NCBI GenBank assembly: GCA_028698875.1
Contig: JAQVVR010000001.1
Coordinates: forward strand, 124,001 to 188,000
DNA from: Candidatus Izemoplasmatales bacterium
Lineage (GTDB): Bacteria > Bacillota_I > Bacilli_A > Izemoplasmatales > Hujiaoplasmataceae
Length of the DNA stretch: 64,000 nucleotides
Reading direction: 5' to 3'
Shown: piece by piece, positions 1 through 64,000 of the stretch
Layout of the letters: every line of letters begins with the position of its first letter
How positions within the stretch are numbered: the stretch's first letter is position 1
The notes under the pieces: generated by a model
The model's input: only the letters and a program-made list of their open reading frames with translations
Database searches by the model: none
Told to the model about the DNA's origin: nothing
Translations under genes and position numbers: made by a program

Positions 1-1395
1 TCCGGATTTCGGTTTGACCAAGAAACCGTGCGATATTTTTGCAAGGAACTTCTTGCCTTTGAATTTTATAACAGCAATTTCTATGTTGCTAAAATCGTTG
101 ATAATCAACTGGTTATAAACTATGAAGCTATCTGTTCGCAGGTTTTTCAAAAATTAAAAACGATTTTTGGATATGAAGCCATGGCTGAAGTGTGTCAAAC
201 GCCTGAATATACCGTCAATCCCGAAACGCTGGAAATTACCTCTTCAATCGTAAATGGACCAAAGCTTTGGCATAAAATCTTCGAAATAATCTATCTTCAA
301 AAAGGACTTTCTTGGATTGCGGTTTTAGAGCCACTTGTTAAGAAGTTAATTGATATCTATAATCTGCCGATGCCGTTGATTTATCAATCAACAATCGTTG
401 AAACCAAACAAAAAATCGAAGAATTGGATACTGAGAAAGCCGTTCTTCAGGAAAAAGTTGCTAAATTAGAATCACATCTGCTGGCCACAATGGAAAAAAT
501 GATTAAAGATCCATTGACCCACAATTATAATGAAATGTTTTTATATAAACATCTCCAAGAGCAGATTGATCGACTTGACCTATCCCAACAACTATTAGTA
601 GATTATTATTTGATATACATTCAAATTGATAATATTTTAAAGATCAATTCTAAATATTCTGTCCGAACTGGTGATGAAACAATTCGGAATCTGGGATATC
701 TTTTAGAACAAGTAAAGAATCCCGATGATGTGTTAATAAAACGAAACGGTCCCGGATTTATATTATTTATCGAGAATCTTGACGACCGAAACACTTCTGA
801 ATTTGCCCAAAAAATTCAAAATGCCGTTAAGGATTCTGAAGCCTTTATCGAAACAATTTCAGTATCGATAGCCATTGTGAGTATGGCCGAATTTGCTAAT
901 TTAAAAGATGGCAATCAAATCCGTGAACAAATGTTGTCAACCGGCGAAACTCGTATCAAAGCCGCTTCTTTAGAAGTTGGATCTATTATTGACAAAACAT
1001 CTAAGATTAAAAAAGGGAAAACTGGTCGACTATTGATTGCCGATAATGAAGAAATTAATTTAAAATTATTGACATCATTGTTTTTTAATGAAAATTACGA
1101 AGTGATAACTGCTAAAGATGGAATCGAAGCACAACGAATTGCCGAATCAATGCCTTTTGATGCTATCATTGTCGAACGCACAATCTCCAAGCTTGATGGT
1201 ATGCAGCTAAAACAAAATCTAAACCAAATGCCAATTAATGGAAAAGCACTGTATATTCTGCTAACATATAATAAAAATCCCGATATTGTAATCAGAGCTA
1301 ATCAAATTGGTATAAATTTAGTTTTACAAAAACCCGTTATTTTTGAGGAAATAACCGGGTTTATCGATCGATCGCTAAAAACAGGAGGTCGATAA
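1..1395 (+). CDS. Degenerate GGDEF + pseudo-receiver regulatory protein (5' end outside window)
   Basis: The frame is open to the left edge, so this is the C-terminal part of a longer protein; numbering here starts at the GTG at 28. Residues about 125-160 are a coiled coil leading into a GGDEF-like fold (DPLTHNYN, then IQIDNILKIN and GDETIRNLG). The GGDEF signature is replaced by NGPGF and the RxxD inhibitory site is absent, so cyclase activity is very unlikely. Residues about 335-450 form a receiver domain that keeps the acidic pair (ADNEE) and the lysine (LQKP), but a glutamate (VERTISKLDG) stands where the phospho-accepting aspartate should be. The stop lies 1 base before the TTG of the membrane glycosyltransferase, so the two are co-translated. 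By analogy with the degenerate GGDEF protein YdaK beside GT2 YdaM in Bacillus, it may control polysaccharide synthesis. Function is inference; domain identity is reasonably firm. Confidence 0.75.
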   Translation, partial: SGFRFDQETVRYFCKELLAFEFYNSNFYVAKIVDNQLVINYEAICSQVFQKLKTIFGYEAMAEVCQTPEYTVNPETLEITSSIVNGPKLWHKIFEIIYLQKGLSWIAVLEPLVKKLIDIYNLPMPLIYQSTIVETKQKIEELDTEKAVLQEKVAKLESHLLATMEKMIKDPLTHNYNEMFLYKHLQEQIDRLDLSQQLLVDYYLIYIQIDNILKINSKYSVRTGDETIRNLGYLLEQVKNPDDVLIKRNGPGFILFIENLDDRNTSEFAQKIQNAVKDSEAFIETISVSIAIVSMAEFANLKDGNQIREQMLSTGETRIKAASLEVGSIIDKTSKIKKGKTGRLLIADNEEINLKLLTSLFFNENYEVITAKDGIEAQRIAESMPFDAIIVERTISKLDGMQLKQNLNQMPINGKALYILLTYNKNPDIVIRANQIGINLVLQKPVIFEEITGFIDRSLKTGGR

Positions 1396-1396
1396 T

Positions 1397-4276
1397 TTGA
1401 CTCTTGATACCATATTTTATATTTTGATAGCGCTTATCAGCGGTGAGATTGTGTTAGTGATTGCCGTAATTCTCAATAAAGTATTAATTAGAAAAAACGA
1501 AGCGAAAATTAAAAAAGCGGAATTATATTTAATAAATCGTTATTTTAAAAACGAGTCGGTTTCATCCGCTTTTTCCCCATCCATTCTCATCCGTGTTTTT
1601 GTCCGTTTATCGGAACAAGTCCAGTTTTCTCCCGATCAAAGGGGAAGAGCGTTACATGATTTTGAACGTATGGGTATGATCAAAAAATATCAAAACGATT
1701 TAAATTCTATTTTTGTAATTAAGCGAAAACAAGCAATCTTTTTTTTATCGTATTTTATGACTACTCAGACGCAAATTGCCTTGTTGAGAAGGCTTCGAAT
1801 TGAGAAAATCGATCATGTAAAGATTTTTTTGGTTAACGCGCTTAAAAATGATATGGATCAATCGACTGTGCAAACATTAATTGATAGTGTTGTCGGTAGT
1901 CGTCGTTTTTATCAAGCCCGGATCATCGAAATCCTTAAGTCCCATTTTTTAGCCTCTCATACTCATTTTCCCGATATTTATCGCCGATCTGAGATCGAAA
2001 TTAAAGAATTATTCGTCGACTTAGCAGAAAGTCTTTTTAGTCAGGATTTCGTTGACCCACTGCAAAATGAATTACTGATGATTGAGGATTTCTTGGCCGG
2101 CAAGACAAATCCTACATATGCAAAGATCCGTTTGCCTCGGGTAAATCGCCTTTACCATCATATATTATCGGTTCTGACTAACGTCTATGGTTATAATCTT
2201 GATATCGAAAAATATCTTAATCATACCGATTCTGAAGTGGTTCATATCGCTTTGGAGTCTATGTCAAAAACAAAGACATTTACGCAAATATTATTGATTT
2301 TACATTCGGCAGATAATACTAATAATGATGAATTTCGCATTAACGCTATAACCAAAATTATTGATACCAACAAAATGTATTTCGATAAGATGATCAATCT
2401 GATTGATGAAGATTTGTCAGATTGCCAGAAAAACATAGTAGCTAAAGTGTTAGTTCTTCGGATCGAATATTTAATTTTGAAAATGTATCCATTGGATCAA
2501 AAACGACTTGTAAAAGTTATTGGCATGATAATTGACTCCAAAGCTACTGCCGATTTGATTGGTTTTCTTAATCGGAATCGTAACCCCCAAATTGAAGTCA
2601 CTATGATTAATATTATCAAGCAATTCGCTTATCCTAACACGCTCTTTTATCAAGAACTAAACGAATATTTAGAACCCGAATTATTTAAAAAAATGGGGTT
2701 TATAAAGACTATCACTCCCCCACTAGAAAAGCCGCGCTCGGGACCGGAAAAATCTAAGATTCGCTGGTTGATCCCCATCATTATAGTTGCTTTTGCGATA
2801 ATGCCAATTATTTTTATCTGCACTCGCTATTCGATGTTTTCTACTTCGACACTTGCTCAGATTGGAACTGAATACATTATTATGATGAACGAACTGTTTG
2901 TGGTTTATTATCTTTCCATAAACTGTATATATATTATTTTAGCCTTACTTTCGGCTCATGGTGCTCGTCGGCAAAGCCGCCTATGGCGAATTAAAAGCAA
3001 ATCCATGTTGTTTGAAAAAGGAATGCTTGCATCCATCTCCATTATCGCTCCTGCCTATAATGAAGAGATGTCAATCGTTGAAAGTGTTAATTCTTTGCTC
3101 AATCTTAATTATCCGGATTTCGAAGTGGTTGTCGTCAATGACGGTTCGAAAGACGCTACCCTTGAACGATTAATTGATTATTTTCGGTTGGAACGTAAAA
3201 ATGTCCCATATAATGAATTGCTTAAAGCCAGACCAGTTAAAGCCATTTACAAGAATAAATATTATCCCAATTTGATTGTCATTGATAAGGCCAATGGGGG
3301 TAAAGCCGATGCCTTAAATGTGGGCATCAATATTTCCAAAAGTGATTACGTTTGCGGTATTGATGCAGACTCAATTTTGGAATCGGAATCATTATTAAAA
3401 CTAATGTCATCAATGCTTGATCATGATGAAATCACTTTAGCTTTGGGTGGCAGTATTTTTCCTGTCAATGGATGTGAAGTTGATCATGGACAAATAGAAT
3501 CCAAGGGATTAGCGAAGAATCTTTTAGCCAGATTACAGACCATTGAATACCTCCGAGCATTTTCATTAGGTCGGATAGGCTGGTCGGTGATTAATTCGTT
3601 ATTGATTGTTTCCGGAGCTTTTGGATTGTTTGAAAAACAAATCTTAATTGAATGCGGTGGTTATCTAACCCAAAGCACAAAAGAAAAGGACACGGTTGGA
3701 GAAGATATGGAACTTGTAGTCCGGATTACTCGTCAAGCGTATGATACCCACTTGCGATTCCGTATTGACTATATCCATAATGCCGTCTGTTATACGGAAG
3801 TACCAGAAGAAACCAAAAGTTTACTCAAACAACGAAATCGCTGGCAAAGAGGCCTTGTCGATATTCTATCTTATCATCGAAAAATGATTGGTAACGCTCA
3901 TTATAAACAAGCCGGATTAATTGCCACTCCTTATTTCTTTATTTTTGAAATGTTTGGTCCAATGCTAGAAATCCAAGGATATTTAGCGATAGCTATCGGC
4001 TTAATTTTTGGATTGTTAACGATTAATATTATATTATTACTGATGATTGTCACCATGTTGATGGGCATTATACTATCACTATTAGCGTTGCTTGTTACTG
4101 AGCGAGATTCGGTTTGTCTTTCGACTAAAGACACTATTCTATTATTGTTAATCGCAATTCTTGAAAATTTTGGTTGGCGTCAGTTTATGGGAATATACCG
4201 AATTCGAGGTGTCTTTTCCTCTTTGAAAGATACAAATGCTTGGGGAACAGTTAAACGTGTTGGCTTTACTAAATAA
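1397..4276 (+). CDS. Membrane family-2 glycosyltransferase with HEAT-like N-terminal half
   Basis: A 959-aa processive-type glycosyltransferase, likely an exopolysaccharide synthase of the BcsA/PgaC kind. It starts at TTG 1397, with AGGAGG about 8 bases upstream. One membrane helix lies at residues 5-27. Residues about 50-450 are helical, HEAT-repeat-like and probably cytoplasmic. Two helices follow (about 456-476 and 490-520). The GT2 domain lies at about 545-830: APAYNEE, VVVNDGSKD, GIDADS (the DxD), GEDMELV and the QRNRWQRG (QxxRW) motif. Several C-terminal helices complete it. The HEAT-like half fused to the synthase is not part of the standard BcsA/PgaC layout and could be the docking surface for the upstream pseudo-GGDEF/receiver protein. 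The sugar product cannot be read from sequence. A strong terminator follows. Confidence 0.85.
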   Translation: MTLDTIFYILIALISGEIVLVIAVILNKVLIRKNEAKIKKAELYLINRYFKNESVSSAFSPSILIRVFVRLSEQVQFSPDQRGRALHDFERMGMIKKYQNDLNSIFVIKRKQAIFFLSYFMTTQTQIALLRRLRIEKIDHVKIFLVNALKNDMDQSTVQTLIDSVVGSRRFYQARIIEILKSHFLASHTHFPDIYRRSEIEIKELFVDLAESLFSQDFVDPLQNELLMIEDFLAGKTNPTYAKIRLPRVNRLYHHILSVLTNVYGYNLDIEKYLNHTDSEVVHIALESMSKTKTFTQILLILHSADNTNNDEFRINAITKIIDTNKMYFDKMINLIDEDLSDCQKNIVAKVLVLRIEYLILKMYPLDQKRLVKVIGMIIDSKATADLIGFLNRNRNPQIEVTMINIIKQFAYPNTLFYQELNEYLEPELFKKMGFIKTITPPLEKPRSGPEKSKIRWLIPIIIVAFAIMPIIFICTRYSMFSTSTLAQIGTEYIIMMNELFVVYYLSINCIYIILALLSAHGARRQSRLWRIKSKSMLFEKGMLASISIIAPAYNEEMSIVESVNSLLNLNYPDFEVVVVNDGSKDATLERLIDYFRLERKNVPYNELLKARPVKAIYKNKYYPNLIVIDKANGGKADALNVGINISKSDYVCGIDADSILESESLLKLMSSMLDHDEITLALGGSIFPVNGCEVDHGQIESKGLAKNLLARLQTIEYLRAFSLGRIGWSVINSLLIVSGAFGLFEKQILIECGGYLTQSTKEKDTVGEDMELVVRITRQAYDTHLRFRIDYIHNAVCYTEVPEETKSLLKQRNRWQRGLVDILSYHRKMIGNAHYKQAGLIATPYFFIFEMFGPMLEIQGYLAIAIGLIFGLLTINIILLLMIVTMLMGIILSLLALLVTERDSVCLSTKDTILLLLIAILENFGWRQFMGIYRIRGVFSSLKDTNAWGTVKRVGFTK

Positions 4277-4280
4277 GGAT

Positions 4281-4322
4281 TGGCAGAACGGTTTTTCTTA
4301 TTAACTGTTCTGCCATTTTTTC
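4281..4322 (+). terminator. Intrinsic terminator after the glycosyltransferase
   Basis: Arms TGGCAGAAC and GTTCTGCCA, extended by GTT/AAC pairing inside, are followed by a run of six T. Confidence 0.9.
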
Positions 4323-4366
4323 CCAGAAACATCGCAAAAAAACCCAGTGATCATGGGCGATTTCCC

Positions 4367-4395
4367 TTTACAAAACAAGTGTCACGTATTATAAT
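4367..4395 (+). promoter_or_regulatory. Promoter of the tRNA-Arg cluster
   Basis: TTTACA and a perfect TATAAT are separated by 17 bases. The -10 box ends 13 bases before the first tRNA. Confidence 0.8.
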
Positions 4396-4408
4396 AATCT
4401 ATGCGCAT

Positions 4409-4485
<77 letters not shown>

Positions 4486-4498
4486 TCTTGTTACTTGT

Positions 4499-4525
4499 GT
4501 CTGTCAAAGACCTTGACAGACTTTT
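4499..4525 (+). terminator. Hairpin between tRNA-Arg(TCT) and tRNA-Arg(CCT)
   Basis: GTCTGTCAA and TTGACAGAC form a 9-bp stem with a 5-nt loop, followed by TTTTC. It looks like a terminator or processing hairpin. Its 3' arm contains a perfect TTGACA with TATAGC 16 bases downstream, so it may also hold the -35 box of a promoter for the second tRNA (inference). Confidence 0.6.
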
Positions 4526-4567
4526 CTTAAGTAGTATAGCATTTACTACATTACGGAATAAGCCGTT

Positions 4568-4644
4568 GACCCGATAGCTCAGCTGGATAGAGCAGCGGCT
4601 TCCTAAGCCGTCGGTCGTAGGTTCGAATCCTATTCGGGTCGCCA
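4568..4644 (+). tRNA. tRNA-Arg (anticodon CCT)
   Basis: A 77-nt cloverleaf. The acceptor stem is GACCCGA/TCGGGTC, the anticodon loop TTCCTAA is closed by GCGGC/GCCGT, and CCA is encoded. It decodes AGG. The body is close to the TCT tRNA upstream, which suggests tandem duplication. Confidence 0.95.
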
Positions 4645-4725
4645 TGGTTATTTATACTGATTTAGGATTCGTCGTTACATGGCAACGAACTTCAAATCTG
4701 CATTCATATGATACAGTATTGGCAC

Positions 4726-4802
4726 GGCTCGATAGCTCAGCTGGATAGAGCAACGGATTCCGGATCCGTCGGTCGCAGGTTCGAATCCTGTTCGAGTCGC
4801 CA
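4726..4802 (+). tRNA. tRNA-Arg (anticodon CCG)
   Basis: A 77-nt cloverleaf. The acceptor stem is GGCTCGA/TCGAGTC with one G-T pair, the anticodon loop TTCCGGA is closed by ACGGA/TCCGT, and CCA is encoded. It decodes CGG. The D-arm segment GATAGCTCAGCTGGATAGAG is the same as in the CCT tRNA. Confidence 0.95.
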
Positions 4803-4814
4803 CATTATCAACAT

Positions 4815-4839
4815 GCTATTCTTTTGAATAGCTTTTTTT
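4815..4839 (+). terminator. Terminator of the tRNA cluster
   Basis: GCTATTC and GAATAGC with a 4-nt loop are followed by seven T. Confidence 0.85.
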
Positions 4840-4877
4840 ATTGTTTTCGGTAAAAATTATTTTTTTTATAATAAAAA

Positions 4878-4886
4878 TGATATAAT
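4878..4886 (+). promoter_or_regulatory. Extended -10 promoter of the GH3/GH13 operon
   Basis: TGATATAAT (TG-N-TATAAT) lies 68 bases before the GH3 start. No good -35 box is visible, as is usual for extended -10 promoters. The same nonamer occurs before ruvA, rarA, pdp and glpK. Confidence 0.6.
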
Positions 4887-4953
4887 AAAACCAACAATAC
4901 TCTTCCATTTCTTAACAAATTCATAATCCCGAAGAAATCCAGAAAGGAAGCCT

Positions 4954-7344
4954 ATGAATATTGATAAATTGATAAGCGAAATGACATTAAAAGAAAAATG
5001 TGCTCTACTGGTCGGCCTCGATTCTTGGCATACCTTTCCGATTCCTCGTTTAAATATCCCCTCAATAATGATGGCAGATGGTCCACATGGTCTACGCAAG
5101 CAACTCCAGTCTGGCAACAGCGTTCAGGAGAACGAAAGCTATAAGGCAGTTTGTTTTCCCAACGAAGTAACTGTCGCATGCAGTTTTGATCCCGAAATTG
5201 CCTATCAGATGGGCAAAGGTATTGCCATGGAATGTCTTAATAAGGATGTCCAAATACTCCTTGGTCCTGGGTTAAACATTAAAAGAAGTCCCCTTTGTGG
5301 CCGCAATTTTGAGTACTACTCCGAAGATCCAGTATTAACTGGTGAGCTGGCTGCTGGTTTTATACAAGGAATTCAGTCTAAAAATGTTGGCGCATGTATC
5401 AAACATTATGCCCTTAATTCCCAAGAGTCATATCGTATGATATCCAATTCGGTGGCCGATGAACGGGCATTTTATGAAATATATACTAAAGCATTTCACC
5501 GAGCAATACAAGAAAACCCAGCGATGGTTATGTGCTCATATAATAAAGTTGATGGGATATATGCTTCTGAAAATCGTCACCTTTTAAATGATGTTCTTCG
5601 TGATAAGTTCAATTTTAAAAACGTAATTGTCTCTGATTGGACCGCCACTAATGAACGCGAAAGTGGTTTAAAAGCTTCTCTTGATTTGGAAATGCCAGGT
5701 CATCGATATTCAATTCATCGCCTCGAAAAAGCCTTTAAAAAAGGTGTTATTACAATGGATGAAATCGATGTTTCAGTTCGCCGGATTTTAAAAATGGTTG
5801 CCACTAAAACTAACAACCGGATTATCGATTTTGATTTAGCAGAGAATCATGAACTTGCCAAGAAGATTACTGCCGAATCAATTGTTTTGCTTAAAAATGA
5901 CAATCAAATTTTGCCACTTACGGTTGATGATAAAATTGCCATCATTGGTCAAATGGCAAAAACCGTTCGGTATCAAGGCGGAGGATCAAGTCATATCAAT
6001 CCTTTCAAAATTGATTCACTGCTTGATTGCATGCCCTTTGGATCTGAGTTCGTTTATGGCGATGGGTATCGCCTCGATGGTGACGGATATGACATACAGT
6101 TAATCGAAGAATCTAAAGCATTAGCGAAAGGGAAAGATAAAGTCATCTTGGTAATCGGTTTGACTGATCTATATGAATCGGAAGGATATGACCGTAAACA
6201 CCTTAACTTACCCAGAGGACACAATGAGTTAGTAAAAGCCGTTTTATCTGTTAATCCCAATGTTATTATTATTTTACAAATTGGTTCTCCAATTCTAATG
6301 CCGTGGTTATCTGATGTCAAAGCTGTTTTAAATACATATCTTGTAGGTGAAGCTGGATCGGGTGCAGTCGTTGATGCTTTGTTTGGAAAAATCAACCCCA
6401 GCGGCCGACTTGCCGAATCATATCCTAATCGGCTTGAGGATACACCCTGCTATAACGATTATGCCGGCGGAAACGGTGATGTTTCATATAAGGAAAGTAT
6501 TTATGTGGGGTATCGGTATTATTCGTCAATTGGCTTAAAAACGCTGTTTCCCTTTGGGTATGGAATTAGTTATACTAGTTTTGAATATCGCGATTTAACA
6601 CTTTCTGCCAATAAATTGAAGATTCCCAGTAAAATCGAAGTATCAGTATTTGTAAAGAATAGCGGTCTCGTTGCCGGCAAGGAAGTCGTGATGCTTTTTG
6701 TTAAACCCAATCAAGATCATCAGTTCAAACCCCAACATGAATTGCGGAAATTTTCCAAAATTCTACTTGCGCCTGGTGAAGAGCAATTAGTAAAATTTGA
6801 ACTAACTGAAGCGGATTTCAATTATTATGAACCATCTATTAATGACTTTTCTACTGATTCTGGCGAGTATTTTATTCAAATCCGCAAAGATGCGGAAACA
6901 TTACTTTTAGAAAGCAAGCTAGAAATCATCGCTAAAAAAGCGAACCAATTTTCCAAAAAATATATCGAAGCCAAAAGTTACCGAATTGAAAATGGATTGA
7001 GTTTCTCTGATTTAGATTTTGAATCATTGATTGGATATACGCCTAAAGCCCCTCATACCAAACATCTTCCACCATATGATATCAATTGTAATCTGGAAGA
7101 TTTATCAAACACAAAGTTTGGTGCGTTTATTGCTCGAAAAATTTTAGCAATCGGCACTGCTCATGTAAAAGACGCTGAAGAAATCTATCGGAAGATGGTC
7201 GAAAAATCCATGATGGAAACACCGTTGCGTTCTATGGTTATCTGGTCTGGTGGTTTAATTCAGATGAATGCCATGAAAGCGATTGTTGAATTATGTAATG
7301 GTCGAATTTTTCGAGCCATTGGTTACTTGTTCAGGAGGTCTTAA
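4954..7344 (+). CDS. Glycoside hydrolase family 3 (beta-glucosidase-like)
   Basis: A 796-aa GH3 enzyme that removes terminal beta-linked sugars, probably beta-glucosides. The start at ATG 4954 follows AAAGGAAG. The N-terminal barrel carries MADGPHGLRKQ, GPGLNIKRSPLCGRNFEYYSEDP split over about residues 108-130, and KHYALNSQ. The catalytic nucleophile is the aspartate of VSDWTATNERE. The second domain contains GGGSSHINP, and a fibronectin-III-like region follows (about 560-650). The last 140 residues form a tail of no domain I recognise. There is no signal peptide, so it acts in the cytoplasm and needs imported oligosaccharides, yet no transporter lies nearby. The gene ends 4 bases before the GH13 gene and shares its mRNA. 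Exact substrate is unknown. Confidence 0.9.
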   Translation: MNIDKLISEMTLKEKCALLVGLDSWHTFPIPRLNIPSIMMADGPHGLRKQLQSGNSVQENESYKAVCFPNEVTVACSFDPEIAYQMGKGIAMECLNKDVQILLGPGLNIKRSPLCGRNFEYYSEDPVLTGELAAGFIQGIQSKNVGACIKHYALNSQESYRMISNSVADERAFYEIYTKAFHRAIQENPAMVMCSYNKVDGIYASENRHLLNDVLRDKFNFKNVIVSDWTATNERESGLKASLDLEMPGHRYSIHRLEKAFKKGVITMDEIDVSVRRILKMVATKTNNRIIDFDLAENHELAKKITAESIVLLKNDNQILPLTVDDKIAIIGQMAKTVRYQGGGSSHINPFKIDSLLDCMPFGSEFVYGDGYRLDGDGYDIQLIEESKALAKGKDKVILVIGLTDLYESEGYDRKHLNLPRGHNELVKAVLSVNPNVIIILQIGSPILMPWLSDVKAVLNTYLVGEAGSGAVVDALFGKINPSGRLAESYPNRLEDTPCYNDYAGGNGDVSYKESIYVGYRYYSSIGLKTLFPFGYGISYTSFEYRDLTLSANKLKIPSKIEVSVFVKNSGLVAGKEVVMLFVKPNQDHQFKPQHELRKFSKILLAPGEEQLVKFELTEADFNYYEPSINDFSTDSGEYFIQIRKDAETLLLESKLEIIAKKANQFSKKYIEAKSYRIENGLSFSDLDFESLIGYTPKAPHTKHLPPYDINCNLEDLSNTKFGAFIARKILAIGTAHVKDAEEIYRKMVEKSMMETPLRSMVIWSGGLIQMNAMKAIVELCNGRIFRAIGYLFRRS

Positions 7345-7348
7345 CTAA

Positions 7349-9007
7349 ATGAAGAAATGCTGGTATAAGGAAGGATTTGTATATCAAATATACCCACGGA
7401 GTTTTCAGGATTCCAATGGGGATGGCGTTGGCGATATTCAAGGTATTATTTCAAAAATTCCATATTTGTCACAACTAGGGGTTTCCATTGTCTGGTTATC
7501 ACCAGTATATCGTTCTCCCAACGATGATAACGGTTATGATATTTCGGATTATCGTGACGTTTTACCCGAATTTGGAACTCTCGATGATCTCAAAACTTTA
7601 ATTGCAAAACTTCATGAAGCCAAAATTAAGTTAGTAATGGATCTAGTGGTCAACCATACTTCTGATGAGCACGAGTGGTTTAAAGCATCGGCTAAAAACG
7701 ATCCTAAATATGCCGATTATTATTACTGGCAACCAAAAAAAGGCAATTGGACAAGCTTTTTTGGTGGCGATGCTTGGACTTGGAACGAGGAACGTCAAGC
7801 ATATTATCTGCATCTGTTTTCCAAAAAACAACCGGATTTAAACTGGAATAACCCCGCTGTACGTGAAGAAGTAAAAGCAATTTGTAAATACTGGCTCGAT
7901 TTAGGTGTTGATGGCTTTCGCTGTGATGTAATTAATATAATAGCAAAAGCCGATGGCACACCGAATGGCAAATTCACGATGATTCTCAGAGGAAAAGAAC
8001 ACTATCTCAATAATCCGAAAATCCACCCCTACTTGCAAGCTTTAAATGAGGATGTGCTCGCAAAATATGATTGTTTCACTGTCGGTGAAACCGCGTTTAT
8101 TGATATTCCTTCCGCTTTATCTTATATGGCTGGAGAAAAACGGGAACTTGATATGCTGTTTCAGTTTGATCATATGAATGCCGACTGCCATTTAGTTAAA
8201 TGGTTTCCCAAAAAATTCAAACCGCTTAACCTTAAAAAACCGCTTTCAAAATGGCAAAACGGCTTGCAGGGAAAAGGATGGAATACGCTATATCTTGAGA
8301 ATCATGATCAACCTAGGAGTGTATCGCGATTTGGCAGTGATGCATATCATAAAGCATCCGCAAAAATGTTAGCAACAATGATTTATTTTCAACAAGGGAC
8401 TCCTTTTGTGTATCAAGGTCAGGAAATTGGAATGAAGAATGCTAATTTTGATAATTTGGCAGACTATCAAGATATCGAAACACATAACATGTATAAAATG
8501 ATGCGTAAATTATTACCATTAACACACCATGCAATGATGAAAATTGTTAAATTTGCGTCTCGAGACAATGCTCGGACTCCTATGCAATGGAACAATTCAA
8601 ATCAAGCGGGTTTTACTTCCGGAACACCATGGCTAAAGGTCAATCCCAATTATCAGTCAATCAATGTTGCGGATAATCTTGACGACCAAGATTCAATCTT
8701 TCATTATTACCAAAAAATAATCGAACTTCGTAAGCAACATGAGATTATTGTCTATGGCAATTATCAAGACATCAATTTTAAAAACAAGCGTCTTTATGCA
8801 TATAAGCGGGAATATGAAAATGAGCAGTTACTTGTTATATGTAATTTCTCTGACAAAAATTGCCTGTTCAATATCGATTTTGATTATGATAATTCGGAAT
8901 TATTATTATCCAATTATCATGAGCATGAAGACATGAATATCTTAAAAGCTTACGAAGCCAGAGTTTATTGGAAATCAGCAAAAACAAATAAAACCAGTAA
9001 AAAATGA
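7349..9007 (+). CDS. GH13 alpha-glucosidase (oligo-1,6-glucosidase type)
   Basis: A 552-aa alpha-amylase-family enzyme that releases glucose from short alpha-glucans, in the cytoplasm. An AGGAGG-type site sits just before ATG 7349. The family regions are clear: DLVVNHTSDEHEWF (region I), GFRCDVIN with the nucleophile aspartate (II), TVGETA with the acid/base glutamate (III), ENHDQPR (IV), and QPDLNWNNPAV. In GH13 subfamily 31 a valine right after the nucleophile goes with alpha-1,6 preference, and alanine or threonine with maltase activity. Here it is valine, so an oligo-1,6-glucosidase is favoured. Trehalose-6-phosphate hydrolase is an alternative that sequence alone does not exclude. The stop codon lies inside the terminator hairpin. 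Confidence 0.9.
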   Translation: MKKCWYKEGFVYQIYPRSFQDSNGDGVGDIQGIISKIPYLSQLGVSIVWLSPVYRSPNDDNGYDISDYRDVLPEFGTLDDLKTLIAKLHEAKIKLVMDLVVNHTSDEHEWFKASAKNDPKYADYYYWQPKKGNWTSFFGGDAWTWNEERQAYYLHLFSKKQPDLNWNNPAVREEVKAICKYWLDLGVDGFRCDVINIIAKADGTPNGKFTMILRGKEHYLNNPKIHPYLQALNEDVLAKYDCFTVGETAFIDIPSALSYMAGEKRELDMLFQFDHMNADCHLVKWFPKKFKPLNLKKPLSKWQNGLQGKGWNTLYLENHDQPRSVSRFGSDAYHKASAKMLATMIYFQQGTPFVYQGQEIGMKNANFDNLADYQDIETHNMYKMMRKLLPLTHHAMMKIVKFASRDNARTPMQWNNSNQAGFTSGTPWLKVNPNYQSINVADNLDDQDSIFHYYQKIIELRKQHEIIVYGNYQDINFKNKRLYAYKREYENEQLLVICNFSDKNCLFNIDFDYDNSELLLSNYHEHEDMNILKAYEARVYWKSAKTNKTSKK

Positions 9008-9030
9008 GTCATCATAGACTCATTTTTTTT
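9003..9030. terminator. Shared terminator between converging genes
   Basis: AATGAGTC and GACTCATT with a 6-nt loop and a run of ten T on the plus strand. It contains the stop codons of both the GH13 gene and the minus-strand hydrolase. Confidence 0.85.
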
Positions 9031-9967
9031 TTGAAGTTACACTCTTTGGCAATGTAAAATATGTATTAATAAGTTCCAATAGTCTTCCTTCGATTCCCGT
9101 TTTATCAACAATATAGCCTTCGGCGTGTTTGGCGCCGGGAACACAATATAGTTCCTTGAATGGAGCCTGTGAAGCCGAAATTATCTTCTTTGCCATAAAA
9201 ATCGGACAAACAGTATCTTTTTCACCATGGAAGATAAATAATGGGATTATAGCCTTTTTCGCAGCTTTGACAACATTTATTTGTCCCGGTATGAACTTGT
9301 GCAGGTAATATGTGATGGCAAAAACTCCGGGAAGGAAAAAATTAAGGATTTTTGGTTGCATTGACCTCGATAAAAGCCCAAATCCATTAGAAAACGGCGA
9401 ATCCGCAACAACCATTTTGACATTATCTGGTATTCCCAATCCGGTCGTTAAAATGACCGTGGCAGCGCCCATCGAAACCCCATGAAGTAAAATATTGTCG
9501 GTTGCGCCATATGTTCGAAGTATATGTTGAATCCAGCGTTTCAAGTCATAACGTTCATAATAACCAAAACTCGTGAAAACCCCCTTTGATAATCCGTGTC
9601 CACGAGCATCAGGCAACAAAATACGAAATCCCAGTTCAGAGTACATTTTGGCTATAACCGCCATATCGGAATTCAAAGACCGATATCCATGACATAAAAT
9701 TGCCGTGTTTGTTGACTTTTCATCAAAACTGGGAATGTATACAGCCGATAGTTTAACATTATCATAGGAACGAATTGAAATTGTTTCTTTGGGGATATTC
9801 ATATACCATTGCCAAGATGAGGAGAAAAAAGCCGATTCTTGATCGACTAGTCCTGATGGTTGTTTTAAACTATCAGTTCTAAAAATCCGTCGATATATAA
9901 AATAGGAAATGAAAAAGTATATTAATAATATGCCAACAACTATTAAGATAATATATTCTGTTTTCAT
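9020..9967 (-). CDS. Membrane-anchored alpha/beta hydrolase (YqkD-like)
   Basis: A 315-aa serine hydrolase. Residues 5-25 are one membrane helix (signal anchor), so the catalytic domain probably faces outside. The triad is visible: nucleophile serine in HGVSMGAA (GxSxG), aspartate in FHGEKDTVCP, and histidine in GAKHAEGY. PDARGHGLSKG is the usual oxyanion-side motif of this family, and ADSPFSNG follows the nucleophile strand. The layout matches Bacillus YqkD and related DUF-type hydrolases, whose substrate is not established. It is transcribed alone, convergent with the GH13 gene. Confidence 0.8.
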   Translation of the reverse strand: MKTEYIILIVVGILLIYFFISYFIYRRIFRTDSLKQPSGLVDQESAFFSSSWQWYMNIPKETISIRSYDNVKLSAVYIPSFDEKSTNTAILCHGYRSLNSDMAVIAKMYSELGFRILLPDARGHGLSKGVFTSFGYYERYDLKRWIQHILRTYGATDNILLHGVSMGAATVILTTGLGIPDNVKMVVADSPFSNGFGLLSRSMQPKILNFFLPGVFAITYYLHKFIPGQINVVKAAKKAIIPLFIFHGEKDTVCPIFMAKKIISASQAPFKELYCVPGAKHAEGYIVDKTGIEGRLLELINTYFTLPKSVTSKKK

Positions 9968-10086
9968 TTAATCACCAACTAGATATATTCTATCATATTA
10001 AAACTAATATTCAGAATAAAAAACAAAAAAATCGCGATGATATTGATTATTTTTATTGTCTGAGTTATCATTATAAAAAAGGGGGA

Positions 10087-10734
10087 TTGGTTATCATTAT
10101 TAAAAAACAGTCAGAATACAAAGAACAAGCAAAACTATTGATGGCGGATAAGTACAAAAATGTAATTTTGATTTTATTAGTTTTTATATTTCTTAACGGC
10201 ATCATCGCTGGTATTTTTTCCAAAGAAGCTTGGATTAGTCTTGGTAGCATCATCGACATTGCAATTATGGCCGGCATGTCGTTTGCGTTTGTAATCCTTT
10301 GGCGTAATGTCGTTGATGGCAAGGAATCTGATTTACAGGAAATTCTCCTCATCGGATATAAGGAAAATTACTTACGCAATTTAGTGGTATATTTATTAAG
10401 AATGCTGTGGGTCTTTTTGTTTAGTTTGTTATTAATAATCCCGGGAATCGTCAAAGCATATTCCTATTCTATGGCTTTTTATGTGGTTCAAAAAGAACCA
10501 AAATTGAACCCATCAGATGCCTTGAAGAAATCTGCCGATTTAATGAAAGGGCACAAAATGGATTTATTTAAGTTAGATTTAAGCTATTTGGGATGGTATT
10601 TTCTCGGTCTATTTACCGCTTGTATATTATGGCTGTGGATTATTCCAAAACACTCCACCGCACAAATGCTCTATTATGATGAAATATATAAAGCATCCCA
10701 AACGGAAAATAGTCAAATTTTGGAAACAAAGTAA
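10087..10734 (+). CDS. DUF975 family integral membrane protein
   Basis: A membrane protein of up to 215 aa with about five hydrophobic segments (about 25-45, 55-75, 100-125 and two after 150). The pattern KQSEYKEQAK at the N-terminus, a central PGIVKAYSYSMAFYV, and a C-terminal TAQMLYYDEIY are typical of DUF975 proteins, whose function is unknown. The only usual start nearby is the TTG at 10087, but the GGGGGA site touches it. An ATC or ATT a few codons later (10093-10099) would give better spacing and a start closer to the family N-terminus. A long-loop terminator follows. Confidence 0.75.
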   Translation: MVIIIKKQSEYKEQAKLLMADKYKNVILILLVFIFLNGIIAGIFSKEAWISLGSIIDIAIMAGMSFAFVILWRNVVDGKESDLQEILLIGYKENYLRNLVVYLLRMLWVFLFSLLLIIPGIVKAYSYSMAFYVVQKEPKLNPSDALKKSADLMKGHKMDLFKLDLSYLGWYFLGLFTACILWLWIIPKHSTAQMLYYDEIYKASQTENSQILETK

Positions 10735-10763
10735 TTACCTAGTATTTATAAAACCTTGATACT

Positions 10764-10812
10764 AAAAACAGAAAACAGTTACAAATTATTTTGTTCTGAA
10801 TTCTGTTTTTCT
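10764..10812 (+). terminator. Probable terminator of the DUF975 gene; rest of the 10735-10950 gap
   Basis: AAAAACAGAA and TTCTGTTTTT form a 10-bp stem around a 27-nt AT-rich loop. Further on, at 10833-10857, is a second hairpin (ACATTTGACTG and CAGTAAATGT, TTAT loop) without a T-run. A 67-codon open frame spans this region but has no ribosome site and no recognisable product. Confidence 0.55.
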
Positions 10813-10950
10813 TATGCTTTATCATGGCTGCTACATTTGACTGTTATCAGTAAATGTCATGGTTTTGCATCATATATTTACAAAGAACTAGCTGCCAGTA
10901 TATACAGAAAACTAGGTATCAAGCACCATAATAAATGCATTAAAATTTTG

Positions 10951-10979
10951 TTGACTTGAAACCTCGAATAATGTATAAT
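10951..10979 (+). promoter_or_regulatory. Promoter of rplU-rpmA
   Basis: TTGACT and TATAAT are separated by exactly 17 bases. The predicted transcript begins near 10986. Confidence 0.85.
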
Positions 10980-10984
10980 ACTCA

Positions 10985-11055
10985 CGTATGCAAAGCATAC
11001 CGCTCAGTAGTGGTCTCAAACACAGAAATGTTACCATGATGGCGAGTCTTATCAA
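10985..11055 (+). ncRNA. Probable L21 leader (ribosomal-protein mRNA leader)
   Basis: The untranslated leader between the promoter and the rplU ribosome site opens with the hairpin GTATGC-AAA-GCATAC. It continues with a CGCTCA...TGGCGAG pairing around a conserved-looking internal segment. Position and form agree with the L21 leader of Firmicutes, which is thought to let L21 repress its own operon. I could not score it against the family model. Confidence 0.6.
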
Positions 11056-11072
11056 TATGAGGAGGTGCGCAT

Positions 11073-11381
11073 ATGTACGCAATCATTGAAACAGGTGGAA
11101 AACAAGTCAGAGTAGAAGTTGGACAAGAAATCTACGTTGAATTACTTGACGTTGAAGTCGACTCAACATACACTTTTGACAAGGTCTTGTTGGTCGGTGG
11201 CGAAAAAACCAAGATTGGTAAACCCTATATTAAAGGTGCAACGGTTACAGCTACTGTCAACAAACACGGAAAAGGTCAAAAGGTTATTATTTTCAAATAT
11301 GAGCCTAAAAAACATTACCACAAGAAAAACGGCCATCGTCAACCATATACAAAGTTGACTATTAACGAAATAAATCTTTAA
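11073..11381 (+). CDS. rplU: 50S ribosomal protein L21
   Basis: 102 aa, the full family length. It starts at ATG 11073 after [20 protein letters not shown] at the N-terminus and the C-terminal segment [12 protein letters not shown]-like (here [16 protein letters not shown]) are L21 hallmarks. L21 binds 23S rRNA in the large subunit. In most Firmicutes the next gene is prp (ysxB), the protease that trims L27. Here rpmA follows directly with no room for it. Confidence 0.97.
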
Positions 11382-11413
11382 TTCACAATCAAATCAATTT
11401 GGAGGTGTTACCT

Positions 11414-11701
11414 ATGGTATTCAATCTGAATATACAAGAGTTTATGGCTTCTAAAAAAGGGGTCGGCTCGACCAAAAACGGTCGTGATTCCGCCGGCAGA
11501 CGTTTAGGAGCTAAATTATCGGATGGACAAGTTTGTACAGCCGGATCAATTATCTTCCGTCAACGCGGAACTAAGATTCATGCCGGAACAAATGTTGGTA
11601 TTGGCAAAGATGATACGTTGTTTGCCACTATTGACGGTATCGTCAAATTCGAACGTCTTGGCAAAGATAAAAAGCAAGCATCCGTATACCCACAGGAATA
11701 A
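11414..11701 (+). CDS. rpmA: 50S ribosomal protein L27 with N-terminal extension
   Basis: 95 aa. ATG 11414 is chosen because GGAGGTG lies at 11401-11407; the in-frame TTG at 11399 precedes that site and cannot be the start. The mature core [15 protein letters not shown] is intact and sits near the peptidyl-transferase centre. It is preceded by an 11-residue leader ending IQEFM, which corresponds to the Firmicutes leader ending LQFF that Prp protease removes. The cleavage context differs from the common form, and prp is not between rplU and rpmA. The leader is still expected to need removal before L27 can work; which enzyme does it cannot be seen here. Confidence 0.96.
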
Positions 11702-11702
11702 A

Positions 11703-11728
11703 ACAGGTCGACGACCTGTTTTTTTTAA
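11703..11728 (+). terminator. Terminator of rplU-rpmA
   Basis: ACAGGTC and GACCTGT with a 3-nt loop, followed by eight T. Confidence 0.9.
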
Positions 11729-11749
11729 CAATTGGATCAGCTGATTCAA

Positions 11750-11778
11750 TTGAATAATTGTTTGCTTTGCGATATAAT
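11750..11778 (+). promoter_or_regulatory. Promoter of galK
   Basis: TTGAAT and TATAAT with a 17-base spacer, 24 bases before the start codon. Confidence 0.75.
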
Positions 11779-11802
11779 TACTTTGAATTATAAGGAGAAG
11801 CA

Positions 11803-12969
11803 ATGAAGAAGCAAATGTTAGCAGTATACAAAAAAGTCTTTGGGGAAGAATCCAATCCACGGTTGTTTTTTTCTCCAGGGCGGGTGAATTTGATTGGCGA
11901 ACACATCGATTATAATGGTGGGTTTGTTTTTCCGTGTGCTTTGAGCATTGGAACATATGGCGCAATTTCACTCCGAAATGATCGACTTATTCGCTTATAT
12001 TCAGAAAACTTTGCGACTTCTGGTGTTATTTCAATATCTTTGGATGATTTGGAATATCAAAAATCACATACATGGGCTAATTATTTAAAAGGTGTTATTC
12101 GTGAGTTGCTTTTGGAGCATAAACCAATTTTATCCGGTTTCAATATTGCAATTGATGGGGATTTACCGTGTGGTGCCGGTTTATCATCGAGTGCATCGAT
12201 AGAACTGTTAGTCGCGGTCATGATGAATGATTTGTTCTGCCTTAATATTCCAAGAAAAGATTTAGCACTCCTATGTAAAAAAGTCGAAAATGAGTATATT
12301 GGAGTTAATTGCGGAATCATGGATCAATTTGTCATTGCCCTTGGAAAAGCCAAAAATGCTTTATTGTTGGATTGCGTTTCACTTGATTATACATTTGTTC
12401 CATTAAACCATCCCAAATACGCTTTTGTAATTGTAAATTCAAAGGTCAAACGGGGACTTGTCGATTCCAAATATAACGAGCGTCGTCGCGAATGTGAAAC
12501 GGCCAAAAAGATTCTCCAAAAATACATACCAATTAGTGAATTATGCGATTTAAATGAAGAACAATTTCAAAACTATGGTTTATTCTTAATTGATCCAGTT
12601 TTATATCGCCGAGCCAAGCACGCAGTAACGGAAAATGCGCGGACAATAAATGCGAATCATCAGTTGTTGGCAGGAGATCTACATGCATTTGGAGAAGCTA
12701 TGATTGCTTCACATTGGTCACTATCTGACGATTTCGAAGTCTCTTGTCCAGAACTCGACTTTCTAGTAAAGATTGCGCTATTGAACGGTAGCATCGGCTC
12801 TCGAATGACAGGCGCTGGGTTTGGTGGGTGCACCATCAACATTGTCAAAAACACTGACATTGATTATTTTAAGTCAAGCATTATTACTCAATATAAAGAT
12901 ATGTATGGCATTGATGCGGAAATATATATTGCTCAATCTTCTGATGGCACCAAGGAAATCACCATATAA
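11803..12969 (+). CDS. galK: Galactokinase
   Basis: 388 aa, the normal length for the GHMP kinase GalK, which phosphorylates galactose at C1 in the first step of the Leloir pathway. The start follows AAGGAGAAGCA. The signature SPGRVNLIGEHIDYNGG is at residues about 25-41, the ATP loop LPCGAGLSSSAS at about 122-133, and the third motif GSRMTGAGFGGC near residue 335. galT and galE are not in this window. Galactose can come from the GH36 and GH2 enzymes near 48-52 kb. The gene is followed closely by the GNAT gene and may be co-transcribed with it. Confidence 0.96.
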   Translation: MKKQMLAVYKKVFGEESNPRLFFSPGRVNLIGEHIDYNGGFVFPCALSIGTYGAISLRNDRLIRLYSENFATSGVISISLDDLEYQKSHTWANYLKGVIRELLLEHKPILSGFNIAIDGDLPCGAGLSSSASIELLVAVMMNDLFCLNIPRKDLALLCKKVENEYIGVNCGIMDQFVIALGKAKNALLLDCVSLDYTFVPLNHPKYAFVIVNSKVKRGLVDSKYNERRRECETAKKILQKYIPISELCDLNEEQFQNYGLFLIDPVLYRRAKHAVTENARTINANHQLLAGDLHAFGEAMIASHWSLSDDFEVSCPELDFLVKIALLNGSIGSRMTGAGFGGCTINIVKNTDIDYFKSSIITQYKDMYGIDAEIYIAQSSDGTKEITI

Positions 12970-12985
12970 TATTTGGAGGCCTTTA

Positions 12986-13474
12986 ATGATTCGAAAAGCC
13001 CAAAAAAAAGATATTGATGGCTTAGAAAATATGGCCAAATTGGTCACCAATGATCTTCATCAACGCGGTATTGATCAATGGTCAAATATTTATCCGACTC
13101 GTCATCATTTTGAAAGCGATCTGGAAAAGAACGGCTTGTATGTGTATGAGACCAATGGCAACGTTATTGGTTCAATTTCGATTCTTGATGTTGATGACGA
13201 CTCATATCAAACTATAGCTTGGTGTTGTTCGCATTCACAAGTCATTCATCGGATGATGGTTGATCCACATCATCTAGGAGAAGGTGTGGGGTCAGGATTG
13301 TTGCGCCATGCCATCGATTTGATATTCCAAAAGGGATTTGATTCAATTAAAGTCGACACGCATCCAGATAATGTTCGGATGAAAAAAATCTTGCTTGCTT
13401 TTGGTTTTCAAACACGTGGTTATCTTGTAGCAATCAACCGAGATGCATTTGAATTGGTTTTAAATAAAAGGTAA
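12986..13474 (+). CDS. GNAT family N-acetyltransferase
   Basis: 162 aa. ATG 12986 is chosen because TTGGAGGCC lies 6-12 bases before it and the family N-terminus (MIRKAQKKDI) starts there; the open frame running back into galK has no ribosome site. The acetyl-CoA loop is seen as MMVDPHHLGEGVGSGLL (a variant of R/Q-x-x-G-x-G/A), followed by the beta-5 region VDTHPDNVRM and a C-terminal strand with FGFQTRGY. GNAT enzymes acetylate small molecules or protein N-termini. The substrate here is unknown. It sits 16 bases after galK, and obg follows. Confidence 0.85.
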   Translation: MIRKAQKKDIDGLENMAKLVTNDLHQRGIDQWSNIYPTRHHFESDLEKNGLYVYETNGNVIGSISILDVDDDSYQTIAWCCSHSQVIHRMMVDPHHLGEGVGSGLLRHAIDLIFQKGFDSIKVDTHPDNVRMKKILLAFGFQTRGYLVAINRDAFELVLNKR

Positions 13475-13527
13475 TTTTTCACATAAGACTAGCGGTAAAT
13501 AAACGCAGGCCGATGGGATGTGAGTTT

Positions 13528-14811
13528 ATGTTTGTAGATGAAGTTCAGATAATGGTTAAATCTGGTAAAGGCGGCGATGGAATCATCGCTTGGCGAAGAG
13601 AAAAATATGTTCCGATGGGTGGTCCTTACGGTGGCGATGGCGGCAAAGGCGGAAGTGTCATTTTCCGAGTTGATGAAGGCTTATCCACTTTATTAGATTT
13701 GCGGTATAAGAAGCGGATTATTGCTGATTCCGGACAAAATGGTGGATCAAAAAATATGACTGGTGCCGATGGGGAAGATGTCATTGTGAGTGTTCCGGTA
13801 GGGACAATCATCTATGATGAGGAAACCAATGCCATATTATGTGACCTTACTCAGCATAATCAAGAATGCGTTATTGCCAAAGGGGGAAAAGGTGGACGTG
13901 GAAATACCCATTTTGCAACCTCACGCAATCAAGCACCATATATCCAAGAAAATGGTGAATTGGGTGTCACCAAAAACCTCAGAATCGAATTAAAACTTCT
14001 TGCCGATGTTGGTCTTATCGGCTTTCCAAGTGTAGGAAAATCCACATTAATAAGCGTTGTATCTGGTTCCAAGCCAAAAATTGCCGATTACCCATTCACT
14101 ACGCTTGTTCCTAATTTGGGTGTCGTTGACGTCGAAGGCGTCAAAAGTTTTGTCATGGCAGATATGCCAGGAATAATCAAAGGTGCCAGCCAAGGAGTCG
14201 GCTTGGGTTTACAGTTTTTACGTCATATCGAGAGAACCCGAGTGATTGTTCATATTATCGACATATCCGAGGCTTCCGGACGCGATCCATATGATGATTA
14301 CCTAGCTATCAATCATGAACTCGCTGAATATCGGTTCCAACTAAGTCAAAGACCACAAATTGTTGTGGCTAATAAGATGGATACTTCTGGAGCGGAAGAA
14401 CGTTTACAAAAACTGCAATCTCAAATCGGTACAGATATCAAAATAATACCAATATCTGCTCTCACCAAAACAGGACTAAAACCATTACTACACGCAATTG
14501 TTGATTTGCTTGATAAAACACCATTGTTTAATATATATGAAGATAGCGACGTTGTCGATGAAGTCTTATATGATTTTGATCCAACAGATCCGGGCTTTAC
14601 TGTTCGACAATTAAGTGATCACTTATTTGAAGCTTTTGGCCCCAGAATCACCAGGATGTTTCAAAAGACACGCTTTGGTAATGAGGAGTCTATAAAGCAT
14701 CTTTCTCGTTGCCTACGTCGAATGGGCGTTGACGATGAATTAAGAAAAATTAACATTAAAAACGGCGACACGGTTCGGATAATTGATTATGAATTTGAAT
14801 TCATCGACTAA
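13528..14811 (+). CDS. obg: GTPase Obg/CgtA
   Basis: 427 aa. ATG 13528 fits the family N-terminus (MFVDEVQIMVKSGKGGDG) and follows GGATGTGAG; ATG 13513 is a less likely alternative. The glycine-rich Obg domain covers residues 1-158. The G domain follows, with GFPSVGKST (G1), the TTLVPNLG switch, DMPGII (G3) and NKMD (G4). An OCT domain ends the protein (about 345-427), as in Bacillus Obg. Obg helps assemble the 50S subunit and responds to (p)ppGpp. Proximity to rplU-rpmA is the usual order in Firmicutes, here interrupted by galK and the GNAT gene. Confidence 0.96.
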   Translation: MFVDEVQIMVKSGKGGDGIIAWRREKYVPMGGPYGGDGGKGGSVIFRVDEGLSTLLDLRYKKRIIADSGQNGGSKNMTGADGEDVIVSVPVGTIIYDEETNAILCDLTQHNQECVIAKGGKGGRGNTHFATSRNQAPYIQENGELGVTKNLRIELKLLADVGLIGFPSVGKSTLISVVSGSKPKIADYPFTTLVPNLGVVDVEGVKSFVMADMPGIIKGASQGVGLGLQFLRHIERTRVIVHIIDISEASGRDPYDDYLAINHELAEYRFQLSQRPQIVVANKMDTSGAEERLQKLQSQIGTDIKIIPISALTKTGLKPLLHAIVDLLDKTPLFNIYEDSDVVDEVLYDFDPTDPGFTVRQLSDHLFEAFGPRITRMFQKTRFGNEESIKHLSRCLRRMGVDDELRKINIKNGDTVRIIDYEFEFID

Positions 14812-15427
14812 ATGCCGGTTTTGCGGTTTCTTGACAACACCAATTACCGATGGTGGTTTCAAACTACACAAATGTCAAAATTGTGGTTTGATTTTCAAAG
14901 ATCAAATCGATTTCCTAAATCCTTCTCTAGAAATGAAACGATACAATCAACATAGCATTGACCCCGATGACGGATATTTAAAATCAATCAACGATTTTAT
15001 ATCTTTTGCCATTGTCCCCTTTCCTGAAATAAAAACAATTCTTGATTATGGTTGCGGCCGCATCGGGTATTTAGGCAGTCGACTTTCCGATATCGGATAC
15101 CAGGTGTCCGAATATGATTTGTATTACCAACAAAATCAGCTCGTTTTGGAAAACCAGTATGATTTAGTGTGTACAGTCGAAGTGATTGAGCATTTTCATA
15201 ATCCCAAAGTAGAATTTGCACGATTATGCCAACTTGTTAAGACCAATGGATATCTAGCAATTAAAACTCAATTTGTCCCAATCGAGTTTAAAAATTGGTG
15301 GTATATCCGTGATACAACCCATTATAGTTTCTTTTCTAATCAAACATTTGTCTATATTGCCGCAACATACGGTCTTAAAATAGTATTGAATGATCATATA
15401 CAGACAATCGTATATCAAAAAAAATGA
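14789..15427 (+). CDS. SAM-dependent methyltransferase with N-terminal zinc ribbon
   Basis: About 212 aa, overlapping the end of obg by 23 bases, so probably translated from the obg message. Four cysteines in CRFCG and CQNCG at the N-terminus form a zinc ribbon. SAM motif I is LDYGCGRIGYL, and CTVEVIEHFHNP is the motif around the beta-4 strand of class I methyltransferases. WWYIRDTTHYSFFS resembles the type-12 methyltransferases often seen with polysaccharide or quinone chemistry. Substrate unknown. The start could also be the TTG at 14783. Confidence 0.75.
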   Translation: MNLNSSTKCRFCGFLTTPITDGGFKLHKCQNCGLIFKDQIDFLNPSLEMKRYNQHSIDPDDGYLKSINDFISFAIVPFPEIKTILDYGCGRIGYLGSRLSDIGYQVSEYDLYYQQNQLVLENQYDLVCTVEVIEHFHNPKVEFARLCQLVKTNGYLAIKTQFVPIEFKNWWYIRDTTHYSFFSNQTFVYIAATYGLKIVLNDHIQTIVYQKK

Positions 15428-15447
15428 TGATTTTTCATCATTTTTGT
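15421..15447 (+). terminator. Terminator after obg-methyltransferase
   Basis: AAAATGATGA and TCATCATTTTT form the stem, followed by GTTTT. The 5' arm overlaps the stop codon. Confidence 0.85.
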
Positions 15448-15798
15448 TTTATTTCCGGTCATTAAAGCATTACAACACATAAAATAACAAAATATTTTCA
15501 AAATTTAATTGTGATATTATTATGTTTTATTTTATTGTATTATATATTTCTTTATCGTTTTTAATATGATATTTTTGTGTTTTGCTTTTTTGATTCTCAG
15601 AAGGTATTTATATAAGGGTTTTAATCTGTATATGATGTTTATAGCATTCATTAATTATATAATTAGCGCATAATTATTTAATTGAACTGCTTAATAATCA
15701 TACTCTTATTTATCGCAAGCAGCAGAAGTAACTCAATACTAAATTATGTGGATTCTTAAAAACGAAAATGATATAATGATAAATGATGAGGTGATTGC
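15448..15798. other. AT-rich intergenic region before ruvA
   Basis: No coding frame with a ribosome site and no RNA I recognise. It is markedly AT-rich, with several short palindromes (for example AATTATATAATT near 15655). The only clear signal is the ruvA extended -10 box at its right end. Confidence 0.6.
15769..15777 (+). promoter_or_regulatory. Extended -10 promoter of ruvA
   Basis: TGATATAAT, 22 bases before the start codon, with no good -35 box. Confidence 0.6.
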
Positions 15799-16353
15799 AT
15801 GTACAGTTATCTAAAAGGTTCGATTACAGAAATCCGATCTAATTACATTACGCTTGAAGTCCATGACATCGGATTTCATATTCTTACACCAAATCCATAC
15901 TTATTTACCGTTGGAAAAGAAACGATTCTATACGTATATCAAAAGGTAACCGATGATGAAATCAATTTATTTGGTTTTAGTTCGTCGGAAGAAAAAGAGT
16001 TATTCTTAAAGCTAATCAGTGTTAATGGGATCGGTCCAAAAAGCGCTAATGCCATCTTAGCAGCTGGATCTGTCGAATCAATTGTTACTGCTATTGAATC
16101 TGGAAATGCAAAGTATTTACAGAAGTTCCCTGGGATTGGTCCAAAAGCAAGTCAACAAATAATTCTGGATTTACACGGTAAGATTGACATTTCATCAGTA
16201 TCATTAAATTCAAGCGCTCTTTCAGAAGTTGATGATGCATTACAAGCATTAGGATATAATGGTAAAGAAATTAAAAAAATTCTTCCGAAATTAGATTCTA
16301 ATAAAACAACCAATGAACTCATTAAAGATGCTTTGAGAATGATGCTAAAATAA
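15799..16353 (+). CDS. ruvA: Holliday junction branch-migration protein RuvA
   Basis: 184 aa. The start follows GAGGTGATTGC. Domain I is an OB fold (MYSYLKGSITEI). Domain II carries two helix-hairpin-helix motifs (VNGIGPKSA at about 75-83 and FPGIGPKASQQII at about 110-122) that hold the DNA junction. Domain III (about 135-184) is the RuvB-contact region. ruvB, usually the next gene, is absent: the following gene is a converging asparaginase. recU, the resolvase that works with RuvAB in Firmicutes, is 8 kb away. Confidence 0.95.
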   Translation: MYSYLKGSITEIRSNYITLEVHDIGFHILTPNPYLFTVGKETILYVYQKVTDDEINLFGFSSSEEKELFLKLISVNGIGPKSANAILAAGSVESIVTAIESGNAKYLQKFPGIGPKASQQIILDLHGKIDISSVSLNSSALSEVDDALQALGYNGKEIKKILPKLDSNKTTNELIKDALRMMLK

Positions 16354-16376
16354 TACGCCACAAAGAGAAGAAGTCA

Positions 16377-16408
16377 AAAAAAAGTTGTCATTTCGACAAC
16401 TTTTCTTT
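16377..16408. terminator. Bidirectional terminator between ruvA and ansA
   Basis: AAAAGTTGTC and GACAACTTTT with a 4-nt loop, A-rich on the left and T-rich on the right, between convergent genes. Confidence 0.85.
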
Positions 16409-16419
16409 TTGTTTATATT

Positions 16420-17400
16420 TTATTTTTCAAAAGTGCTTTTTATGAATTGATGATCATTTGATACTGTTAATGCTAGCATTAATAATATCCTCGCTTTTTG
16501 ACCATTTAAATTAGGCGCAAGAATACAACCAACATCCGTGAGATTTTTGCCACCACCAATATAACCATATGTATCTAAAACTCTTCCCGAAGGGCATCGA
16601 GAACAGATAACAACCGGTATTTTATTGGCAATAGCATGTTTGATTCCCTCAAGCATCATGGGTGGAACATTACCTCGGCCAAGGGCTTCAATGATTATTC
16701 CTTTGGCATTTAACTCATCAATGAGAAAATTAATGAGAGCAGAATCCATCCCAGAACACACTTTTAATAGATGAACATTTTCTTCAATAGCATCAGTAGG
16801 AATATGTCTTTTCGTATAATTTACCGTTCGATAAAAAATAACTTCTTTACAATCGACAATTCCCAAAGGACCAAAATCCATTGATTTAAAAGTATCAAGC
16901 GTCAGTGTATTTGTCTTAGTCACTTCGCTGGCAGCATTTATTTGATCGTTAAGAACGACAAGGGCTCCTTTGTTTCTTGACTTAGGTGACTTGGCAACCA
17001 GGATCGAAGATACCAAATTATTGATGCCATCGAAGCCAAGCTCTGATGAGGATTTCATCGAACCAGTTACAACAATAGGCTTAGGTGAGTATATAATCAA
17101 ATCCATAAAATAAGCTGTTTCTTCTAAGGTATCAGTTCCATGAATGATAACGGCACCGTCAATATCTTGGCGTTCAAAAAGCTTTTTTATGACAGCAGAA
17201 AGTTGCAACATCAAGGTAGGAGTGATCGATGGACTAGGGACTTCTGAAAACTCAATGATTTCAAGTTCGTTGTAAAAATCCGAATTCCATAAATTAGCCA
17301 TGATGTCTTTGGCAGTCAAAGCTGGTACTACCGAATGGTTACCTTCATCAATTTTCATCGATATCGTACCACCGGTAAATAATAAAGCAACCTTACCCAT
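16420..17400 (-). CDS. ansA: L-asparaginase (type I, cytoplasmic)
   Basis: 326 aa. It hydrolyses asparagine to aspartate and ammonia. The first catalytic threonine is in LFTGGTISM at residues about 7-15. The second motif, VIIHGTDTLEETAYF, is near residue 84-98. GSMKSSSELGFDG follows as in the family. There is no signal peptide, which fits a type I enzyme. It points the same way as the downstream PHP-nadB-nadA operon, and its product aspartate is the substrate of NadB. A physical operon is unlikely because about 570 bases separate them. A possible promoter (AGGTAA/ATTATA on the plus strand, 17443-17472) lies upstream. Confidence 0.93.
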   Translation of the reverse strand: MGKVALLFTGGTISMKIDEGNHSVVPALTAKDIMANLWNSDFYNELEIIEFSEVPSPSITPTLMLQLSAVIKKLFERQDIDGAVIIHGTDTLEETAYFMDLIIYSPKPIVVTGSMKSSSELGFDGINNLVSSILVAKSPKSRNKGALVVLNDQINAASEVTKTNTLTLDTFKSMDFGPLGIVDCKEVIFYRTVNYTKRHIPTDAIEENVHLLKVCSGMDSALINFLIDELNAKGIIIEALGRGNVPPMMLEGIKHAIANKIPVVICSRCPSGRVLDTYGYIGGGKNLTDVGCILAPNLNGQKARILLMLALTVSNDHQFIKSTFEK

Positions 17401-17938
17401 AATAGGCCCTCCAGAAGTTATTCATATGTAAATCATGATTATATTATAACACAAGGGTAATAAGATAGGTAAATCATTAAATAAAGAAACGTGTTTGGGT
17501 TCAATGTCATCAGCTATTTAATGGTGATTTTGAAATCCAGACATTCTAAGGGCGTGTTTTAGCGAAATAAGAACAGTATTCGATTTTGCACATATCAACA
17601 TTGTTTTTAAAATTGGCCACGTATAGCAGTTCATTGTTAGTTAACATAATATCTATTATAGGAAGTTAATGGACTTCTCTCAAACTTCAATTTTTCTCCA
17701 CATAATATATTCATATTGAAATAATGATGTGTTGTTATGGAGATAACATAATACTTCTTCTCTTGTAAACATGTTCTTTTAATTGCGATGAGTATGATAT
17801 TTGTTGGCTTTTCTCTGTTTTGATCTTCTGTTGGATATCAACACCAAAATTTGCCAAATTTTTGCGTTTTTTTCGATAGGCATAGGTATTTACCCATCAA
17901 GGGCGTAAAAACTCTTCCTGTGACGAATTAATAAAATA
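17401..17938. other. Long intergenic region, no gene recognised
   Basis: After the ansA promoter region there are about 470 bases with no open frame bearing a ribosome site. On the minus strand, short stretches read like broken coding sequence (a lysine-rich segment near 17830-17880 and another near 17560-17640), interrupted by stops. This could be a decayed gene, but I cannot name it. Confidence 0.4.
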
Positions 17939-17968
17939 AAAAAAAGCACTGTATTTACCAGCACTTTT
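17937..17968 (-). terminator. Terminator of the nadA-nadB-PHP operon
   Basis: Read on the minus strand, AAAAG and CTG pair with CAG and CTTTT around a 2x2 internal mismatch, followed by eight T. Confidence 0.65.
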
Positions 17969-18752
17969 AAAATTCCAATTCATCTACTACTTCGATTCCA
18001 AGATTGGCCGCAAATTTATATGCCGCCTCAATCGCCTCATCGTATAAGTGTTTTGGATGATGGGCATCAGAAGAAATAATCACTTTTGCTTTTCGTTCCT
18101 TAGCCAATTGCCAAAATTCCAAACGAGGATAAATATATCGATTCCCTTCTGAGTAATGATATGTTCCGCGTCGAATTCCGTTGGCATTAATCTCAAGAGG
18201 AATGTTATACTTGACTGCCGCATCAATGATTTTTTCCGATGCGGCTTTAACCGAGTTGTCAAAGTTTCCGTATCCAAATAGCATTAAGTCGGGATGACAA
18301 ACAAATTTAAATATTCCTGAGGCAATCGCTTTCACAAGTGTATCAGCGTATCTTTTCAGTTCTGTTGGTATGGTCAACTCGAAAGTAGATTTTAGTTTTT
18401 TAGTACTTTCTCCCAACGTAATATAGTGTTGACCCAAAGCTAAAAAATCAAATTGTTGTTTTAACTCTTTATAATACTGTTCATGATGATCAAAATATTC
18501 GATCTCTAATCCTTTAAGAATTTTGATACGGTCAGAATATTTTCTGATTGCTTCATCACATTCATCAATATATATTGGTAATTCATTTGGTAACATCCGA
18601 ATGCTTCGATCTTTTAAATCTTCGAAAGGGGCATGATCAGACATGCCAATTGTTTTGAGCCCAACTTCAATTGCTTTTTTGACATAGTCTTCCACTGTCC
18701 CTTCAGCGTGGCGACATAAATACATATGGGTGTGATAATTAGCCTTCATCAT
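17967..18752 (-). CDS. PHP-domain phosphatase (histidinol-phosphatase family, HisJ-like)
   Basis: 261 aa from the ATG at 18752, which overlaps the TGA of nadB as ATGA, so it is translationally coupled. A longer form from 18770 is possible but has no better ribosome site. The PHP metal motifs are present: NYHTHMYLCRHAEG at the N-terminus, MSDHAPF, EIEYFDHH, FVCHPDLMLFG, and SSDAHHP at the C-terminus. Family members dephosphorylate histidinol phosphate, but no histidine gene is nearby. Its place as third gene of a quinolinate operon suggests another phosphate ester as substrate. Fold is sure, substrate is not. Confidence 0.8.
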   Translation of the reverse strand: MMKANYHTHMYLCRHAEGTVEDYVKKAIEVGLKTIGMSDHAPFEDLKDRSIRMLPNELPIYIDECDEAIRKYSDRIKILKGLEIEYFDHHEQYYKELKQQFDFLALGQHYITLGESTKKLKSTFELTIPTELKRYADTLVKAIASGIFKFVCHPDLMLFGYGNFDNSVKAASEKIIDAAVKYNIPLEINANGIRRGTYHYSEGNRYIYPRLEFWQLAKERKAKVIISSDAHHPKHLYDEAIEAAYKFAANLGIEVVDELEF

Positions 18753-20254
18753 TTTATACGCAGATGGCATCCGATGCTATCCTTCCGTGCTAACGCTTGC
18801 GCAGTGATAATCTTTGCGGTGGTAGCCAAATTAAGTGTCTCATAATACGTTTTAGTCAAATTCGGATATTTGATTAAATCATTGAAAATGGTGTCTAATA
18901 CATCAGCTGTCAATTTTAGTCCATCCGTGTTGCGAACGATACTAACATGTTCATCCATATAATTTCCAATCTTTCTTCGAATTGGTTTGTAATTATAATT
19001 ATATGAAGGTAATTTTTTTTGGTAGTCAATAATGGAAATAAAAACATTTGGAAGGGTTTTATCAACTTCTTCCGCGATTGCCATTCCAAAGACAGCACAT
19101 TCTAAAAGCGAATTCGATGCCAAACGATTGGCACCATGTACTCCACTATTAGCACATTCTCCGACCGCATATAAATTTTTTACTGTGGTCTCACCATTGA
19201 GATCGGTGGAAATGCCTCCACATATGAAGTGTTCACAGGGAGCAACTGGAATCAAGTCAATTCCCATAATCATTCCATGCTCCTTGCATTTTTGAAAGAT
19301 TGTTGGAAAACGTTTTTCTAAAAACTTCGGATCCATGTGTGTTGTGTCAAGAAAGACGTGATCGGTCCATGTATCATACATTTCCCGAAAAATCGCTTGT
19401 GAGACTATGTCTCGGGGAGCTAGCTCCATCAACTCGGGAGCATATTTACCCATGAATCTTTCTTTTTGGACATTTAGTAATGTTGCCCCTTCGCCACGAA
19501 CTGCTTCTGAAATCAGAAACCGCTGTCTTGATTTTCCTTCATCAACAAAAAACGCAGTTGGATGAAATTGAACAAACTCCATATTTTTGATTTCTGCACC
19601 GATACGATTAGCTAGACCAATTCCATCTCCGGTAGCAGACAGATCATTGGTAGTAGCATTATATACTGACCCGATTCCCCCGGTTGCGAGAACGGTTTTT
19701 TTTGCATATATTGCATAGTATTCGTTGCTTCCAGACAGAACAGTAGCACCCAAGCAAGCACCCTGATTATCTTGCAATAAATCAATGGCCATGGTATGCT
19801 CTAAAACAGTAATGTTTGGATGCTGATAAAGAATATCCACTAGGCTTTTGGTTGTGCGAAATCCGGTGGCATCACCGCCAGAATGTATAATCCGTCGATA
19901 TTTGTGACCACCTTCTTTGGTTAATAATATTTCGTCGTCAGCGCCACGATCAAATTCCACACCAAAAGCCATCAGTTTTTTGATGGCCTCATCGGCATTA
20001 TCGACAAGAACTTGGACAGCATGAAGATCATTTAGATAAGATCCGGCTTTCATGGTGTCTTCAACATGACTAGCATGTAATTGAACATCGTCATTTAATT
20101 CGGCGGCAATACCACCTTGAGCAAGCATTGAATTGGAATTAATTAATGTTTGCTTGGCTAATAATACGATTTGCGTTTTTGAAGAAATGTTTAATGCAGT
20201 AAATAAACCAGCCAGTCCTGAACCAATGATAAGAACGTCAGTTTTAATATCCAT
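18749..20254 (-). CDS. nadB: L-aspartate oxidase
   Basis: 501 aa flavoprotein that oxidises L-aspartate to iminoaspartate, the first step of bacterial NAD synthesis. The FAD loop is VLIIGSGLAGLFTAL at the N-terminus. SMLAQGGIAA, EGGHKYRRIIH, SGGDATG, the ATGGIG motif and GVHGANRLASNSLLE are all in place, and the helical C-terminal domain is present. nadB starts 1 base after the nadA stop and overlaps the PHP gene. The family uses oxygen or fumarate as acceptor, so it can work without oxygen. nadC is not in the cluster. Confidence 0.96.
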   Translation of the reverse strand: MDIKTDVLIIGSGLAGLFTALNISSKTQIVLLAKQTLINSNSMLAQGGIAAELNDDVQLHASHVEDTMKAGSYLNDLHAVQVLVDNADEAIKKLMAFGVEFDRGADDEILLTKEGGHKYRRIIHSGGDATGFRTTKSLVDILYQHPNITVLEHTMAIDLLQDNQGACLGATVLSGSNEYYAIYAKKTVLATGGIGSVYNATTNDLSATGDGIGLANRIGAEIKNMEFVQFHPTAFFVDEGKSRQRFLISEAVRGEGATLLNVQKERFMGKYAPELMELAPRDIVSQAIFREMYDTWTDHVFLDTTHMDPKFLEKRFPTIFQKCKEHGMIMGIDLIPVAPCEHFICGGISTDLNGETTVKNLYAVGECANSGVHGANRLASNSLLECAVFGMAIAEEVDKTLPNVFISIIDYQKKLPSYNYNYKPIRRKIGNYMDEHVSIVRNTDGLKLTADVLDTIFNDLIKYPNLTKTYYETLNLATTAKIITAQALARKDSIGCHLRIK

Positions 20255-20255
20255 A

Positions 20256-21152
20256 TTAACTCATCTCCAGCATTTTACGTAATGATTCATAAGCCTTGAG
20301 CCGGATGCCTTCAGGAACCGTGATTTCATAATTGTCATTTTTTAATGAATTATAGACATCATCCAAACTGGTTAATTTCATATCAAAGCAGGCCAGATCT
20401 GGCGTCAGTATATGAAATGTTTTATTTGGATTTGCTTTTTCTAGTGGATGCAAAATCCCTTTTTCCGTGCCGATGATGAATTCTAAAGCTGGTGAATGGA
20501 AAGCGTAATCGATAATTTGCTTTGTACTACCGACAAAGTCAGCACTTTTACTGACAGCTAAGGGGGCTTCTGGGTGAACTAAAAACAAGGCGTTTGGATA
20601 TTGTTTTTTCATCTTATCAACCATTTTAGCAGTTAAGCGATTATGGATGCAACAAAATCCTGGCCACAAATCAATATCATAATGATATTTATCCTTTAAA
20701 TACATTCCCAAGTTTTTGTCAGGAATATAAAGCATTGGTTGATCCTTATACGCTGTGATAATCTTTTCGGCGTTGGAACTGGTTACGCAGATATCAGACA
20801 AGGCTTTAACATCGGCGTAGGAATTCACATAACAAATAATAATCCGATTTGGATGTGCCTTTTTGTAAGCCTCTAACTGGGAACTAGAAATCATCATTGC
20901 CATGGGGCATTTGGCTTCTTGTACAGGAAGGAGGACTTTTTTATTCGGAGACAATATTTTAGCGGTTTCCGCCATAAAGTTAACTCCACAAAAGACAATG
21001 ACTTTGGCATCAGTTGTAGCAGCTATTCTGGACAGTTCCAAAGAATCACCCACAAAGTCGGCAACGTCTTGAACTTCAGCGTTCTGATAGTAATGAGCCA
21101 AGATAATTGCATCCTTGATTTTTTTTAAATGGCGAATATCGTCTTGTAACAT
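20256..21152 (-). CDS. nadA: Quinolinate synthase
   Basis: 298 aa. ATG 21152 is chosen because AAGGA lies 8 bases upstream; a TTG two codons earlier is inside that spacing. NadA condenses iminoaspartate with dihydroxyacetone phosphate on a [4Fe-4S] cluster. The three cluster cysteines expected from the short-form family are seen: Cys82 in EAKCPMA, the cysteine of WPGFC near residue 168, and the one in DLACFDMK near 254. LAHYYQ, DFVGDSLELS and FCGVNFMAETAKIL are also typical. First gene of nadA-nadB-PHP, divergent from rarA. Confidence 0.96.
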   Translation of the reverse strand: MLQDDIRHLKKIKDAIILAHYYQNAEVQDVADFVGDSLELSRIAATTDAKVIVFCGVNFMAETAKILSPNKKVLLPVQEAKCPMAMMISSSQLEAYKKAHPNRIIICYVNSYADVKALSDICVTSSNAEKIITAYKDQPMLYIPDKNLGMYLKDKYHYDIDLWPGFCCIHNRLTAKMVDKMKKQYPNALFLVHPEAPLAVSKSADFVGSTKQIIDYAFHSPALEFIIGTEKGILHPLEKANPNKTFHILTPDLACFDMKLTSLDDVYNSLKNDNYEITVPEGIRLKAYESLRKMLEMS

Positions 21153-21219
21153 TGGCAATTCCTTCTTTTATTATAACATACTATTATTATATGCTTTATG
21201 GCCGAAAAAGCCAAGAATA

Positions 21220-21228
21220 TGATATAAT
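21220..21228 (+). promoter_or_regulatory. Extended -10 promoter of rarA
   Basis: TGATATAAT, 35 bases before the rarA start, in the short nadA/rarA divergent gap. Confidence 0.55.
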
Positions 21229-21262
21229 AATACCGGAAAACTCCGATAAAGTAGGTGGTATC

Positions 21263-22501
21263 ATGTATGAACCATTAGCAAACCGTATTCGTCCAAAAAC
21301 GTTTGAGGAAGTCGTTGGCCAAACAAAAGTCATTCATATCATCGAAAAAATGCTCCAGGAAGAGAAATTGGTTTCACTTATTCTCTATGGGCCCACTGGC
21401 ACTGGCAAAACCACCATCGCAATGTTGGTTGCTCAATATTTTCCTCTCAATAATTATAAATTTAATGCTTCAACTGACTCCAAGCAAACTTTAAGAAGCA
21501 TTGTAGAAACTACAAAGTTATATGGTAATGTGTTATTAATAATTGATGAAATTCATCGAATGAATAAAGATATTCAGGATTATTTGTTACCATACGTCGA
21601 AACGGGAAAAGTAATAATGTTGGGATTAACTACCGAGAATCCATATATAGCCTGTAATCCGGCAATTCGGAGTCGAGTGTCGATTTTTCGTTTGGACCGT
21701 TTAACAACAAACGAAATCATCAAATATCTTCGGACGGTAACAATTGATGATATTAAGCCAGGTTTAATAATCGCGGATGACACATATGAGTACATTGGCG
21801 TCGCAGCTAACGGGGAAATTCGTAGTGCTATCAACATGCTTGAGTTACTGGCTATCGAGGCTGATCCGAATCAGTTGATTGGCATAGATTATGCCAAAGA
21901 GGTTTTGGGTAAACCTGCGCTTTCCGTTGATAAAAATGGTGATGACTATTATGACATTCTTAGTGCTTATCACAAATCCGTAAGAGGTTCTCACGTTAAT
22001 GCTGCTCTTCATTATTTAGCTAGATTGATTGTCGCTGATGATTTGGAATCATTATTAAGACGAATTTCGGCGATTGTTTATGAAGATATTGGGTTAGCCA
22101 ATCCTAGTATGGGGCCGAAAGTGGCGGCAGCGTGTGATATTTGTCGACATATCGGTTTTCCTGAAGCAATCAATGCTTTGGGGATGATTACAGTGGAAAT
22201 GTGCATTTCGCCAAAATCTAATTCTGCCCATCTGGCAATCAATGCCGCGATAGAGGATGTTCGTTTAGGAAAAACTCCTAAAGTTCCTTCGCATTTAATT
22301 AATAATCCAACCTATGATAATAAAAGTGTCTACAAATATGCTCACGATTTCCCTGGCCATATTGTTTCTCAACAGTATCTTCCTACCGATCTTGAGGGAA
22401 CCGTTTATTACCATGCCCAACTGCATACCAAACTAGAAAAGATGCTTGCGGAAGAATACGAAAAAAATCAAGTGATACTAAATCAAAACCATAAAGGGTA
22501 A
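21263..22501 (+). CDS. rarA: Replication-associated recombination protein RarA (MgsA/YrvN)
   Basis: 412 aa from ATG 21263, after AGGTGG; the frame extends upstream through the promoter but has no start signal there. The N-terminus PLANRIRPKTFEEVVGQ, Walker A GPTGTGKTT, Walker B LLIIDEIHRM, sensor 1 GLTTENP and the arginine finger AIRSRVSIF identify the RarA clade of AAA+ ATPases. VYEDIGLANP and the C-terminal tetramer domain confirm it. RarA acts at stalled forks. It should not be mistaken for RuvB, which lacks the VYEDIG region. Confidence 0.95.
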   Translation: MYEPLANRIRPKTFEEVVGQTKVIHIIEKMLQEEKLVSLILYGPTGTGKTTIAMLVAQYFPLNNYKFNASTDSKQTLRSIVETTKLYGNVLLIIDEIHRMNKDIQDYLLPYVETGKVIMLGLTTENPYIACNPAIRSRVSIFRLDRLTTNEIIKYLRTVTIDDIKPGLIIADDTYEYIGVAANGEIRSAINMLELLAIEADPNQLIGIDYAKEVLGKPALSVDKNGDDYYDILSAYHKSVRGSHVNAALHYLARLIVADDLESLLRRISAIVYEDIGLANPSMGPKVAAACDICRHIGFPEAINALGMITVEMCISPKSNSAHLAINAAIEDVRLGKTPKVPSHLINNPTYDNKSVYKYAHDFPGHIVSQQYLPTDLEGTVYYHAQLHTKLEKMLAEEYEKNQVILNQNHKG

Positions 22502-22524
22502 AATTTATATAATAATTACAATTT

Positions 22525-22560
22525 AAAAAGGACATTCCAACTTTTGGATTGTCCTTTTAT
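22525..22560. terminator. Bidirectional terminator between rarA and the RNase J gene
   Basis: AAAAGGACA pairs with TGTCCTTTT, extended inside by TTCCAA/TTGGAT, giving a long stem between convergent genes. Confidence 0.85.
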
Positions 22561-22580
22561 ATTATTCAAAGCCAATGATT

Positions 22581-24275
22581 CTAGATTACCTTGCAGATTT
22601 TATCGCTTTGGGTATCAATAATGACCGGAATGACAACTGGTTTTCGTTTCGTTTCTTTGTATAGATATCGTTGCACTTCATCGCGAATTGAATCCTTATA
22701 GATTCGCCAATCAATATACCGATTGGCAAATTGCTTTTTGGTAATGTTAGAATAGATTTCCTCGATTTTATTGATAACTTCTTCATTGTCACGCATATAC
22801 ATAAAACCACGGGACACAATCTCGGGTTGATTAAACATTACCCGTTCTCGAGCATCAATGTTAGCGATGATTAACAAAAAGCCATCTTCGCTTAATAATT
22901 CCCGTTCCTTAAGAACAGTGTCGTTAATATCGGAATCAAAATTTCCATCGACCATAATTGAACCATTCATCACGGTGTCATGCTTCATAGCTAATTCACC
23001 ATTTTCAAAGGTTACGACTTCACCATTATCGATGAGAACAACATGATCCTCCGAAAAACCATAATCGATAGCTAAATCGTGTTGAGCAAGTTGATTCCGA
23101 TATTCACCATTAATCGGAATCAAATATTTAGGTTTTACGAGGCTATACATTAATTTTAAATCTTCCATTGAAGCATGGTAAGGCGGAAGAATCTTTTTGT
23201 CAAATTTAACCACGCGCGCTTCAAGACGGAATAAAGCATCATATGTCTTGGCCGCGATTTTTTCGGTACCGACCACAGGCGGGCACATCATCAGCACCGT
23301 ATCTTTATAATTGAGTTTGAGTAAACGATCATAACCCTTGCACATCCGTTGCAACATAAAGAAAGGTTCATGTCGTTCACCAGTTACCAAGAAAACGACA
23401 TCATCGAATTCATTGTTATTGCTTTCATCAATATATTTTAGGTTCACGAGTTTATCGGCTGGAATTTGGATGTATCCCATTGTCTCACCAATATCTACAA
23501 GTCTCTGAGCCCGGCGACCAATGATTGAAATTCTTTTATTCAGTTTCAAAGCTTCATTAATTATTCGTTGAATATGAGCAATCTCAGTTGAATACATCGC
23601 AACAATGATTCGACCTTCCGCTTTTGTGAAGGTGTTTCTAATCGCGTAGATTAGATTATAATCGCTTGTTGAGTGTCCTATAGAAAGAGCACCCGATGAC
23701 TCACAAAGGAGTGCCAAAACGCCTAATTGTTGGAAGTGGACTAGTTTGTCGAATTCGGTGGAATAAAAATTGCCAACATTTTGATCAAACGTAAAATCGG
23801 TGGCATATACAATGACACCATCGCTTGTTAATATTCCGATACCCGCTGATTCAGGAACCGAATGGGTTGTGGAGTAATAGATGATTTTAAAGGTTGGAAA
23901 CAGGATTGGTTTAGCAATGTCAACGATATGTAGCTGATTTAAATCAGGTTCCATTTTGTTTTCCTTTAACAAATCCTTCAAAACGGCTATCGCAAAATTG
24001 GTCCCATAGATTGGTGGATTCAAGGCGGAAATTATCATCGGGAGAGCCCCGATATTCTTATCATGAGCGTGAGAGATAAAGACGCCGACGATATCCTCTT
24101 TCCGTGATTCCAAGTAACTGATGTCTGGAATTACCGCATCAACACCCAGCAAATCACCGGAAGGATGTTTTAGTCCTGCATCCAAAACAATGATTTTCTT
24201 ATCAATTTCGACGCAATACAGATTTTTGCCGTTTTCTCCCAGACCGCCCAAAGCAAAAAACTTGATCTGGCTCAT
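22581..24275 (-). CDS. rnjB: RNase J family protein, J2-like, with degenerate active site
   Basis: 564 aa from ATG 24275, preceded by GAAAGGAG; an ATG 8 codons earlier lies before that site. The metallo-beta-lactamase/beta-CASP layout is complete (FFALGGLGENGKN at the N-terminus, C-terminal dimer domain). However, the metal-binding HxHxDH motif reads HAHDKN, losing the Asp and last His, and the usual PVHGEY reads PINGEY. In Bacillus RNase J2 the same motif is also degenerate and the protein mainly partners RNase J1. This copy is further degraded, so it is probably a non-catalytic or weakly active partner of a J1 elsewhere. Convergent with rarA and divergent from recU. Confidence 0.85.
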   Translation of the reverse strand: MSQIKFFALGGLGENGKNLYCVEIDKKIIVLDAGLKHPSGDLLGVDAVIPDISYLESRKEDIVGVFISHAHDKNIGALPMIISALNPPIYGTNFAIAVLKDLLKENKMEPDLNQLHIVDIAKPILFPTFKIIYYSTTHSVPESAGIGILTSDGVIVYATDFTFDQNVGNFYSTEFDKLVHFQQLGVLALLCESSGALSIGHSTSDYNLIYAIRNTFTKAEGRIIVAMYSTEIAHIQRIINEALKLNKRISIIGRRAQRLVDIGETMGYIQIPADKLVNLKYIDESNNNEFDDVVFLVTGERHEPFFMLQRMCKGYDRLLKLNYKDTVLMMCPPVVGTEKIAAKTYDALFRLEARVVKFDKKILPPYHASMEDLKLMYSLVKPKYLIPINGEYRNQLAQHDLAIDYGFSEDHVVLIDNGEVVTFENGELAMKHDTVMNGSIMVDGNFDSDINDTVLKERELLSEDGFLLIIANIDARERVMFNQPEIVSRGFMYMRDNEEVINKIEEIYSNITKKQFANRYIDWRIYKDSIRDEVQRYLYKETKRKPVVIPVIIDTQSDKICKVI

Positions 24276-24353
24276 ATAAAGCTCCTTTCGTGTTGGCATG
24301 GAATGGTCTATGCAAAGTAATTATACCGCAAATCATATGATATGAAAATGAAA

Positions 24354-24372
24354 ATAACGTAAATCACGTTAT
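24354..24372. promoter_or_regulatory. Inverted repeat in the rnj-recU divergent region
   Basis: ATAACGT, a 5-base spacer and ACGTTAT form a perfect 7-bp inverted repeat in the gap between two divergent genes. It could be an operator. Read on the minus strand it is followed by TTTTC, so a weak terminator is also possible. Confidence 0.4.
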
Positions 24373-24452
24373 CTTTCAGTAGTTCCTTATTTTTCTAACC
24401 AAATCTTAAACAAAAACGGGATGGTTGTGATAATATTATATCAGGTGATATA

Positions 24453-25028
24453 ATGATCAATTATCCTCTCAAACGTTCATTGATGCATACGAAATCTGTT
24501 TCCGCTTCTAATCGAGGGATGGATTTAGAGGCTGCCATCAACGAAACCAATGAATATTACATCAGTAACGATATCGCATACATATATAAAAAGCCAATTC
24601 CGATTCAGGTTGTCAAAGTTGATTACGAACGTCGAAGTGCTGCCCGTATATCTGAGGCTTACTATAAAATTCCTTCAACAACGGATTATAATGGTATTTA
24701 CAAGGGTAAATACATTGATTTTGAAGCCAAAGAAACAAAAACAAAAACCGCTTTTCCGATGAAAAACATCCATGAGCATCAAGTTAATCATTTGGAAAAT
24801 ATCATCAAGCACGGTGGCATCGGCTTTGTAATTGTTGCTTTTACAGCTTTAGACAAAATCTTTCTGATGGAGGCTCACTATATTGTCGATTTCTATAAAC
24901 GTTCCGAAAACGGCCGGAAATCTATCTCCTATGCTGAGTTCGTCACTTTCGGTCATGAAATAAAGGAAGGCTATGTTAAACGCATAGATTATCTTAAAAT
25001 TATTGATCAACTATATTTTCAGTTATAA
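24453..25028 (+). CDS. recU: Holliday junction resolvase RecU
   Basis: 191 aa, the family length. The start follows CAGGTGAT. SNRGMDLEAAINETNEYY, TDYNGIYKGKYIDFEAKE and NIHEHQ are RecU signatures. The catalytic Asp of TDYNG and the Glu and Lys of FEAKE are present, and the stalk segment lies before them. RecU cuts Holliday junctions and works with RuvAB; ruvA is at 15.8 kb. In Bacillus recU is beside pbp1, but here no penicillin-binding protein is adjacent, which would suit a wall-poor organism. Confidence 0.95.
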   Translation: MINYPLKRSLMHTKSVSASNRGMDLEAAINETNEYYISNDIAYIYKKPIPIQVVKVDYERRSAARISEAYYKIPSTTDYNGIYKGKYIDFEAKETKTKTAFPMKNIHEHQVNHLENIIKHGGIGFVIVAFTALDKIFLMEAHYIVDFYKRSENGRKSISYAEFVTFGHEIKEGYVKRIDYLKIIDQLYFQL

Positions 25029-25030
25029 AA

Positions 25031-25085
25031 AAAATCGAGGTTGTCTTTTCCGAGAATCATATCGGAATCGACAACCTCTTTTTTG
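25031..25085. terminator. Bidirectional terminator between recU and the GGDEF-hemerythrin gene
   Basis: GAGGTTGTC and GACAACCTC are perfect 9-bp arms, with an inner CCGA/CGGA-type pairing. There is an A-run to the left and a T-run to the right, between convergent genes. Confidence 0.9.
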
Positions 25086-25109
25086 TTTCCGCCGTGAAGA
25101 CGCGGACGT

Positions 25110-26747
25110 TTAATCAGCGGATTTAGGGATATATGAAAAGAATTTACGATCTTCATTAATTAAATGACCCATAATCAAATCATTGATAATAAAGGCCATT
25201 GAGATTGGTGATTGACCTTCTTCATGTAAATACTCTGAAGATATCTCGCTGGTACGTATCAATAATTCTTGATGAATTCGTTGATGCTCTTCAAAATCTG
25301 GATAGTTCAATTTTTCAATAATTAATTCCTCGGATGAAAAATGATTTGCCACAAACATCAATAATCGATCTATCTGCTCAGAAATCTGCTGGGGTGCAGC
25401 CCCGGATACAGTCAGAAAAACCAACTTGTTTCCGATTTCTAATAACTCACGATGTTGTCCGTCGATGGTTAAATCGCCGCAATTCCACTCGTTATTCCAT
25501 TCTAAATAAATCGGTTCTGTACTTGATTTCATCGTTTCACCAGCGCTGACAATTGTATTTCGCCCGTGTTCTTTGGCTATATACATTGCATCATCGGTAC
25601 GTTTATACCATTGATTGAAGTCTTCGCTTTTATGACGCTCCGCCACCCCGAAACTGGCAGTAACTTTTCCAACCCTAGGATGAGGAGTGTTGTTAAGAAT
25701 ATCAAACATTCTTTGGGCTGCAATCATTGCTTCATCAATGATGGTGTTTGGTAATAAAACGACGAATTCCTCCCCGCCGACCCGCGAAATAATATCGGAT
25801 TGACGGAGCGTGCTTTTCAATAGTCGAGCAGTTCTTTCTAATATTTCATCGCCAACTGGATGGCCCCAAATATCGTTAACATATTTAAAATGATCAATAT
25901 CAATGGCTATCATCGAAAGTGGGACATTGGCTGAATTCGCTTTGGCAATCTCTTCAAAAACACGACTATAAAAGAAATTGCGATTGTAAAGACCAGTAAG
26001 TGGATCAATGATTGCGGCTGTACGTAACATTTCTTCTTTCTTAATCATATCCGTGACATCTCTTGCGGATGAATAAAAGAAATTGCCTTGAGGAACGGCT
26101 CGCCATTCAAGATACTTATATGAGCCGTCAGTGCAACGAAAGCGATTAATAAATTGAAATATTCCTTTATGTTTTTTAAGCTTTTTCATCGCATTCAGAG
26201 TTGCTTCTTTATCATCCTCATGAATTAAAGTATAAAAATTAATGTTTTCCAGTTCATCAACGCTATATCCCAAAACCTCCTCAAATCGTTTGTTGACCTT
26301 GAGAAAAAAACCGTCCGGGTCTGCCATGCAGAACATATCAACACTTATTTCTAAAAACGCTTCAAACTCATTTTCTAAATGAACTTCATTGGTTATATCA
26401 CGGATAATGCACCCGAAAAATCCGGGGTCAAGCGGAAATACCCAAAGTAGCAATGTTATCTCTGGCAATAAATCGGATTTCTTTTTTTCAAAATAATACT
26501 GTTTTGCTAGGGAATCATCAAAAAATTGTTCCCATAAATCATCGTTTGGATTCTTTTGACATAAGAAATCATCTAGCCGTTTGCCGAGAACCATCTCTTT
26601 TTGAAGATTAAACAAGGTTGTGAAACTTGAATTTACTTCGACAATTGCGTGTTTTTTGGTTTTTCCTTTCGAATTACCGTCAAATCGAATGAGACAAAAT
26701 GGTTCCGGCGCATTCCCGAAAAAAGAATCAAGTAAGGCATGAATCAT
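25110..26747 (-). CDS. PAS-PAS-GGDEF diguanylate cyclase with C-terminal bacteriohemerythrin
   Basis: 545 aa. The start follows GGAGGTGGGTGA. Residues about 1-120 and 125-245 are PAS domains. Residues about 245-405 form a complete GGDEF domain: DPLTGLYNRNFF, DIDHFKYVND, RVGGEEF, and an RQSD inhibitory site five residues before GGEEF, so it should make cyclic di-GMP with product inhibition. Residues about 415-540 are a hemerythrin domain with the diiron ligands in DGQHREL, NHFSSEE, EEHQRIHQE and GHLINED. Such fusions sense oxygen through the diiron site. No membrane helix is visible, so the protein is cytoplasmic. Transcribed alone. The polysaccharide module at 0-4 kb is a plausible but unproven target. 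Confidence 0.92.
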   Translation of the reverse strand: MIHALLDSFFGNAPEPFCLIRFDGNSKGKTKKHAIVEVNSSFTTLFNLQKEMVLGKRLDDFLCQKNPNDDLWEQFFDDSLAKQYYFEKKKSDLLPEITLLLWVFPLDPGFFGCIIRDITNEVHLENEFEAFLEISVDMFCMADPDGFFLKVNKRFEEVLGYSVDELENINFYTLIHEDDKEATLNAMKKLKKHKGIFQFINRFRCTDGSYKYLEWRAVPQGNFFYSSARDVTDMIKKEEMLRTAAIIDPLTGLYNRNFFYSRVFEEIAKANSANVPLSMIAIDIDHFKYVNDIWGHPVGDEILERTARLLKSTLRQSDIISRVGGEEFVVLLPNTIIDEAMIAAQRMFDILNNTPHPRVGKVTASFGVAERHKSEDFNQWYKRTDDAMYIAKEHGRNTIVSAGETMKSSTEPIYLEWNNEWNCGDLTIDGQHRELLEIGNKLVFLTVSGAAPQQISEQIDRLLMFVANHFSSEELIIEKLNYPDFEEHQRIHQELLIRTSEISSEYLHEEGQSPISMAFIINDLIMGHLINEDRKFFSYIPKSAD

Positions 26748-26814
26748 TCACCCACCTCCGTCATGACATCGTATTATCAAATCTCCGAGGATAATACTGT
26801 GGCTCCCCAATTTC

Positions 26815-26843
26815 ATTGTAGAGCATGAAAAGCCGTTTTTCAA
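26815..26843 (-). promoter_or_regulatory. Promoter of the GGDEF-hemerythrin gene
   Basis: Read on the minus strand: TTGAAA, 17 bases, TACAAT. Confidence 0.6.
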
Positions 26844-26865
26844 TCGATATAATGCAAAAAAGCAA

Positions 26866-26907
26866 TAAAAAACCTTCTGTCAAAATATTCATTTTGGGAC
26901 AGAAGGT
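26866..26907 (-). terminator. Terminator of htpG
   Basis: Perfect 10-bp arms ACCTTCTGTC and GACAGAAGGT with a 16-nt loop, followed by six T on the minus strand. Confidence 0.9.
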
Positions 26908-26932
26908 GATATTTAACAAAAAATTGAAAGTG

Positions 26933-28846
26933 TTATTTTGCAGCCTTAATCATTAATTTGACCATCTTATCAGCGAAAGCGACTGGATCTTTGACTGTCA
27001 AACCCTCAATTAACAGCGCTTGGTCAAACAAAATCCATGCATAATCATTTAAAGAGGATGGATCATTGGCAAATACGGTTGTGATGGCTTTAAACAATTC
27101 GTGTTTTGGGTTGATTTCTAAAATTTTATCAGCTTTAAGGTCTTTATCACCCGGCATTTGACTGATTACTTTTTCCATTTCAAATGATAGTCCTTCTCCG
27201 GATACTAAACAAACCGGAGAATCCGTCAAACGAGTCGAAATTTTTACATCTTTGACTTCAGATGCCAATGTAGTTTTAATTGCCTCTAACAAGTCTTTAT
27301 GTGTTTCTTCGAGGTCTTTAACTGTCTGTTTTTCGGTTTCATCAATTAAGTTCAGATCGCCTTGATTAATCGATTTGAAGGCATGCTTTTCGTACTCATG
27401 GAGAATATTTATCATAAACTCGTCGATGTCATCTGATAAGATTAAAACATCATAATTTTTAGATTTTAATAAATCCATTTGCGGTGAAACTAAGATTTGT
27501 TCTTTAGAGGCGGCAGAACCGTAAAAAATATCCTTTTGATCAGCCGGCATCTTTGTAACGTATTCATTTAAAGTAATTGGTTTGTCTTCATTTACGGTTT
27601 TAAATAGTATCAAATCTTGTAACAACTCTTTCTTCTCGCCGTAATTATCATAAATACCATATTTCATATCAATGCCGAAGGCTTTGAAGAATTCTTCATA
27701 TTTATCTCGATCATTTTTTAAAGTCTTTTCCAATTCAGACAAAATCTTTTTCTCTAGGTTGGCAGCGATTTTAATCAGTTGTCGGTTATGCTGTAAAACC
27801 TCACGAGAAATGTTAAGTGATAAATCAGGAGAGACTACCAATCCTTTGACAAAACGGAGATAGTCTGGCACCAATTCTTTGCACTTTTCCATGACAAAAA
27901 CGCCTTTAGCATATAACTGGAGTCCTTTTTCATATTTCTCCGAGTAGAGGTTATATGGAGCTTTTCCAGGGATGAATACAATTGCTTTGTATGTCAAAGC
28001 ACCTTCCACATCGGTCCAAATGGTTAAAAGGGGATCGACATAATCAAAGTATGTATTCTTGTAAAATTCGTTTAGGTCGGTGTCTTTGACTTCGGCTTTC
28101 GATTTGTTCCAAATTGGGGTCATCGAATTGAGAGTTTTGATTTCCGTGATCGTTTCATACTTATCTTCAATCGGTTTTCCCTCGGCGTCTAAAACCGGTT
28201 TTTCAGTTTCCTGTTCCATCATGATGGGATAACGCACATAATCTGAGTATTTTTTGACAAGCGATGATAGTTTATAGGTTTCTAAGAATTCATCGTAGTT
28301 TTCCTCATCTTCATTTTTACGCAGGTGAAGAGTAACTGTTGTCCCTCGATCGGGTTTATTAATTTCTTCAATAGTATATGAATCTTCTCCTTTGGATGTC
28401 CAAAGGAAGGCCTTTTCACTGAATGGCGACTTGGTGCGAACTTCAACAGACGTTGACACCATAAATGCTGAGTAAAAACCAACCCCAAATTGGCCGATTA
28501 AATCGACTTCTTTGGCATCTTTTTCTTTAATCGTTTTCAAAAAATCAAGCGTTCCGCTTTTTGCAATAGTTCCTAAGTTGTTGACAAGATCATCATAGGT
28601 CATTCCGATACCATTATCGGAGATTGTAATCGTTCTTTTCTTTTTGTTGACATCCAAATGGATTTCATAATCATTCGTTTTTTCTAGTTTTTCATCAGTA
28701 AGTGAAGTCAAATGGTATTTATCAATGGCATCACTAGCATTGGATATTAACTCCCGTAAGAATATTTCTTTGTTGGTGTAGATTGAGTTGATCATTAGGT
28801 GTAACAACCGCTTAGATTCGGTTTTAAACTCTAGTTTTTCCGACAT
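26933..28846 (-). CDS. htpG: Chaperone HtpG (Hsp90)
   Basis: 637 aa, full length. ATG 28846 is used because GGAGGAT precedes it; an ATG 5 codons upstream is part of that site. The GHKL ATPase motifs are intact: ELISNASDAIDK, ISDNGIGM, GQFGVGFYSAF and the GTTVTLHL strand. The middle domain (NISREVLQHNR) and C-terminal dimer domain follow. HtpG is a cytoplasmic ATP-dependent chaperone. A CIRCE-like element overlaps the -35 box, so HrcA control is likely; in Bacillus subtilis htpG is not in the HrcA regulon. Confidence 0.97.
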   Translation of the reverse strand: MSEKLEFKTESKRLLHLMINSIYTNKEIFLRELISNASDAIDKYHLTSLTDEKLEKTNDYEIHLDVNKKKRTITISDNGIGMTYDDLVNNLGTIAKSGTLDFLKTIKEKDAKEVDLIGQFGVGFYSAFMVSTSVEVRTKSPFSEKAFLWTSKGEDSYTIEEINKPDRGTTVTLHLRKNEDEENYDEFLETYKLSSLVKKYSDYVRYPIMMEQETEKPVLDAEGKPIEDKYETITEIKTLNSMTPIWNKSKAEVKDTDLNEFYKNTYFDYVDPLLTIWTDVEGALTYKAIVFIPGKAPYNLYSEKYEKGLQLYAKGVFVMEKCKELVPDYLRFVKGLVVSPDLSLNISREVLQHNRQLIKIAANLEKKILSELEKTLKNDRDKYEEFFKAFGIDMKYGIYDNYGEKKELLQDLILFKTVNEDKPITLNEYVTKMPADQKDIFYGSAASKEQILVSPQMDLLKSKNYDVLILSDDIDEFMINILHEYEKHAFKSINQGDLNLIDETEKQTVKDLEETHKDLLEAIKTTLASEVKDVKISTRLTDSPVCLVSGEGLSFEMEKVISQMPGDKDLKADKILEINPKHELFKAITTVFANDPSSLNDYAWILFDQALLIEGLTVKDPVAFADKMVKLMIKAAK

Positions 28847-28878
28847 TTTTTCATCCTCCATTTATGTTTCCGATAACT

Positions 28879-28907
28879 ATTATACCCTTAATGATTAGCA
28901 GAGTCAA
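28879..28907 (-). promoter_or_regulatory. Promoter of htpG
   Basis: On the minus strand TTGACT and TATAAT are 17 bases apart. The -35 box lies within the CIRCE-like operator. Confidence 0.85.
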
Positions 28908-28921
28908 GCATAGAGTGCTAA
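28895..28921 (-). promoter_or_regulatory. CIRCE-like HrcA operator
   Basis: On the minus strand the first half is a perfect TTAGCACTC, then 9 bases, then CTCTGCTAA, which matches the consensus second half GAGTGCTAA at 6 of 9 positions. Its place over the -35 box of a heat-shock gene supports it. Confidence 0.75.
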
Positions 28922-28944
28922 TAGTGATAATTTTTACAATATTT

Positions 28945-29538
28945 CTACTTTTCACTTGTAAGATTGATGGCTAATATTTTACGATTCTGCAAAGCAAGTC
29001 CAATAACAACGCACAATAGCATTGAAGGAAGCATATACAAAGCGTTATATAATAATGATCCAACAACAATTGCCGACTCACCCAGTGACATACCAAACAG
29101 ATTGTTCATAAATCCGATTTCCGTGGGAATATATTCGGCCCAGAAAATGATACCTGCTATTGATGCTACAATATATCGTAGAGTGCTCCCTAATAAAATT
29201 CCCAAAGAAAAAGGTAATGGTTTTGATAAAGCATTTTTAAATATACCGCCTAACCCGATAACCATAAACGCCAGAAAATAATCCATAATAAACTGAGGTA
29301 TGGAAAGTATGAATGGTGGTTTTAATAAACATTGAATCAAACCAAATAAAGCTCCAGCAATGATACCATTATACCAACCTCGTCGGTAACTAACCACAAA
29401 AACTGGTAACATCGCAATGGAGATGCTACCACCGTAAGGCAGTTCATATATTATCCCACAAATAAAATCAAGGATAACAGCCATTGCCACAAAAACTCCG
29501 AGTTCCACTAAAACAGCAACTTGATGATTTTTTTTCAA
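28945..29538 (-). CDS. thiT: Thiamine transporter ThiT (ECF S component)
   Basis: 197 aa, six membrane helices, no loops of note. The start is TTG with AAAGGAG 5 bases before it. The family segments ELGVFVAMAVILDFI, LPYGGSISIAMLPVF and YRRGWYNGIIAG (the thiamine-binding region in Lactococcus ThiT) are clear. ThiT captures thiamine and needs the shared ECF module (EcfA, EcfA', EcfT), which is not in the window. Expression is controlled by the upstream TPP riboswitch and its terminator. Confidence 0.93.
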   Translation of the reverse strand: MKKNHQVAVLVELGVFVAMAVILDFICGIIYELPYGGSISIAMLPVFVVSYRRGWYNGIIAGALFGLIQCLLKPPFILSIPQFIMDYFLAFMVIGLGGIFKNALSKPLPFSLGILLGSTLRYIVASIAGIIFWAEYIPTEIGFMNNLFGMSLGESAIVVGSLLYNALYMLPSMLLCVVIGLALQNRKILAINLTSEK

Positions 29539-29556
29539 TTAATCTCCTTTAGGGAC

Positions 29557-29581
29557 AAAAAAAGCCCCTTATATATAAGGG
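29557..29581 (-). terminator. Riboswitch-controlled terminator before thiT
   Basis: CCCTTATATATAAGGG is a perfect palindrome followed on the minus strand by GC and seven T, placed between the TPP aptamer and the thiT start. Confidence 0.85.
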
Positions 29582-29599
29582 ACCCGTTCGTAAAAAGAT

Positions 29600-29681
29600 G
29601 TTCCTACGCTGGCATTATCCAGATCAGGTAAGGTCTATAACGGAATAGTTATACTCTCAGCCCAGTTCCCCGAGCTCCCCT
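29600..29681 (-). ncRNA. TPP riboswitch (THI element)
   Basis: Read on the minus strand, the conserved CTGAGAG (29654-29660) is followed by ACCTGATCTGG, ATAATGCCAGCG and TAGGAA, the standard aptamer order for thiamine pyrophosphate. The downstream terminator predicts that thiT is shut off when TPP is high. Confidence 0.93.
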
Positions 29682-29695
29682 TATTTGGTAATGAA

Positions 29696-29724
29696 ATTAT
29701 ATCATAAAATGATCGTTAAGTCAA
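29696..29724 (-). promoter_or_regulatory. Promoter of the TPP riboswitch-thiT transcript
   Basis: TTGACT, 17 bases, TATAAT on the minus strand, just upstream of the aptamer. Confidence 0.85.
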
Positions 29725-29743
29725 AATAAATTTGCTGGAGTAA

Positions 29744-30916
29744 TTATTTGGAAAACATGATTTTTTCACTATTAAACATGCGGTTAAGCAAGACGATCAG
29801 TAAGGCGGTAAATACTAAATTAGCCATGACAGTAATCATCATGTACATGGTGATGTTAGGATCAAATGTCAAAACGGCTATTAAAGATTGAACCGTATTA
29901 TATATCGGTATCAAATAGAACCACCAACTTGCATTGGCTCCTTCACCGAAAATCGATGAGATACCGATAATGATAGTCAACAGATATATTGGCGTAATCA
30001 ACGTTCCGGCTTCTTTTAAATTCTTGGCATATGCGGAAACCACGGATATAACGCCGACTATAACGAATACTGTTGAAAACAACAATCCCAAAATCATCGC
30101 ATATTCACCGATGCCATAGATTGATAAGAAATCGATATCTTCACCAAATAGTTTTGGGAATGAGGTGATTATACCGATAAAGGAAGAAATTGCTGAAAGT
30201 AAAGATAACACTCCAAGGCTCGCTACTTTTCCCATTGCAATTTGACTACGTTTAACTGGGGTCACTAACAAGGTTGCCATCGTTCCGCGTTCTTTTTCAC
30301 CAGCGATTGACTCGGGTCCGATGGCCATCGCACCTGAGAATAAAAACATTACTACTAACATTGGCAATAAGGTTGCCATAATGGTGCCCATAAGTTTTTT
30401 TTCATCGATAGGTTGTGTGCCGACATTATACAACAAAACTGTAGTATCCTCGTACAATTGGTATGATAATGCTTTACCGTAAATATCAAGATATCCACGA
30501 TAAACCTGATAAATTGTTTGCGATTGAGATTCGTTGCCATTATAATAAATATCTGCTGTTGCTTGATATCCATCGACAAGATTTGACTCGATGTTAGCGG
30601 GAAATACGATGATTAAATCCCATTCACCTTGATCGACAAGTGTCATATATGTAGGAATTTCCGAAGCTGCAATGGTTATTATATTATCGATGTTCTCGTT
30701 ATCAGGTAATGCGTAGATTGATGTGAATCCTTCTGTAGGATTTACAATTGCAATATTTCCTGGGTCGGGAGCGGATAGACTAGTCATGGCTGTACCCATG
30801 AAAGAATAGATGATGAAAATCATCAGACCCGGAAGAATCATGACTGAAAAAAGTAACCTCTTATCTTTAATTACACGATCCCATTCTTTTTTGAAAATCG
30901 TCAAAACGTTTTTCAT
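29744..30916 (-). CDS. ABC transporter permease (NatB-like)
   Basis: 390 aa from ATG 30916, which comes 1 base after the stop of the ATPase gene and follows GAGGAAGC; the frame runs further upstream inside the ATPase without a ribosome site. It has one helix at the N-terminus (LFSVMILPGLMIFIIYSF), a large external domain of about 130 residues, and five or six helices in the C-terminal half, with GEKERGTMATLLVTPVKR, the hallmark of ABC-2 exporters of the NatB/YhaP type. Relatives export sodium, drugs or peptides. Substrate not known. Confidence 0.88.
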   Translation of the reverse strand: MKNVLTIFKKEWDRVIKDKRLLFSVMILPGLMIFIIYSFMGTAMTSLSAPDPGNIAIVNPTEGFTSIYALPDNENIDNIITIAASEIPTYMTLVDQGEWDLIIVFPANIESNLVDGYQATADIYYNGNESQSQTIYQVYRGYLDIYGKALSYQLYEDTTVLLYNVGTQPIDEKKLMGTIMATLLPMLVVMFLFSGAMAIGPESIAGEKERGTMATLLVTPVKRSQIAMGKVASLGVLSLLSAISSFIGIITSFPKLFGEDIDFLSIYGIGEYAMILGLLFSTVFVIVGVISVVSAYAKNLKEAGTLITPIYLLTIIIGISSIFGEGANASWWFYLIPIYNTVQSLIAVLTFDPNITMYMMITVMANLVFTALLIVLLNRMFNSEKIMFSK

Positions 30917-30917
30917 A

Positions 30918-31694
30918 TTAAGCTTCCTCGCTTTCTGAGGCAACCAATTCAAAGAATTGATTTTCGAGGTTTGCTTCTGTACCGCCAGCTTCGTCAATTG
31001 TTTCCGTTAATAATAATTTCCCATTGATAATGATACCAACTCGATCACATATTTTTTCAACAACACTAAAGATATGGGTCGATATTATAATCGTTTTTCC
31101 TTCGTTTTTTAGTTCGGTCAGATAATCCGTAACTACTTTTGCGGTCAAAACATCTAATCCATTCGTTGGCTCATCAAAAACGATGACTGCCGGATCATGC
31201 AACAACGAAATGGCGATTTGCACTTTTTGGCGCATACCCGTGGAAAGTTCCCCAACTTTAACCTCGGCAAAGCGATCAATACCGAATTTTTCGAAGAGTT
31301 GTTTTTTTCGTTCTTTAATGATGTCTTCCGTTACCCCTCGCAAACGAGCAAAATAATCAAACAAATAGTTTGGAGTAAAAAAAGCTTCCAGTTGCAAGTC
31401 GCTTGTTAAAAACCCAATTGACTGACGGACACCTTCAGGATCAGTTATTACACTATGTCCATTGACAATAATATCTCCCGAATCCGGTTTAATGAGTGTG
31501 GAAATACAACGTAAAGCTGTCGTTTTTCCAGCACCATTTGGACCAAGTAAACCGTATATTTCCCCTTTATATGCGGTAAAGGAAAGACCATTGACAGCAA
31601 CTTTTCTTTTATCTTTCACCCGTTCGATTTTTTGTTGTTTTTTCGAAAGAATATAAGTTTTGGTTATATCTTTGATAATAACTTGTGCTTCCAC
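30918..31694 (-). CDS. ABC transporter ATP-binding protein (NatA-like)
   Basis: 258 aa from GTG 31694, after AGAGGTGA; the longer frame to 31790 has no ribosome site. Walker A GPNGAGKTT, Q-loop region SIGFLTSD, signature LSTGMRQKV, Walker B VIVFDEPTNGLD and the H-loop STHIF are complete. It powers the NatB-like permease encoded next. The pair lies downstream of pdp with a gap of about 100 bases and no clear promoter, so it may be read through from pdp. Confidence 0.93.
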   Translation of the reverse strand: MEAQVIIKDITKTYILSKKQQKIERVKDKRKVAVNGLSFTAYKGEIYGLLGPNGAGKTTALRCISTLIKPDSGDIIVNGHSVITDPEGVRQSIGFLTSDLQLEAFFTPNYLFDYFARLRGVTEDIIKERKKQLFEKFGIDRFAEVKVGELSTGMRQKVQIAISLLHDPAVIVFDEPTNGLDVLTAKVVTDYLTELKNEGKTIIISTHIFSVVEKICDRVGIIINGKLLLTETIDEAGGTEANLENQFFELVASESEEA

Positions 31695-31795
31695 AAAATC
31701 ACCTCTACATGGATTAGATAATAAAAGGTGGCAAATTCCGATTGTTTTTTCGAATTCAACCATCTTATAGTGGTTAACCAGACAAAGCAAATCAA

Positions 31796-33088
31796 CTAAC
31801 GAATGATTTCAAGAATAATTGGTGGAGTTGTGATAGGATAATCAACGATATCAAAGGCTTCTGTTAAAGAATCAAAGATATCCGCGCTAATGGGTTTGTC
31901 CGCATATATGCGCGCTAACGTTTCACCACTATTGACATGATTACCAATCTTTTTGGCTAATACAATTCCCACCATCGGATCAATGATATCATCTTTAGTT
32001 TCACGACCCCCACCTAATTTCATAGATGCCAAGCCAATATTTAAAGCTTTGATTACTTTTATATATCCGGTTTTTTTGGATTTAAATTCTACTATTTCTT
32101 TGGCTTTTATAAAATGTTCTAAATCATCAATATGTCCACCTTGAGCTGTGATGAATTCGTAAAATTTAGCTAAAGCCTTGCCATTGTGCAAATTATCATA
32201 AGCAATTGTTTTTGCTTCTTCAAGGGTTTTTGCCTGTTTTGCATTATATATCATATGCGATCCGATTTCCACACATAAAGTTTCTAAATCATGAGGCCCG
32301 TGACCCGATAATGTATCGATTGCTTCTTTGACTTCTAGCCGATTACCTACTGCTAGTCCTAGTGGTTGGTTCATATCGGTCACAAAAGCAATGACAATTT
32401 TTCCAAATGACTTACCAATATTGACCATCAAGCGTGATAAAATCCGCGCATCATCAATAGTTTTCATAAAAGCCCCATCACCAATTTTAACATCAAGGCA
32501 GATAACATCGGCCCCAGCTGCTAATTTCTTCGACATGATTGAAGAAGCAATAAGAGGAATTGAGGGTACTGATCCAGTTACATCACGCAAGGCATATAAT
32601 AATTTATCAGCGGGAACAAGTTCGGCTGTTTGTCCAGCAACAGCTATATTAATCTTGTTAACCTGATCGATGAAGGCTTGTTCAGAAAGGTTGATGTGAC
32701 AACCATCAATTGATTCAAGCTTATCAAGTGTTCCTCCAGTATGACCCAATCCCCGACCAGAAAGCTTAGCAAGTTTAGCCCCAGCAGAAGCAACTAACGG
32801 GCCTAATATAAGGGTTGTTTTATCGCCAACTCCACCGGTTGAATGCTTATCAACTTTGAGGCCTTTGATTGGTGATAAATCGATCACATCGCCACTATAT
32901 AACATTGATTTGGTTAAAGCTGCTGACTCTTCATCAGTCATTCCGACAAAATATATTGCCATCAACCAGGCGCTAATTTGATAATCAGGAATTGTACCTT
33001 TGACATACCCGTGGATTACAAATTCAATCTCCTCGGCACTCAAAGTTAATCCATCCCGTTTTTTTTCTATGATGTCTACCATTCTCAT
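31796..33088 (-). CDS. pdp: Pyrimidine-nucleoside phosphorylase
   Basis: 430 aa from ATG 33088 (MRMVDIIEKKRDG, the same opening as Bacillus Pdp), following GAGGTGG. It splits uridine, thymidine and deoxyuridine with phosphate. VDKHSTGGVGDKTTL, the phosphate loop SGRGLGHTGGTLDKLES and the pyrimidine-site segment LYALRDVTGSVPSIPLIASSIMSKK (as shorter pieces around residues 165-190) are present. It fits with the external 5'-nucleotidase at 33.8 kb in a nucleotide-scavenging route. An extended -10 box (TGATATAAT) lies upstream. Confidence 0.95.
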   Translation of the reverse strand: MRMVDIIEKKRDGLTLSAEEIEFVIHGYVKGTIPDYQISAWLMAIYFVGMTDEESAALTKSMLYSGDVIDLSPIKGLKVDKHSTGGVGDKTTLILGPLVASAGAKLAKLSGRGLGHTGGTLDKLESIDGCHINLSEQAFIDQVNKINIAVAGQTAELVPADKLLYALRDVTGSVPSIPLIASSIMSKKLAAGADVICLDVKIGDGAFMKTIDDARILSRLMVNIGKSFGKIVIAFVTDMNQPLGLAVGNRLEVKEAIDTLSGHGPHDLETLCVEIGSHMIYNAKQAKTLEEAKTIAYDNLHNGKALAKFYEFITAQGGHIDDLEHFIKAKEIVEFKSKKTGYIKVIKALNIGLASMKLGGGRETKDDIIDPMVGIVLAKKIGNHVNSGETLARIYADKPISADIFDSLTEAFDIVDYPITTPPIILEIIR

Positions 33089-33104
33089 ACTATCCACCTC
33101 GGTA

Positions 33105-33113
33105 AAATTATTA
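33105..33113 (-). promoter_or_regulatory. Extended -10 promoter of pdp (approximate position)
   Basis: TGATATAAT read on the minus strand in the short gap between pdp and the divergent phosphatase gene. The opposite strand has TATAAT at 33137-33142 for the phosphatase. Confidence 0.5.
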
Positions 33114-33159
33114 TATCATATCTGATAAAAATATAGTATAATTGTTTCCGGTGATTTTA

Positions 33160-33735
33160 ATGAATATGCTTTGTTTAATGCGGCACGGCGAAACCGATGC
33201 CAATAAAAAATTAATCGTTCAAGGGCGGATCAATAATCCTTTAAATGAAACTGGAAAAATTCAGGCTCAGCAAGCCAGCAAATTCCTAATTAATGCTCAC
33301 GAGAACTTTGATATGATTGTTTCAAGTCCGTTGGTCCGTGCTCTTGAAACAGCAAATATCATTGCTTTAGCATATGGTCTTAATCAACAAGTGTTGATAT
33401 GGCCAGATTTTACTGAACGCGATTTTGGCGATTTTGATGGGCGAGTAATCGATAATGAATACGCTAAACGCGTTGTTTTTGATGAAATTCCACATATGGA
33501 AAAAAATCATGATTTGGAAAACCGAATCAAAAATGGACTTACAGCTCTATGTCAAGCCTACCCTAATCGTAAGATCCTAATTGTTGCCCACTCCCATGTC
33601 ATCAAAGCGTTATTAGTTAATTTGTTGCCAGGATTTACCTACACTTCGTATTTATTCAACTGCAGTCTAAACTATCTAAAATATGAAGATGGCAAATATT
33701 CTGTGATTGCTCATAATGTTAATCCTTTACTATAA
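33160..33735 (+). CDS. Histidine phosphatase family protein (phosphoglycerate-mutase-like)
   Basis: 191 aa from ATG 33160, after GGTGA. The catalytic motif LMRHGETDANK is at the N-terminus, the second arginine is in SSPLVRALETA, the glutamate in TERDFGDFDG, and the second histidine in VAHSHVI. Such small enzymes are usually broad phosphatases (PhoE/GpmB-like) or alpha-ribazole phosphatases rather than true mutases. A cytoplasmic protein with no partner gene, divergent from pdp. Confidence 0.85.
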   Translation: MNMLCLMRHGETDANKKLIVQGRINNPLNETGKIQAQQASKFLINAHENFDMIVSSPLVRALETANIIALAYGLNQQVLIWPDFTERDFGDFDGRVIDNEYAKRVVFDEIPHMEKNHDLENRIKNGLTALCQAYPNRKILIVAHSHVIKALLVNLLPGFTYTSYLFNCSLNYLKYEDGKYSVIAHNVNPLL

Positions 33736-33769
33736 AAAGATCGAAATTTTATTTCCGATCTTTTTTTTA
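33734..33769. terminator. Bidirectional terminator after the histidine phosphatase gene
   Basis: AAAAAGATCG and CGATCTTTTT with a 12-nt loop between convergent genes. Confidence 0.85.
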
Positions 33770-35281
33770 TTATTCGGTAAAACTCGTACCATTATACGGA
33801 TCAAATATACCAACCGTTGCCCGTAAATCTGTCGCTAGTAAATCCCGCATAAAGAAGTCAGAGGTTTGTATATTATTGCCATTTAGAAAATTATAATATG
33901 TTTTATCAAAAATATAATCAACAGCTCCAACCGTATAAACTTGACTACGATTAATTAATACTCCGTCTTTATATAATTGGCTTCCACTTACCGAAACGCC
34001 ATCATCAAAAACGACATCTCCACCAATATTATACAAATCGTATATTTGTTGTCCGGTCATTTCACAGGTTTTAATGACATTATCAAAGGGATAAATAACC
34101 ACTAAATCACCCATTGATATGTCGCCAATATCAATATTGGTTCGAAAGCCACCATTATTCACCATGCCAAAATCAAGACCTAAATAATCACGGATTACTG
34201 ATGAACCCCAAATCGCCAATTCTTGATCTTCCGAATAACGATTGATATAGCGATTTGTTGTTGCAAGCACTTCGTTTATGAAATCAAGATAAGCTTGTTG
34301 TTCAGCGTAATAATCGATTTGATCATTTATGTGAGAGTCAGTCGTCGTTAAGTCATCTTCGCTAAAATATTGGCTACTAACCCCAATGACTGAGTCCGAT
34401 ACAGTATCATAAATCAAATTGATTTTTGCGAACAAAGCGGCAGGATAACTGCTAACTTGAGCATATGGCATGTCAGCACCATCGCGAATTATAACATCGG
34501 CTAATGTTTCGTGCGTATGGCCGTTAAAAACCGCATCAACACGGTAATCGCCTGTTGAAGCAGCAATTTCCTGATTAACCCAATAACTGTAGTCATGTAA
34601 GGAAACTACTACTATATCGCAATCTTCAATCGTCCGTAAATGATATGTATATTCACGGATCGTATCAACGATATCAGCAAATTCGTAATCGGCGACCCGG
34701 GATGCAGATATTGAATTAATAACATCACCGATAATTCCGATAATTCCCACTTTAACACCGCTCGTTTCAACTATGGTATATGGTTGCGTCCAATCCATCA
34801 TTTCATCAGTTGTTTTGTTAATAATGTTAGCAGCTAAAAACGGATAATCTGCTTCGCCATTAGCTGCGGAATTGTCATTATAGGCAGCGATGACATCAAT
34901 ACCCCAATCAAATTCATGGTTGCCAATGGTGAAAGCATCAAAACCAATATAATTCATGATCTCAATTAACGGACGTCCATGATAGTAATTAGAAAATGCT
35001 GAACCTTGTAAGATATCACCACTAGCCATGATGATGGTATTGGGAACTGACTCGTTTTTATCATGCAAATATTTGCCCATTTTTGATAAAGTATCTAAAT
35101 CCGAATAGGCAAGTCCATGCATGTCGTTGATTGCATACAATTCTATGGTTTGAACGGAATTGTAGGTAATTGTTTCTGTCGTCGTTACACCAGTTGTCGT
35201 AATAATAGGTGTTGTATTGATACAAGCTAATAAAAAAATTGACAACATACTCGCAACCAAAATGACCAAAGTTTTTTTCAT
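33770..35281 (-). CDS. 5'-nucleotidase/metallophosphatase lipoprotein
   Basis: 503 aa from ATG 35281, preceded by GAAGTGAG. A lipoprotein signal MKKTLVILVASM... ends in LLAC at the cysteine near residue 20, followed by a threonine-rich linker. The calcineurin-like domain has NDMHG, GDILQGS, GNHEFDWG and NGHTHETL. The C-terminal 5'-nucleotidase domain contains GSSVIRDYLG and VNNGGFRTNI. It is membrane-anchored outside the cell and should release nucleosides from nucleotides, matching the nucleoside phosphorylase 0.7 kb away. Substrate range (AMP, UMP, UDP-sugars) is open. Confidence 0.92.
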   Translation of the reverse strand: MKKTLVILVASMLSIFLLACINTTPIITTTGVTTTETITYNSVQTIELYAINDMHGLAYSDLDTLSKMGKYLHDKNESVPNTIIMASGDILQGSAFSNYYHGRPLIEIMNYIGFDAFTIGNHEFDWGIDVIAAYNDNSAANGEADYPFLAANIINKTTDEMMDWTQPYTIVETSGVKVGIIGIIGDVINSISASRVADYEFADIVDTIREYTYHLRTIEDCDIVVVSLHDYSYWVNQEIAASTGDYRVDAVFNGHTHETLADVIIRDGADMPYAQVSSYPAALFAKINLIYDTVSDSVIGVSSQYFSEDDLTTTDSHINDQIDYYAEQQAYLDFINEVLATTNRYINRYSEDQELAIWGSSVIRDYLGLDFGMVNNGGFRTNIDIGDISMGDLVVIYPFDNVIKTCEMTGQQIYDLYNIGGDVVFDDGVSVSGSQLYKDGVLINRSQVYTVGAVDYIFDKTYYNFLNGNNIQTSDFFMRDLLATDLRATVGIFDPYNGTSFTE

Positions 35282-35334
35282 AATACTCACTTCTTTCGAT
35301 AGATATATCATAATATTATACCAGTAAATAAAAG

Positions 35335-35371
35335 AAAAAGGAAGAAACTTTACTCGTCTCTTCCTGTTTTT
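35335..35371 (-). terminator. Terminator of the 977-aa repeat-protein gene
   Basis: AGGAAGA and TCTTCCT around a 13-nt loop, with T-runs in the minus-strand direction. Confidence 0.75.
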
Positions 35372-35383
35372 ATATATTCTGTT

Positions 35384-38317
35384 TTACAATGTATAAAAAT
35401 CAATAATATCTAAAACTGTAGCTTTTAATAAAAAGTTTGCGGTGTTGTTATCTTCATAATCAGTACTATCAAGAACATATGGATTAAAAGGATTGGAGCA
35501 TATCGTTTCTAAATCCGGAGTAATGATATTTAGAACAATCATTGAATTTAAAACTATGCTTTGAGAACTGGTATCCAAAGATTCAACGCCGGCAAGTGAA
35601 ATCGAAATATCCGAGAAATCGGAACCCGAACTTTCTCCTAACTCATTAGCTGCGAGAATGAAGTTTCGGATTTCTTCAGCAATGATAACATCATCAACAC
35701 CATATAAATCATCAAGTGCCAAAATCGGAATATTATCGGTTATCGCACTGTTACCCTTAGCTAAATTATCAATAGTAATGTGAATTGATCCTGATTGTAG
35801 CATTTCATCAAGAGTGGCTGCATTCATACTGGCAATCGTACTGGCTGACATGCCATTGGAAAAATCTGTGAATCCAAGCAATGACAAAGCGTTTAGTAAG
35901 GCTTTTAATTCATTGAGTTCGATGAGACCTTTAGCAATTAAAACATCGTTAATCGTGACATCTTGACGCAATGAATTAGGGACAATTAAAGTCAAAGATC
36001 CTGGCGTTGCGGTTTCGCTTGTCGATGCAAAATCTAAAATAGCATCAGAAATACTGGCCCTAACGATTTCCGAAGTTAAAACAATATCGAAGTCGGCAAG
36101 GAAGATTTTTGCTGGAGTAAAGTTTTCACCAGCGAAATCAGTAATTCCCAATTCATATAAAGCTTTAAAGGCATTTGATAATTCAACAATCGTAATACAT
36201 TCGACGTTTCCAACCATTTCCTTTACCGAATCAGGGACGATTGGAAGGTTATCAAGTAATATACTAGAAATAGTTGCTTGGATAATTGTTGATTCAAAAA
36301 GTGTAGTCAGTTTGTTACTATCAAGACTGCCTGTACCATCATCTAGTCGATTTAAAATTGAAGCGGTAAAACTACTGAATTCAAAATCCTCAAAACCCAA
36401 AACATTCAAAGCATTAAACACCTTCCGGATTTCGGTGGTTTTTACGACATTAACAGTGCTATCACCCACTTCTAGATTATCAATTGAAATATTGGGGATG
36501 GTCAAGACATCAGAACCCATATCATATAATAATTTTCCAACAGTGGCACTGATTATCTCCGAAGAAAATAATGTGTCTAGTTCATTTTCATCCAAATTCA
36601 ATACTTCGGCGATTGCAAATCCAGAGCAGCCATCATCTTCTGGAGCACATGTGGTGGCATTATAAATCAACTGAATTGATAAAGCCAAAGCATTTAGTTC
36701 TTCTTTTTTTAAATAGTCATTGGCATCAAAAACCGAATTGGGAATGACTAGTCCCATCCCATCAAGATCTTGAGTTAGCAAAACTTGGGAGATGGTAGCC
36801 ACTAATATCTGTGAATCAAAAATCTTATTAATTGATGATGGCGTTAAATTAACGATGGTAGCAAGTCCAAGTTCAGTTAGTGCAAACGTATCTGACTCAT
36901 CAAAAATTGCTCCTAATGCTTCGCCAATTGCCAAAAACTCATTGGACCAATTCAAGTCGGGTGGAATGACAAAGAAGGAAGATACGGTATTATCCGGATT
37001 TGACAGGTAGGGCTCTATGAAGGCTTCACCCATATAAATCATCAAGGATGAGTTAGCCATTGAAGTAAACAAACTACGGATAAAATCGCCATCGACTTGA
37101 TCAGGTAAAGTACTCCAATCCGTTCCCTCGGCTTGTGCATTAATTATAATAAAGATGCTTTCAGCAATATCGCCAAGTGTTGACAATTCGGTTTCCCAAT
37201 CAATGGCTGCCAACTGTTCTGGCGTCGCTCCTAAATCAACATCAAAATAATCTGCCGCAAACTCAATCGCAAGCGGCATTATCGTCACGATGAATTCTGA
37301 ACTTGATACCGTTGAAAACATTGATTTTACTTCATCACTCGTCAAGTCGCTAATTTCATTGGATGTGGCAAAATCAGAATTTAAGATTATCATGATCACT
37401 TCAGAAAAAACACTCATCTCATTACGAATGGCAATCTGTTTATCAGCAAATTCAAAGGAAAGAACCATATCAAATAAGTACAAGTTAAGCGGAATCTCAC
37501 GAGTTCCCGAGGAATCAGGAATCGTGATAATGCCGGCTGCGGTCACTAAAAGATTGGACTCATATGCTGTAACCATGTCTTTCATCATTGCGATGGCATT
37601 TTCGGGAATGGCTTGATTGCCAGTCTCAGCAGTTTCTTGATAGTCTATCAATGAATAGTGGGCTTCATATAATTCCCATCGTGGAAATTCTAAATCTACG
37701 GCATCAGGTTCTGCCTCTGCTTGTTCAGGTAGAATTATAGTAACGCTTTTAACAATATCCACAACGCCACCAAACATAATTAGAAACACAAATAAAGCCA
37801 TAACTCCATTAAGTAATCCTATCAAGGCCCCAAATCCGGGATTCTTAGCGGCATGTGGATCGTGTTTTCCGCCAAAAATCAACTTGATAATCCAACAAAT
37901 AATCTTATAGATGATTAATATCACAGTAAAATATAAAATCGTGTACACAATTTTCAAAACAAAAATTCCCAGTCCACCGGCTAAGCTCATTACAGCAGGA
38001 GATAGTAAGGCTGGATCAATAGTATCACCCAAATAAATGGAAATGGCCACCGGAACAGCGGCATCAAAACTAGTAACGCTAGCAAACGCAGAATTGACAT
38101 AAGCTAAAGCGACCCCAATCTGTTCTGATTCCATAGTCCATAGCTGATTGACAACCGCATCAATGGTTATAAAAAATATGACATAAAAAATGAGCATCGT
38201 CACAAAAGTATATAAAGATTTTTTAAATCCGTGAACTAATCCTCCTAAAACACCAAGCCCGATGATACCGAAAAAAGCAATATTAAAATATAGAGTAAAA
38301 TCATTCAAGGTCAGCAT
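35384..38317 (-). CDS. CvpA-like membrane anchor with extracellular AT[IV]S repeats (short paralogue)
   Basis: 977 aa from ATG 38317, with AGGGGGTG 8 bases upstream. Four N-terminal helices (about 5-27, 29-55, 115-145 and 160-190) have the CvpA pattern: GFKKSL after helix 1 and NPGFGALIGLLNG before helix 4. The positive-inside rule places the rest outside. Residues about 200-490 are shared with the large paralogue (DLEFPR..LYEA.YSLI). Residues about 500-840 hold five copies of an 85-residue unit built on [SN]S.I..AT[IV]S, then V/IP, then an EL..A...LG helix. One copy has CAPEDDGC (CX6C). Strongly acidic, no LPXTG, no SLH. Monocistronic, with its own promoter and terminator. Function unknown. 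Confidence 0.85.
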   Translation of the reverse strand: MLTLNDFTLYFNIAFFGIIGLGVLGGLVHGFKKSLYTFVTMLIFYVIFFITIDAVVNQLWTMESEQIGVALAYVNSAFASVTSFDAAVPVAISIYLGDTIDPALLSPAVMSLAGGLGIFVLKIVYTILYFTVILIIYKIICWIIKLIFGGKHDPHAAKNPGFGALIGLLNGVMALFVFLIMFGGVVDIVKSVTIILPEQAEAEPDAVDLEFPRWELYEAHYSLIDYQETAETGNQAIPENAIAMMKDMVTAYESNLLVTAAGIITIPDSSGTREIPLNLYLFDMVLSFEFADKQIAIRNEMSVFSEVIMIILNSDFATSNEISDLTSDEVKSMFSTVSSSEFIVTIMPLAIEFAADYFDVDLGATPEQLAAIDWETELSTLGDIAESIFIIINAQAEGTDWSTLPDQVDGDFIRSLFTSMANSSLMIYMGEAFIEPYLSNPDNTVSSFFVIPPDLNWSNEFLAIGEALGAIFDESDTFALTELGLATIVNLTPSSINKIFDSQILVATISQVLLTQDLDGMGLVIPNSVFDANDYLKKEELNALALSIQLIYNATTCAPEDDGCSGFAIAEVLNLDENELDTLFSSEIISATVGKLLYDMGSDVLTIPNISIDNLEVGDSTVNVVKTTEIRKVFNALNVLGFEDFEFSSFTASILNRLDDGTGSLDSNKLTTLFESTIIQATISSILLDNLPIVPDSVKEMVGNVECITIVELSNAFKALYELGITDFAGENFTPAKIFLADFDIVLTSEIVRASISDAILDFASTSETATPGSLTLIVPNSLRQDVTINDVLIAKGLIELNELKALLNALSLLGFTDFSNGMSASTIASMNAATLDEMLQSGSIHITIDNLAKGNSAITDNIPILALDDLYGVDDVIIAEEIRNFILAANELGESSGSDFSDISISLAGVESLDTSSQSIVLNSMIVLNIITPDLETICSNPFNPYVLDSTDYEDNNTANFLLKATVLDIIDFYTL

Positions 38318-38367
38318 TACCAAAGCACCCCCTAATAGAACATAAAAACAAATATGTCTTTATCATT

Positions 38368-38395
38368 ATTATATATTATTTGAAAAAGATATCAA
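38368..38395 (-). promoter_or_regulatory. Promoter of the short repeat-protein gene
   Basis: TTGATA, 16 bases, TATAAT on the minus strand. The -35 region reads CGTTGATATCT, identical over 11 bases to that of the large paralogue, with the same 16-base spacing. Confidence 0.75.
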
Positions 38396-38469
38396 CGGTG
38401 TTTGTTTGATATTTCCATTTTTGACCATAATTAAAGTCGAAGACTTAATCATTAGTTGGTATTTAACAA

Positions 38470-38508
38470 AAAAGGGCAAGATTTTGTGTCTTACCCTTTT
38501 GAAACATA
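38470..38508 (-). terminator. Terminator of the giant repeat-protein gene
   Basis: On the minus strand AAAAGGGTAAGA pairs with TCTTGCCCTTTT (one T-G pair), followed by T's. Confidence 0.85.
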
Positions 38509-38515
38509 ACAATTT

Positions 38516-41500
38516 TTACGATGCGAGATAATTTACCAAAGTGATAATACCAGCCGCATTCAGGAAGCCATGAACAATCATATCATCCATATAATACATG
38601 TAATCAGGAATCGGTTCGTATTGATCGTTACCAGGAATCATATTATATGTATTGACTGCCGATACCAAGTCAGGAGTTATGATGTTTCTGACAATCATGG
38701 AACCAAGGATTGTAGCTTGTTGTTGCGGGGTCTTGCCTGCGAGGCTAGCATAGCTGAAGGAAGCACTTTGGAAGTCAGCCCCAACTTCTTTAGCTGCTAA
38801 GATGAAGGCCTTAATTTCAGATGCGAGAATCAATCCGGTGATATTATACAGTGTTCCTTCTACTGGGTCACCATCAACATAAGCTTCATCAGGAATGTGA
38901 GTATTGATGTTAGTGTTTCCTTTCATCATGTTATCAATGGTAACATGCATTGAAGCCGAATTTAAGATTATATCAAGTGAGGTACTGTCAAGGTCAGTAA
39001 TCGTATTGGCGCTTACTGAATCGTCGAAGCCATCAAAATCAAGAGCTTTTAATGCGTTCAGCAAGTTAATTAACTCATCACTGGTAATTTGACTGTAAGT
39101 TGTCGTATCACCGTTAACGATGATGTCAGCACGGAAAATCGTTGGAATAACAAGATCAGGATTACCAACAATGCGATCATCTTCAACAATGGCGAATTCA
39201 AGGAACGAATCCGATACGGTTGCTTGTATGGAAGCCGAACCCATGACGATTGCGAAGTCAACTTCAGGACCCCAAAGGATGTCGGTGGAAATATCGGGAC
39301 TGTCAATGTTGGATAAGCCAAGATTATTCAATGCTAGTAAAATGTTTTCTATTTCATTTGCATCAACATAAACATATTCGATTACTCCATAGGTAACGGT
39401 TATTCTAATTGGTGTATCGCCATTTTCCACATCGAAATCCGGAATGATAAGCGTGCTTGTTACTAACCGATCCGAAATCGTTGCTCGAATGCAGGCGGAA
39501 CCAAGCAAATCTGTATAATCAGTAGAATTGAAGAATTTTGATGAATCAATACCACCCGACATACTGTTCATATCGGTATAACCCATCCAGTCGAGGGCGG
39601 CAATCAAACTCTTGATTTCCCACTTTTCCAGATAATCATCGCCATAATTATTGAGGACTACTTCGGTTGTGTTGTTTTCTAAATACTTAGGAACAATCAT
39701 GACTCCCGAAAGATCAAATAAAATTTGGGTTATGGTTTCGTGCATGATTGCGGATGCTAATAATGTATTTTGCTCTTGGTCATCATTACCGATACCGTCT
39801 ACTAAAGGCGTAATCGAGATGGCTCCATCAAAACTTGCAAGGTTACCATTAAAGCCAATAAGTTCCAAAGCAGCGAGTAAACTCATGATTTCAAAATCCT
39901 CAATATATATTGTTGTTGTACCCGCATTGGTTACTTGAATTTGGATGCCAAGAACATCTTTAGTTGGAATCGTCATTTCATCGCCATCCATGGCCATGAT
40001 TTGTTGTGAAATGGTGGCGTGAATTGTTGCCGAGGCAAGGACAGTCGTTTGATTAGCCGCCCCATCATCACCAAACAATACGGTTAAGTCGATTGGTCCT
40101 AGTGTCCCACTAGAGAGATTACCTCCGGCAGGGTAGAGAACCTCAAGAGCGGTGAATAAATCGTCAATTTCTGTATCAGTAATATAAGTGAACCCTCCAT
40201 GTAATTCTTGGATGTAAACGCCAGGGTTGATTCCATCATCAATATGCCGAGTCGGAACGGTCAAGGCCGTGCCATCAAGGTTCAACACTTCACTAGAAAT
40301 GGTGGCGTGTATAATAGCCGATGCTAGTAAGATTGCTTGATTATCATTATTATATAGAATACTTAAATCAAAGGTGCCACCAAATGATAATTCGCCGCCA
40401 TCTTCATCAATGATTGCTAAAGCGTTAATAAGCATCTTGACTTCGTCAGCATAGATATAGTAATCGCTGGTCGCCGTCAAAATCTCAATGGCATTGGCGT
40501 GGAAGAAGCCTGTATCGGGAACCGTTAACGCATCGCCATCCAACTGGTGAATCTGATCGGAGATTGTGGCATGGATGGAAGCGGAATTAAGAAGTGTGGT
40601 TTGTTTTGAATCATTGTTATAAAATGATGCCAAAGAGATTTCACCATCAAAACTGGAAATATCCCCAGAAGTCATTCCCAATGAATCTAGTGCTATTAAT
40701 AAGTTTTCTAGCTCGATCTTACTGATGTAAAGGAATTCATCGGCTAAGCCGTCTTGGACAATGATTTGGACAGCATTTTCAGCGACATCATGAACAGGAA
40801 CGACAATTTTGTTATCTCCATCAAGGATCATTACTTTGCTTGAGATGGTTGCTTGAATGATACTGGATGCAATCAAGAGATTGGCATTGGTTTTACCCTG
40901 ATTGGGATTGACTTCAGTAATGCCAGTTAGATCGACATCGCCTGTGAATCCATCAGAAAAGGCCGAAGGATCATCATATCCTAAGACTTTGAAAGCAATA
41001 AGAAGATTAGCCAATTCAGTGGAATCGATGTATTCAGTTTGATCAGCACCCAAATTAACGATAAAGCGTAAAGGAGTATGATCGTCTTGGTGAACTGCAG
41101 GAATATCTAAAATTCCGGAGAGGGCAATGTTGATTACGATTCGTGAGAAGGTTGCTTGAACAATAGCTGAGGAAACAACCGTTGCAGCGTTAGTTCCTTG
41201 ATCAATCGTAGCCAACGAAACGGCGTCGGTAAAGGCAGATGCATTGATTTGACTTACTCCTAAGGTATCAAGAGCATTAAGAACAGCTGATAGTTCAGTA
41301 TCGACAACATAAGTGGTTTCGGCCCTAAAAATCCGAATCATAGTTGTTCCATCTTCCGCAAAATATGGAACTTGAACATCGCTTCCAACTCCGGTTAAGT
41401 CAATTAACTGTTTTGAAATTGAAGCGTGTAAAATTGAGGAGTCGAGAATGGTTGCCAGATTAACAATGATGTCGTCAAGTACCAATACCGATTCAATTGA

Positions 41501-44500
41501 ATCAAAATCCTCAATTTTCAAAACGTGCATGGCAATCAAAACATATTTCAATTCTTGCTTTTCGATGAAATTAAACAAATCATCATCTTGGTATGAGACA
41601 ACGCTAGAATTAAGTGAATCGGCATTTAGTGAAGGAACAACGATAAACGCTTCAGCACCGACCGATAAATCAATCATCATGTCAGAGACGGTCGCATGAA
41701 TGATGACGGAAGCGAAGAGCGTTGTCATGCTGGCATCGGACAAATTATCGTGGTTGCTAGGATCTTCCAAAGTAGTTAGGATTGTTGCATCAAGCGGTAA
41801 GTCTTCAATCCCGTTTGTGCTGGTAATTCCCAGCACTTTCACGGCTTTAAGAATTAGTTTTATTTCGTTAGCTTCAACGACGTCAACGGCTAACCCATCA
41901 ACTAAAGGTGAGACGATTATTGAAGTTGGAACAATCAGTGGAGCCCCACTCATATCGTTGATTTTCTTACCCATTGTCGCTGCTAAAATCACGGAATCAA
42001 ACATTGTATCAATTTGCTCGTCTTCAAGGGTAAAGATTTGATCAATGTCAAAATCACTCAGTGCTTCGCAAACATCATCACCAACAGCACAATCGTGATC
42101 AACAAATAAGTAATTAACAGCATTTAGCATATAGTACATTTCCAAACGATCAATATAAACGGTACCCACAAGCAATGCCGAATCCGGAATAACGATTGTG
42201 ATGGTGCCAAGGTCTTGATCAGTTATCAAATCAGAAACGGTCGCATGAATAATATCAGATGCTAAAAGTTCATTGACTATTGTCGTTGAAAGATCATCGT
42301 CATCCGGTGTGGTTTTAAGGTGATTCATCAAATCGGCATCAAATTCAATGCTACCGATGCCATCAGTACTATCAATACCAATGACCTGAACTGATTTTAA
42401 AACTTTTTTAATTTCGGCAGGAGAAACCACATTGACGCCAACTTCTTCTACCATTATTTCGATAATTACACTTGTCGGGATAACCATCGGATCGCCGATG
42501 GTCATTATCTTATTTCCCATCGTAGCCGCAAGAATTAATGAGCCATGATATGTATTCAATCCCAGCATCTTGTCAAGCTGAGTATCTGATAGAGTAAAGA
42601 GTTGATCAATATCAAAATCACTTAGGGCTTCGCATACTTCATCACCAACAGCACAATCGTGATCAACAATGATATAGTTGACGGCATTAAGCATATAATA
42701 CATTTCTTCTCGATCAATTAAACCGCTACCGACTGCTGTCAAGGCTGTATCCGGAATTAAAATCGTAACGGTACCCAAATCTTGTTCTGTAATCAAATTG
42801 GAGACAGTTGCGTGAATGATATCCGAATCAAGTAGATTACCAACTAAGGTCTCCGAGAGATCTTGATCGGTGGGTTGGGCCTTCAAATTAGCAATTAAAC
42901 CCACGCCAAATTCGATGTCTCCAATTCCATCAGTGCTGTTAATACCAATGACTTGGACGGATTTTAAAACTTTTTTAATTTCCGTAGCGGATACAACATT
43001 AGTCTCAGCATCGTTAACCATAATTTCAATAACGACGCTAGAAGGAATGATAATTGGTGAACCAATTGTCATGATCTTGTTGCCGATAGTGGCAGACAAG
43101 ATTTCTGAAGAAAGCATCGTATCCATTTGTGAATCCGACAAAGTAAATATTTGGTCAACGTTAAAATCGCTTAATGCTTCGCAGACATCGTCGCCTTCGG
43201 CGCAATCGTTGTCAATGATGATAAAGTTTATTGCATTAAGCATTTTATACATTTCGGAACGGATAATCAAATTATCTTCAATTAAATCGATAACCGAATC
43301 GGGTATGATAATCGAAACCACACCCAAATCTTGATCAGTTATGAATTTTGAAACCGTCGCGTGAATAATGTCGGAGGCAAGCAAATCCGTCATTTTGGTG
43401 CTTGACAATTCCAGGTCATCGGAGTCGTCTTTTAACCGGTTTATCATCGATGCATCCATATTTAAACCGCTTAAATCATCGGTACTAGTAATGCCGATAA
43501 CCTGAACGGCTAGCAAGACTTTTCGCATTTCAGCTTCCGTAACAACAGTAACATTTACTCCTCCTGCTAAAACCGAACCCAAAACACTCGATGGCACGAC
43601 TAACGGGTCGCCAACCATCTCATTAAGTTTGTTACCCAAAGTGGCAGTAAGAATATCGGAGGCGAAGAAAATATTCATTTGATCAGTTGTCATCGTTAAA
43701 GCTTTATTGACATCAATATCGTCAAGGGCTTCACATACATCGTCACCATCAGCACAATGATTATCAACTATCAAAAGATTTGCGGCCTGTATCATATCAT
43801 ACAATTCTTGACGAAGGATTAACGATGAATCTTCCGGATCAAGAATAGTATCTGGCATAATAATGGCGACTTCACCAAGACTCAAGTCTTTTATAAATTT
43901 GGATATAGTTGCATGAAGAATATCCGAAGCTAATAAATCTTCCATCTTCGTTTGCGATAATGCCACATCAGCAGGATCATCTTTTAGTTTATTGATTAAT
44001 GATGCATCCATACCCATTTCCGAAAGCGAATTGGTATCTGTGATATTCAAAACCCGTACTGCAAGTAAAACCTTTCGCATTTCAGTTTCAGTTACTACGG
44101 ATACAACTACATCACCTGTAGATACTGTAGTAATGACAGAGACAGGAATCACGAGCGGATCGTCAACCATATCATTTAAAATTTTTCCTAACGTAGCAGT
44201 TAATACCGTGGAAGCAAAAAAGATCTCCATGTCGTCGTCTGACATTGATAATGCTTTATCTTGATTGACAGTGTAACCGGGAACACATTCATCATCATCA
44301 GGGTCACAAACAACATTTATTAATAACAAGTATACCGCTTTTACGGCATAACGAATTTGATCTCTACTAATAAAATCATTTTCATCTAAACAATCATTGG
44401 GAACAACGATACTAATATCCCCCAAATCTTGATTTAACAAGAAATCTGATAGAGTTGCATGCAAAATATCGGATGCTAACAGCGTATTGATTTTGTCATC

Positions 44501-46870
44501 ATCTAAAGAGCCGCCTTCAGTCACTTCGAGTTTGGTAATCAGTTCTGGTCCCATTTGCATGGAATTTTCGTCAAAACTGGTGATTTCCAAAACAGCGATG
44601 GCTAAAAGGGCTTTCTGTAATTCAGCCCGAGTAATTATATCGACTTCTTGGCCACGTTTCTCTTCAGGGTAAGATACGATGACACTGGTTTTGACGATAT
44701 CAGGAATTACTAAAATATCACCAGCAAGTTCTCCAGCCATATCGGATAACAGATAACCGATAGTGGCACACAAAATGTCGGATGCAAGTAACGTCTCTGT
44801 TTGTGCTTCAGTAAGAGTTAACACATTTGCAAGATAATCGGGATCAGACTCCAGACATTCAGTGTCCTCTGGAGCACAGACTTGAGGAGTAGCCACTAAT
44901 TGAACGGCATGAATCATTCTCTCCAATTCGATAGCCTTGATATACCCGTTTTCATCTAGGCTATCAGTGGGAACAACTAACGAAAACTCCCCTAAATCCA
45001 TATCTAAAAGTAAAGTTGAGAAAGTGGCAACCAAAACGCGAGAGCTAAGAAGTGCATCAATTGCCGTCTCCGAAAAAGTACTAATATCGGATATTTTCGG
45101 ATCGGTAATATCAAAACCCGAATCGCCACTAGCAAAAACAGCAATCTCTGATAATGCTTCTAAAATTAACTGGAGTTCACCCTTGATATCGTCTGAGCCA
45201 CGCCAATCAATATCACTAGGTATTTCAATCATATCTAAAAATTCAAACCCAGAATCACCAGAAAAAATATTAATAAGAGCTTCTGTAATCAACTCTGATT
45301 CTAGGATAATTGAAAAATTAATATTGGCGGCAGCAGCAATAATCTGCCCAAAATCCTGATTCGATATGGCTCCATATGTAATACCGGAATCAAGAATCTC
45401 TTTCATTATTGAGCCCATAGCGATAAATTCATTTTGCCAATTTAAATCAACCGGAACCGTGATAAATGCCGGAATTGCATCACCGGCCATGTCCAATAGA
45501 GGTTGAGCCGCTACAACGGCAGCGAGTGTCAAAAGGCCGGAATCAGCCATCGAATTGAAGAAGTTTTGAACTAGTTGTCCATCAATTTCGACAGTTTCTA
45601 TATCAATGCCTTCTGGATTAAAAACGCCAATTGAGTCAGCAATAATCAGCATGTTGTTGACAACAACACCCAATTTATTGATTTCCAATTCCCAATCAAT
45701 GCCATATATATCAGCAATGTATTCATCATTTATAGGCACATTCGATACCATCAAAGCATATTCGATTCCCAAAGGAATCAGGGAAGTAAATAAACCCGAA
45801 TGCATTAAATCATCAAACACCTCAGTAACTTGATCTTCCGTTATTACATTAATATTTTCCACTCCGGTTATTCCCGAGTTTATTACTAGTCCAGCTAATT
45901 CAGCAAATATAGATAATTCCTTACGTAGTGAAATTTGAATTGGTACTGAGGTTTCATCTCTAACGTTGGGATTATAATCAAAAGATAAAACCGAATCAAA
46001 TAGATATAGGTTAAGAGCAATCTCCTCATTATCAGCATCAGTCATTTTCACTGAAGCGGTTGTTGTTACGATAAAATTAGAATTATATGCATCTACTAGT
46101 TCACGAATAGTGGCAATTGCGCCCGTTAATTCTTCCGGTATTACAAATTCAACTTTTTGGGGTTTTGAAATTGGTATGAGTGAATAACTGGCTTCATATA
46201 GATTGTTCCTTGGAAACTCTAAATCCACATTTTCAACAGGTAATGTGACTTCTTCTTCGGGAACAAATGTGACCAAACTTTCCGAAACACTGATTAAACC
46301 GCCAAGGATAATTATTGTCACAAAAACGGAAATTGCGCCTTCGAGAAGGCCAAAAACTCCGCCAATTAGTCGGTTCTTTGATGCGTATTTTTCGTCGATT
46401 TTTCGAGTGCTAAGAAAAATCGCACGAATGATTGCGCAAATGAGTTTATAGATTATAAAGAATATGGTAAAATATATCAAAGTGTAAGCAATTTTAACGA
46501 CAAATATCCCTAATCCGGTAGACAAAGCCACAAACTGTTGATTAACTATCATTGTGCCAAGTTGTGATCCTAAGAAATTTTCAATCAAAATCGGAACGGC
46601 TTGTGAAATCGAAGTTATTCCCGCTAACACAGGCATAAACGAACCAACTGTCGAACCAAGCCATGGCAACTCAACTATCCAAAGGTAATTGACAACCATA
46701 TCAATGGTGACAAAGAACAACACATAATAAATCACGGTCGTTATAAAAGAAAAAAGTGACTTCTTGAAGCCTTTCAAGAAACCAAAAATCATCCCCAGTC
46801 CGAGACCAGAATAAAATATGATATTGAGGTATAAAGCATAATTTAAATTCTCAAAATTAATACTGAGCAT
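38516..46870 (-). CDS. Giant CvpA-anchored extracellular repeat protein (2784 aa)
   Basis: 8.4 kb gene. ATG 46870 follows GGAGGAATTTAC; an ATG 8 codons earlier precedes that site. The first 210 residues are a four-helix CvpA-like anchor (GFLKGFKKSL, KNRLIGGVFGLLEG) as in the 977-aa neighbour. Residues about 210-600 match the neighbour's linker domain. Residues about 605-2640 contain about 23 copies of an 88-residue unit whose core is ASDI[IL]HAT[IV]S, followed by a [IV]VP strand and an amphipathic helix E[IL]..[LM]L.A...LGI. In the first half the copies alternate between two types (HATVS and ATLG/ATMG), the latter followed by a CX6C acidic loop. The last 140 residues resemble the neighbour's C-terminus (IVRNIITPDL). 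Very acidic. Likely a surface fibre or adhesin; this is inference. Confidence 0.85.
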   Translation of the reverse strand: MLSINFENLNYALYLNIIFYSGLGLGMIFGFLKGFKKSLFSFITTVIYYVLFFVTIDMVVNYLWIVELPWLGSTVGSFMPVLAGITSISQAVPILIENFLGSQLGTMIVNQQFVALSTGLGIFVVKIAYTLIYFTIFFIIYKLICAIIRAIFLSTRKIDEKYASKNRLIGGVFGLLEGAISVFVTIIILGGLISVSESLVTFVPEEEVTLPVENVDLEFPRNNLYEASYSLIPISKPQKVEFVIPEELTGAIATIRELVDAYNSNFIVTTTASVKMTDADNEEIALNLYLFDSVLSFDYNPNVRDETSVPIQISLRKELSIFAELAGLVINSGITGVENINVITEDQVTEVFDDLMHSGLFTSLIPLGIEYALMVSNVPINDEYIADIYGIDWELEINKLGVVVNNMLIIADSIGVFNPEGIDIETVEIDGQLVQNFFNSMADSGLLTLAAVVAAQPLLDMAGDAIPAFITVPVDLNWQNEFIAMGSIMKEILDSGITYGAISNQDFGQIIAAAANINFSIILESELITEALINIFSGDSGFEFLDMIEIPSDIDWRGSDDIKGELQLILEALSEIAVFASGDSGFDITDPKISDISTFSETAIDALLSSRVLVATFSTLLLDMDLGEFSLVVPTDSLDENGYIKAIELERMIHAVQLVATPQVCAPEDTECLESDPDYLANVLTLTEAQTETLLASDILCATIGYLLSDMAGELAGDILVIPDIVKTSVIVSYPEEKRGQEVDIITRAELQKALLAIAVLEITSFDENSMQMGPELITKLEVTEGGSLDDDKINTLLASDILHATLSDFLLNQDLGDISIVVPNDCLDENDFISRDQIRYAVKAVYLLLINVVCDPDDDECVPGYTVNQDKALSMSDDDMEIFFASTVLTATLGKILNDMVDDPLVIPVSVITTVSTGDVVVSVVTETEMRKVLLAVRVLNITDTNSLSEMGMDASLINKLKDDPADVALSQTKMEDLLASDILHATISKFIKDLSLGEVAIIMPDTILDPEDSSLILRQELYDMIQAANLLIVDNHCADGDDVCEALDDIDVNKALTMTTDQMNIFFASDILTATLGNKLNEMVGDPLVVPSSVLGSVLAGGVNVTVVTEAEMRKVLLAVQVIGITSTDDLSGLNMDASMINRLKDDSDDLELSSTKMTDLLASDIIHATVSKFITDQDLGVVSIIIPDSVIDLIEDNLIIRSEMYKMLNAINFIIIDNDCAEGDDVCEALSDFNVDQIFTLSDSQMDTMLSSEILSATIGNKIMTIGSPIIIPSSVVIEIMVNDAETNVVSATEIKKVLKSVQVIGINSTDGIGDIEFGVGLIANLKAQPTDQDLSETLVGNLLDSDIIHATVSNLITEQDLGTVTILIPDTALTAVGSGLIDREEMYYMLNAVNYIIVDHDCAVGDEVCEALSDFDIDQLFTLSDTQLDKMLGLNTYHGSLILAATMGNKIMTIGDPMVIPTSVIIEIMVEEVGVNVVSPAEIKKVLKSVQVIGIDSTDGIGSIEFDADLMNHLKTTPDDDDLSTTIVNELLASDIIHATVSDLITDQDLGTITIVIPDSALLVGTVYIDRLEMYYMLNAVNYLFVDHDCAVGDDVCEALSDFDIDQIFTLEDEQIDTMFDSVILAATMGKKINDMSGAPLIVPTSIIVSPLVDGLAVDVVEANEIKLILKAVKVLGITSTNGIEDLPLDATILTTLEDPSNHDNLSDASMTTLFASVIIHATVSDMMIDLSVGAEAFIVVPSLNADSLNSSVVSYQDDDLFNFIEKQELKYVLIAMHVLKIEDFDSIESVLVLDDIIVNLATILDSSILHASISKQLIDLTGVGSDVQVPYFAEDGTTMIRIFRAETTYVVDTELSAVLNALDTLGVSQINASAFTDAVSLATIDQGTNAATVVSSAIVQATFSRIVINIALSGILDIPAVHQDDHTPLRFIVNLGADQTEYIDSTELANLLIAFKVLGYDDPSAFSDGFTGDVDLTGITEVNPNQGKTNANLLIASSIIQATISSKVMILDGDNKIVVPVHDVAENAVQIIVQDGLADEFLYISKIELENLLIALDSLGMTSGDISSFDGEISLASFYNNDSKQTTLLNSASIHATISDQIHQLDGDALTVPDTGFFHANAIEILTATSDYYIYADEVKMLINALAIIDEDGGELSFGGTFDLSILYNNDNQAILLASAIIHATISSEVLNLDGTALTVPTRHIDDGINPGVYIQELHGGFTYITDTEIDDLFTALEVLYPAGGNLSSGTLGPIDLTVLFGDDGAANQTTVLASATIHATISQQIMAMDGDEMTIPTKDVLGIQIQVTNAGTTTIYIEDFEIMSLLAALELIGFNGNLASFDGAISITPLVDGIGNDDQEQNTLLASAIMHETITQILFDLSGVMIVPKYLENNTTEVVLNNYGDDYLEKWEIKSLIAALDWMGYTDMNSMSGGIDSSKFFNSTDYTDLLGSACIRATISDRLVTSTLIIPDFDVENGDTPIRITVTYGVIEYVYVDANEIENILLALNNLGLSNIDSPDISTDILWGPEVDFAIVMGSASIQATVSDSFLEFAIVEDDRIVGNPDLVIPTIFRADIIVNGDTTTYSQITSDELINLLNALKALDFDGFDDSVSANTITDLDSTSLDIILNSASMHVTIDNMMKGNTNINTHIPDEAYVDGDPVEGTLYNITGLILASEIKAFILAAKEVGADFQSASFSYASLAGKTPQQQATILGSMIVRNIITPDLVSAVNTYNMIPGNDQYEPIPDYMYYMDDMIVHGFLNAAGIITLVNYLAS
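38940..45050 (-). repeat. Coding tandem repeats of the giant surface protein
   Basis: About 23 protein-level units of 85-95 residues. Between about 41.9 and 45.0 kb they group into two-unit blocks. The second CX6C cysteine codons begin at 42068, 42632, 43181, 43733, 44285 and 44855, so blocks are 549-570 bases (183-190 codons). Neighbouring blocks are similar even in DNA; for example, an identical 20-base CATCACCAACAGCACAATCG-type stretch occurs at about 42076 and 42640. Confidence 0.85.
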
Positions 46871-46914
46871 GTAAATTCCTCCAAAAACTGTCATGGATTG
46901 ATAATATATATACT

Positions 46915-46942
46915 ATTATATATGTTTTACTTTAGATATCAA
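46915..46942 (-). promoter_or_regulatory. Promoter of the giant repeat-protein gene
   Basis: TTGATA, 16 bases, TATAAT on the minus strand, with CGTTGATATCT at the -35 region as in the short paralogue. Confidence 0.75.
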
Positions 46943-47021
46943 CGCCAGTACGCGATAAAAAATACGAATTTTTAGATATATATAGTTTTTCTATATGATA
47001 TTTGGTATAGGCGGTGGCTTT

Positions 47022-47885
47022 ATGCGAAAAAAAATTCTCGTAATTATTATTGTACTGACATCGATTTTTATTGAAGGATGCTCATTATTCCCTTTTTTAA
47101 CTTTGACTTCAAGTTATACAACTCTTTTTACACCAGTAACTAACAGCGATACCATTACTTTTTATGACGATGAATATCTTGGATATGATGACTTCTACAC
47201 TCCCACTTATGATATTACCGATGCTGATTTGTACAATGATGTTTTAATCAACACCCGCGATCTGATTCGACGTAGCAATATTGCCATCAGTGCCACGTTT
47301 TACTCACAACAGCTTGATCCTTTTGGTGTGCCTCGCACCACTGTCATCGATTCATCATTTGGATCAGGAGTAATCGTTTCGGTCGATGAAAACTATTTTT
47401 ATGCGATTACCAATTTTCATGTCGTCAATAATAAAGGAAATGAACCATTTTATTGGATAACAACATTTCAAGATAGTTACGGATCCGAAGGCCATGTTGT
47501 TGGCTTTGATGAAGAACTAGATTTAGCAATAATCAAGTTTGAACGCAATAATCGGGATAATATCCACTTAATGGATTATCATACCCGATTGGGATTCAAA
47601 ATGAATGAAGATGAGTTGGTTTTAGCGGTAGGAAATCCCAAAGGTCTTACTCACAATGTCACTTTTGGCCGATTACATTACATGACATCAATTGATGACG
47701 TTGATTATAAAGTGATTTACCACTCAGCAACTATCGCAACTGGTTCGAGTGGCGGAGCTTTAGTTGATGTCGATGGTCATTTGTTAGGAATTAACGCCTG
47801 GGGCGAACTGAATACCGATGAAGAAGCATTTGCAATTCCGGTATATATTATTTACACTTTTTTAGCAAATAACGGTTTCCAGTAA
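47022..47885 (+). CDS. Lipoprotein trypsin-like serine protease (S1, DegP-type core without PDZ)
   Basis: 287 aa from ATG 47022, preceded by GGCGGTGG; the frame begins 9 codons earlier without a site. A signal peptide MRKKILVIIIVLTS ends at IEGC, a variant lipobox, so the protein should be anchored outside. The catalytic triad is visible: histidine in ITNFHVV, aspartate in ELDLAII, serine in GSSGGAL. VGNPKG is also typical of the HtrA core. There is no PDZ domain. It is transcribed divergently from the giant repeat protein, from a gap of 151 bases, which suggests a link such as processing or shedding of that protein (inference). Confidence 0.88.
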   Translation: MRKKILVIIIVLTSIFIEGCSLFPFLTLTSSYTTLFTPVTNSDTITFYDDEYLGYDDFYTPTYDITDADLYNDVLINTRDLIRRSNIAISATFYSQQLDPFGVPRTTVIDSSFGSGVIVSVDENYFYAITNFHVVNNKGNEPFYWITTFQDSYGSEGHVVGFDEELDLAIIKFERNNRDNIHLMDYHTRLGFKMNEDELVLAVGNPKGLTHNVTFGRLHYMTSIDDVDYKVIYHSATIATGSSGGALVDVDGHLLGINAWGELNTDEEAFAIPVYIIYTFLANNGFQ

Positions 47886-47893
47886 ATCTTAAT

Positions 47894-47928
47894 AAAAGCG
47901 TGATTCCAACTCGAATCACGCTTTTTTA
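47894..47928. terminator. Bidirectional terminator after the protease gene
   Basis: AAAAGCGTGATT and AATCACGCTTTT are perfect 12-bp arms with an 8-nt loop, then T's, between convergent genes. Confidence 0.92.
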
Positions 47929-50322
47929 TTATTTGACTTCAATAGGTATTTGCAAATCCGCTTGGCCAGCACAAGAAATTGTCACCATAGCTAATCCAAC
48001 TTTTCCTGTGGTTTTTACATATACACCTATTGATCCACCAATTAAAGCGATTTGAGTTGGCCCAATTATCGCTAATTCATCGGTAGTTGAGATGTTTAAA
48101 ACATTATTTGCATAGGGCAAATCGTTGCCATACTCATCTTGCATTCGAATTACAATTCTGGTAGCATCATATGTGTCCTGGTGACACAGTGAAGCATCAT
48201 CAGCGACTGCAGTTATTACCATTTGTGAATTCATGCCTTTGGTTACGGTTTTTACAAGAACATCATCAATATACCCTTCATATACATATTTAGCACCGTC
48301 TTCTCCCCAATCGCCTATATATTTGCCATAAAGATTTTCTGCATCTTTAAAGGTAAATTTATGAAGAATCATCAAGTTTGCCACCCGCATCTTGTCAACA
48401 AAGGGAAGACTAAAGCCATGTTTTTGAAAAGCCATCAATACTTTTTTGATCCGCTTCGCAACTTTAGGTTTATACCCTTCATTCTTCAGAATTAAGTCGC
48501 CAAAATAATCATCAACGATTATAGGGGCATATGGTACATGCGCGTATTCTTTCCATGCGGAATAAAACTTATCTATATAGTTGCCATTACGATACACCTT
48601 AATATAATCGCAATTGGTAAATATTACCGTCGCTGGTAAGGAACTTTGTGAATATTCACCCATGGTAAGATTCGATGCAACGGTTAAAACCGGGAACTGG
48701 CGCTGTTGACTAGCATAAACGCTAGCGGCGTATTTCGGAATCCGAAACATGTCCATTACTCCATGATAACAGATTCGATCTCCCGATCCAAATTCTATAT
48801 GCGTATTATAATCATTCATACACCAACCAATAGTTCCAGAAATCACATCGTATTTGAAACTGGCGTCCAATACTTTGAGGTGACGAAGTGCTTGTTCGGT
48901 TCTTTTACTTTCTGGATCAAATTTTTTGGTTGGAAAAATATGTCCGTTATGCTCAGTAATCAGATAAGGGACGCGTCTTTTAGTAATTTTGATTGGGGAT
49001 ACAAGTCCGGGATTATTGCCTATATGCGAAAAATCGTTATATGTGTATACGTGCTCTAACAGTTCGCTTCCAGCAAAATTACGAACCCCACCCGTTTGCC
49101 TTGAGTCATCAAGCTGATCAGCTAATTCGTTAGTTTTTACATAAAAATCATGGTCATCGGGAGATTCATTAATTCGAACTCCCCACAACACAATAGCCGG
49201 ATGATTGACATGATTAGTAATCATGTCGCGTAAATTTTGATAGGTTAATTCTTTAAAATGGTCATTACCAATGTACTGCCAACCGGGGATTTCTTCAAAT
49301 ACTAATAATCCGATTTCATCACATCGATTGACGAAGTGTTCACTTTGCATGTAGTGTGAAGTTCTGACGATATTACATCCCAATTCATATTTAAGAATAT
49401 CGGCATCCTTTTCTTGAATTCGCTTTGGCATGGCATATCCCACATAAGGATAACTTTGATGGCGATTTAACCCGATTAATTTGATTTTGCGATTATTAAG
49501 AACAAATCCCTCGGTGGTAAATTCAGCGGTCCGAAAGCCAAAACGAGTATGATACTGATCAATTATCACGTTATTTGAATACAAGTTTACTGTAAGAGTA
49601 TATAGATTTGGTTGATCTATTTCCCACCGCCTGATATTTTCGATTGTCATGCTGTATTTTATGATGTTTGCAAATGTTTTGCTAAATGTGTCGGCAAATA
49701 CATTTACACCATCTTTGGATATTTCAATTTTCACATCATATTGAGCTTCGGAATCTCGGTTTAAATACATAGTTAAATCCAATATCATTTCCGAATCAAT
49801 TAGTTTAGGTGATTCTAATGTTTTTACTAATCCACCTTTAATATACACCATTGGTCGGTACAAAAGCGATACTTCACGGTAAATCCCCCCATAGCACAAG
49901 TAATCAACAACGTGACCAAATGGAGGGACATTTTTAATTTCATGTGAGTCTACTTTTATGAATAAATAATTGTCTTTTCCATAGATAACGTCATCAGTAA
50001 TATCAACGGTAAATGGCGTAAAACCGCCTTCGTGCTCAACAATCATTTTTTCATTGAGATAAACTGACGCAACAGTCATAATTCCCTCAAATTTCAAAAT
50101 AAGATGTTGCCCTCGATCGGCTTCGGAAATATAAAGAATTCGTTTATACGAAGATATGAATTGATAGTCTTTCTCATCAAAATTATTATATGGAAGTACT
50201 TTATTTGTGTGGGGAATCATAACTTTTTCAAAATCAGTAAGTGGATAATCATTTTGCAGATACTTTTGATCGAAGTCATTTCGGTAATACCATTCAAAAT
50301 TGAGTTGTTCTTGTCGTCTCAT
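47929..50322 (-). CDS. Glycoside hydrolase family 2 (beta-galactosidase/beta-glucuronidase type)
   Basis: 797 aa. Residues about 1-170 are the jelly-roll sugar-binding domain (HLILKFEGIMTVASVYLN, GGFTPF), then an immunoglobulin-like domain. A barrel follows from about 280, with NRHQSYPYVG, RTSHYMQS, the acid/base glutamate in LWGVRINES and the probable nucleophile in YLITEHNG, plus GWCMNDYN. A beta-rich tail follows. No signal peptide, so cytoplasmic. It starts 2 bases after the GH36 stop, so both come from one mRNA. Whether it prefers galactosides or glucuronides cannot be told, but pairing with an alpha-galactosidase and the galK at 11.8 kb favours galactosides. Confidence 0.88.
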   Translation of the reverse strand: MRRQEQLNFEWYYRNDFDQKYLQNDYPLTDFEKVMIPHTNKVLPYNNFDEKDYQFISSYKRILYISEADRGQHLILKFEGIMTVASVYLNEKMIVEHEGGFTPFTVDITDDVIYGKDNYLFIKVDSHEIKNVPPFGHVVDYLCYGGIYREVSLLYRPMVYIKGGLVKTLESPKLIDSEMILDLTMYLNRDSEAQYDVKIEISKDGVNVFADTFSKTFANIIKYSMTIENIRRWEIDQPNLYTLTVNLYSNNVIIDQYHTRFGFRTAEFTTEGFVLNNRKIKLIGLNRHQSYPYVGYAMPKRIQEKDADILKYELGCNIVRTSHYMQSEHFVNRCDEIGLLVFEEIPGWQYIGNDHFKELTYQNLRDMITNHVNHPAIVLWGVRINESPDDHDFYVKTNELADQLDDSRQTGGVRNFAGSELLEHVYTYNDFSHIGNNPGLVSPIKITKRRVPYLITEHNGHIFPTKKFDPESKRTEQALRHLKVLDASFKYDVISGTIGWCMNDYNTHIEFGSGDRICYHGVMDMFRIPKYAASVYASQQRQFPVLTVASNLTMGEYSQSSLPATVIFTNCDYIKVYRNGNYIDKFYSAWKEYAHVPYAPIIVDDYFGDLILKNEGYKPKVAKRIKKVLMAFQKHGFSLPFVDKMRVANLMILHKFTFKDAENLYGKYIGDWGEDGAKYVYEGYIDDVLVKTVTKGMNSQMVITAVADDASLCHQDTYDATRIVIRMQDEYGNDLPYANNVLNISTTDELAIIGPTQIALIGGSIGVYVKTTGKVGLAMVTISCAGQADLQIPIEVK

Positions 50323-50324
50323 GA

Positions 50325-52688
50325 TTATACAATCCTGCTTTCCTGCTTGATATAATATACTCGGGAGCCAAAATCACCCATCAGTCGAACATTTTCGGTG
50401 TATCCGGAACCGATGAATCTTTGTTTAGGGATGAATCCATTATGATTCAAAACTTCACCGTATATTATGATATCATCGCTTTCTTGTTTCATCAAATAGT
50501 TGTTAGCCAAAATATTAAACAAAATTCCATTTGCATTAATCCGTATTGGTAATGCGTGTTTAATCAAGTCGCCAAACATGCGTAAATTAGCATATTGTTT
50601 GCGATTTACAATTCGATAAGTATAATGCTCATCAAGGGCTGTTACTTTAATCTTTTGTAATCCCCCATTTGGCCGTGCCATCAATTGGTAAACCCCTACG
50701 ACAGCTTCATCTTTTTTAGGTGAGGTCACCATCCAAATGCATTCATTGTTATCAAATGGATTAATAAGTCGAGTAAATTTACCAAATTGCAATAGTCTTC
50801 GATGTTCTTTATAAAATTCAACTTGTTGTTTGATTACCGTTTTTTCAAACCGAGAACAACGAGTCAAATCTAGTTCATATCCCAATAACCCAAAAATGGC
50901 TGTGTTAAAACGGGTTTCAATCGGGGTATTGCGAAGTGTTTGCATATTGGGCGCATAACTAACATGCGCTCCAATCGTCGAAAGCGGATATGCCATCGAG
51001 GTGCCATACTGAATATATAATCGTTCGATGCCATCAGTATTATCAGATGCCCACGTTTGGGGCATATAATATAACATTCCTATATCAAATCGATTTCCAC
51101 CACTGGCACAGGATTCAAAGAGAATGTGTGGATATTTATGATTTAGTTTCGCTAATAATTCATAAAGACCAAGCACATACCGATGATTAAATTCCCCTTG
51201 GTGATTAGCTTCAAGATTGTTTGAGAAGATATCGGAAAAATTCCGATTCATATCCCATTTGCAATAAGTAATATTCGCTTGTTTAAAGATATCGTCAAGC
51301 GCAGAAAACAGATACTCTCTTACTTCGGGTCTAGTTAAATCTAAAATCAGTTCGTTTCGACCCAAACTGGGGCTTCGATTTGGTAATTTAACCGCCCATT
51401 CAGGATGAAGACGGTACAAATTACTATTGGGATTGACTGCTTCTGGTTCGACCCATATTCCAAAATCGAGACCAATTTTGTTTATTTTTTTTGCTAATCC
51501 TGTCAATCCTGAAGGTAACTTTTTTGGATTAATCACCCAATCACCCAGTGATTGTGTGTCATCATTGCGGGTGCCAAACCAACCATCATCAAGTACGAAA
51601 AGCTCGATCCCCAATTGCTTGGCGGATCGGGCGAGTTTTAAAAGTTTTCGTTCGTTAAAATCAAAAGTGGTTGCTTCCCAATTGTTAACTAAAATGGGGC
51701 GTTCTTTGTTTTGCCAATTAGGATTGATGATATGGTTATTGATTAAATCATGAATGTTTTGACTTAACTGCGTTAATCCGGAAGTTGAATAAGTTAAAAC
51801 CACCTCTGGAGTTACAAAAATCGCATCAGGTGCCAAATTCCAATAAAAATCAAAAGAATTGATTCCCATAAGAATTCTCAACAAGGAGTGAGGAGATACT
51901 TCAGCAGAAACCTCAAAGTTACCGGAATAGATTAGTGAGAAACCATAACACTCACCAATCTCTTCATCGGTATGCTTTCGTTTCAAGGCGACAAATGGAT
52001 TGTGATCGGAAGATGACAGTCCTTTTTTTGAGTCAATTTTAGTGATGCCAAACGTCAGTTCACGCGAGTGAATATGACGCTCACGAATCCAAGCACCGTC
52101 AAGACTGAGTAACTCAAAATCGTGATCGGGAAAATCAAGATTCATACTCATTGCTTTCTCAATCATAATTGGCGCTTTTCCATTATGAATTAAGCATCTT
52201 CTGGTCAATATATCTATGTTTGAAAATACGGTATAAAACAAATCGACAGTAATATCGGCAATGGTATCAATAACCGTTATTTTTATAGTCTCGCTGGCAT
52301 CATTATTGATATCAAAGGTTTCCGGGAGGCCTTCAAAGTGAGGCTTTGCCGACAATATTTCGTGAGATAAATATTTAAAGTCTGTAACCCGTGAACCATC
52401 AGCCAACCGAAAGTGAAGCATTGGGTCTCGGAAATCACCTTTTCCAAATGTAGATATTTCTAATTGAGCTAAGTTAAGATTAAAAGTTTTATCCGTTTCA
52501 TCATAAATGACCTGAGAACCGACTTCGACAGCGAATTTTTGCTCAAGTTGTTCGATATTGTTCAGATTATGAAGTGGTTTGCCATAGTATACATGTGCTA
52601 AATGCCCAGAAGGTAAAATACGTATCACATACGAAGAGGTTATGGTTTGTAGATGGAAGACTTTTTCTTTATCCAAAAATTGAATCAT
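50325..52688 (-). CDS. Alpha-galactosidase (glycoside hydrolase family 36)
   Basis: 787 aa. The start follows AAAGGGGGAAAG. The N-terminal beta-sandwich (about 1-330) leads to the barrel with WFGTRNDD, GIWVEPEAVNPNS, the nucleophile aspartate in YCKWDMNR and the acid/base aspartate in WASDNTDG; CASGGNRFD is also present. It releases galactose from raffinose-type sugars and galactomannan fragments. No signal peptide. First gene of a two-gene operon with GH2. A possible promoter lies in the 60-base gap upstream (TGTTATATT as extended -10). Confidence 0.94.
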   Translation of the reverse strand: MIQFLDKEKVFHLQTITSSYVIRILPSGHLAHVYYGKPLHNLNNIEQLEQKFAVEVGSQVIYDETDKTFNLNLAQLEISTFGKGDFRDPMLHFRLADGSRVTDFKYLSHEILSAKPHFEGLPETFDINNDASETIKITVIDTIADITVDLFYTVFSNIDILTRRCLIHNGKAPIMIEKAMSMNLDFPDHDFELLSLDGAWIRERHIHSRELTFGITKIDSKKGLSSSDHNPFVALKRKHTDEEIGECYGFSLIYSGNFEVSAEVSPHSLLRILMGINSFDFYWNLAPDAIFVTPEVVLTYSTSGLTQLSQNIHDLINNHIINPNWQNKERPILVNNWEATTFDFNERKLLKLARSAKQLGIELFVLDDGWFGTRNDDTQSLGDWVINPKKLPSGLTGLAKKINKIGLDFGIWVEPEAVNPNSNLYRLHPEWAVKLPNRSPSLGRNELILDLTRPEVREYLFSALDDIFKQANITYCKWDMNRNFSDIFSNNLEANHQGEFNHRYVLGLYELLAKLNHKYPHILFESCASGGNRFDIGMLYYMPQTWASDNTDGIERLYIQYGTSMAYPLSTIGAHVSYAPNMQTLRNTPIETRFNTAIFGLLGYELDLTRCSRFEKTVIKQQVEFYKEHRRLLQFGKFTRLINPFDNNECIWMVTSPKKDEAVVGVYQLMARPNGGLQKIKVTALDEHYTYRIVNRKQYANLRMFGDLIKHALPIRINANGILFNILANNYLMKQESDDIIIYGEVLNHNGFIPKQRFIGSGYTENVRLMGDFGSRVYYIKQESRIV

Positions 52689-52747
52689 GGCTTTCCCCCT
52701 TTAATGGCAATAATATAACAAATATCTATCATTATTCCATCAAGAAA

Positions 52748-53494
52748 TTATTTATTGTTTTCATTCGTGGTAGCCAATAAATATTGTTTAAAAAATGGCA
52801 TGACAACGAAACGAATAAGTACCACGGCGTAAACAATTTGCAGTACAATAGATAAAATGATTAACCATACTTCGGGATTTAAGGCATCAGAAATAATATA
52901 GTCGACTAAAACACCAGATAAGTATGCAGGAGAGATAATCAAATAATATTGAAATGCTTGTGGGATGATTCCATTACTATATAAAATCGGCAATAAGGAG
53001 AAAACAACGATGTAGCCAAGATAACTTAATGATAATATACGGCTGGTCTTAGCAATGATTGATAAAGACAACCCGATGATAATATGTACAATCACACCCA
53101 TCAAATAGACAAGGAAGAGAAAGAAATAGTTGATGTGGATGCTATTGGAAAACTCAGAAGAACGAATCAAGGTAACAATGGTGTAACCGATAAACGGGAA
53201 TATCTCAATCGTCACAGCCGCTAAGATTTTGGCGGCAACAATTTTTAAAGTATCCGTTTGTGAAGTAATCAAAGGCACGAATGTTTTTTCTTCACGCTCA
53301 ATAAACATCGATATAGAAAAAATAATCACTGGAAGAACAAAAATACTAATATAAAGAAAATTGGCAGATCCAAATTGTGGTAAAAACCAAATCGTCATGC
53401 TAAATAAAAATGTTAAAACCACGACAAAATGAATAATGCGATAATTATATAATCGCTTGATATCATGCCATACTAATGGAAAGAAATCCTTCAC
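52748..53494 (-). CDS. ABC-2 type permease subunit without a nearby ATPase
   Basis: 248 aa from a GTG start, with CTGGAG about 11 bases upstream. Six hydrophobic segments (about 20-40, 44-62, 90-110, 120-145, 150-172 and 205-235) and the conserved EREEKTFVPLITSQTD after helix 2 mark the inner-membrane subunit of an ABC-2 exporter. No ATP-binding gene adjoins it; the nearest is at 31 kb. It may be the last survivor of a transporter locus or use a distant ATPase. The 124-base gap upstream holds no gene. Confidence 0.7.
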   Translation of the reverse strand: MKDFFPLVWHDIKRLYNYRIIHFVVVLTFLFSMTIWFLPQFGSANFLYISIFVLPVIIFSISMFIEREEKTFVPLITSQTDTLKIVAAKILAAVTIEIFPFIGYTIVTLIRSSEFSNSIHINYFFLFLVYLMGVIVHIIIGLSLSIIAKTSRILSLSYLGYIVVFSLLPILYSNGIIPQAFQYYLIISPAYLSGVLVDYIISDALNPEVWLIILSIVLQIVYAVVLIRFVVMPFFKQYLLATTNENNK

Positions 53495-53618
53495 TTTTGA
53501 TCAACTCCAGTGTAAAATTTATGATTAAAAAATGATAGTATTAACAATAATATTGTACTTCTCAAAACCATTTTCATCAACGGTGTTTGCCATATTTGTT
53601 CGCAAAAGAGCAAAAACA

Positions 53619-54113
53619 CTATTTAAAATGTTTTTTAAATTTCAAGTTTAAAAATTCTTTTAGTTTCGCGGCATCATTATAAGTATCAAATTTACCCATA
53701 TCGATGACAATCGTTTTCCGCTCAACATCAGTTATGATTAAAAAATCCGTGTTCATATGAATTTTAATGACATCATGGTATTTAATTGTCCGTGGTCTTA
53801 CGCCCTCAACTTGAATAAACTCATCAGTAAAAGTATAATTTTGCATGATTGGATGTTCTACTAACGGGCTTTTTTTAACTGCTCGATTTGAAGTAACACG
53901 TTGAATTATAATTGTCAATGCAAGATACACAATCACAAAACCAATGAGAAATACTCCATATTGCCAATCACCAATGGCAAACATATAGATGGCAAAGCCA
54001 ATTGCAAAAACAGCAATAATGGAAAAGTTCTTTTTGATAAAATCGACCAAATAATACTTGTTATACTTGATTAGTAATTCCTTGTCATACATAGTGTGAT
54101 TACGAATTTCCAT
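53619..54113 (-). CDS. YcxB-like membrane protein
   Basis: 164 aa. Two adjacent helices (about 30-50 and 52-72) are followed by a soluble C-terminal domain with YTFTDEFIQVEG and KYHDVIKIH, the pattern of the YcxB-like domain, whose role is unknown. It is the last gene of the thyA-to-ycxB run, 12 bases after the PAP2 gene. Confidence 0.75.
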   Translation of the reverse strand: MEIRNHTMYDKELLIKYNKYYLVDFIKKNFSIIAVFAIGFAIYMFAIGDWQYGVFLIGFVIVYLALTIIIQRVTSNRAVKKSPLVEHPIMQNYTFTDEFIQVEGVRPRTIKYHDVIKIHMNTDFLIITDVERKTIVIDMGKFDTYNDAAKLKEFLNLKFKKHFK

Positions 54114-54125
54114 ATAATTCTCCTT

Positions 54126-55070
54126 TTATATTTTAAGTTTTTTAAAAACTAACGGATAAACACCTATTGCGATAAATACCATTATACCATATCGAATAAA
54201 ATCTAACATCATTGCTACTCCTGCAAAAGAAATCTCGGTAGCGCCAAGATTTTCGGGATTGATGATAAGATCAAACAGAAATGATAAAGAGTAACGAATT
54301 CCCATTACTATTGCCACACCAATGATAAAGCGAAGCATATTTTTCCAAAGCACTTTATGCATAGTAAAATTAACTTGTTTCTTTTCAAACATAATTCCAA
54401 AGACAAAGCCGATGAATGCCCCTTCCATTTTAAATAAACCCTCAAGTTTTGAATAAAAGTTTTGGGCATCATTGGCAAAAGCCTGTGTTTGAGTGAAAAA
54501 GACAATCAAAAGTAATATTACACTACCAATCATCGTTGTAATATATATTCTGTTTCGATTTGCGATTTTTTTGAATAGGTAATGAATTAGGAAGGCAATC
54601 CCTATTCCTAGTAATCCGCCAACAATAACATCCGTTAAGTAATGCGCGCCAAGATACATCCGACTAATGGCAACCATGATAATAATCACAGTCGCGGCAA
54701 TACTTAACCATCTTTTTTTAATCCAAACCGCTGCCGAGCCAAAGACACTGGCTGCGCCTTGTGTGTGACCACTAGGAAATGAATAACCACCCGCGGTTTC
54801 TCCACGCCAATTATTTATTTGTTCAGGGAAAGCATCAAACGGACGAACCCGTTTGATGGCGATTTTAATAACACTGTTCAAAACCAATGAAACAAAAACG
54901 GAAAAGCCAATGAATTCTCCGGCTTTTTTATCAAAGCACCAGTAGATGAAACCCATAATAGCAATAATTATCAGTTCCTCACCAAACATCGTCCAAAATG
55001 TAAAAAAACCTTTGGTTATTTCATCTGAAAAGGTTTGCATCCATTTGATAATTTCAACTTCAAAACCCAT
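54126..55070 (-). CDS. PAP2-family membrane phosphatase
   Basis: 314 aa from ATG 55070, 9 bases after GGAG; an ATG three codons upstream touches that site. It overlaps the end of the HAD gene by 11 bases. The three phosphatase motifs are KIAIKRVRP (motif 1), SFPSGHTQG (motif 2) and SRMYLGAHYLTDVIVG (motif 3), among six to eight membrane helices. It probably removes phosphate from a lipid such as phosphatidate, phosphatidylglycerophosphate or undecaprenyl diphosphate. plsC in the same operon favours a phospholipid role. Confidence 0.88.
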   Translation of the reverse strand: MGFEVEIIKWMQTFSDEITKGFFTFWTMFGEELIIIAIMGFIYWCFDKKAGEFIGFSVFVSLVLNSVIKIAIKRVRPFDAFPEQINNWRGETAGGYSFPSGHTQGAASVFGSAAVWIKKRWLSIAATVIIIMVAISRMYLGAHYLTDVIVGGLLGIGIAFLIHYLFKKIANRNRIYITTMIGSVILLLIVFFTQTQAFANDAQNFYSKLEGLFKMEGAFIGFVFGIMFEKKQVNFTMHKVLWKNMLRFIIGVAIVMGIRYSLSFLFDLIINPENLGATEISFAGVAMMLDFIRYGIMVFIAIGVYPLVFKKLKI

Positions 55071-55884
55071 GTATTTCATCTCCTATAATATATTTATGGA
55101 TGGCGATAGCGACACCGTCATCAATATTGGACTTGGTAATAACCCGAGCTTTTTCTTTAACGCTTTCTTTGGCATTCCCCATGGCGATGCCAAGACCCGC
55201 ATATTGTAACATCGAAATATCGTTTTCTTCATCGCCAAAAGCCATGATTTCTTCTTGCTTAAGATGCAAGTGTTGTGCCAGCTTTGCTAATGCATTGCCC
55301 TTTGAACCATGAAGATGAGCAAATTCTAATAATGTCGACGCACTTTTTACAATGGTATAATCCGCAAAAAAAGGTTTTGGAATTTGGCTTTGAAACGTAT
55401 TCAATTTTGTTTCATCATCGAGTATTAATACTTTATATACTTCATCTGGTCCAGTATAATTAGTCATTGGCATGGTAACCGCTGTTGCGATTAAATCACG
55501 GTCGCTTTTGGTAATTCTTTCAATGTGTTCTGAAAGTAAGATTTGATTGTCACAAAAAACATGCATTTTAAAACCAAAAGATTCTACTAATCCTGCTATC
55601 CGGCGGACGTCGTATCCATTAATGGTTTTTTTAAAGATAATTTGATATGGTTTGGTCTTGGCGGCAATGACGCCATTATACCCAATCACATATCCCTTAT
55701 TGTAGTTTTCCAGGTCTAATTGGCTAACCAGTTCCATAATATCATTATATGTTCTTCCCGAAGCAATAACAATATTTATATTTCTGGCTTTTAAATCGTT
55801 GATGGCCGCTAAATTTGCAGGTGATATTTTTTTGGCTTGATTAAAAAGCGTTCCATCTAGATCCATTGCTACTAATTTGTACAT
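55060..55884 (-). CDS. Cof-type HAD hydrolase (YidA-like)
   Basis: 274 aa. The HAD motifs are MDLDGTLFN (I), IASGR (II), the lysine of GSKGNALAKLA (III) and FGDEENDISML (IV), with a type IIB cap between. Enzymes of this family dephosphorylate sugar phosphates, flavin precursors or pyridoxal phosphate; the substrate is not readable here. It is coupled to the PAP2 gene by overlap and lies 9 bases after the second chromate-transporter gene. Confidence 0.87.
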   Translation of the reverse strand: MYKLVAMDLDGTLFNQAKKISPANLAAINDLKARNINIVIASGRTYNDIMELVSQLDLENYNKGYVIGYNGVIAAKTKPYQIIFKKTINGYDVRRIAGLVESFGFKMHVFCDNQILLSEHIERITKSDRDLIATAVTMPMTNYTGPDEVYKVLILDDETKLNTFQSQIPKPFFADYTIVKSASTLLEFAHLHGSKGNALAKLAQHLHLKQEEIMAFGDEENDISMLQYAGLGIAMGNAKESVKEKARVITKSNIDDGVAIAIHKYIIGDEIHGF

Positions 55885-55893
55885 TTACAGCTC

Positions 55894-56466
55894 CTAAAAC
55901 AATCCATATAAGATGATTCCCAACCCAGCAGCAATTATTATTAACAGAACCGGACTGAGTTTCTTAACTAAACGTGATAAGACAAAAATGATTGTAAAGA
56001 TGATTAACGCTTTATAATCGAACAAAGCAAAAGTAAAATCGAGGACGTTGACATTAAATATGGCTTTGATGGCAAAAGTCACCATAACCGCGAGCAAAAT
56101 GCCAACAACAACAGGGCGAATCCCCTTCATGACTGACTTGACCATCAGATTGGAACTAAAACGGGCAAAGAAGCGAGCCACAAACATTAAGATAATAAAT
56201 GACGGTAATACCACGCCAAGAGTGGCCATGATTGCCCCAAGGATTCCCGCTTCGTTCATGCCGATAAATGTCGCAATATTGATGGCAAAAGGTCCAGGAG
56301 TCGATTCAGAAATCGCTATGTAGTCAACCAATGAAAGTGAAGAGGAAGTCATCCATCCGTTGGCTATGGCCTCTTCCTGAATTAAAGGAATCATCGCATA
56401 ACCGCCACCGAAAGTTAAGATGCCAATTTTCAAAAATGCCCAGAACAGGCGGAGCAGGACACTCAT
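55894..56466 (-). CDS. chrA: Chromate transporter family protein, second half-size subunit
   Basis: 190 aa, one CHR domain with about six helices. The family motifs FLKIGILTFGGGYAMIPLI, STPGPFAINIATFIG and ATLGVVLPSF are clear. Half-size ChrA proteins work in pairs with opposite topology. It overlaps the preceding subunit by 4 bases (ATGA). In organisms without chromate exposure such pairs probably move another oxyanion. Confidence 0.9.
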   Translation of the reverse strand: MSVLLRLFWAFLKIGILTFGGGYAMIPLIQEEAIANGWMTSSSLSLVDYIAISESTPGPFAINIATFIGMNEAGILGAIMATLGVVLPSFIILMFVARFFARFSSNLMVKSVMKGIRPVVVGILLAVMVTFAIKAIFNVNVLDFTFALFDYKALIIFTIIFVLSRLVKKLSPVLLIIIAAGLGIILYGLF

Positions 56467-57023
56467 ATGTGATCAACCGTCTTTTTCTTTGCAATCATGT
56501 ATGATATAAAACCAATCAAACCTCCGGAAAGAATAATATAAGGCGTGGGAATGACATTAAATATTAGTAATAAAAAAGCGATAATAATCAAAATAATCGA
56601 AAACCAACTTTTCTCAAGCGATTTATAAAGTTTCAATGCCGCATTGATAATTAGAACCGCAACTGCGGCACTAATTCCTGTAAAGGCATAATTAACATAC
56701 TCTAAACTGCGAAATTCTTCAATGAAGAAGGATATGATAACAATGACAACAAATGAAGGCAATACTACCCCCAGCGTCGCAAAGAAAGCCCCAAAGAATC
56801 CTTTGAGTTTATATCCAAGATATGTGGCTGAATTTACTGCAATCGGACCAGGCGTTGATTCGGCAATCGCAATCAAATCAATAAATTCCGGCTCAGTAAT
56901 CCATTTTCGTTTTTCAACAGCTTCTTTAGCAATGAGGGCTATCATCGCATATCCGCCGCCGAAAGTAAAGGCGCCGATCTTAAGAAACGTTAAAAATAGT
57001 TCTAAGAGCATATTTTTTTTCAT
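56463..57023 (-). CDS. chrA: Chromate transporter family protein, first half-size subunit
   Basis: 186 aa, the partner of the next gene, with the same motifs (FLKIGAFTFGGGYAMIALI, ESTPGPIAVNSATYLG, LGVVLPSFVV). The two are about 40% alike by eye, so this is an old tandem duplication. It is 27 bases after plsC. Confidence 0.9.
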   Translation of the reverse strand: MKKNMLLELFLTFLKIGAFTFGGGYAMIALIAKEAVEKRKWITEPEFIDLIAIAESTPGPIAVNSATYLGYKLKGFFGAFFATLGVVLPSFVVIVIISFFIEEFRSLEYVNYAFTGISAAVAVLIINAALKLYKSLEKSWFSIILIIIAFLLLIFNVIPTPYIILSGGLIGFISYMIAKKKTVDHI

Positions 57024-57050
57024 TACTGCACCCTTTTTCTTGTCACTATA

Positions 57051-57875
57051 TCATTCTTTTTCCAACGCTTTAAAAGCATTCATTTGTTTCAAAATAATGG
57101 CATAAACTTTTTGCGCGATGGTTACCGTATCCATATCTTTATAATCATCATACCGAAGCAAAGGTAATACTGCTAATCTGACCTTGGCCGGTAAAATTCG
57201 ACCCTTTCGATATATTTCGTGCATATTAAATACTGCTACTGGAGAAATATCGGCTTTAGCTTTCATCGGCACCTTAAAAGCACCGGGCTTGAATTCAATG
57301 ATGTCGTTGCTATAGGTTCGTCGGCCTTCGGGAAAGATTCCCATTGGTTGACCACTTTTCACAACATCAATACTATCGAAAATCGACTTTGCGGCACTCC
57401 GATCCGCAAATGGAGAAATAGGGATACAACCGATACCATACAAAATATTTTTTACCGGAAAATGTTTGAATAATACTTCTTTGGATACAAATGATACCGG
57501 ATATTTTTTGTAAACTTGTTTGATGTACATTGGGTCAGAGGCTTCAATATGGTTACAAAAGATGACAAAATTATTATCCTTTGGCAAGTTTTCCAATCCC
57601 GTAACAACTACTTTTACACGCAGAATGTTATTATATAGAGCATTGGCAAACAAGTTTAACAGCCAATGTTTAACCATGCACTTAGGGTTCTTCTTCTCAA
57701 AAATAAGAAAGAACAGCACAAACAGTAGTAATGCGACAATTACGAATCCCACATATGATCCGATGAACACCCCAAAAACCGCTAATCCACCAATAAAGTT
57801 TGGTGGAACAAGACCAGAAAAACAATAGAAAATAGTAACTAAAACACTAAGTACAAAGATGATAGTTAGCAGCAC
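57051..57875 (-). CDS. plsC: 1-acyl-sn-glycerol-3-phosphate acyltransferase
   Basis: 274 aa. Two N-terminal helices (about 5-25 and 30-60) precede the acyltransferase domain with the catalytic NHIEASD (NHx4D) and FPEGRRT (block III), and CIPISPFAD between. It acylates lysophosphatidate to phosphatidate. Three bases separate it from folA upstream. This is a normal housekeeping lipid gene, here embedded in a folate/thymidylate operon. Confidence 0.9.
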   Translation of the reverse strand: MLLTIIFVLSVLVTIFYCFSGLVPPNFIGGLAVFGVFIGSYVGFVIVALLLFVLFFLIFEKKNPKCMVKHWLLNLFANALYNNILRVKVVVTGLENLPKDNNFVIFCNHIEASDPMYIKQVYKKYPVSFVSKEVLFKHFPVKNILYGIGCIPISPFADRSAAKSIFDSIDVVKSGQPMGIFPEGRRTYSNDIIEFKPGAFKVPMKAKADISPVAVFNMHEIYRKGRILPAKVRLAVLPLLRYDDYKDMDTVTIAQKVYAIILKQMNAFKALEKE

Positions 57876-57878
57876 AAA

Positions 57879-58349
57879 TCATGACTTCCTTTCATATATA
57901 GCAAATCGTAATCCTTGGCTGATGGTTTCTTTGATTATTTTAAATGGTGATAAATCAAGTTTGGTGAAGTAAACATCGCCATCATATACTTTTTCAATAT
58001 GTGTAATATAGAGGCGATCAGCATATGGGAGCGATAATTCATAGATCGTCTTACCACCAATTACAAAGATTTCTTCGTGACGTGGCGTTTTTAAATATGA
58101 AAGCAAATCATTGATGACCTCAACGCCTTCATATTCAAATGGAGTAAGGGAAGCAACGACACAATGGCGATGCGGAAGTGGTTTCCCAATCCTAGATAGA
58201 ATCGATTGGAAAGTTTCCAATCCCATTAAAACCGTTTTACCGCTCGTTGTTTTCTTGAAATACTGAAGATCTTCGGGATAATACCATGGCAAATCGTTGC
58301 CTTTCCCAAGCAGTTTATGGGGATCAATTGCGAATATTAAACTAATCAC
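57879..58349 (-). CDS. folA: Dihydrofolate reductase
   Basis: 156 aa, full length. MISLIFAIDPHKLLGKGNDLPW, the catalytic acid in PWYYPEDLQYFK, GLETFQSI and IGGKTIYEL identify the family. It regenerates tetrahydrofolate from the dihydrofolate that ThyA produces. It overlaps the last base of thyA, the usual order in Firmicutes. Confidence 0.96.
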   Translation of the reverse strand: MISLIFAIDPHKLLGKGNDLPWYYPEDLQYFKKTTSGKTVLMGLETFQSILSRIGKPLPHRHCVVASLTPFEYEGVEVINDLLSYLKTPRHEEIFVIGGKTIYELSLPYADRLYITHIEKVYDGDVYFTKLDLSPFKIIKETISQGLRFAIYERKS

Positions 58350-59230
58350 TATACCGCCACCTTTCCTTTAATAGCTGCGTCGGGATGATAACCGACTAAC
58401 TCAAAATCATTATACCGAAAAGCTTCAATATCAGTGATATTTGGATTCAAAATCATTTTCGGTAATGTTTTGGGGGTTCGTTTCAACTGCTCATTGATTT
58501 GATCAAGATGATTCAAATAAATATGACAATCTCCAAATGTGTGAATAAATTCGCCCAACTTCAAATGACATACCTGAGCAACCATCATTGTTAATAACGC
58601 GTATGACGCAATATTAAAAGGAACTCCGATAAAAACATCAGCGCTTCTTTGATATAATTGACATGATAATTTACCTTCGGAAACATAAAATTGAAATAAA
58701 GAATGACAAGGAGGTAAGGCCATCTTCTCGATCAATGGTGGATTCCAACTTGAAACGATAAGTCGCCGACTATCAGGATTTGTTTTGATTTCCTGGATAA
58801 CGTTTTTTAATTGATCAACAAGTATTCCTTCCGCACCTTCAAAAGCTCGCCATTGACGTCCATAAACAGGACCTAAATCTCCATGTTTTGCGGCGAAATT
58901 TGGGTCATTTTTGATTTTTGTTATGAATTCTTCCATGGTTTCATTTTGATATTCAGTACTCTTTTGGTATTTTACATATGGCCATTCATTCCAAATGCGA
59001 ACATCATTTAAAACTAAGTAACGAATATTAGTATCACCGCTGATAAACCACAATAACTCATGAATAATCGACTTTAGATGAACTTTTTTCGTTGTCAGTA
59101 ATGGGAACCCATCGGCCAAAGAAAAACGCATTTGATATCCAAACGCTGAGATCGTTCCTGTCTGGGTTCGATCCGCTTTTTGGTGGCCATAATCAAGTAC
59201 ATAATGCAAAAGGTCAAAATATTGCCGCAT
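58349..59230 (-). CDS. thyA: Thymidylate synthase
   Basis: 293 aa. The active-site cysteine is in [43 protein letters not shown] and the dUMP-binding [10 protein letters not shown] are all present. It makes dTMP with methylene-tetrahydrofolate. It is the first gene of an eight-gene run ending with ycxB. TGGTATAAT in the 70-base leader upstream is a likely extended -10 box. Confidence 0.97.
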
Positions 59231-59280
59231 AGCACATCACCTGAGTTTTATTATACCATTTAGGGTTAATGAAAAAAAGA

Positions 59281-59302
59281 AAAAGATGCTTTTTGCATCT
59301 TA
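59281..59302 (-). terminator. Terminator of ssb
   Basis: AAGATGC and GCATCTT with a 5-nt loop, then T's on the minus strand. It overlaps the ssb stop. Confidence 0.8.
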
Positions 59303-59629
59303 GTCTTTATTAGAACTTATGAATGATATTTTTTCGACAATGATTTCCGGGTAAGAGAAGCTCTTTTTATTCTCACATACATGTTCTTTTTGAGAAAGCC
59401 GTGCTTTTATCCCCACAATTGACCCCTTTTTACAGTAGTCTACGGTTGCTTCAGCGACCCCACTCCACAGTGTGCAATTAAAAAAATCCGTTTCATATTC
59501 ATTTGTCTCGCCACTTTTAAACCCGCGTTGAACTGCAATTCGAATTGTTGTAACCGATTTGCCTTCATCCGATTTTCGTAGTTCTGGATCAGCGGTCAAT
59601 CGTCCGACCAAAATCAGTTGATTTAACAT
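59300..59629 (-). CDS. ssb: Short single-stranded DNA-binding protein
   Basis: 109 aa. The OB fold is typical: MLNQLILVGRLTADPELR, TTIRIAVQRGF, ETDFFNCTLW. The protein stops just after the fold, and the acidic C-terminal tip (DDDLPF type) that recruits partners is missing. In length and form it resembles Bacillus SsbB, the competence-linked paralogue, rather than replicative SsbA, so another ssb is expected elsewhere. The start has an ideal AAGGAGGA. The promoter's -10 is covered by a 10-bp inverted repeat. Confidence 0.9.
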   Translation of the reverse strand: MLNQLILVGRLTADPELRKSDEGKSVTTIRIAVQRGFKSGETNEYETDFFNCTLWSGVAEATVDYCKKGSIVGIKARLSQKEHVCENKKSFSYPEIIVEKISFISSNKD

Positions 59630-59638
59630 ATTTCCTCC

Positions 59639-59669
59639 TTGATAAGATATTTGCTTATCATCTTATCAA
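59639..59669 (-). promoter_or_regulatory. Inverted repeat over the ssb -10 box and next to its ribosome site
   Basis: TTGATAAGAT, 11 bases, ATCTTATCAA are perfect 10-bp arms. One arm holds the probable -10 box TAAGAT (with TTGATG 17 bases upstream, 59683-59688); the other ends at the GGAGG. Confidence 0.7.
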
Positions 59670-59852
59670 ATCCCCTTAAAACCATCAAACTACCATTGGG
59701 GACAGGAAAATAATTGTGATAAAGTATTTTTATGAAATGATGACTTTTTTGATGTTGTTTGTCATACAAAACCCATTTATAAAGCTAGTTTTGCGAAAAA
59801 ACGAATCAAATTAGTAAAAAAAGCTTTTTCTAGCTTTTTCACTATAAATTGC

Positions 59853-60395
59853 TTATTTTTCGTCTTCAAGTACAAAATATGGTCGTTGATCACTATAAAT
59901 TGCATTGGCAACAAGGCTCTGCGGAAAAGATTTGATTTTCATATTTAGTTGATTAACAAGTGAATTGTAATACTCACTAGCGATTTTAAGATTTTCTTTG
60001 TTGTCAGATAGAGATACAAATAAATCCTTTGGAAACCAATCAAAAGATATTTTTTTATTTGACACAACCCAATTGGTAATCGTATTCATCTGCTTTATCA
60101 TTCTTGCTCGGTCCGACAGAGTAGCATTCTGCGGAATTTCTTTAAACCATTGACGAATTTCATTTATAGTATTGGGTTCAAATTCATCGTCATTATTTAT
60201 TATCGTGATGATATTGACGATTATTGCTATTCGTTTTTGTATGGCAACGTCAATTCCGGATTCAGCCTCATTGATTCTTACTTCCAATTGGTGGATACTC
60301 CGTATCGTCAAAAAATACCATAAAATGATAAAAATTATCAAAGCAACCGCAATTATGGCAATTATATCGTTGATATACAATGTCATAAAAATCAT
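59853..60395 (-). CDS. lemA: LemA family protein
   Basis: 180 aa from ATG 60395, after GGGAGGAAG; the frame extends 7 codons upstream without a site. One N-terminal helix (about 6-28) anchors a helical outer domain. The LemA pattern is seen in EAESGIDVAIQKR, a long helix pair, and SEYYNSLVNQLN with FPQSLVA. LemA proteins of many bacteria have no known enzymatic role. It is more divergent than usual in the middle. The neighbouring genes give no clue. The 223-base gap to ssb has no other gene. Confidence 0.75.
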   Translation of the reverse strand: MIFMTLYINDIIAIIAVALIIFIILWYFLTIRSIHQLEVRINEAESGIDVAIQKRIAIIVNIITIINNDDEFEPNTINEIRQWFKEIPQNATLSDRARMIKQMNTITNWVVSNKKISFDWFPKDLFVSLSDNKENLKIASEYYNSLVNQLNMKIKSFPQSLVANAIYSDQRPYFVLEDEK

Positions 60396-60439
60396 ATTCT
60401 TCCTCCCATTAAGCATGTGTTTTTAAGCTGGCAAGAAAT

Positions 60440-61933
<1,494 letters not shown>

Positions 61934-61949
61934 TCACCTCGTTTACTAA

Positions 61950-61958
61950 TTATATCAA
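61950..61958 (-). promoter_or_regulatory. Extended -10 promoter of glpK
   Basis: TGATATAAT on the minus strand, about 22 bases before the start codon. The opposite strand has TGTTATAAT (61985-61993) for the lipase-like gene. Confidence 0.55.
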
Positions 61959-62028
61959 AAAGTATTCCATAATTAAACAGAAAATGTTATAATGAAAAAA
62001 ATGACAAACTCAGATAAGAGATGAAAAA

Positions 62029-62952
62029 ATGAATAAAATGATTCTTCATGATTCAGCCAAAAATAACATTCATGTTTATCTGTATGAACCAACCAGCAAG
62101 CCATATAAAGGTGTTGTACAAATTATACACGGTGCTAGCGAACACTTTGCTAGATATGGCCTCTTCGCTGAATTTTTGACTACAAATGGTTACGCGGTTA
62201 TTGGTTCTGATATCCTTGGGCATGGCCTTTCTACTACTACTAATGATTATGTCCACTTCGCTGACAAAAACGGGGCTGATCTCGCCTTTGAATCAGTTAC
62301 TATGGTCAAAGACACCATTGCGGCAATGTTTCCAGGAATCCCTGTATTTTTACTTGGTCATAGCATGGGATCATTCCTAGCTCGGAAAATGATTATCATG
62401 TTTCCCAACTTTTATCAAAAAGCTGTAATTTCCGGTACCACTTTCACTCCAAAAATGACTACTTCCATGGGAATGATGCTTTGCAATATTATTAAAGCTT
62501 TTTATGGACCCAAGCATATTTCACCGATGATCCAAAAAATGGCAATTGATTCCTGCCCGGCTAAGTTGCGCAAAGATGGTATTATAAAAGATCGTGATGT
62601 TGAGTGGCTAACCAAAAATGTCGATATTCAGAATTATTACCACGATTCATTGATGTGTGGTCAGCCTTTTACGGTTTCGGCTAATTGCGATATGTTCAGT
62701 TGGATGGCTTTTGATGACAAACTGGATAATATTCGCCTAGGCAATAAAGAAATGCCTTTATATTTTATGTCAGGAGCCAATGATCCTCTAAGTAACTATG
62801 GTGTTCAAGTGACCAAATTAGTCCATATCTTCCAAAATATGGGATATAAAAATATTACCTTTAAATTGTATGAAAACGATCGACACGAAGTTTTAAATGA
62901 ACTCGATAACCAAGTGGCATACCAGGACATTTTAGCATTCTTTAAAAAGTAA
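62029..62952 (+). CDS. Alpha/beta hydrolase, monoacylglycerol lipase-like
   Basis: 307 aa. IHGASEHFARYG and SDILGHGLSTT are typical of the lysophospholipase/monoglyceride lipase group. The nucleophile is in LGHSMGSF, the acid is the aspartate of SGANDPLSNYG, and the histidine is in NDRHEVLNE. No signal peptide, so cytoplasmic. It probably splits acylglycerols to fatty acid and glycerol, which suits the divergent glpK. Substrate not proved. Confidence 0.87.
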   Translation: MNKMILHDSAKNNIHVYLYEPTSKPYKGVVQIIHGASEHFARYGLFAEFLTTNGYAVIGSDILGHGLSTTTNDYVHFADKNGADLAFESVTMVKDTIAAMFPGIPVFLLGHSMGSFLARKMIIMFPNFYQKAVISGTTFTPKMTTSMGMMLCNIIKAFYGPKHISPMIQKMAIDSCPAKLRKDGIIKDRDVEWLTKNVDIQNYYHDSLMCGQPFTVSANCDMFSWMAFDDKLDNIRLGNKEMPLYFMSGANDPLSNYGVQVTKLVHIFQNMGYKNITFKLYENDRHEVLNELDNQVAYQDILAFFKK

Positions 62953-62980
62953 GGCGGATTATTTTCCGCCTTTTTTTTTG
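62949..62980. terminator. Bidirectional terminator between the lipase-like gene and radC
   Basis: AGGCGGA and TCCGCCT with a short loop and nine T's, between convergent genes. Confidence 0.9.
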
Positions 62981-63645
62981 ATATAGTCGTTGATTGACAC
63001 AAATCTGTTTTTACCGATAATAACATGATCGACAACTTTAATTTGCATCATCGTACCCGCCTCACATATCAACTCAGTCACATCGAGATCCTGTTGCGAA
63101 GGTTCTGGATCGCCGGAGGGGTGGTTATGGACCAAAATCACCGAATATGCCGAATACTTGACAGCGTACTTAAAGATTTCTCGTGGATGAATTAGTGATT
63201 GATTTAGCCCGCCGACAAAGATTTGTTTTTTAGCGATTAATCGTCCTTTTAAATCTAAATATATTGCCATCATTACTTCTTGTTTCAAACCTGCCATTTC
63301 ATCCTTTACAAGATTAAATACTTCAGCGGGTGTTGATATAATCATCATCTGCTTTTCATCCTTTAATGCGCGCTTTCCTAGTTCAAGCGCAGCTAACAAA
63401 GTAATCGCTTTTGCTTTGCCGACACCACGAAAACGTGACAATTCCGCAATGGTTTTATCTTGCAATCCTGATGCCTCTTTAATATCAAAAATGATGTCTT
63501 GGGCAATTTCAATTGCGGAGGCGGAAGTCGTTCCTGTATGCAAAATAATCGCGATTAATTCACAAGTTGATAATGATGAAGCTCCATACTTTTCTAATCG
63601 TTCTCTCGGACGTTCTGCTATTGGCATTTCCTTAATTAAATACAT
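62959..63645 (-). CDS. radC: RadC family JAB-domain protein
   Basis: 228 aa from ATG 63645, after AAGGTGAT. The N-terminus MYLIKEMPIAERPRERL and a helix-hairpin-helix segment (FRGVGKAKAITLLAALELG) precede a JAMM/MPN metalloprotease-like domain with the metal motif HNHPSGDPEPSQQD. Despite its name the protein has no settled role in repair. It lies 47 bases after folC, separated by a strong terminator. Confidence 0.93.
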   Translation of the reverse strand: MYLIKEMPIAERPRERLEKYGASSLSTCELIAIILHTGTTSASAIEIAQDIIFDIKEASGLQDKTIAELSRFRGVGKAKAITLLAALELGKRALKDEKQMMIISTPAEVFNLVKDEMAGLKQEVMMAIYLDLKGRLIAKKQIFVGGLNQSLIHPREIFKYAVKYSAYSVILVHNHPSGDPEPSQQDLDVTELICEAGTMMQIKVVDHVIIGKNRFVSINDYIKKKGGK

Positions 63646-63660
63646 ATTTATCACCTTAAT

Positions 63661-63690
63661 AAAAGCATCGCGAATAATCGCGATGCTTTT
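63661..63690 (-). terminator. Terminator of folC
   Basis: Perfect 13-bp arms AAAAGCATCGCGA and TCGCGATGCTTTT with a 4-nt loop. Confidence 0.9.
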
Positions 63691-63691
63691 A

Positions 63692-64000
63692 TTAATTAGT
63701 AATAACTTTTCGAATCTCCGATATTAAATACAAGGAACCAGAAACTAAAAGCACTTCATTGGTTTTTAGTTTTCTTAACTCCCTAAAAGCTTCCAATACA
63801 TTGTCATCTTGATACTTATGAGGATGCTGACTAGTTTCATATAAAACAGAAGCTTCAGCGCAACGATGATAATCGATTTGCGTCAAATGGAGTTCATCGA
63901 CGAATTCGGCGAGTTTTGTTAGTACCGTTGCATAATCTTTATCTTTCATCATTGTAAACAAACACTTAACGTATTTGCCGGGATAAACAGCGTTTATAGT
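63692..64000 (-). CDS. folC: Folylpolyglutamate synthase, C-terminal fragment (runs off the window)
   Basis: The last 102 codons of a longer gene; the frame is open to the right edge. FTMMKDKDYATVLTKLAE and the end VLLVSGSLYLISEIRK match the C-terminal Mur-ligase-type domain of FolC, where GSLYL is typical. FolC adds glutamates to folates. thyA and folA 5 kb away belong to the same pathway. Identification rests on about 100 residues. Confidence 0.8.
   Translation of the reverse strand, partial: TINAVYPGKYVKCLFTMMKDKDYATVLTKLAEFVDELHLTQIDYHRCAEASVLYETSQHPHKYQDDNVLEAFRELRKLKTNEVLLVSGSLYLISEIRKVITN

Follow-up and report, generated by a model that had tools for sequence, protein, structure and literature searches.

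A CvpA-type membrane anchor joined to long repeat arrays in two tandem proteins of an Izemoplasmatales bacterium: candidates for a surface rod

Two tandem genes and their surroundings

The window analysed here, a stretch of 64,000 nucleotides from a wall-less sediment bacterium of the order Izemoplasmatales (family Hujiaoplasmataceae), carries two adjacent genes on the minus strand, referred to below as A and B. The open reading frame of B could encode 2792 aa; however, the ATG at 46870, favoured by homologues and by a GGAGG site lying 7 nt upstream of it, is the likely start and gives a protein of 2784 aa. The two genes, their parts and the flanking features are as follows.

33770-35311, minus: 5'-nucleotidase-type metallophosphatase lipoprotein (Pfam Metallophos, 5_nucleotid_C)
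35384-38323, minus: gene A, 979 aa, TTG start
35387-35629, minus: A, C-terminal tail, residues 899-979 (AF2 model confidence low)
35630-36832, minus: A, five repeat units, residues 498-898 (iterated HMM, AF2)
36626-36649, minus: A, Cys loop, one copy, inside the repeat array
36833-37696, minus: A, linker domain, residues 210-497 (AF2, 31-sequence alignment)
37697-38311, minus: A, CvpA-type anchor, residues 5-209 (profile comparison, Pfam, AF2)
38368-38395, minus: A, sigma-70-like promoter TTGATA-16-TATAAT (11/12 consensus match only)
38516-46894, minus: gene B, 2792 aa, or 2784 aa from the ATG at 46870
38519-38770, minus: B, C-terminal tail, residues 2709-2792 (alignment, iterated HMM)
38771-45064, minus: B, array of 23 repeat units, residues 611-2708 (iterated HMM, AF2 of five units)
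44855-44878, minus: B, acidic Cys loop C-x6-C (CAPEDTEC), first copy
44285-44308, 43733-43756, 43181-43204, 42632-42655 and 42068-42091, minus: B, five further copies of the Cys loop
45065-46225, minus: B, linker domain common to A, residues 224-610 (helix/hairpin fold)
46226-46852, minus: B, CvpA-type four-helix membrane anchor, residues 15-223 (hhalign, Pfam, positive-inside charges)
46915-46942, minus: B, sigma-70-like promoter TTGATA-16-TATAAT (11/12 consensus match only)
46995-47885, plus: trypsin-like lipoprotein, divergent from B (Pfam Trypsin_2, E 5e-19)

Judged by sequence, A and B are tandem paralogues with a common CvpA-type anchor, linker and repeat unit and with related C-terminal units. 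Their alignment spans about 895 residues with 31% identity (E 2e-103); the C-terminal half of A also aligns to the C-terminus of B (E 9e-43), and their last repeat units are 49% identical. An earlier note, made from the DNA letters, had described two adjacent proteins with the same N-terminus, the same linker and similar ends, and these alignments agree with it.

A promoter-like stretch (cgttgatatct...TATAAT) is common to both genes, which weakly suggests that A and B may be transcribed separately but in parallel; the promoter scan returned 63 sites in the region against 57.8 expected, about what chance would give. In codon usage B stands at the 52nd percentile of 102 ORFs, an average value that speaks mildly against a dense or abundant coat. 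Elsewhere in the window, at 4409-4802, there is a run of three tRNA-Arg genes, whose anticodons are tct, cct and ccg. Genes for GH2 and family 36 (melibiase) glycoside hydrolases lie next to the protease, at 47929-52688.

The anchor, its topology and its neighbours

When the profile of 31 family N-termini was compared with that of 24 canonical CvpA domains (hhalign), the match had a probability of 96% and an E value of 4e-9, so that the CvpA likeness first read from the N-terminus was confirmed by a profile check. The Pfam family Colicin_V (PF02674) is matched by 19 of the 31 at E<=0.01, the best with E 4.9e-7; A and B themselves fall below its curated cut-off of 29.3 bits (17 bits for the domain of A, 14.2 for B). 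On sequence grounds we consider the N-terminus of both a divergent CvpA-type module and do not call it a Pfam member. The likeness to CvpA/Colicin_V lies in the four-helix membrane module, the G-x3-G-(K/R) loop and the G-x3-G entry to helix 4. The four transmembrane helices are supported by hydropathy, and in the AF2 model of A they are predicted at residues 9-31, 33-63, 109-150 and 162-197 with a pLDDT of about 90 or more.

Across the 31 relatives, the net charge is +2.9 for the loop joining helices 1 and 2 and +6.0 for that joining helices 3 and 4, against -4.2 and -2.1 for the anchor segments on the opposite side; the ectodomains have a mean of -14 per 100 residues. By the positive-inside rule, this distribution, together with the acidic ectodomain, would place the repeats outside, as the earlier note had supposed for an extracellular array.

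Canonical CvpA proteins have about 160-250 aa and no large outward domain, whereas A and B carry one; the genome of the window also encodes a separate, stand-alone CvpA of 246 aa. The earlier note knew of no described system in which a CvpA-like module carries an extracellular array of roughly 2000 residues; a CvpA-type module with an outward domain as such has precedents. MarP (Rv3671c), whose outward domain is a trypsin-like protease, shares with A and B the plan of four N-terminal membrane helices and an extracytoplasmic domain behind them, and the class contains other CvpA fusions of about 570-790 aa. MarP differs in its size of about 400 aa and in its catalytic domain, while A and B carry a repeat array and the protease at their locus is a separate neighbouring lipoprotein; no peptidase domain was found in A or B with Pfam or NCBIfam. 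In these other proteins a CvpA-type N-terminus precedes an unrelated outward domain of about 400-650 residues (loci L111, L112, L115, L118, L125 and L127), with total lengths of 569-594 aa in the Haloplasma family and about 785 aa in Izemoplasmataceae.

The neighbouring genes bear on one possible role, in which anchor and solenoid would scaffold the adjacent protease and nucleotidase in a complex for envelope stress, proteolysis or nutrient processing, and would help the cell to deal with macromolecules such as extracellular DNA or to withstand envelope stress. The four-gene neighbourhood is conserved in the family of the window: the trypsin-like lipoprotein adjoins the giant gene, divergently, in 12 of 12 family loci, and the nucleotidase-type lipoprotein follows the short paralogue in 11, the contig ending in the twelfth. 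In MarP, which protects against acid, a trypsin-like domain is attached to the four-helix anchor; EHEC requires cvpA to resist deoxycholate, against which the protein protects; and Izemoplasmatales degrade extracellular nucleic acids. However, neither lipoprotein occurs at any of the 8 Izemoplasmataceae loci or the 20 other class loci inspected, so that they cannot be essential partners, and adjacency is weak evidence because the wider gene order is conserved as well (GH2 adjoins the locus in 8 of 12 family loci). We consider such a complex unlikely.

The repeat unit, its spread and its expansion

When a profile made from the units of B was iterated over the family, it counted exactly 5 units for A and 23 for B, in agreement with the first estimates of about 5 and about 23; shuffled sequences gave zero units with a later iteration of the profile. 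Unit starts are spaced by about 75-105 residues, the consensus core has about 73 residues (DNLDTLLASAILHATISNQLLDLADDGTLVVPD...TEYISKDELKALLDALNVLGITDFD), and the units of B follow the pattern LLxSxIxHATISxxxxD..LxVP..YIxxxELxxLLxALxxLGI. The AF2 model of five B units (residues 1995-2450; pLDDT 83.9, pTM 0.83) predicts for each unit two helices, first a short one and next the ATIS helix, then a beta hairpin and last the EL helix.

Foldseek returned no match at E<=0.001 in the PDB or the viral library BFVD for the five-unit model or for A, and the structures nearest to the model of A are generic helical solenoids. No consistent Pfam match was seen among 84 repeat units, the NCBIfam and PHROGs scans gave nothing useful for them, and known repeat folds (HEAT, ARM, TPR and others) gave no significant structural (PDB, BFVD) or Pfam match. 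PDB sequence searches with A and B produced chance-level matches only; the best hit of the unit profile in the PDB (E 7e-4) covers 20 residues of a designed protein. Judged against the PDB and BFVD, the repeat is provisionally an apparently new fold. The same scans (Pfam, NCBIfam, PHROGs) detected no LPXTG, SLH, cohesin or Ig domain; the absence of these signatures had been noticed earlier, and the lack of a described family for the unit also bears out the earlier note. Weak calbindin matches to the unit profile at the YIxxxEL segment are a hint of an EF-hand-like turn, and not evidence for one. Matches to DUF6438, DUF6492 and phrog_7672 were rejected, being below cut-offs or covering small stretches.

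The linker has invariant LFD, S, R, E and P positions in the 31-sequence alignment, and the AF2 model of A gives it (residues 210-497) a helix/hairpin order similar to that of the repeat unit. Degenerate repeats are a possible origin that we do not claim, the hhalign comparison with the unit profile not being significant (E 0.06, probability 0.9%). DNA binding by the array is also unlikely, given the strong negative charge of -313 beyond residue 230.

Of 90 genomes of the order, 63 encode homologues of A, among them those of the cultured strains Hujiaoplasma nucleasis zrk29 and Xianfuyuplasma coldseepsis zrk13, both of which lack a cell wall by TEM; in zrk29 the giant has 2941 aa and the short form 955 aa. 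A scan of genome contigs with the alignment gave 38 named loci. The earlier note had proposed a search for fusions of CvpA and repeats across Bacilli; the anchor and linker profile has matches in 119 of 395 genomes of the class. A giant (ORF of >=700 aa, E<=1e-5) is encoded in 111 class genomes, 70 of them outside the order, and in a phylum-level sample of 392 genomes the matches were confined to the class of the window. The giants outside the order range from about 700 to 6000 aa. A record of Haloplasma contractile (isolate B5_bin.1) has one with 12 units, and the repeat occurs in further Haloplasma-family proteins and in several other families, its spacing being exactly 91 residues in places; some class giants have no recognisable unit.

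In the family of the window the giant and the short form stand in tandem, and the short forms make up one clade (support 100/99); the pair goes back to the ancestor of this family. At the class loci L147 (1-8148, 8407-11703) and L150 (3153-6389) a giant ORF, of about 6056 aa in genome G198, adjoins a second CvpA-type ORF of about 1100 aa, and no units of this profile are recognisable. Locus L047 has two overlapping ORFs, at 6727-11022 and 11019-17339, one of 2106 aa with the anchor and one of 1431 aa with units and no anchor; this split is probably a frameshift or an assembly error in one giant gene.

The distribution bears directly on the earlier suggestion of a wall substitute, which would take the structural place of peptidoglycan. 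In favour of such a role, no penicillin-binding transpeptidase was matched in any genome sampled from the order, and the majority encode a giant. However, when the giant was cross-tabulated against PF00905 over genomes that are phylogenetically related to each other, transpeptidases were also present in 32 of the 111 giant-bearing class genomes, with both together in 6/6 Haloplasma-family genomes and in 13/13 of a further family (f7), and 142 genomes had neither a transpeptidase nor a detectable giant. The 32 genomes with both, in Haloplasma and several other families, argue against a wall substitute as the general role, the average codon usage of B also speaks against it, and we regard wall replacement as very improbable.

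The ectodomains are almost Cys-free apart from an acidic C-x6-C loop, typically CDEGDTxC, which almost every giant examined of the family of the window carries in one fixed position behind repeat unit 2 (residues about 610-725 in relatives). It is also present in part of Izemoplasmataceae and, as C-x5-C or C-x6-C, at the four Haloplasma-family loci, and is absent from the f2 loci L054-L057. The loop follows an ENGYIxKxEL segment whose resemblance to an EF-hand turn is a hint; from its sequence, it may be a disulfide or a cation site, both being possible. In B there are six loops, at residues 673, 863, 1047, 1231, 1414 and 1602, the outcome of an expansion, in this genus, of a module that comprises two units and about 184 residues: the module is present once in most relatives, twice in one congener, at least three times in the sister species and six times in B.

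Against the sister species, dN is 0.13-0.15 and dS 1.4-3.8, the larger dS values being near saturation, and there are few gaps; the resulting dN/dS of about 0.04-0.12, thus about 0.1 or less, indicates strong purifying selection on the arrays. The giants of the family have 17 to 28 units, although the 17 may come from a frame-shifted ORF, and unit number varies between genera. The repeats had been called expandable, and this is true of the Cys-loop module, which went from one copy to six, while elsewhere the arrays are collinear and strongly constrained by purifying selection. At L145 and L156, nine or more units follow each other at exactly 91 residues, which suggests recent tandem duplication there.

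These data are also relevant to a rod that would act as an adhesin or a motility leg, binding surfaces, particles or other cells. The model for such a plan is Gli349, the gliding leg protein of the wall-less relative Mycoplasma mobile, with 3183 aa, an N-terminal membrane segment and 18 repeats of about 100 aa. By description, the likeness is one of plan only: both are giant, anchored at the N-terminus and made of repeats of about 100 aa on a wall-less cell; Gli349, however, has a single membrane segment and a distinct foot domain. The difference in unit number between genera would suit this role, whereas the C-terminus has no distinct binding head, only a tail of about 80 residues, and selection is strongly purifying instead of showing the variability common in adhesins. 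Neither zrk29 nor zrk13 is reported to glide, and the description of zrk13 calls this strain non-motile. We find an adhesin or leg rather unlikely.

The staphylococcal protein Ebh is a giant wall-associated protein built of GA/FIVAR repeat modules. Like A and B as proposed here, it displays helical repeats over thousands of residues at the surface of the cell, but A and B have no Pfam match to GA/FIVAR modules.

A proposed surface rod and its meaning

The reading that we prefer, with a probability of roughly 0.55, is that A and B are outward membrane-rooted rods, probably forming a sparse surface fringe with contact or binding sites. The CvpA-type four-helix bundle would hold the N-terminus in the single membrane, and the chain would leave it after helix 4 and pass through the linker domain into the array. 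This array would be a solenoid-like stack of units (five in A, 23 in B), each folded as helix-helix-hairpin-helix, and the rod of B, whose shape is modelled on five units, would probably be tens of nanometres long. The acidic surface and acidic Cys loops may bind cations, perhaps calcium, along the length of the rod, or the loops may form disulfide-closed sites. A sparse fringe of such rods would shield the membrane and offer sites for contact or binding, and the short paralogue would be a partner or form a base layer.

The anchor, the topology signal, the unit count, the fold prediction and the conservation were computed directly. We favour the surface rod because of the CvpA relation, the loop charges, the models of anchor, linker and repeat, the nearly Cys-free ectodomains, the low dN/dS and the wide presence, and also because of the neighbouring secreted protease and nucleotidase lipoproteins and the wall-less state of zrk29 and zrk13. 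From these we infer the surface location, the rod shape and the fringe or contact role. Against this reading count the average codon usage of B and the TEM of zrk29, in which sections show a thin membrane only; judged by sequence, the CvpA module could equally well have a transport or a stress function.

Already known are the CvpA anchor, its fusion to an outward domain (in MarP) and, as a kind, giant repeat proteins at the cell surface; the combination of a CvpA anchor with a repeat array, the repeat itself and its class-wide spread were not found in the literature searched. A wider version, in which arrays of a new fold would form the outer layer of wall-less or wall-poor Bacilli throughout the class, with the giant and the short form as its two layers and with a part in arranging contact and the binding of cations, is tentative and doubtful as a whole.

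The sequences suggest that CvpA, a protein whose role is unclear, may serve here to anchor outward domains of very large size. Little is known of how free-living bacteria without a wall construct and protect their outer surface, and a conserved giant family, present in cultured strains and combining an anchor, a repeat fold that is apparently new and a conserved Cys loop, makes this question directly testable.
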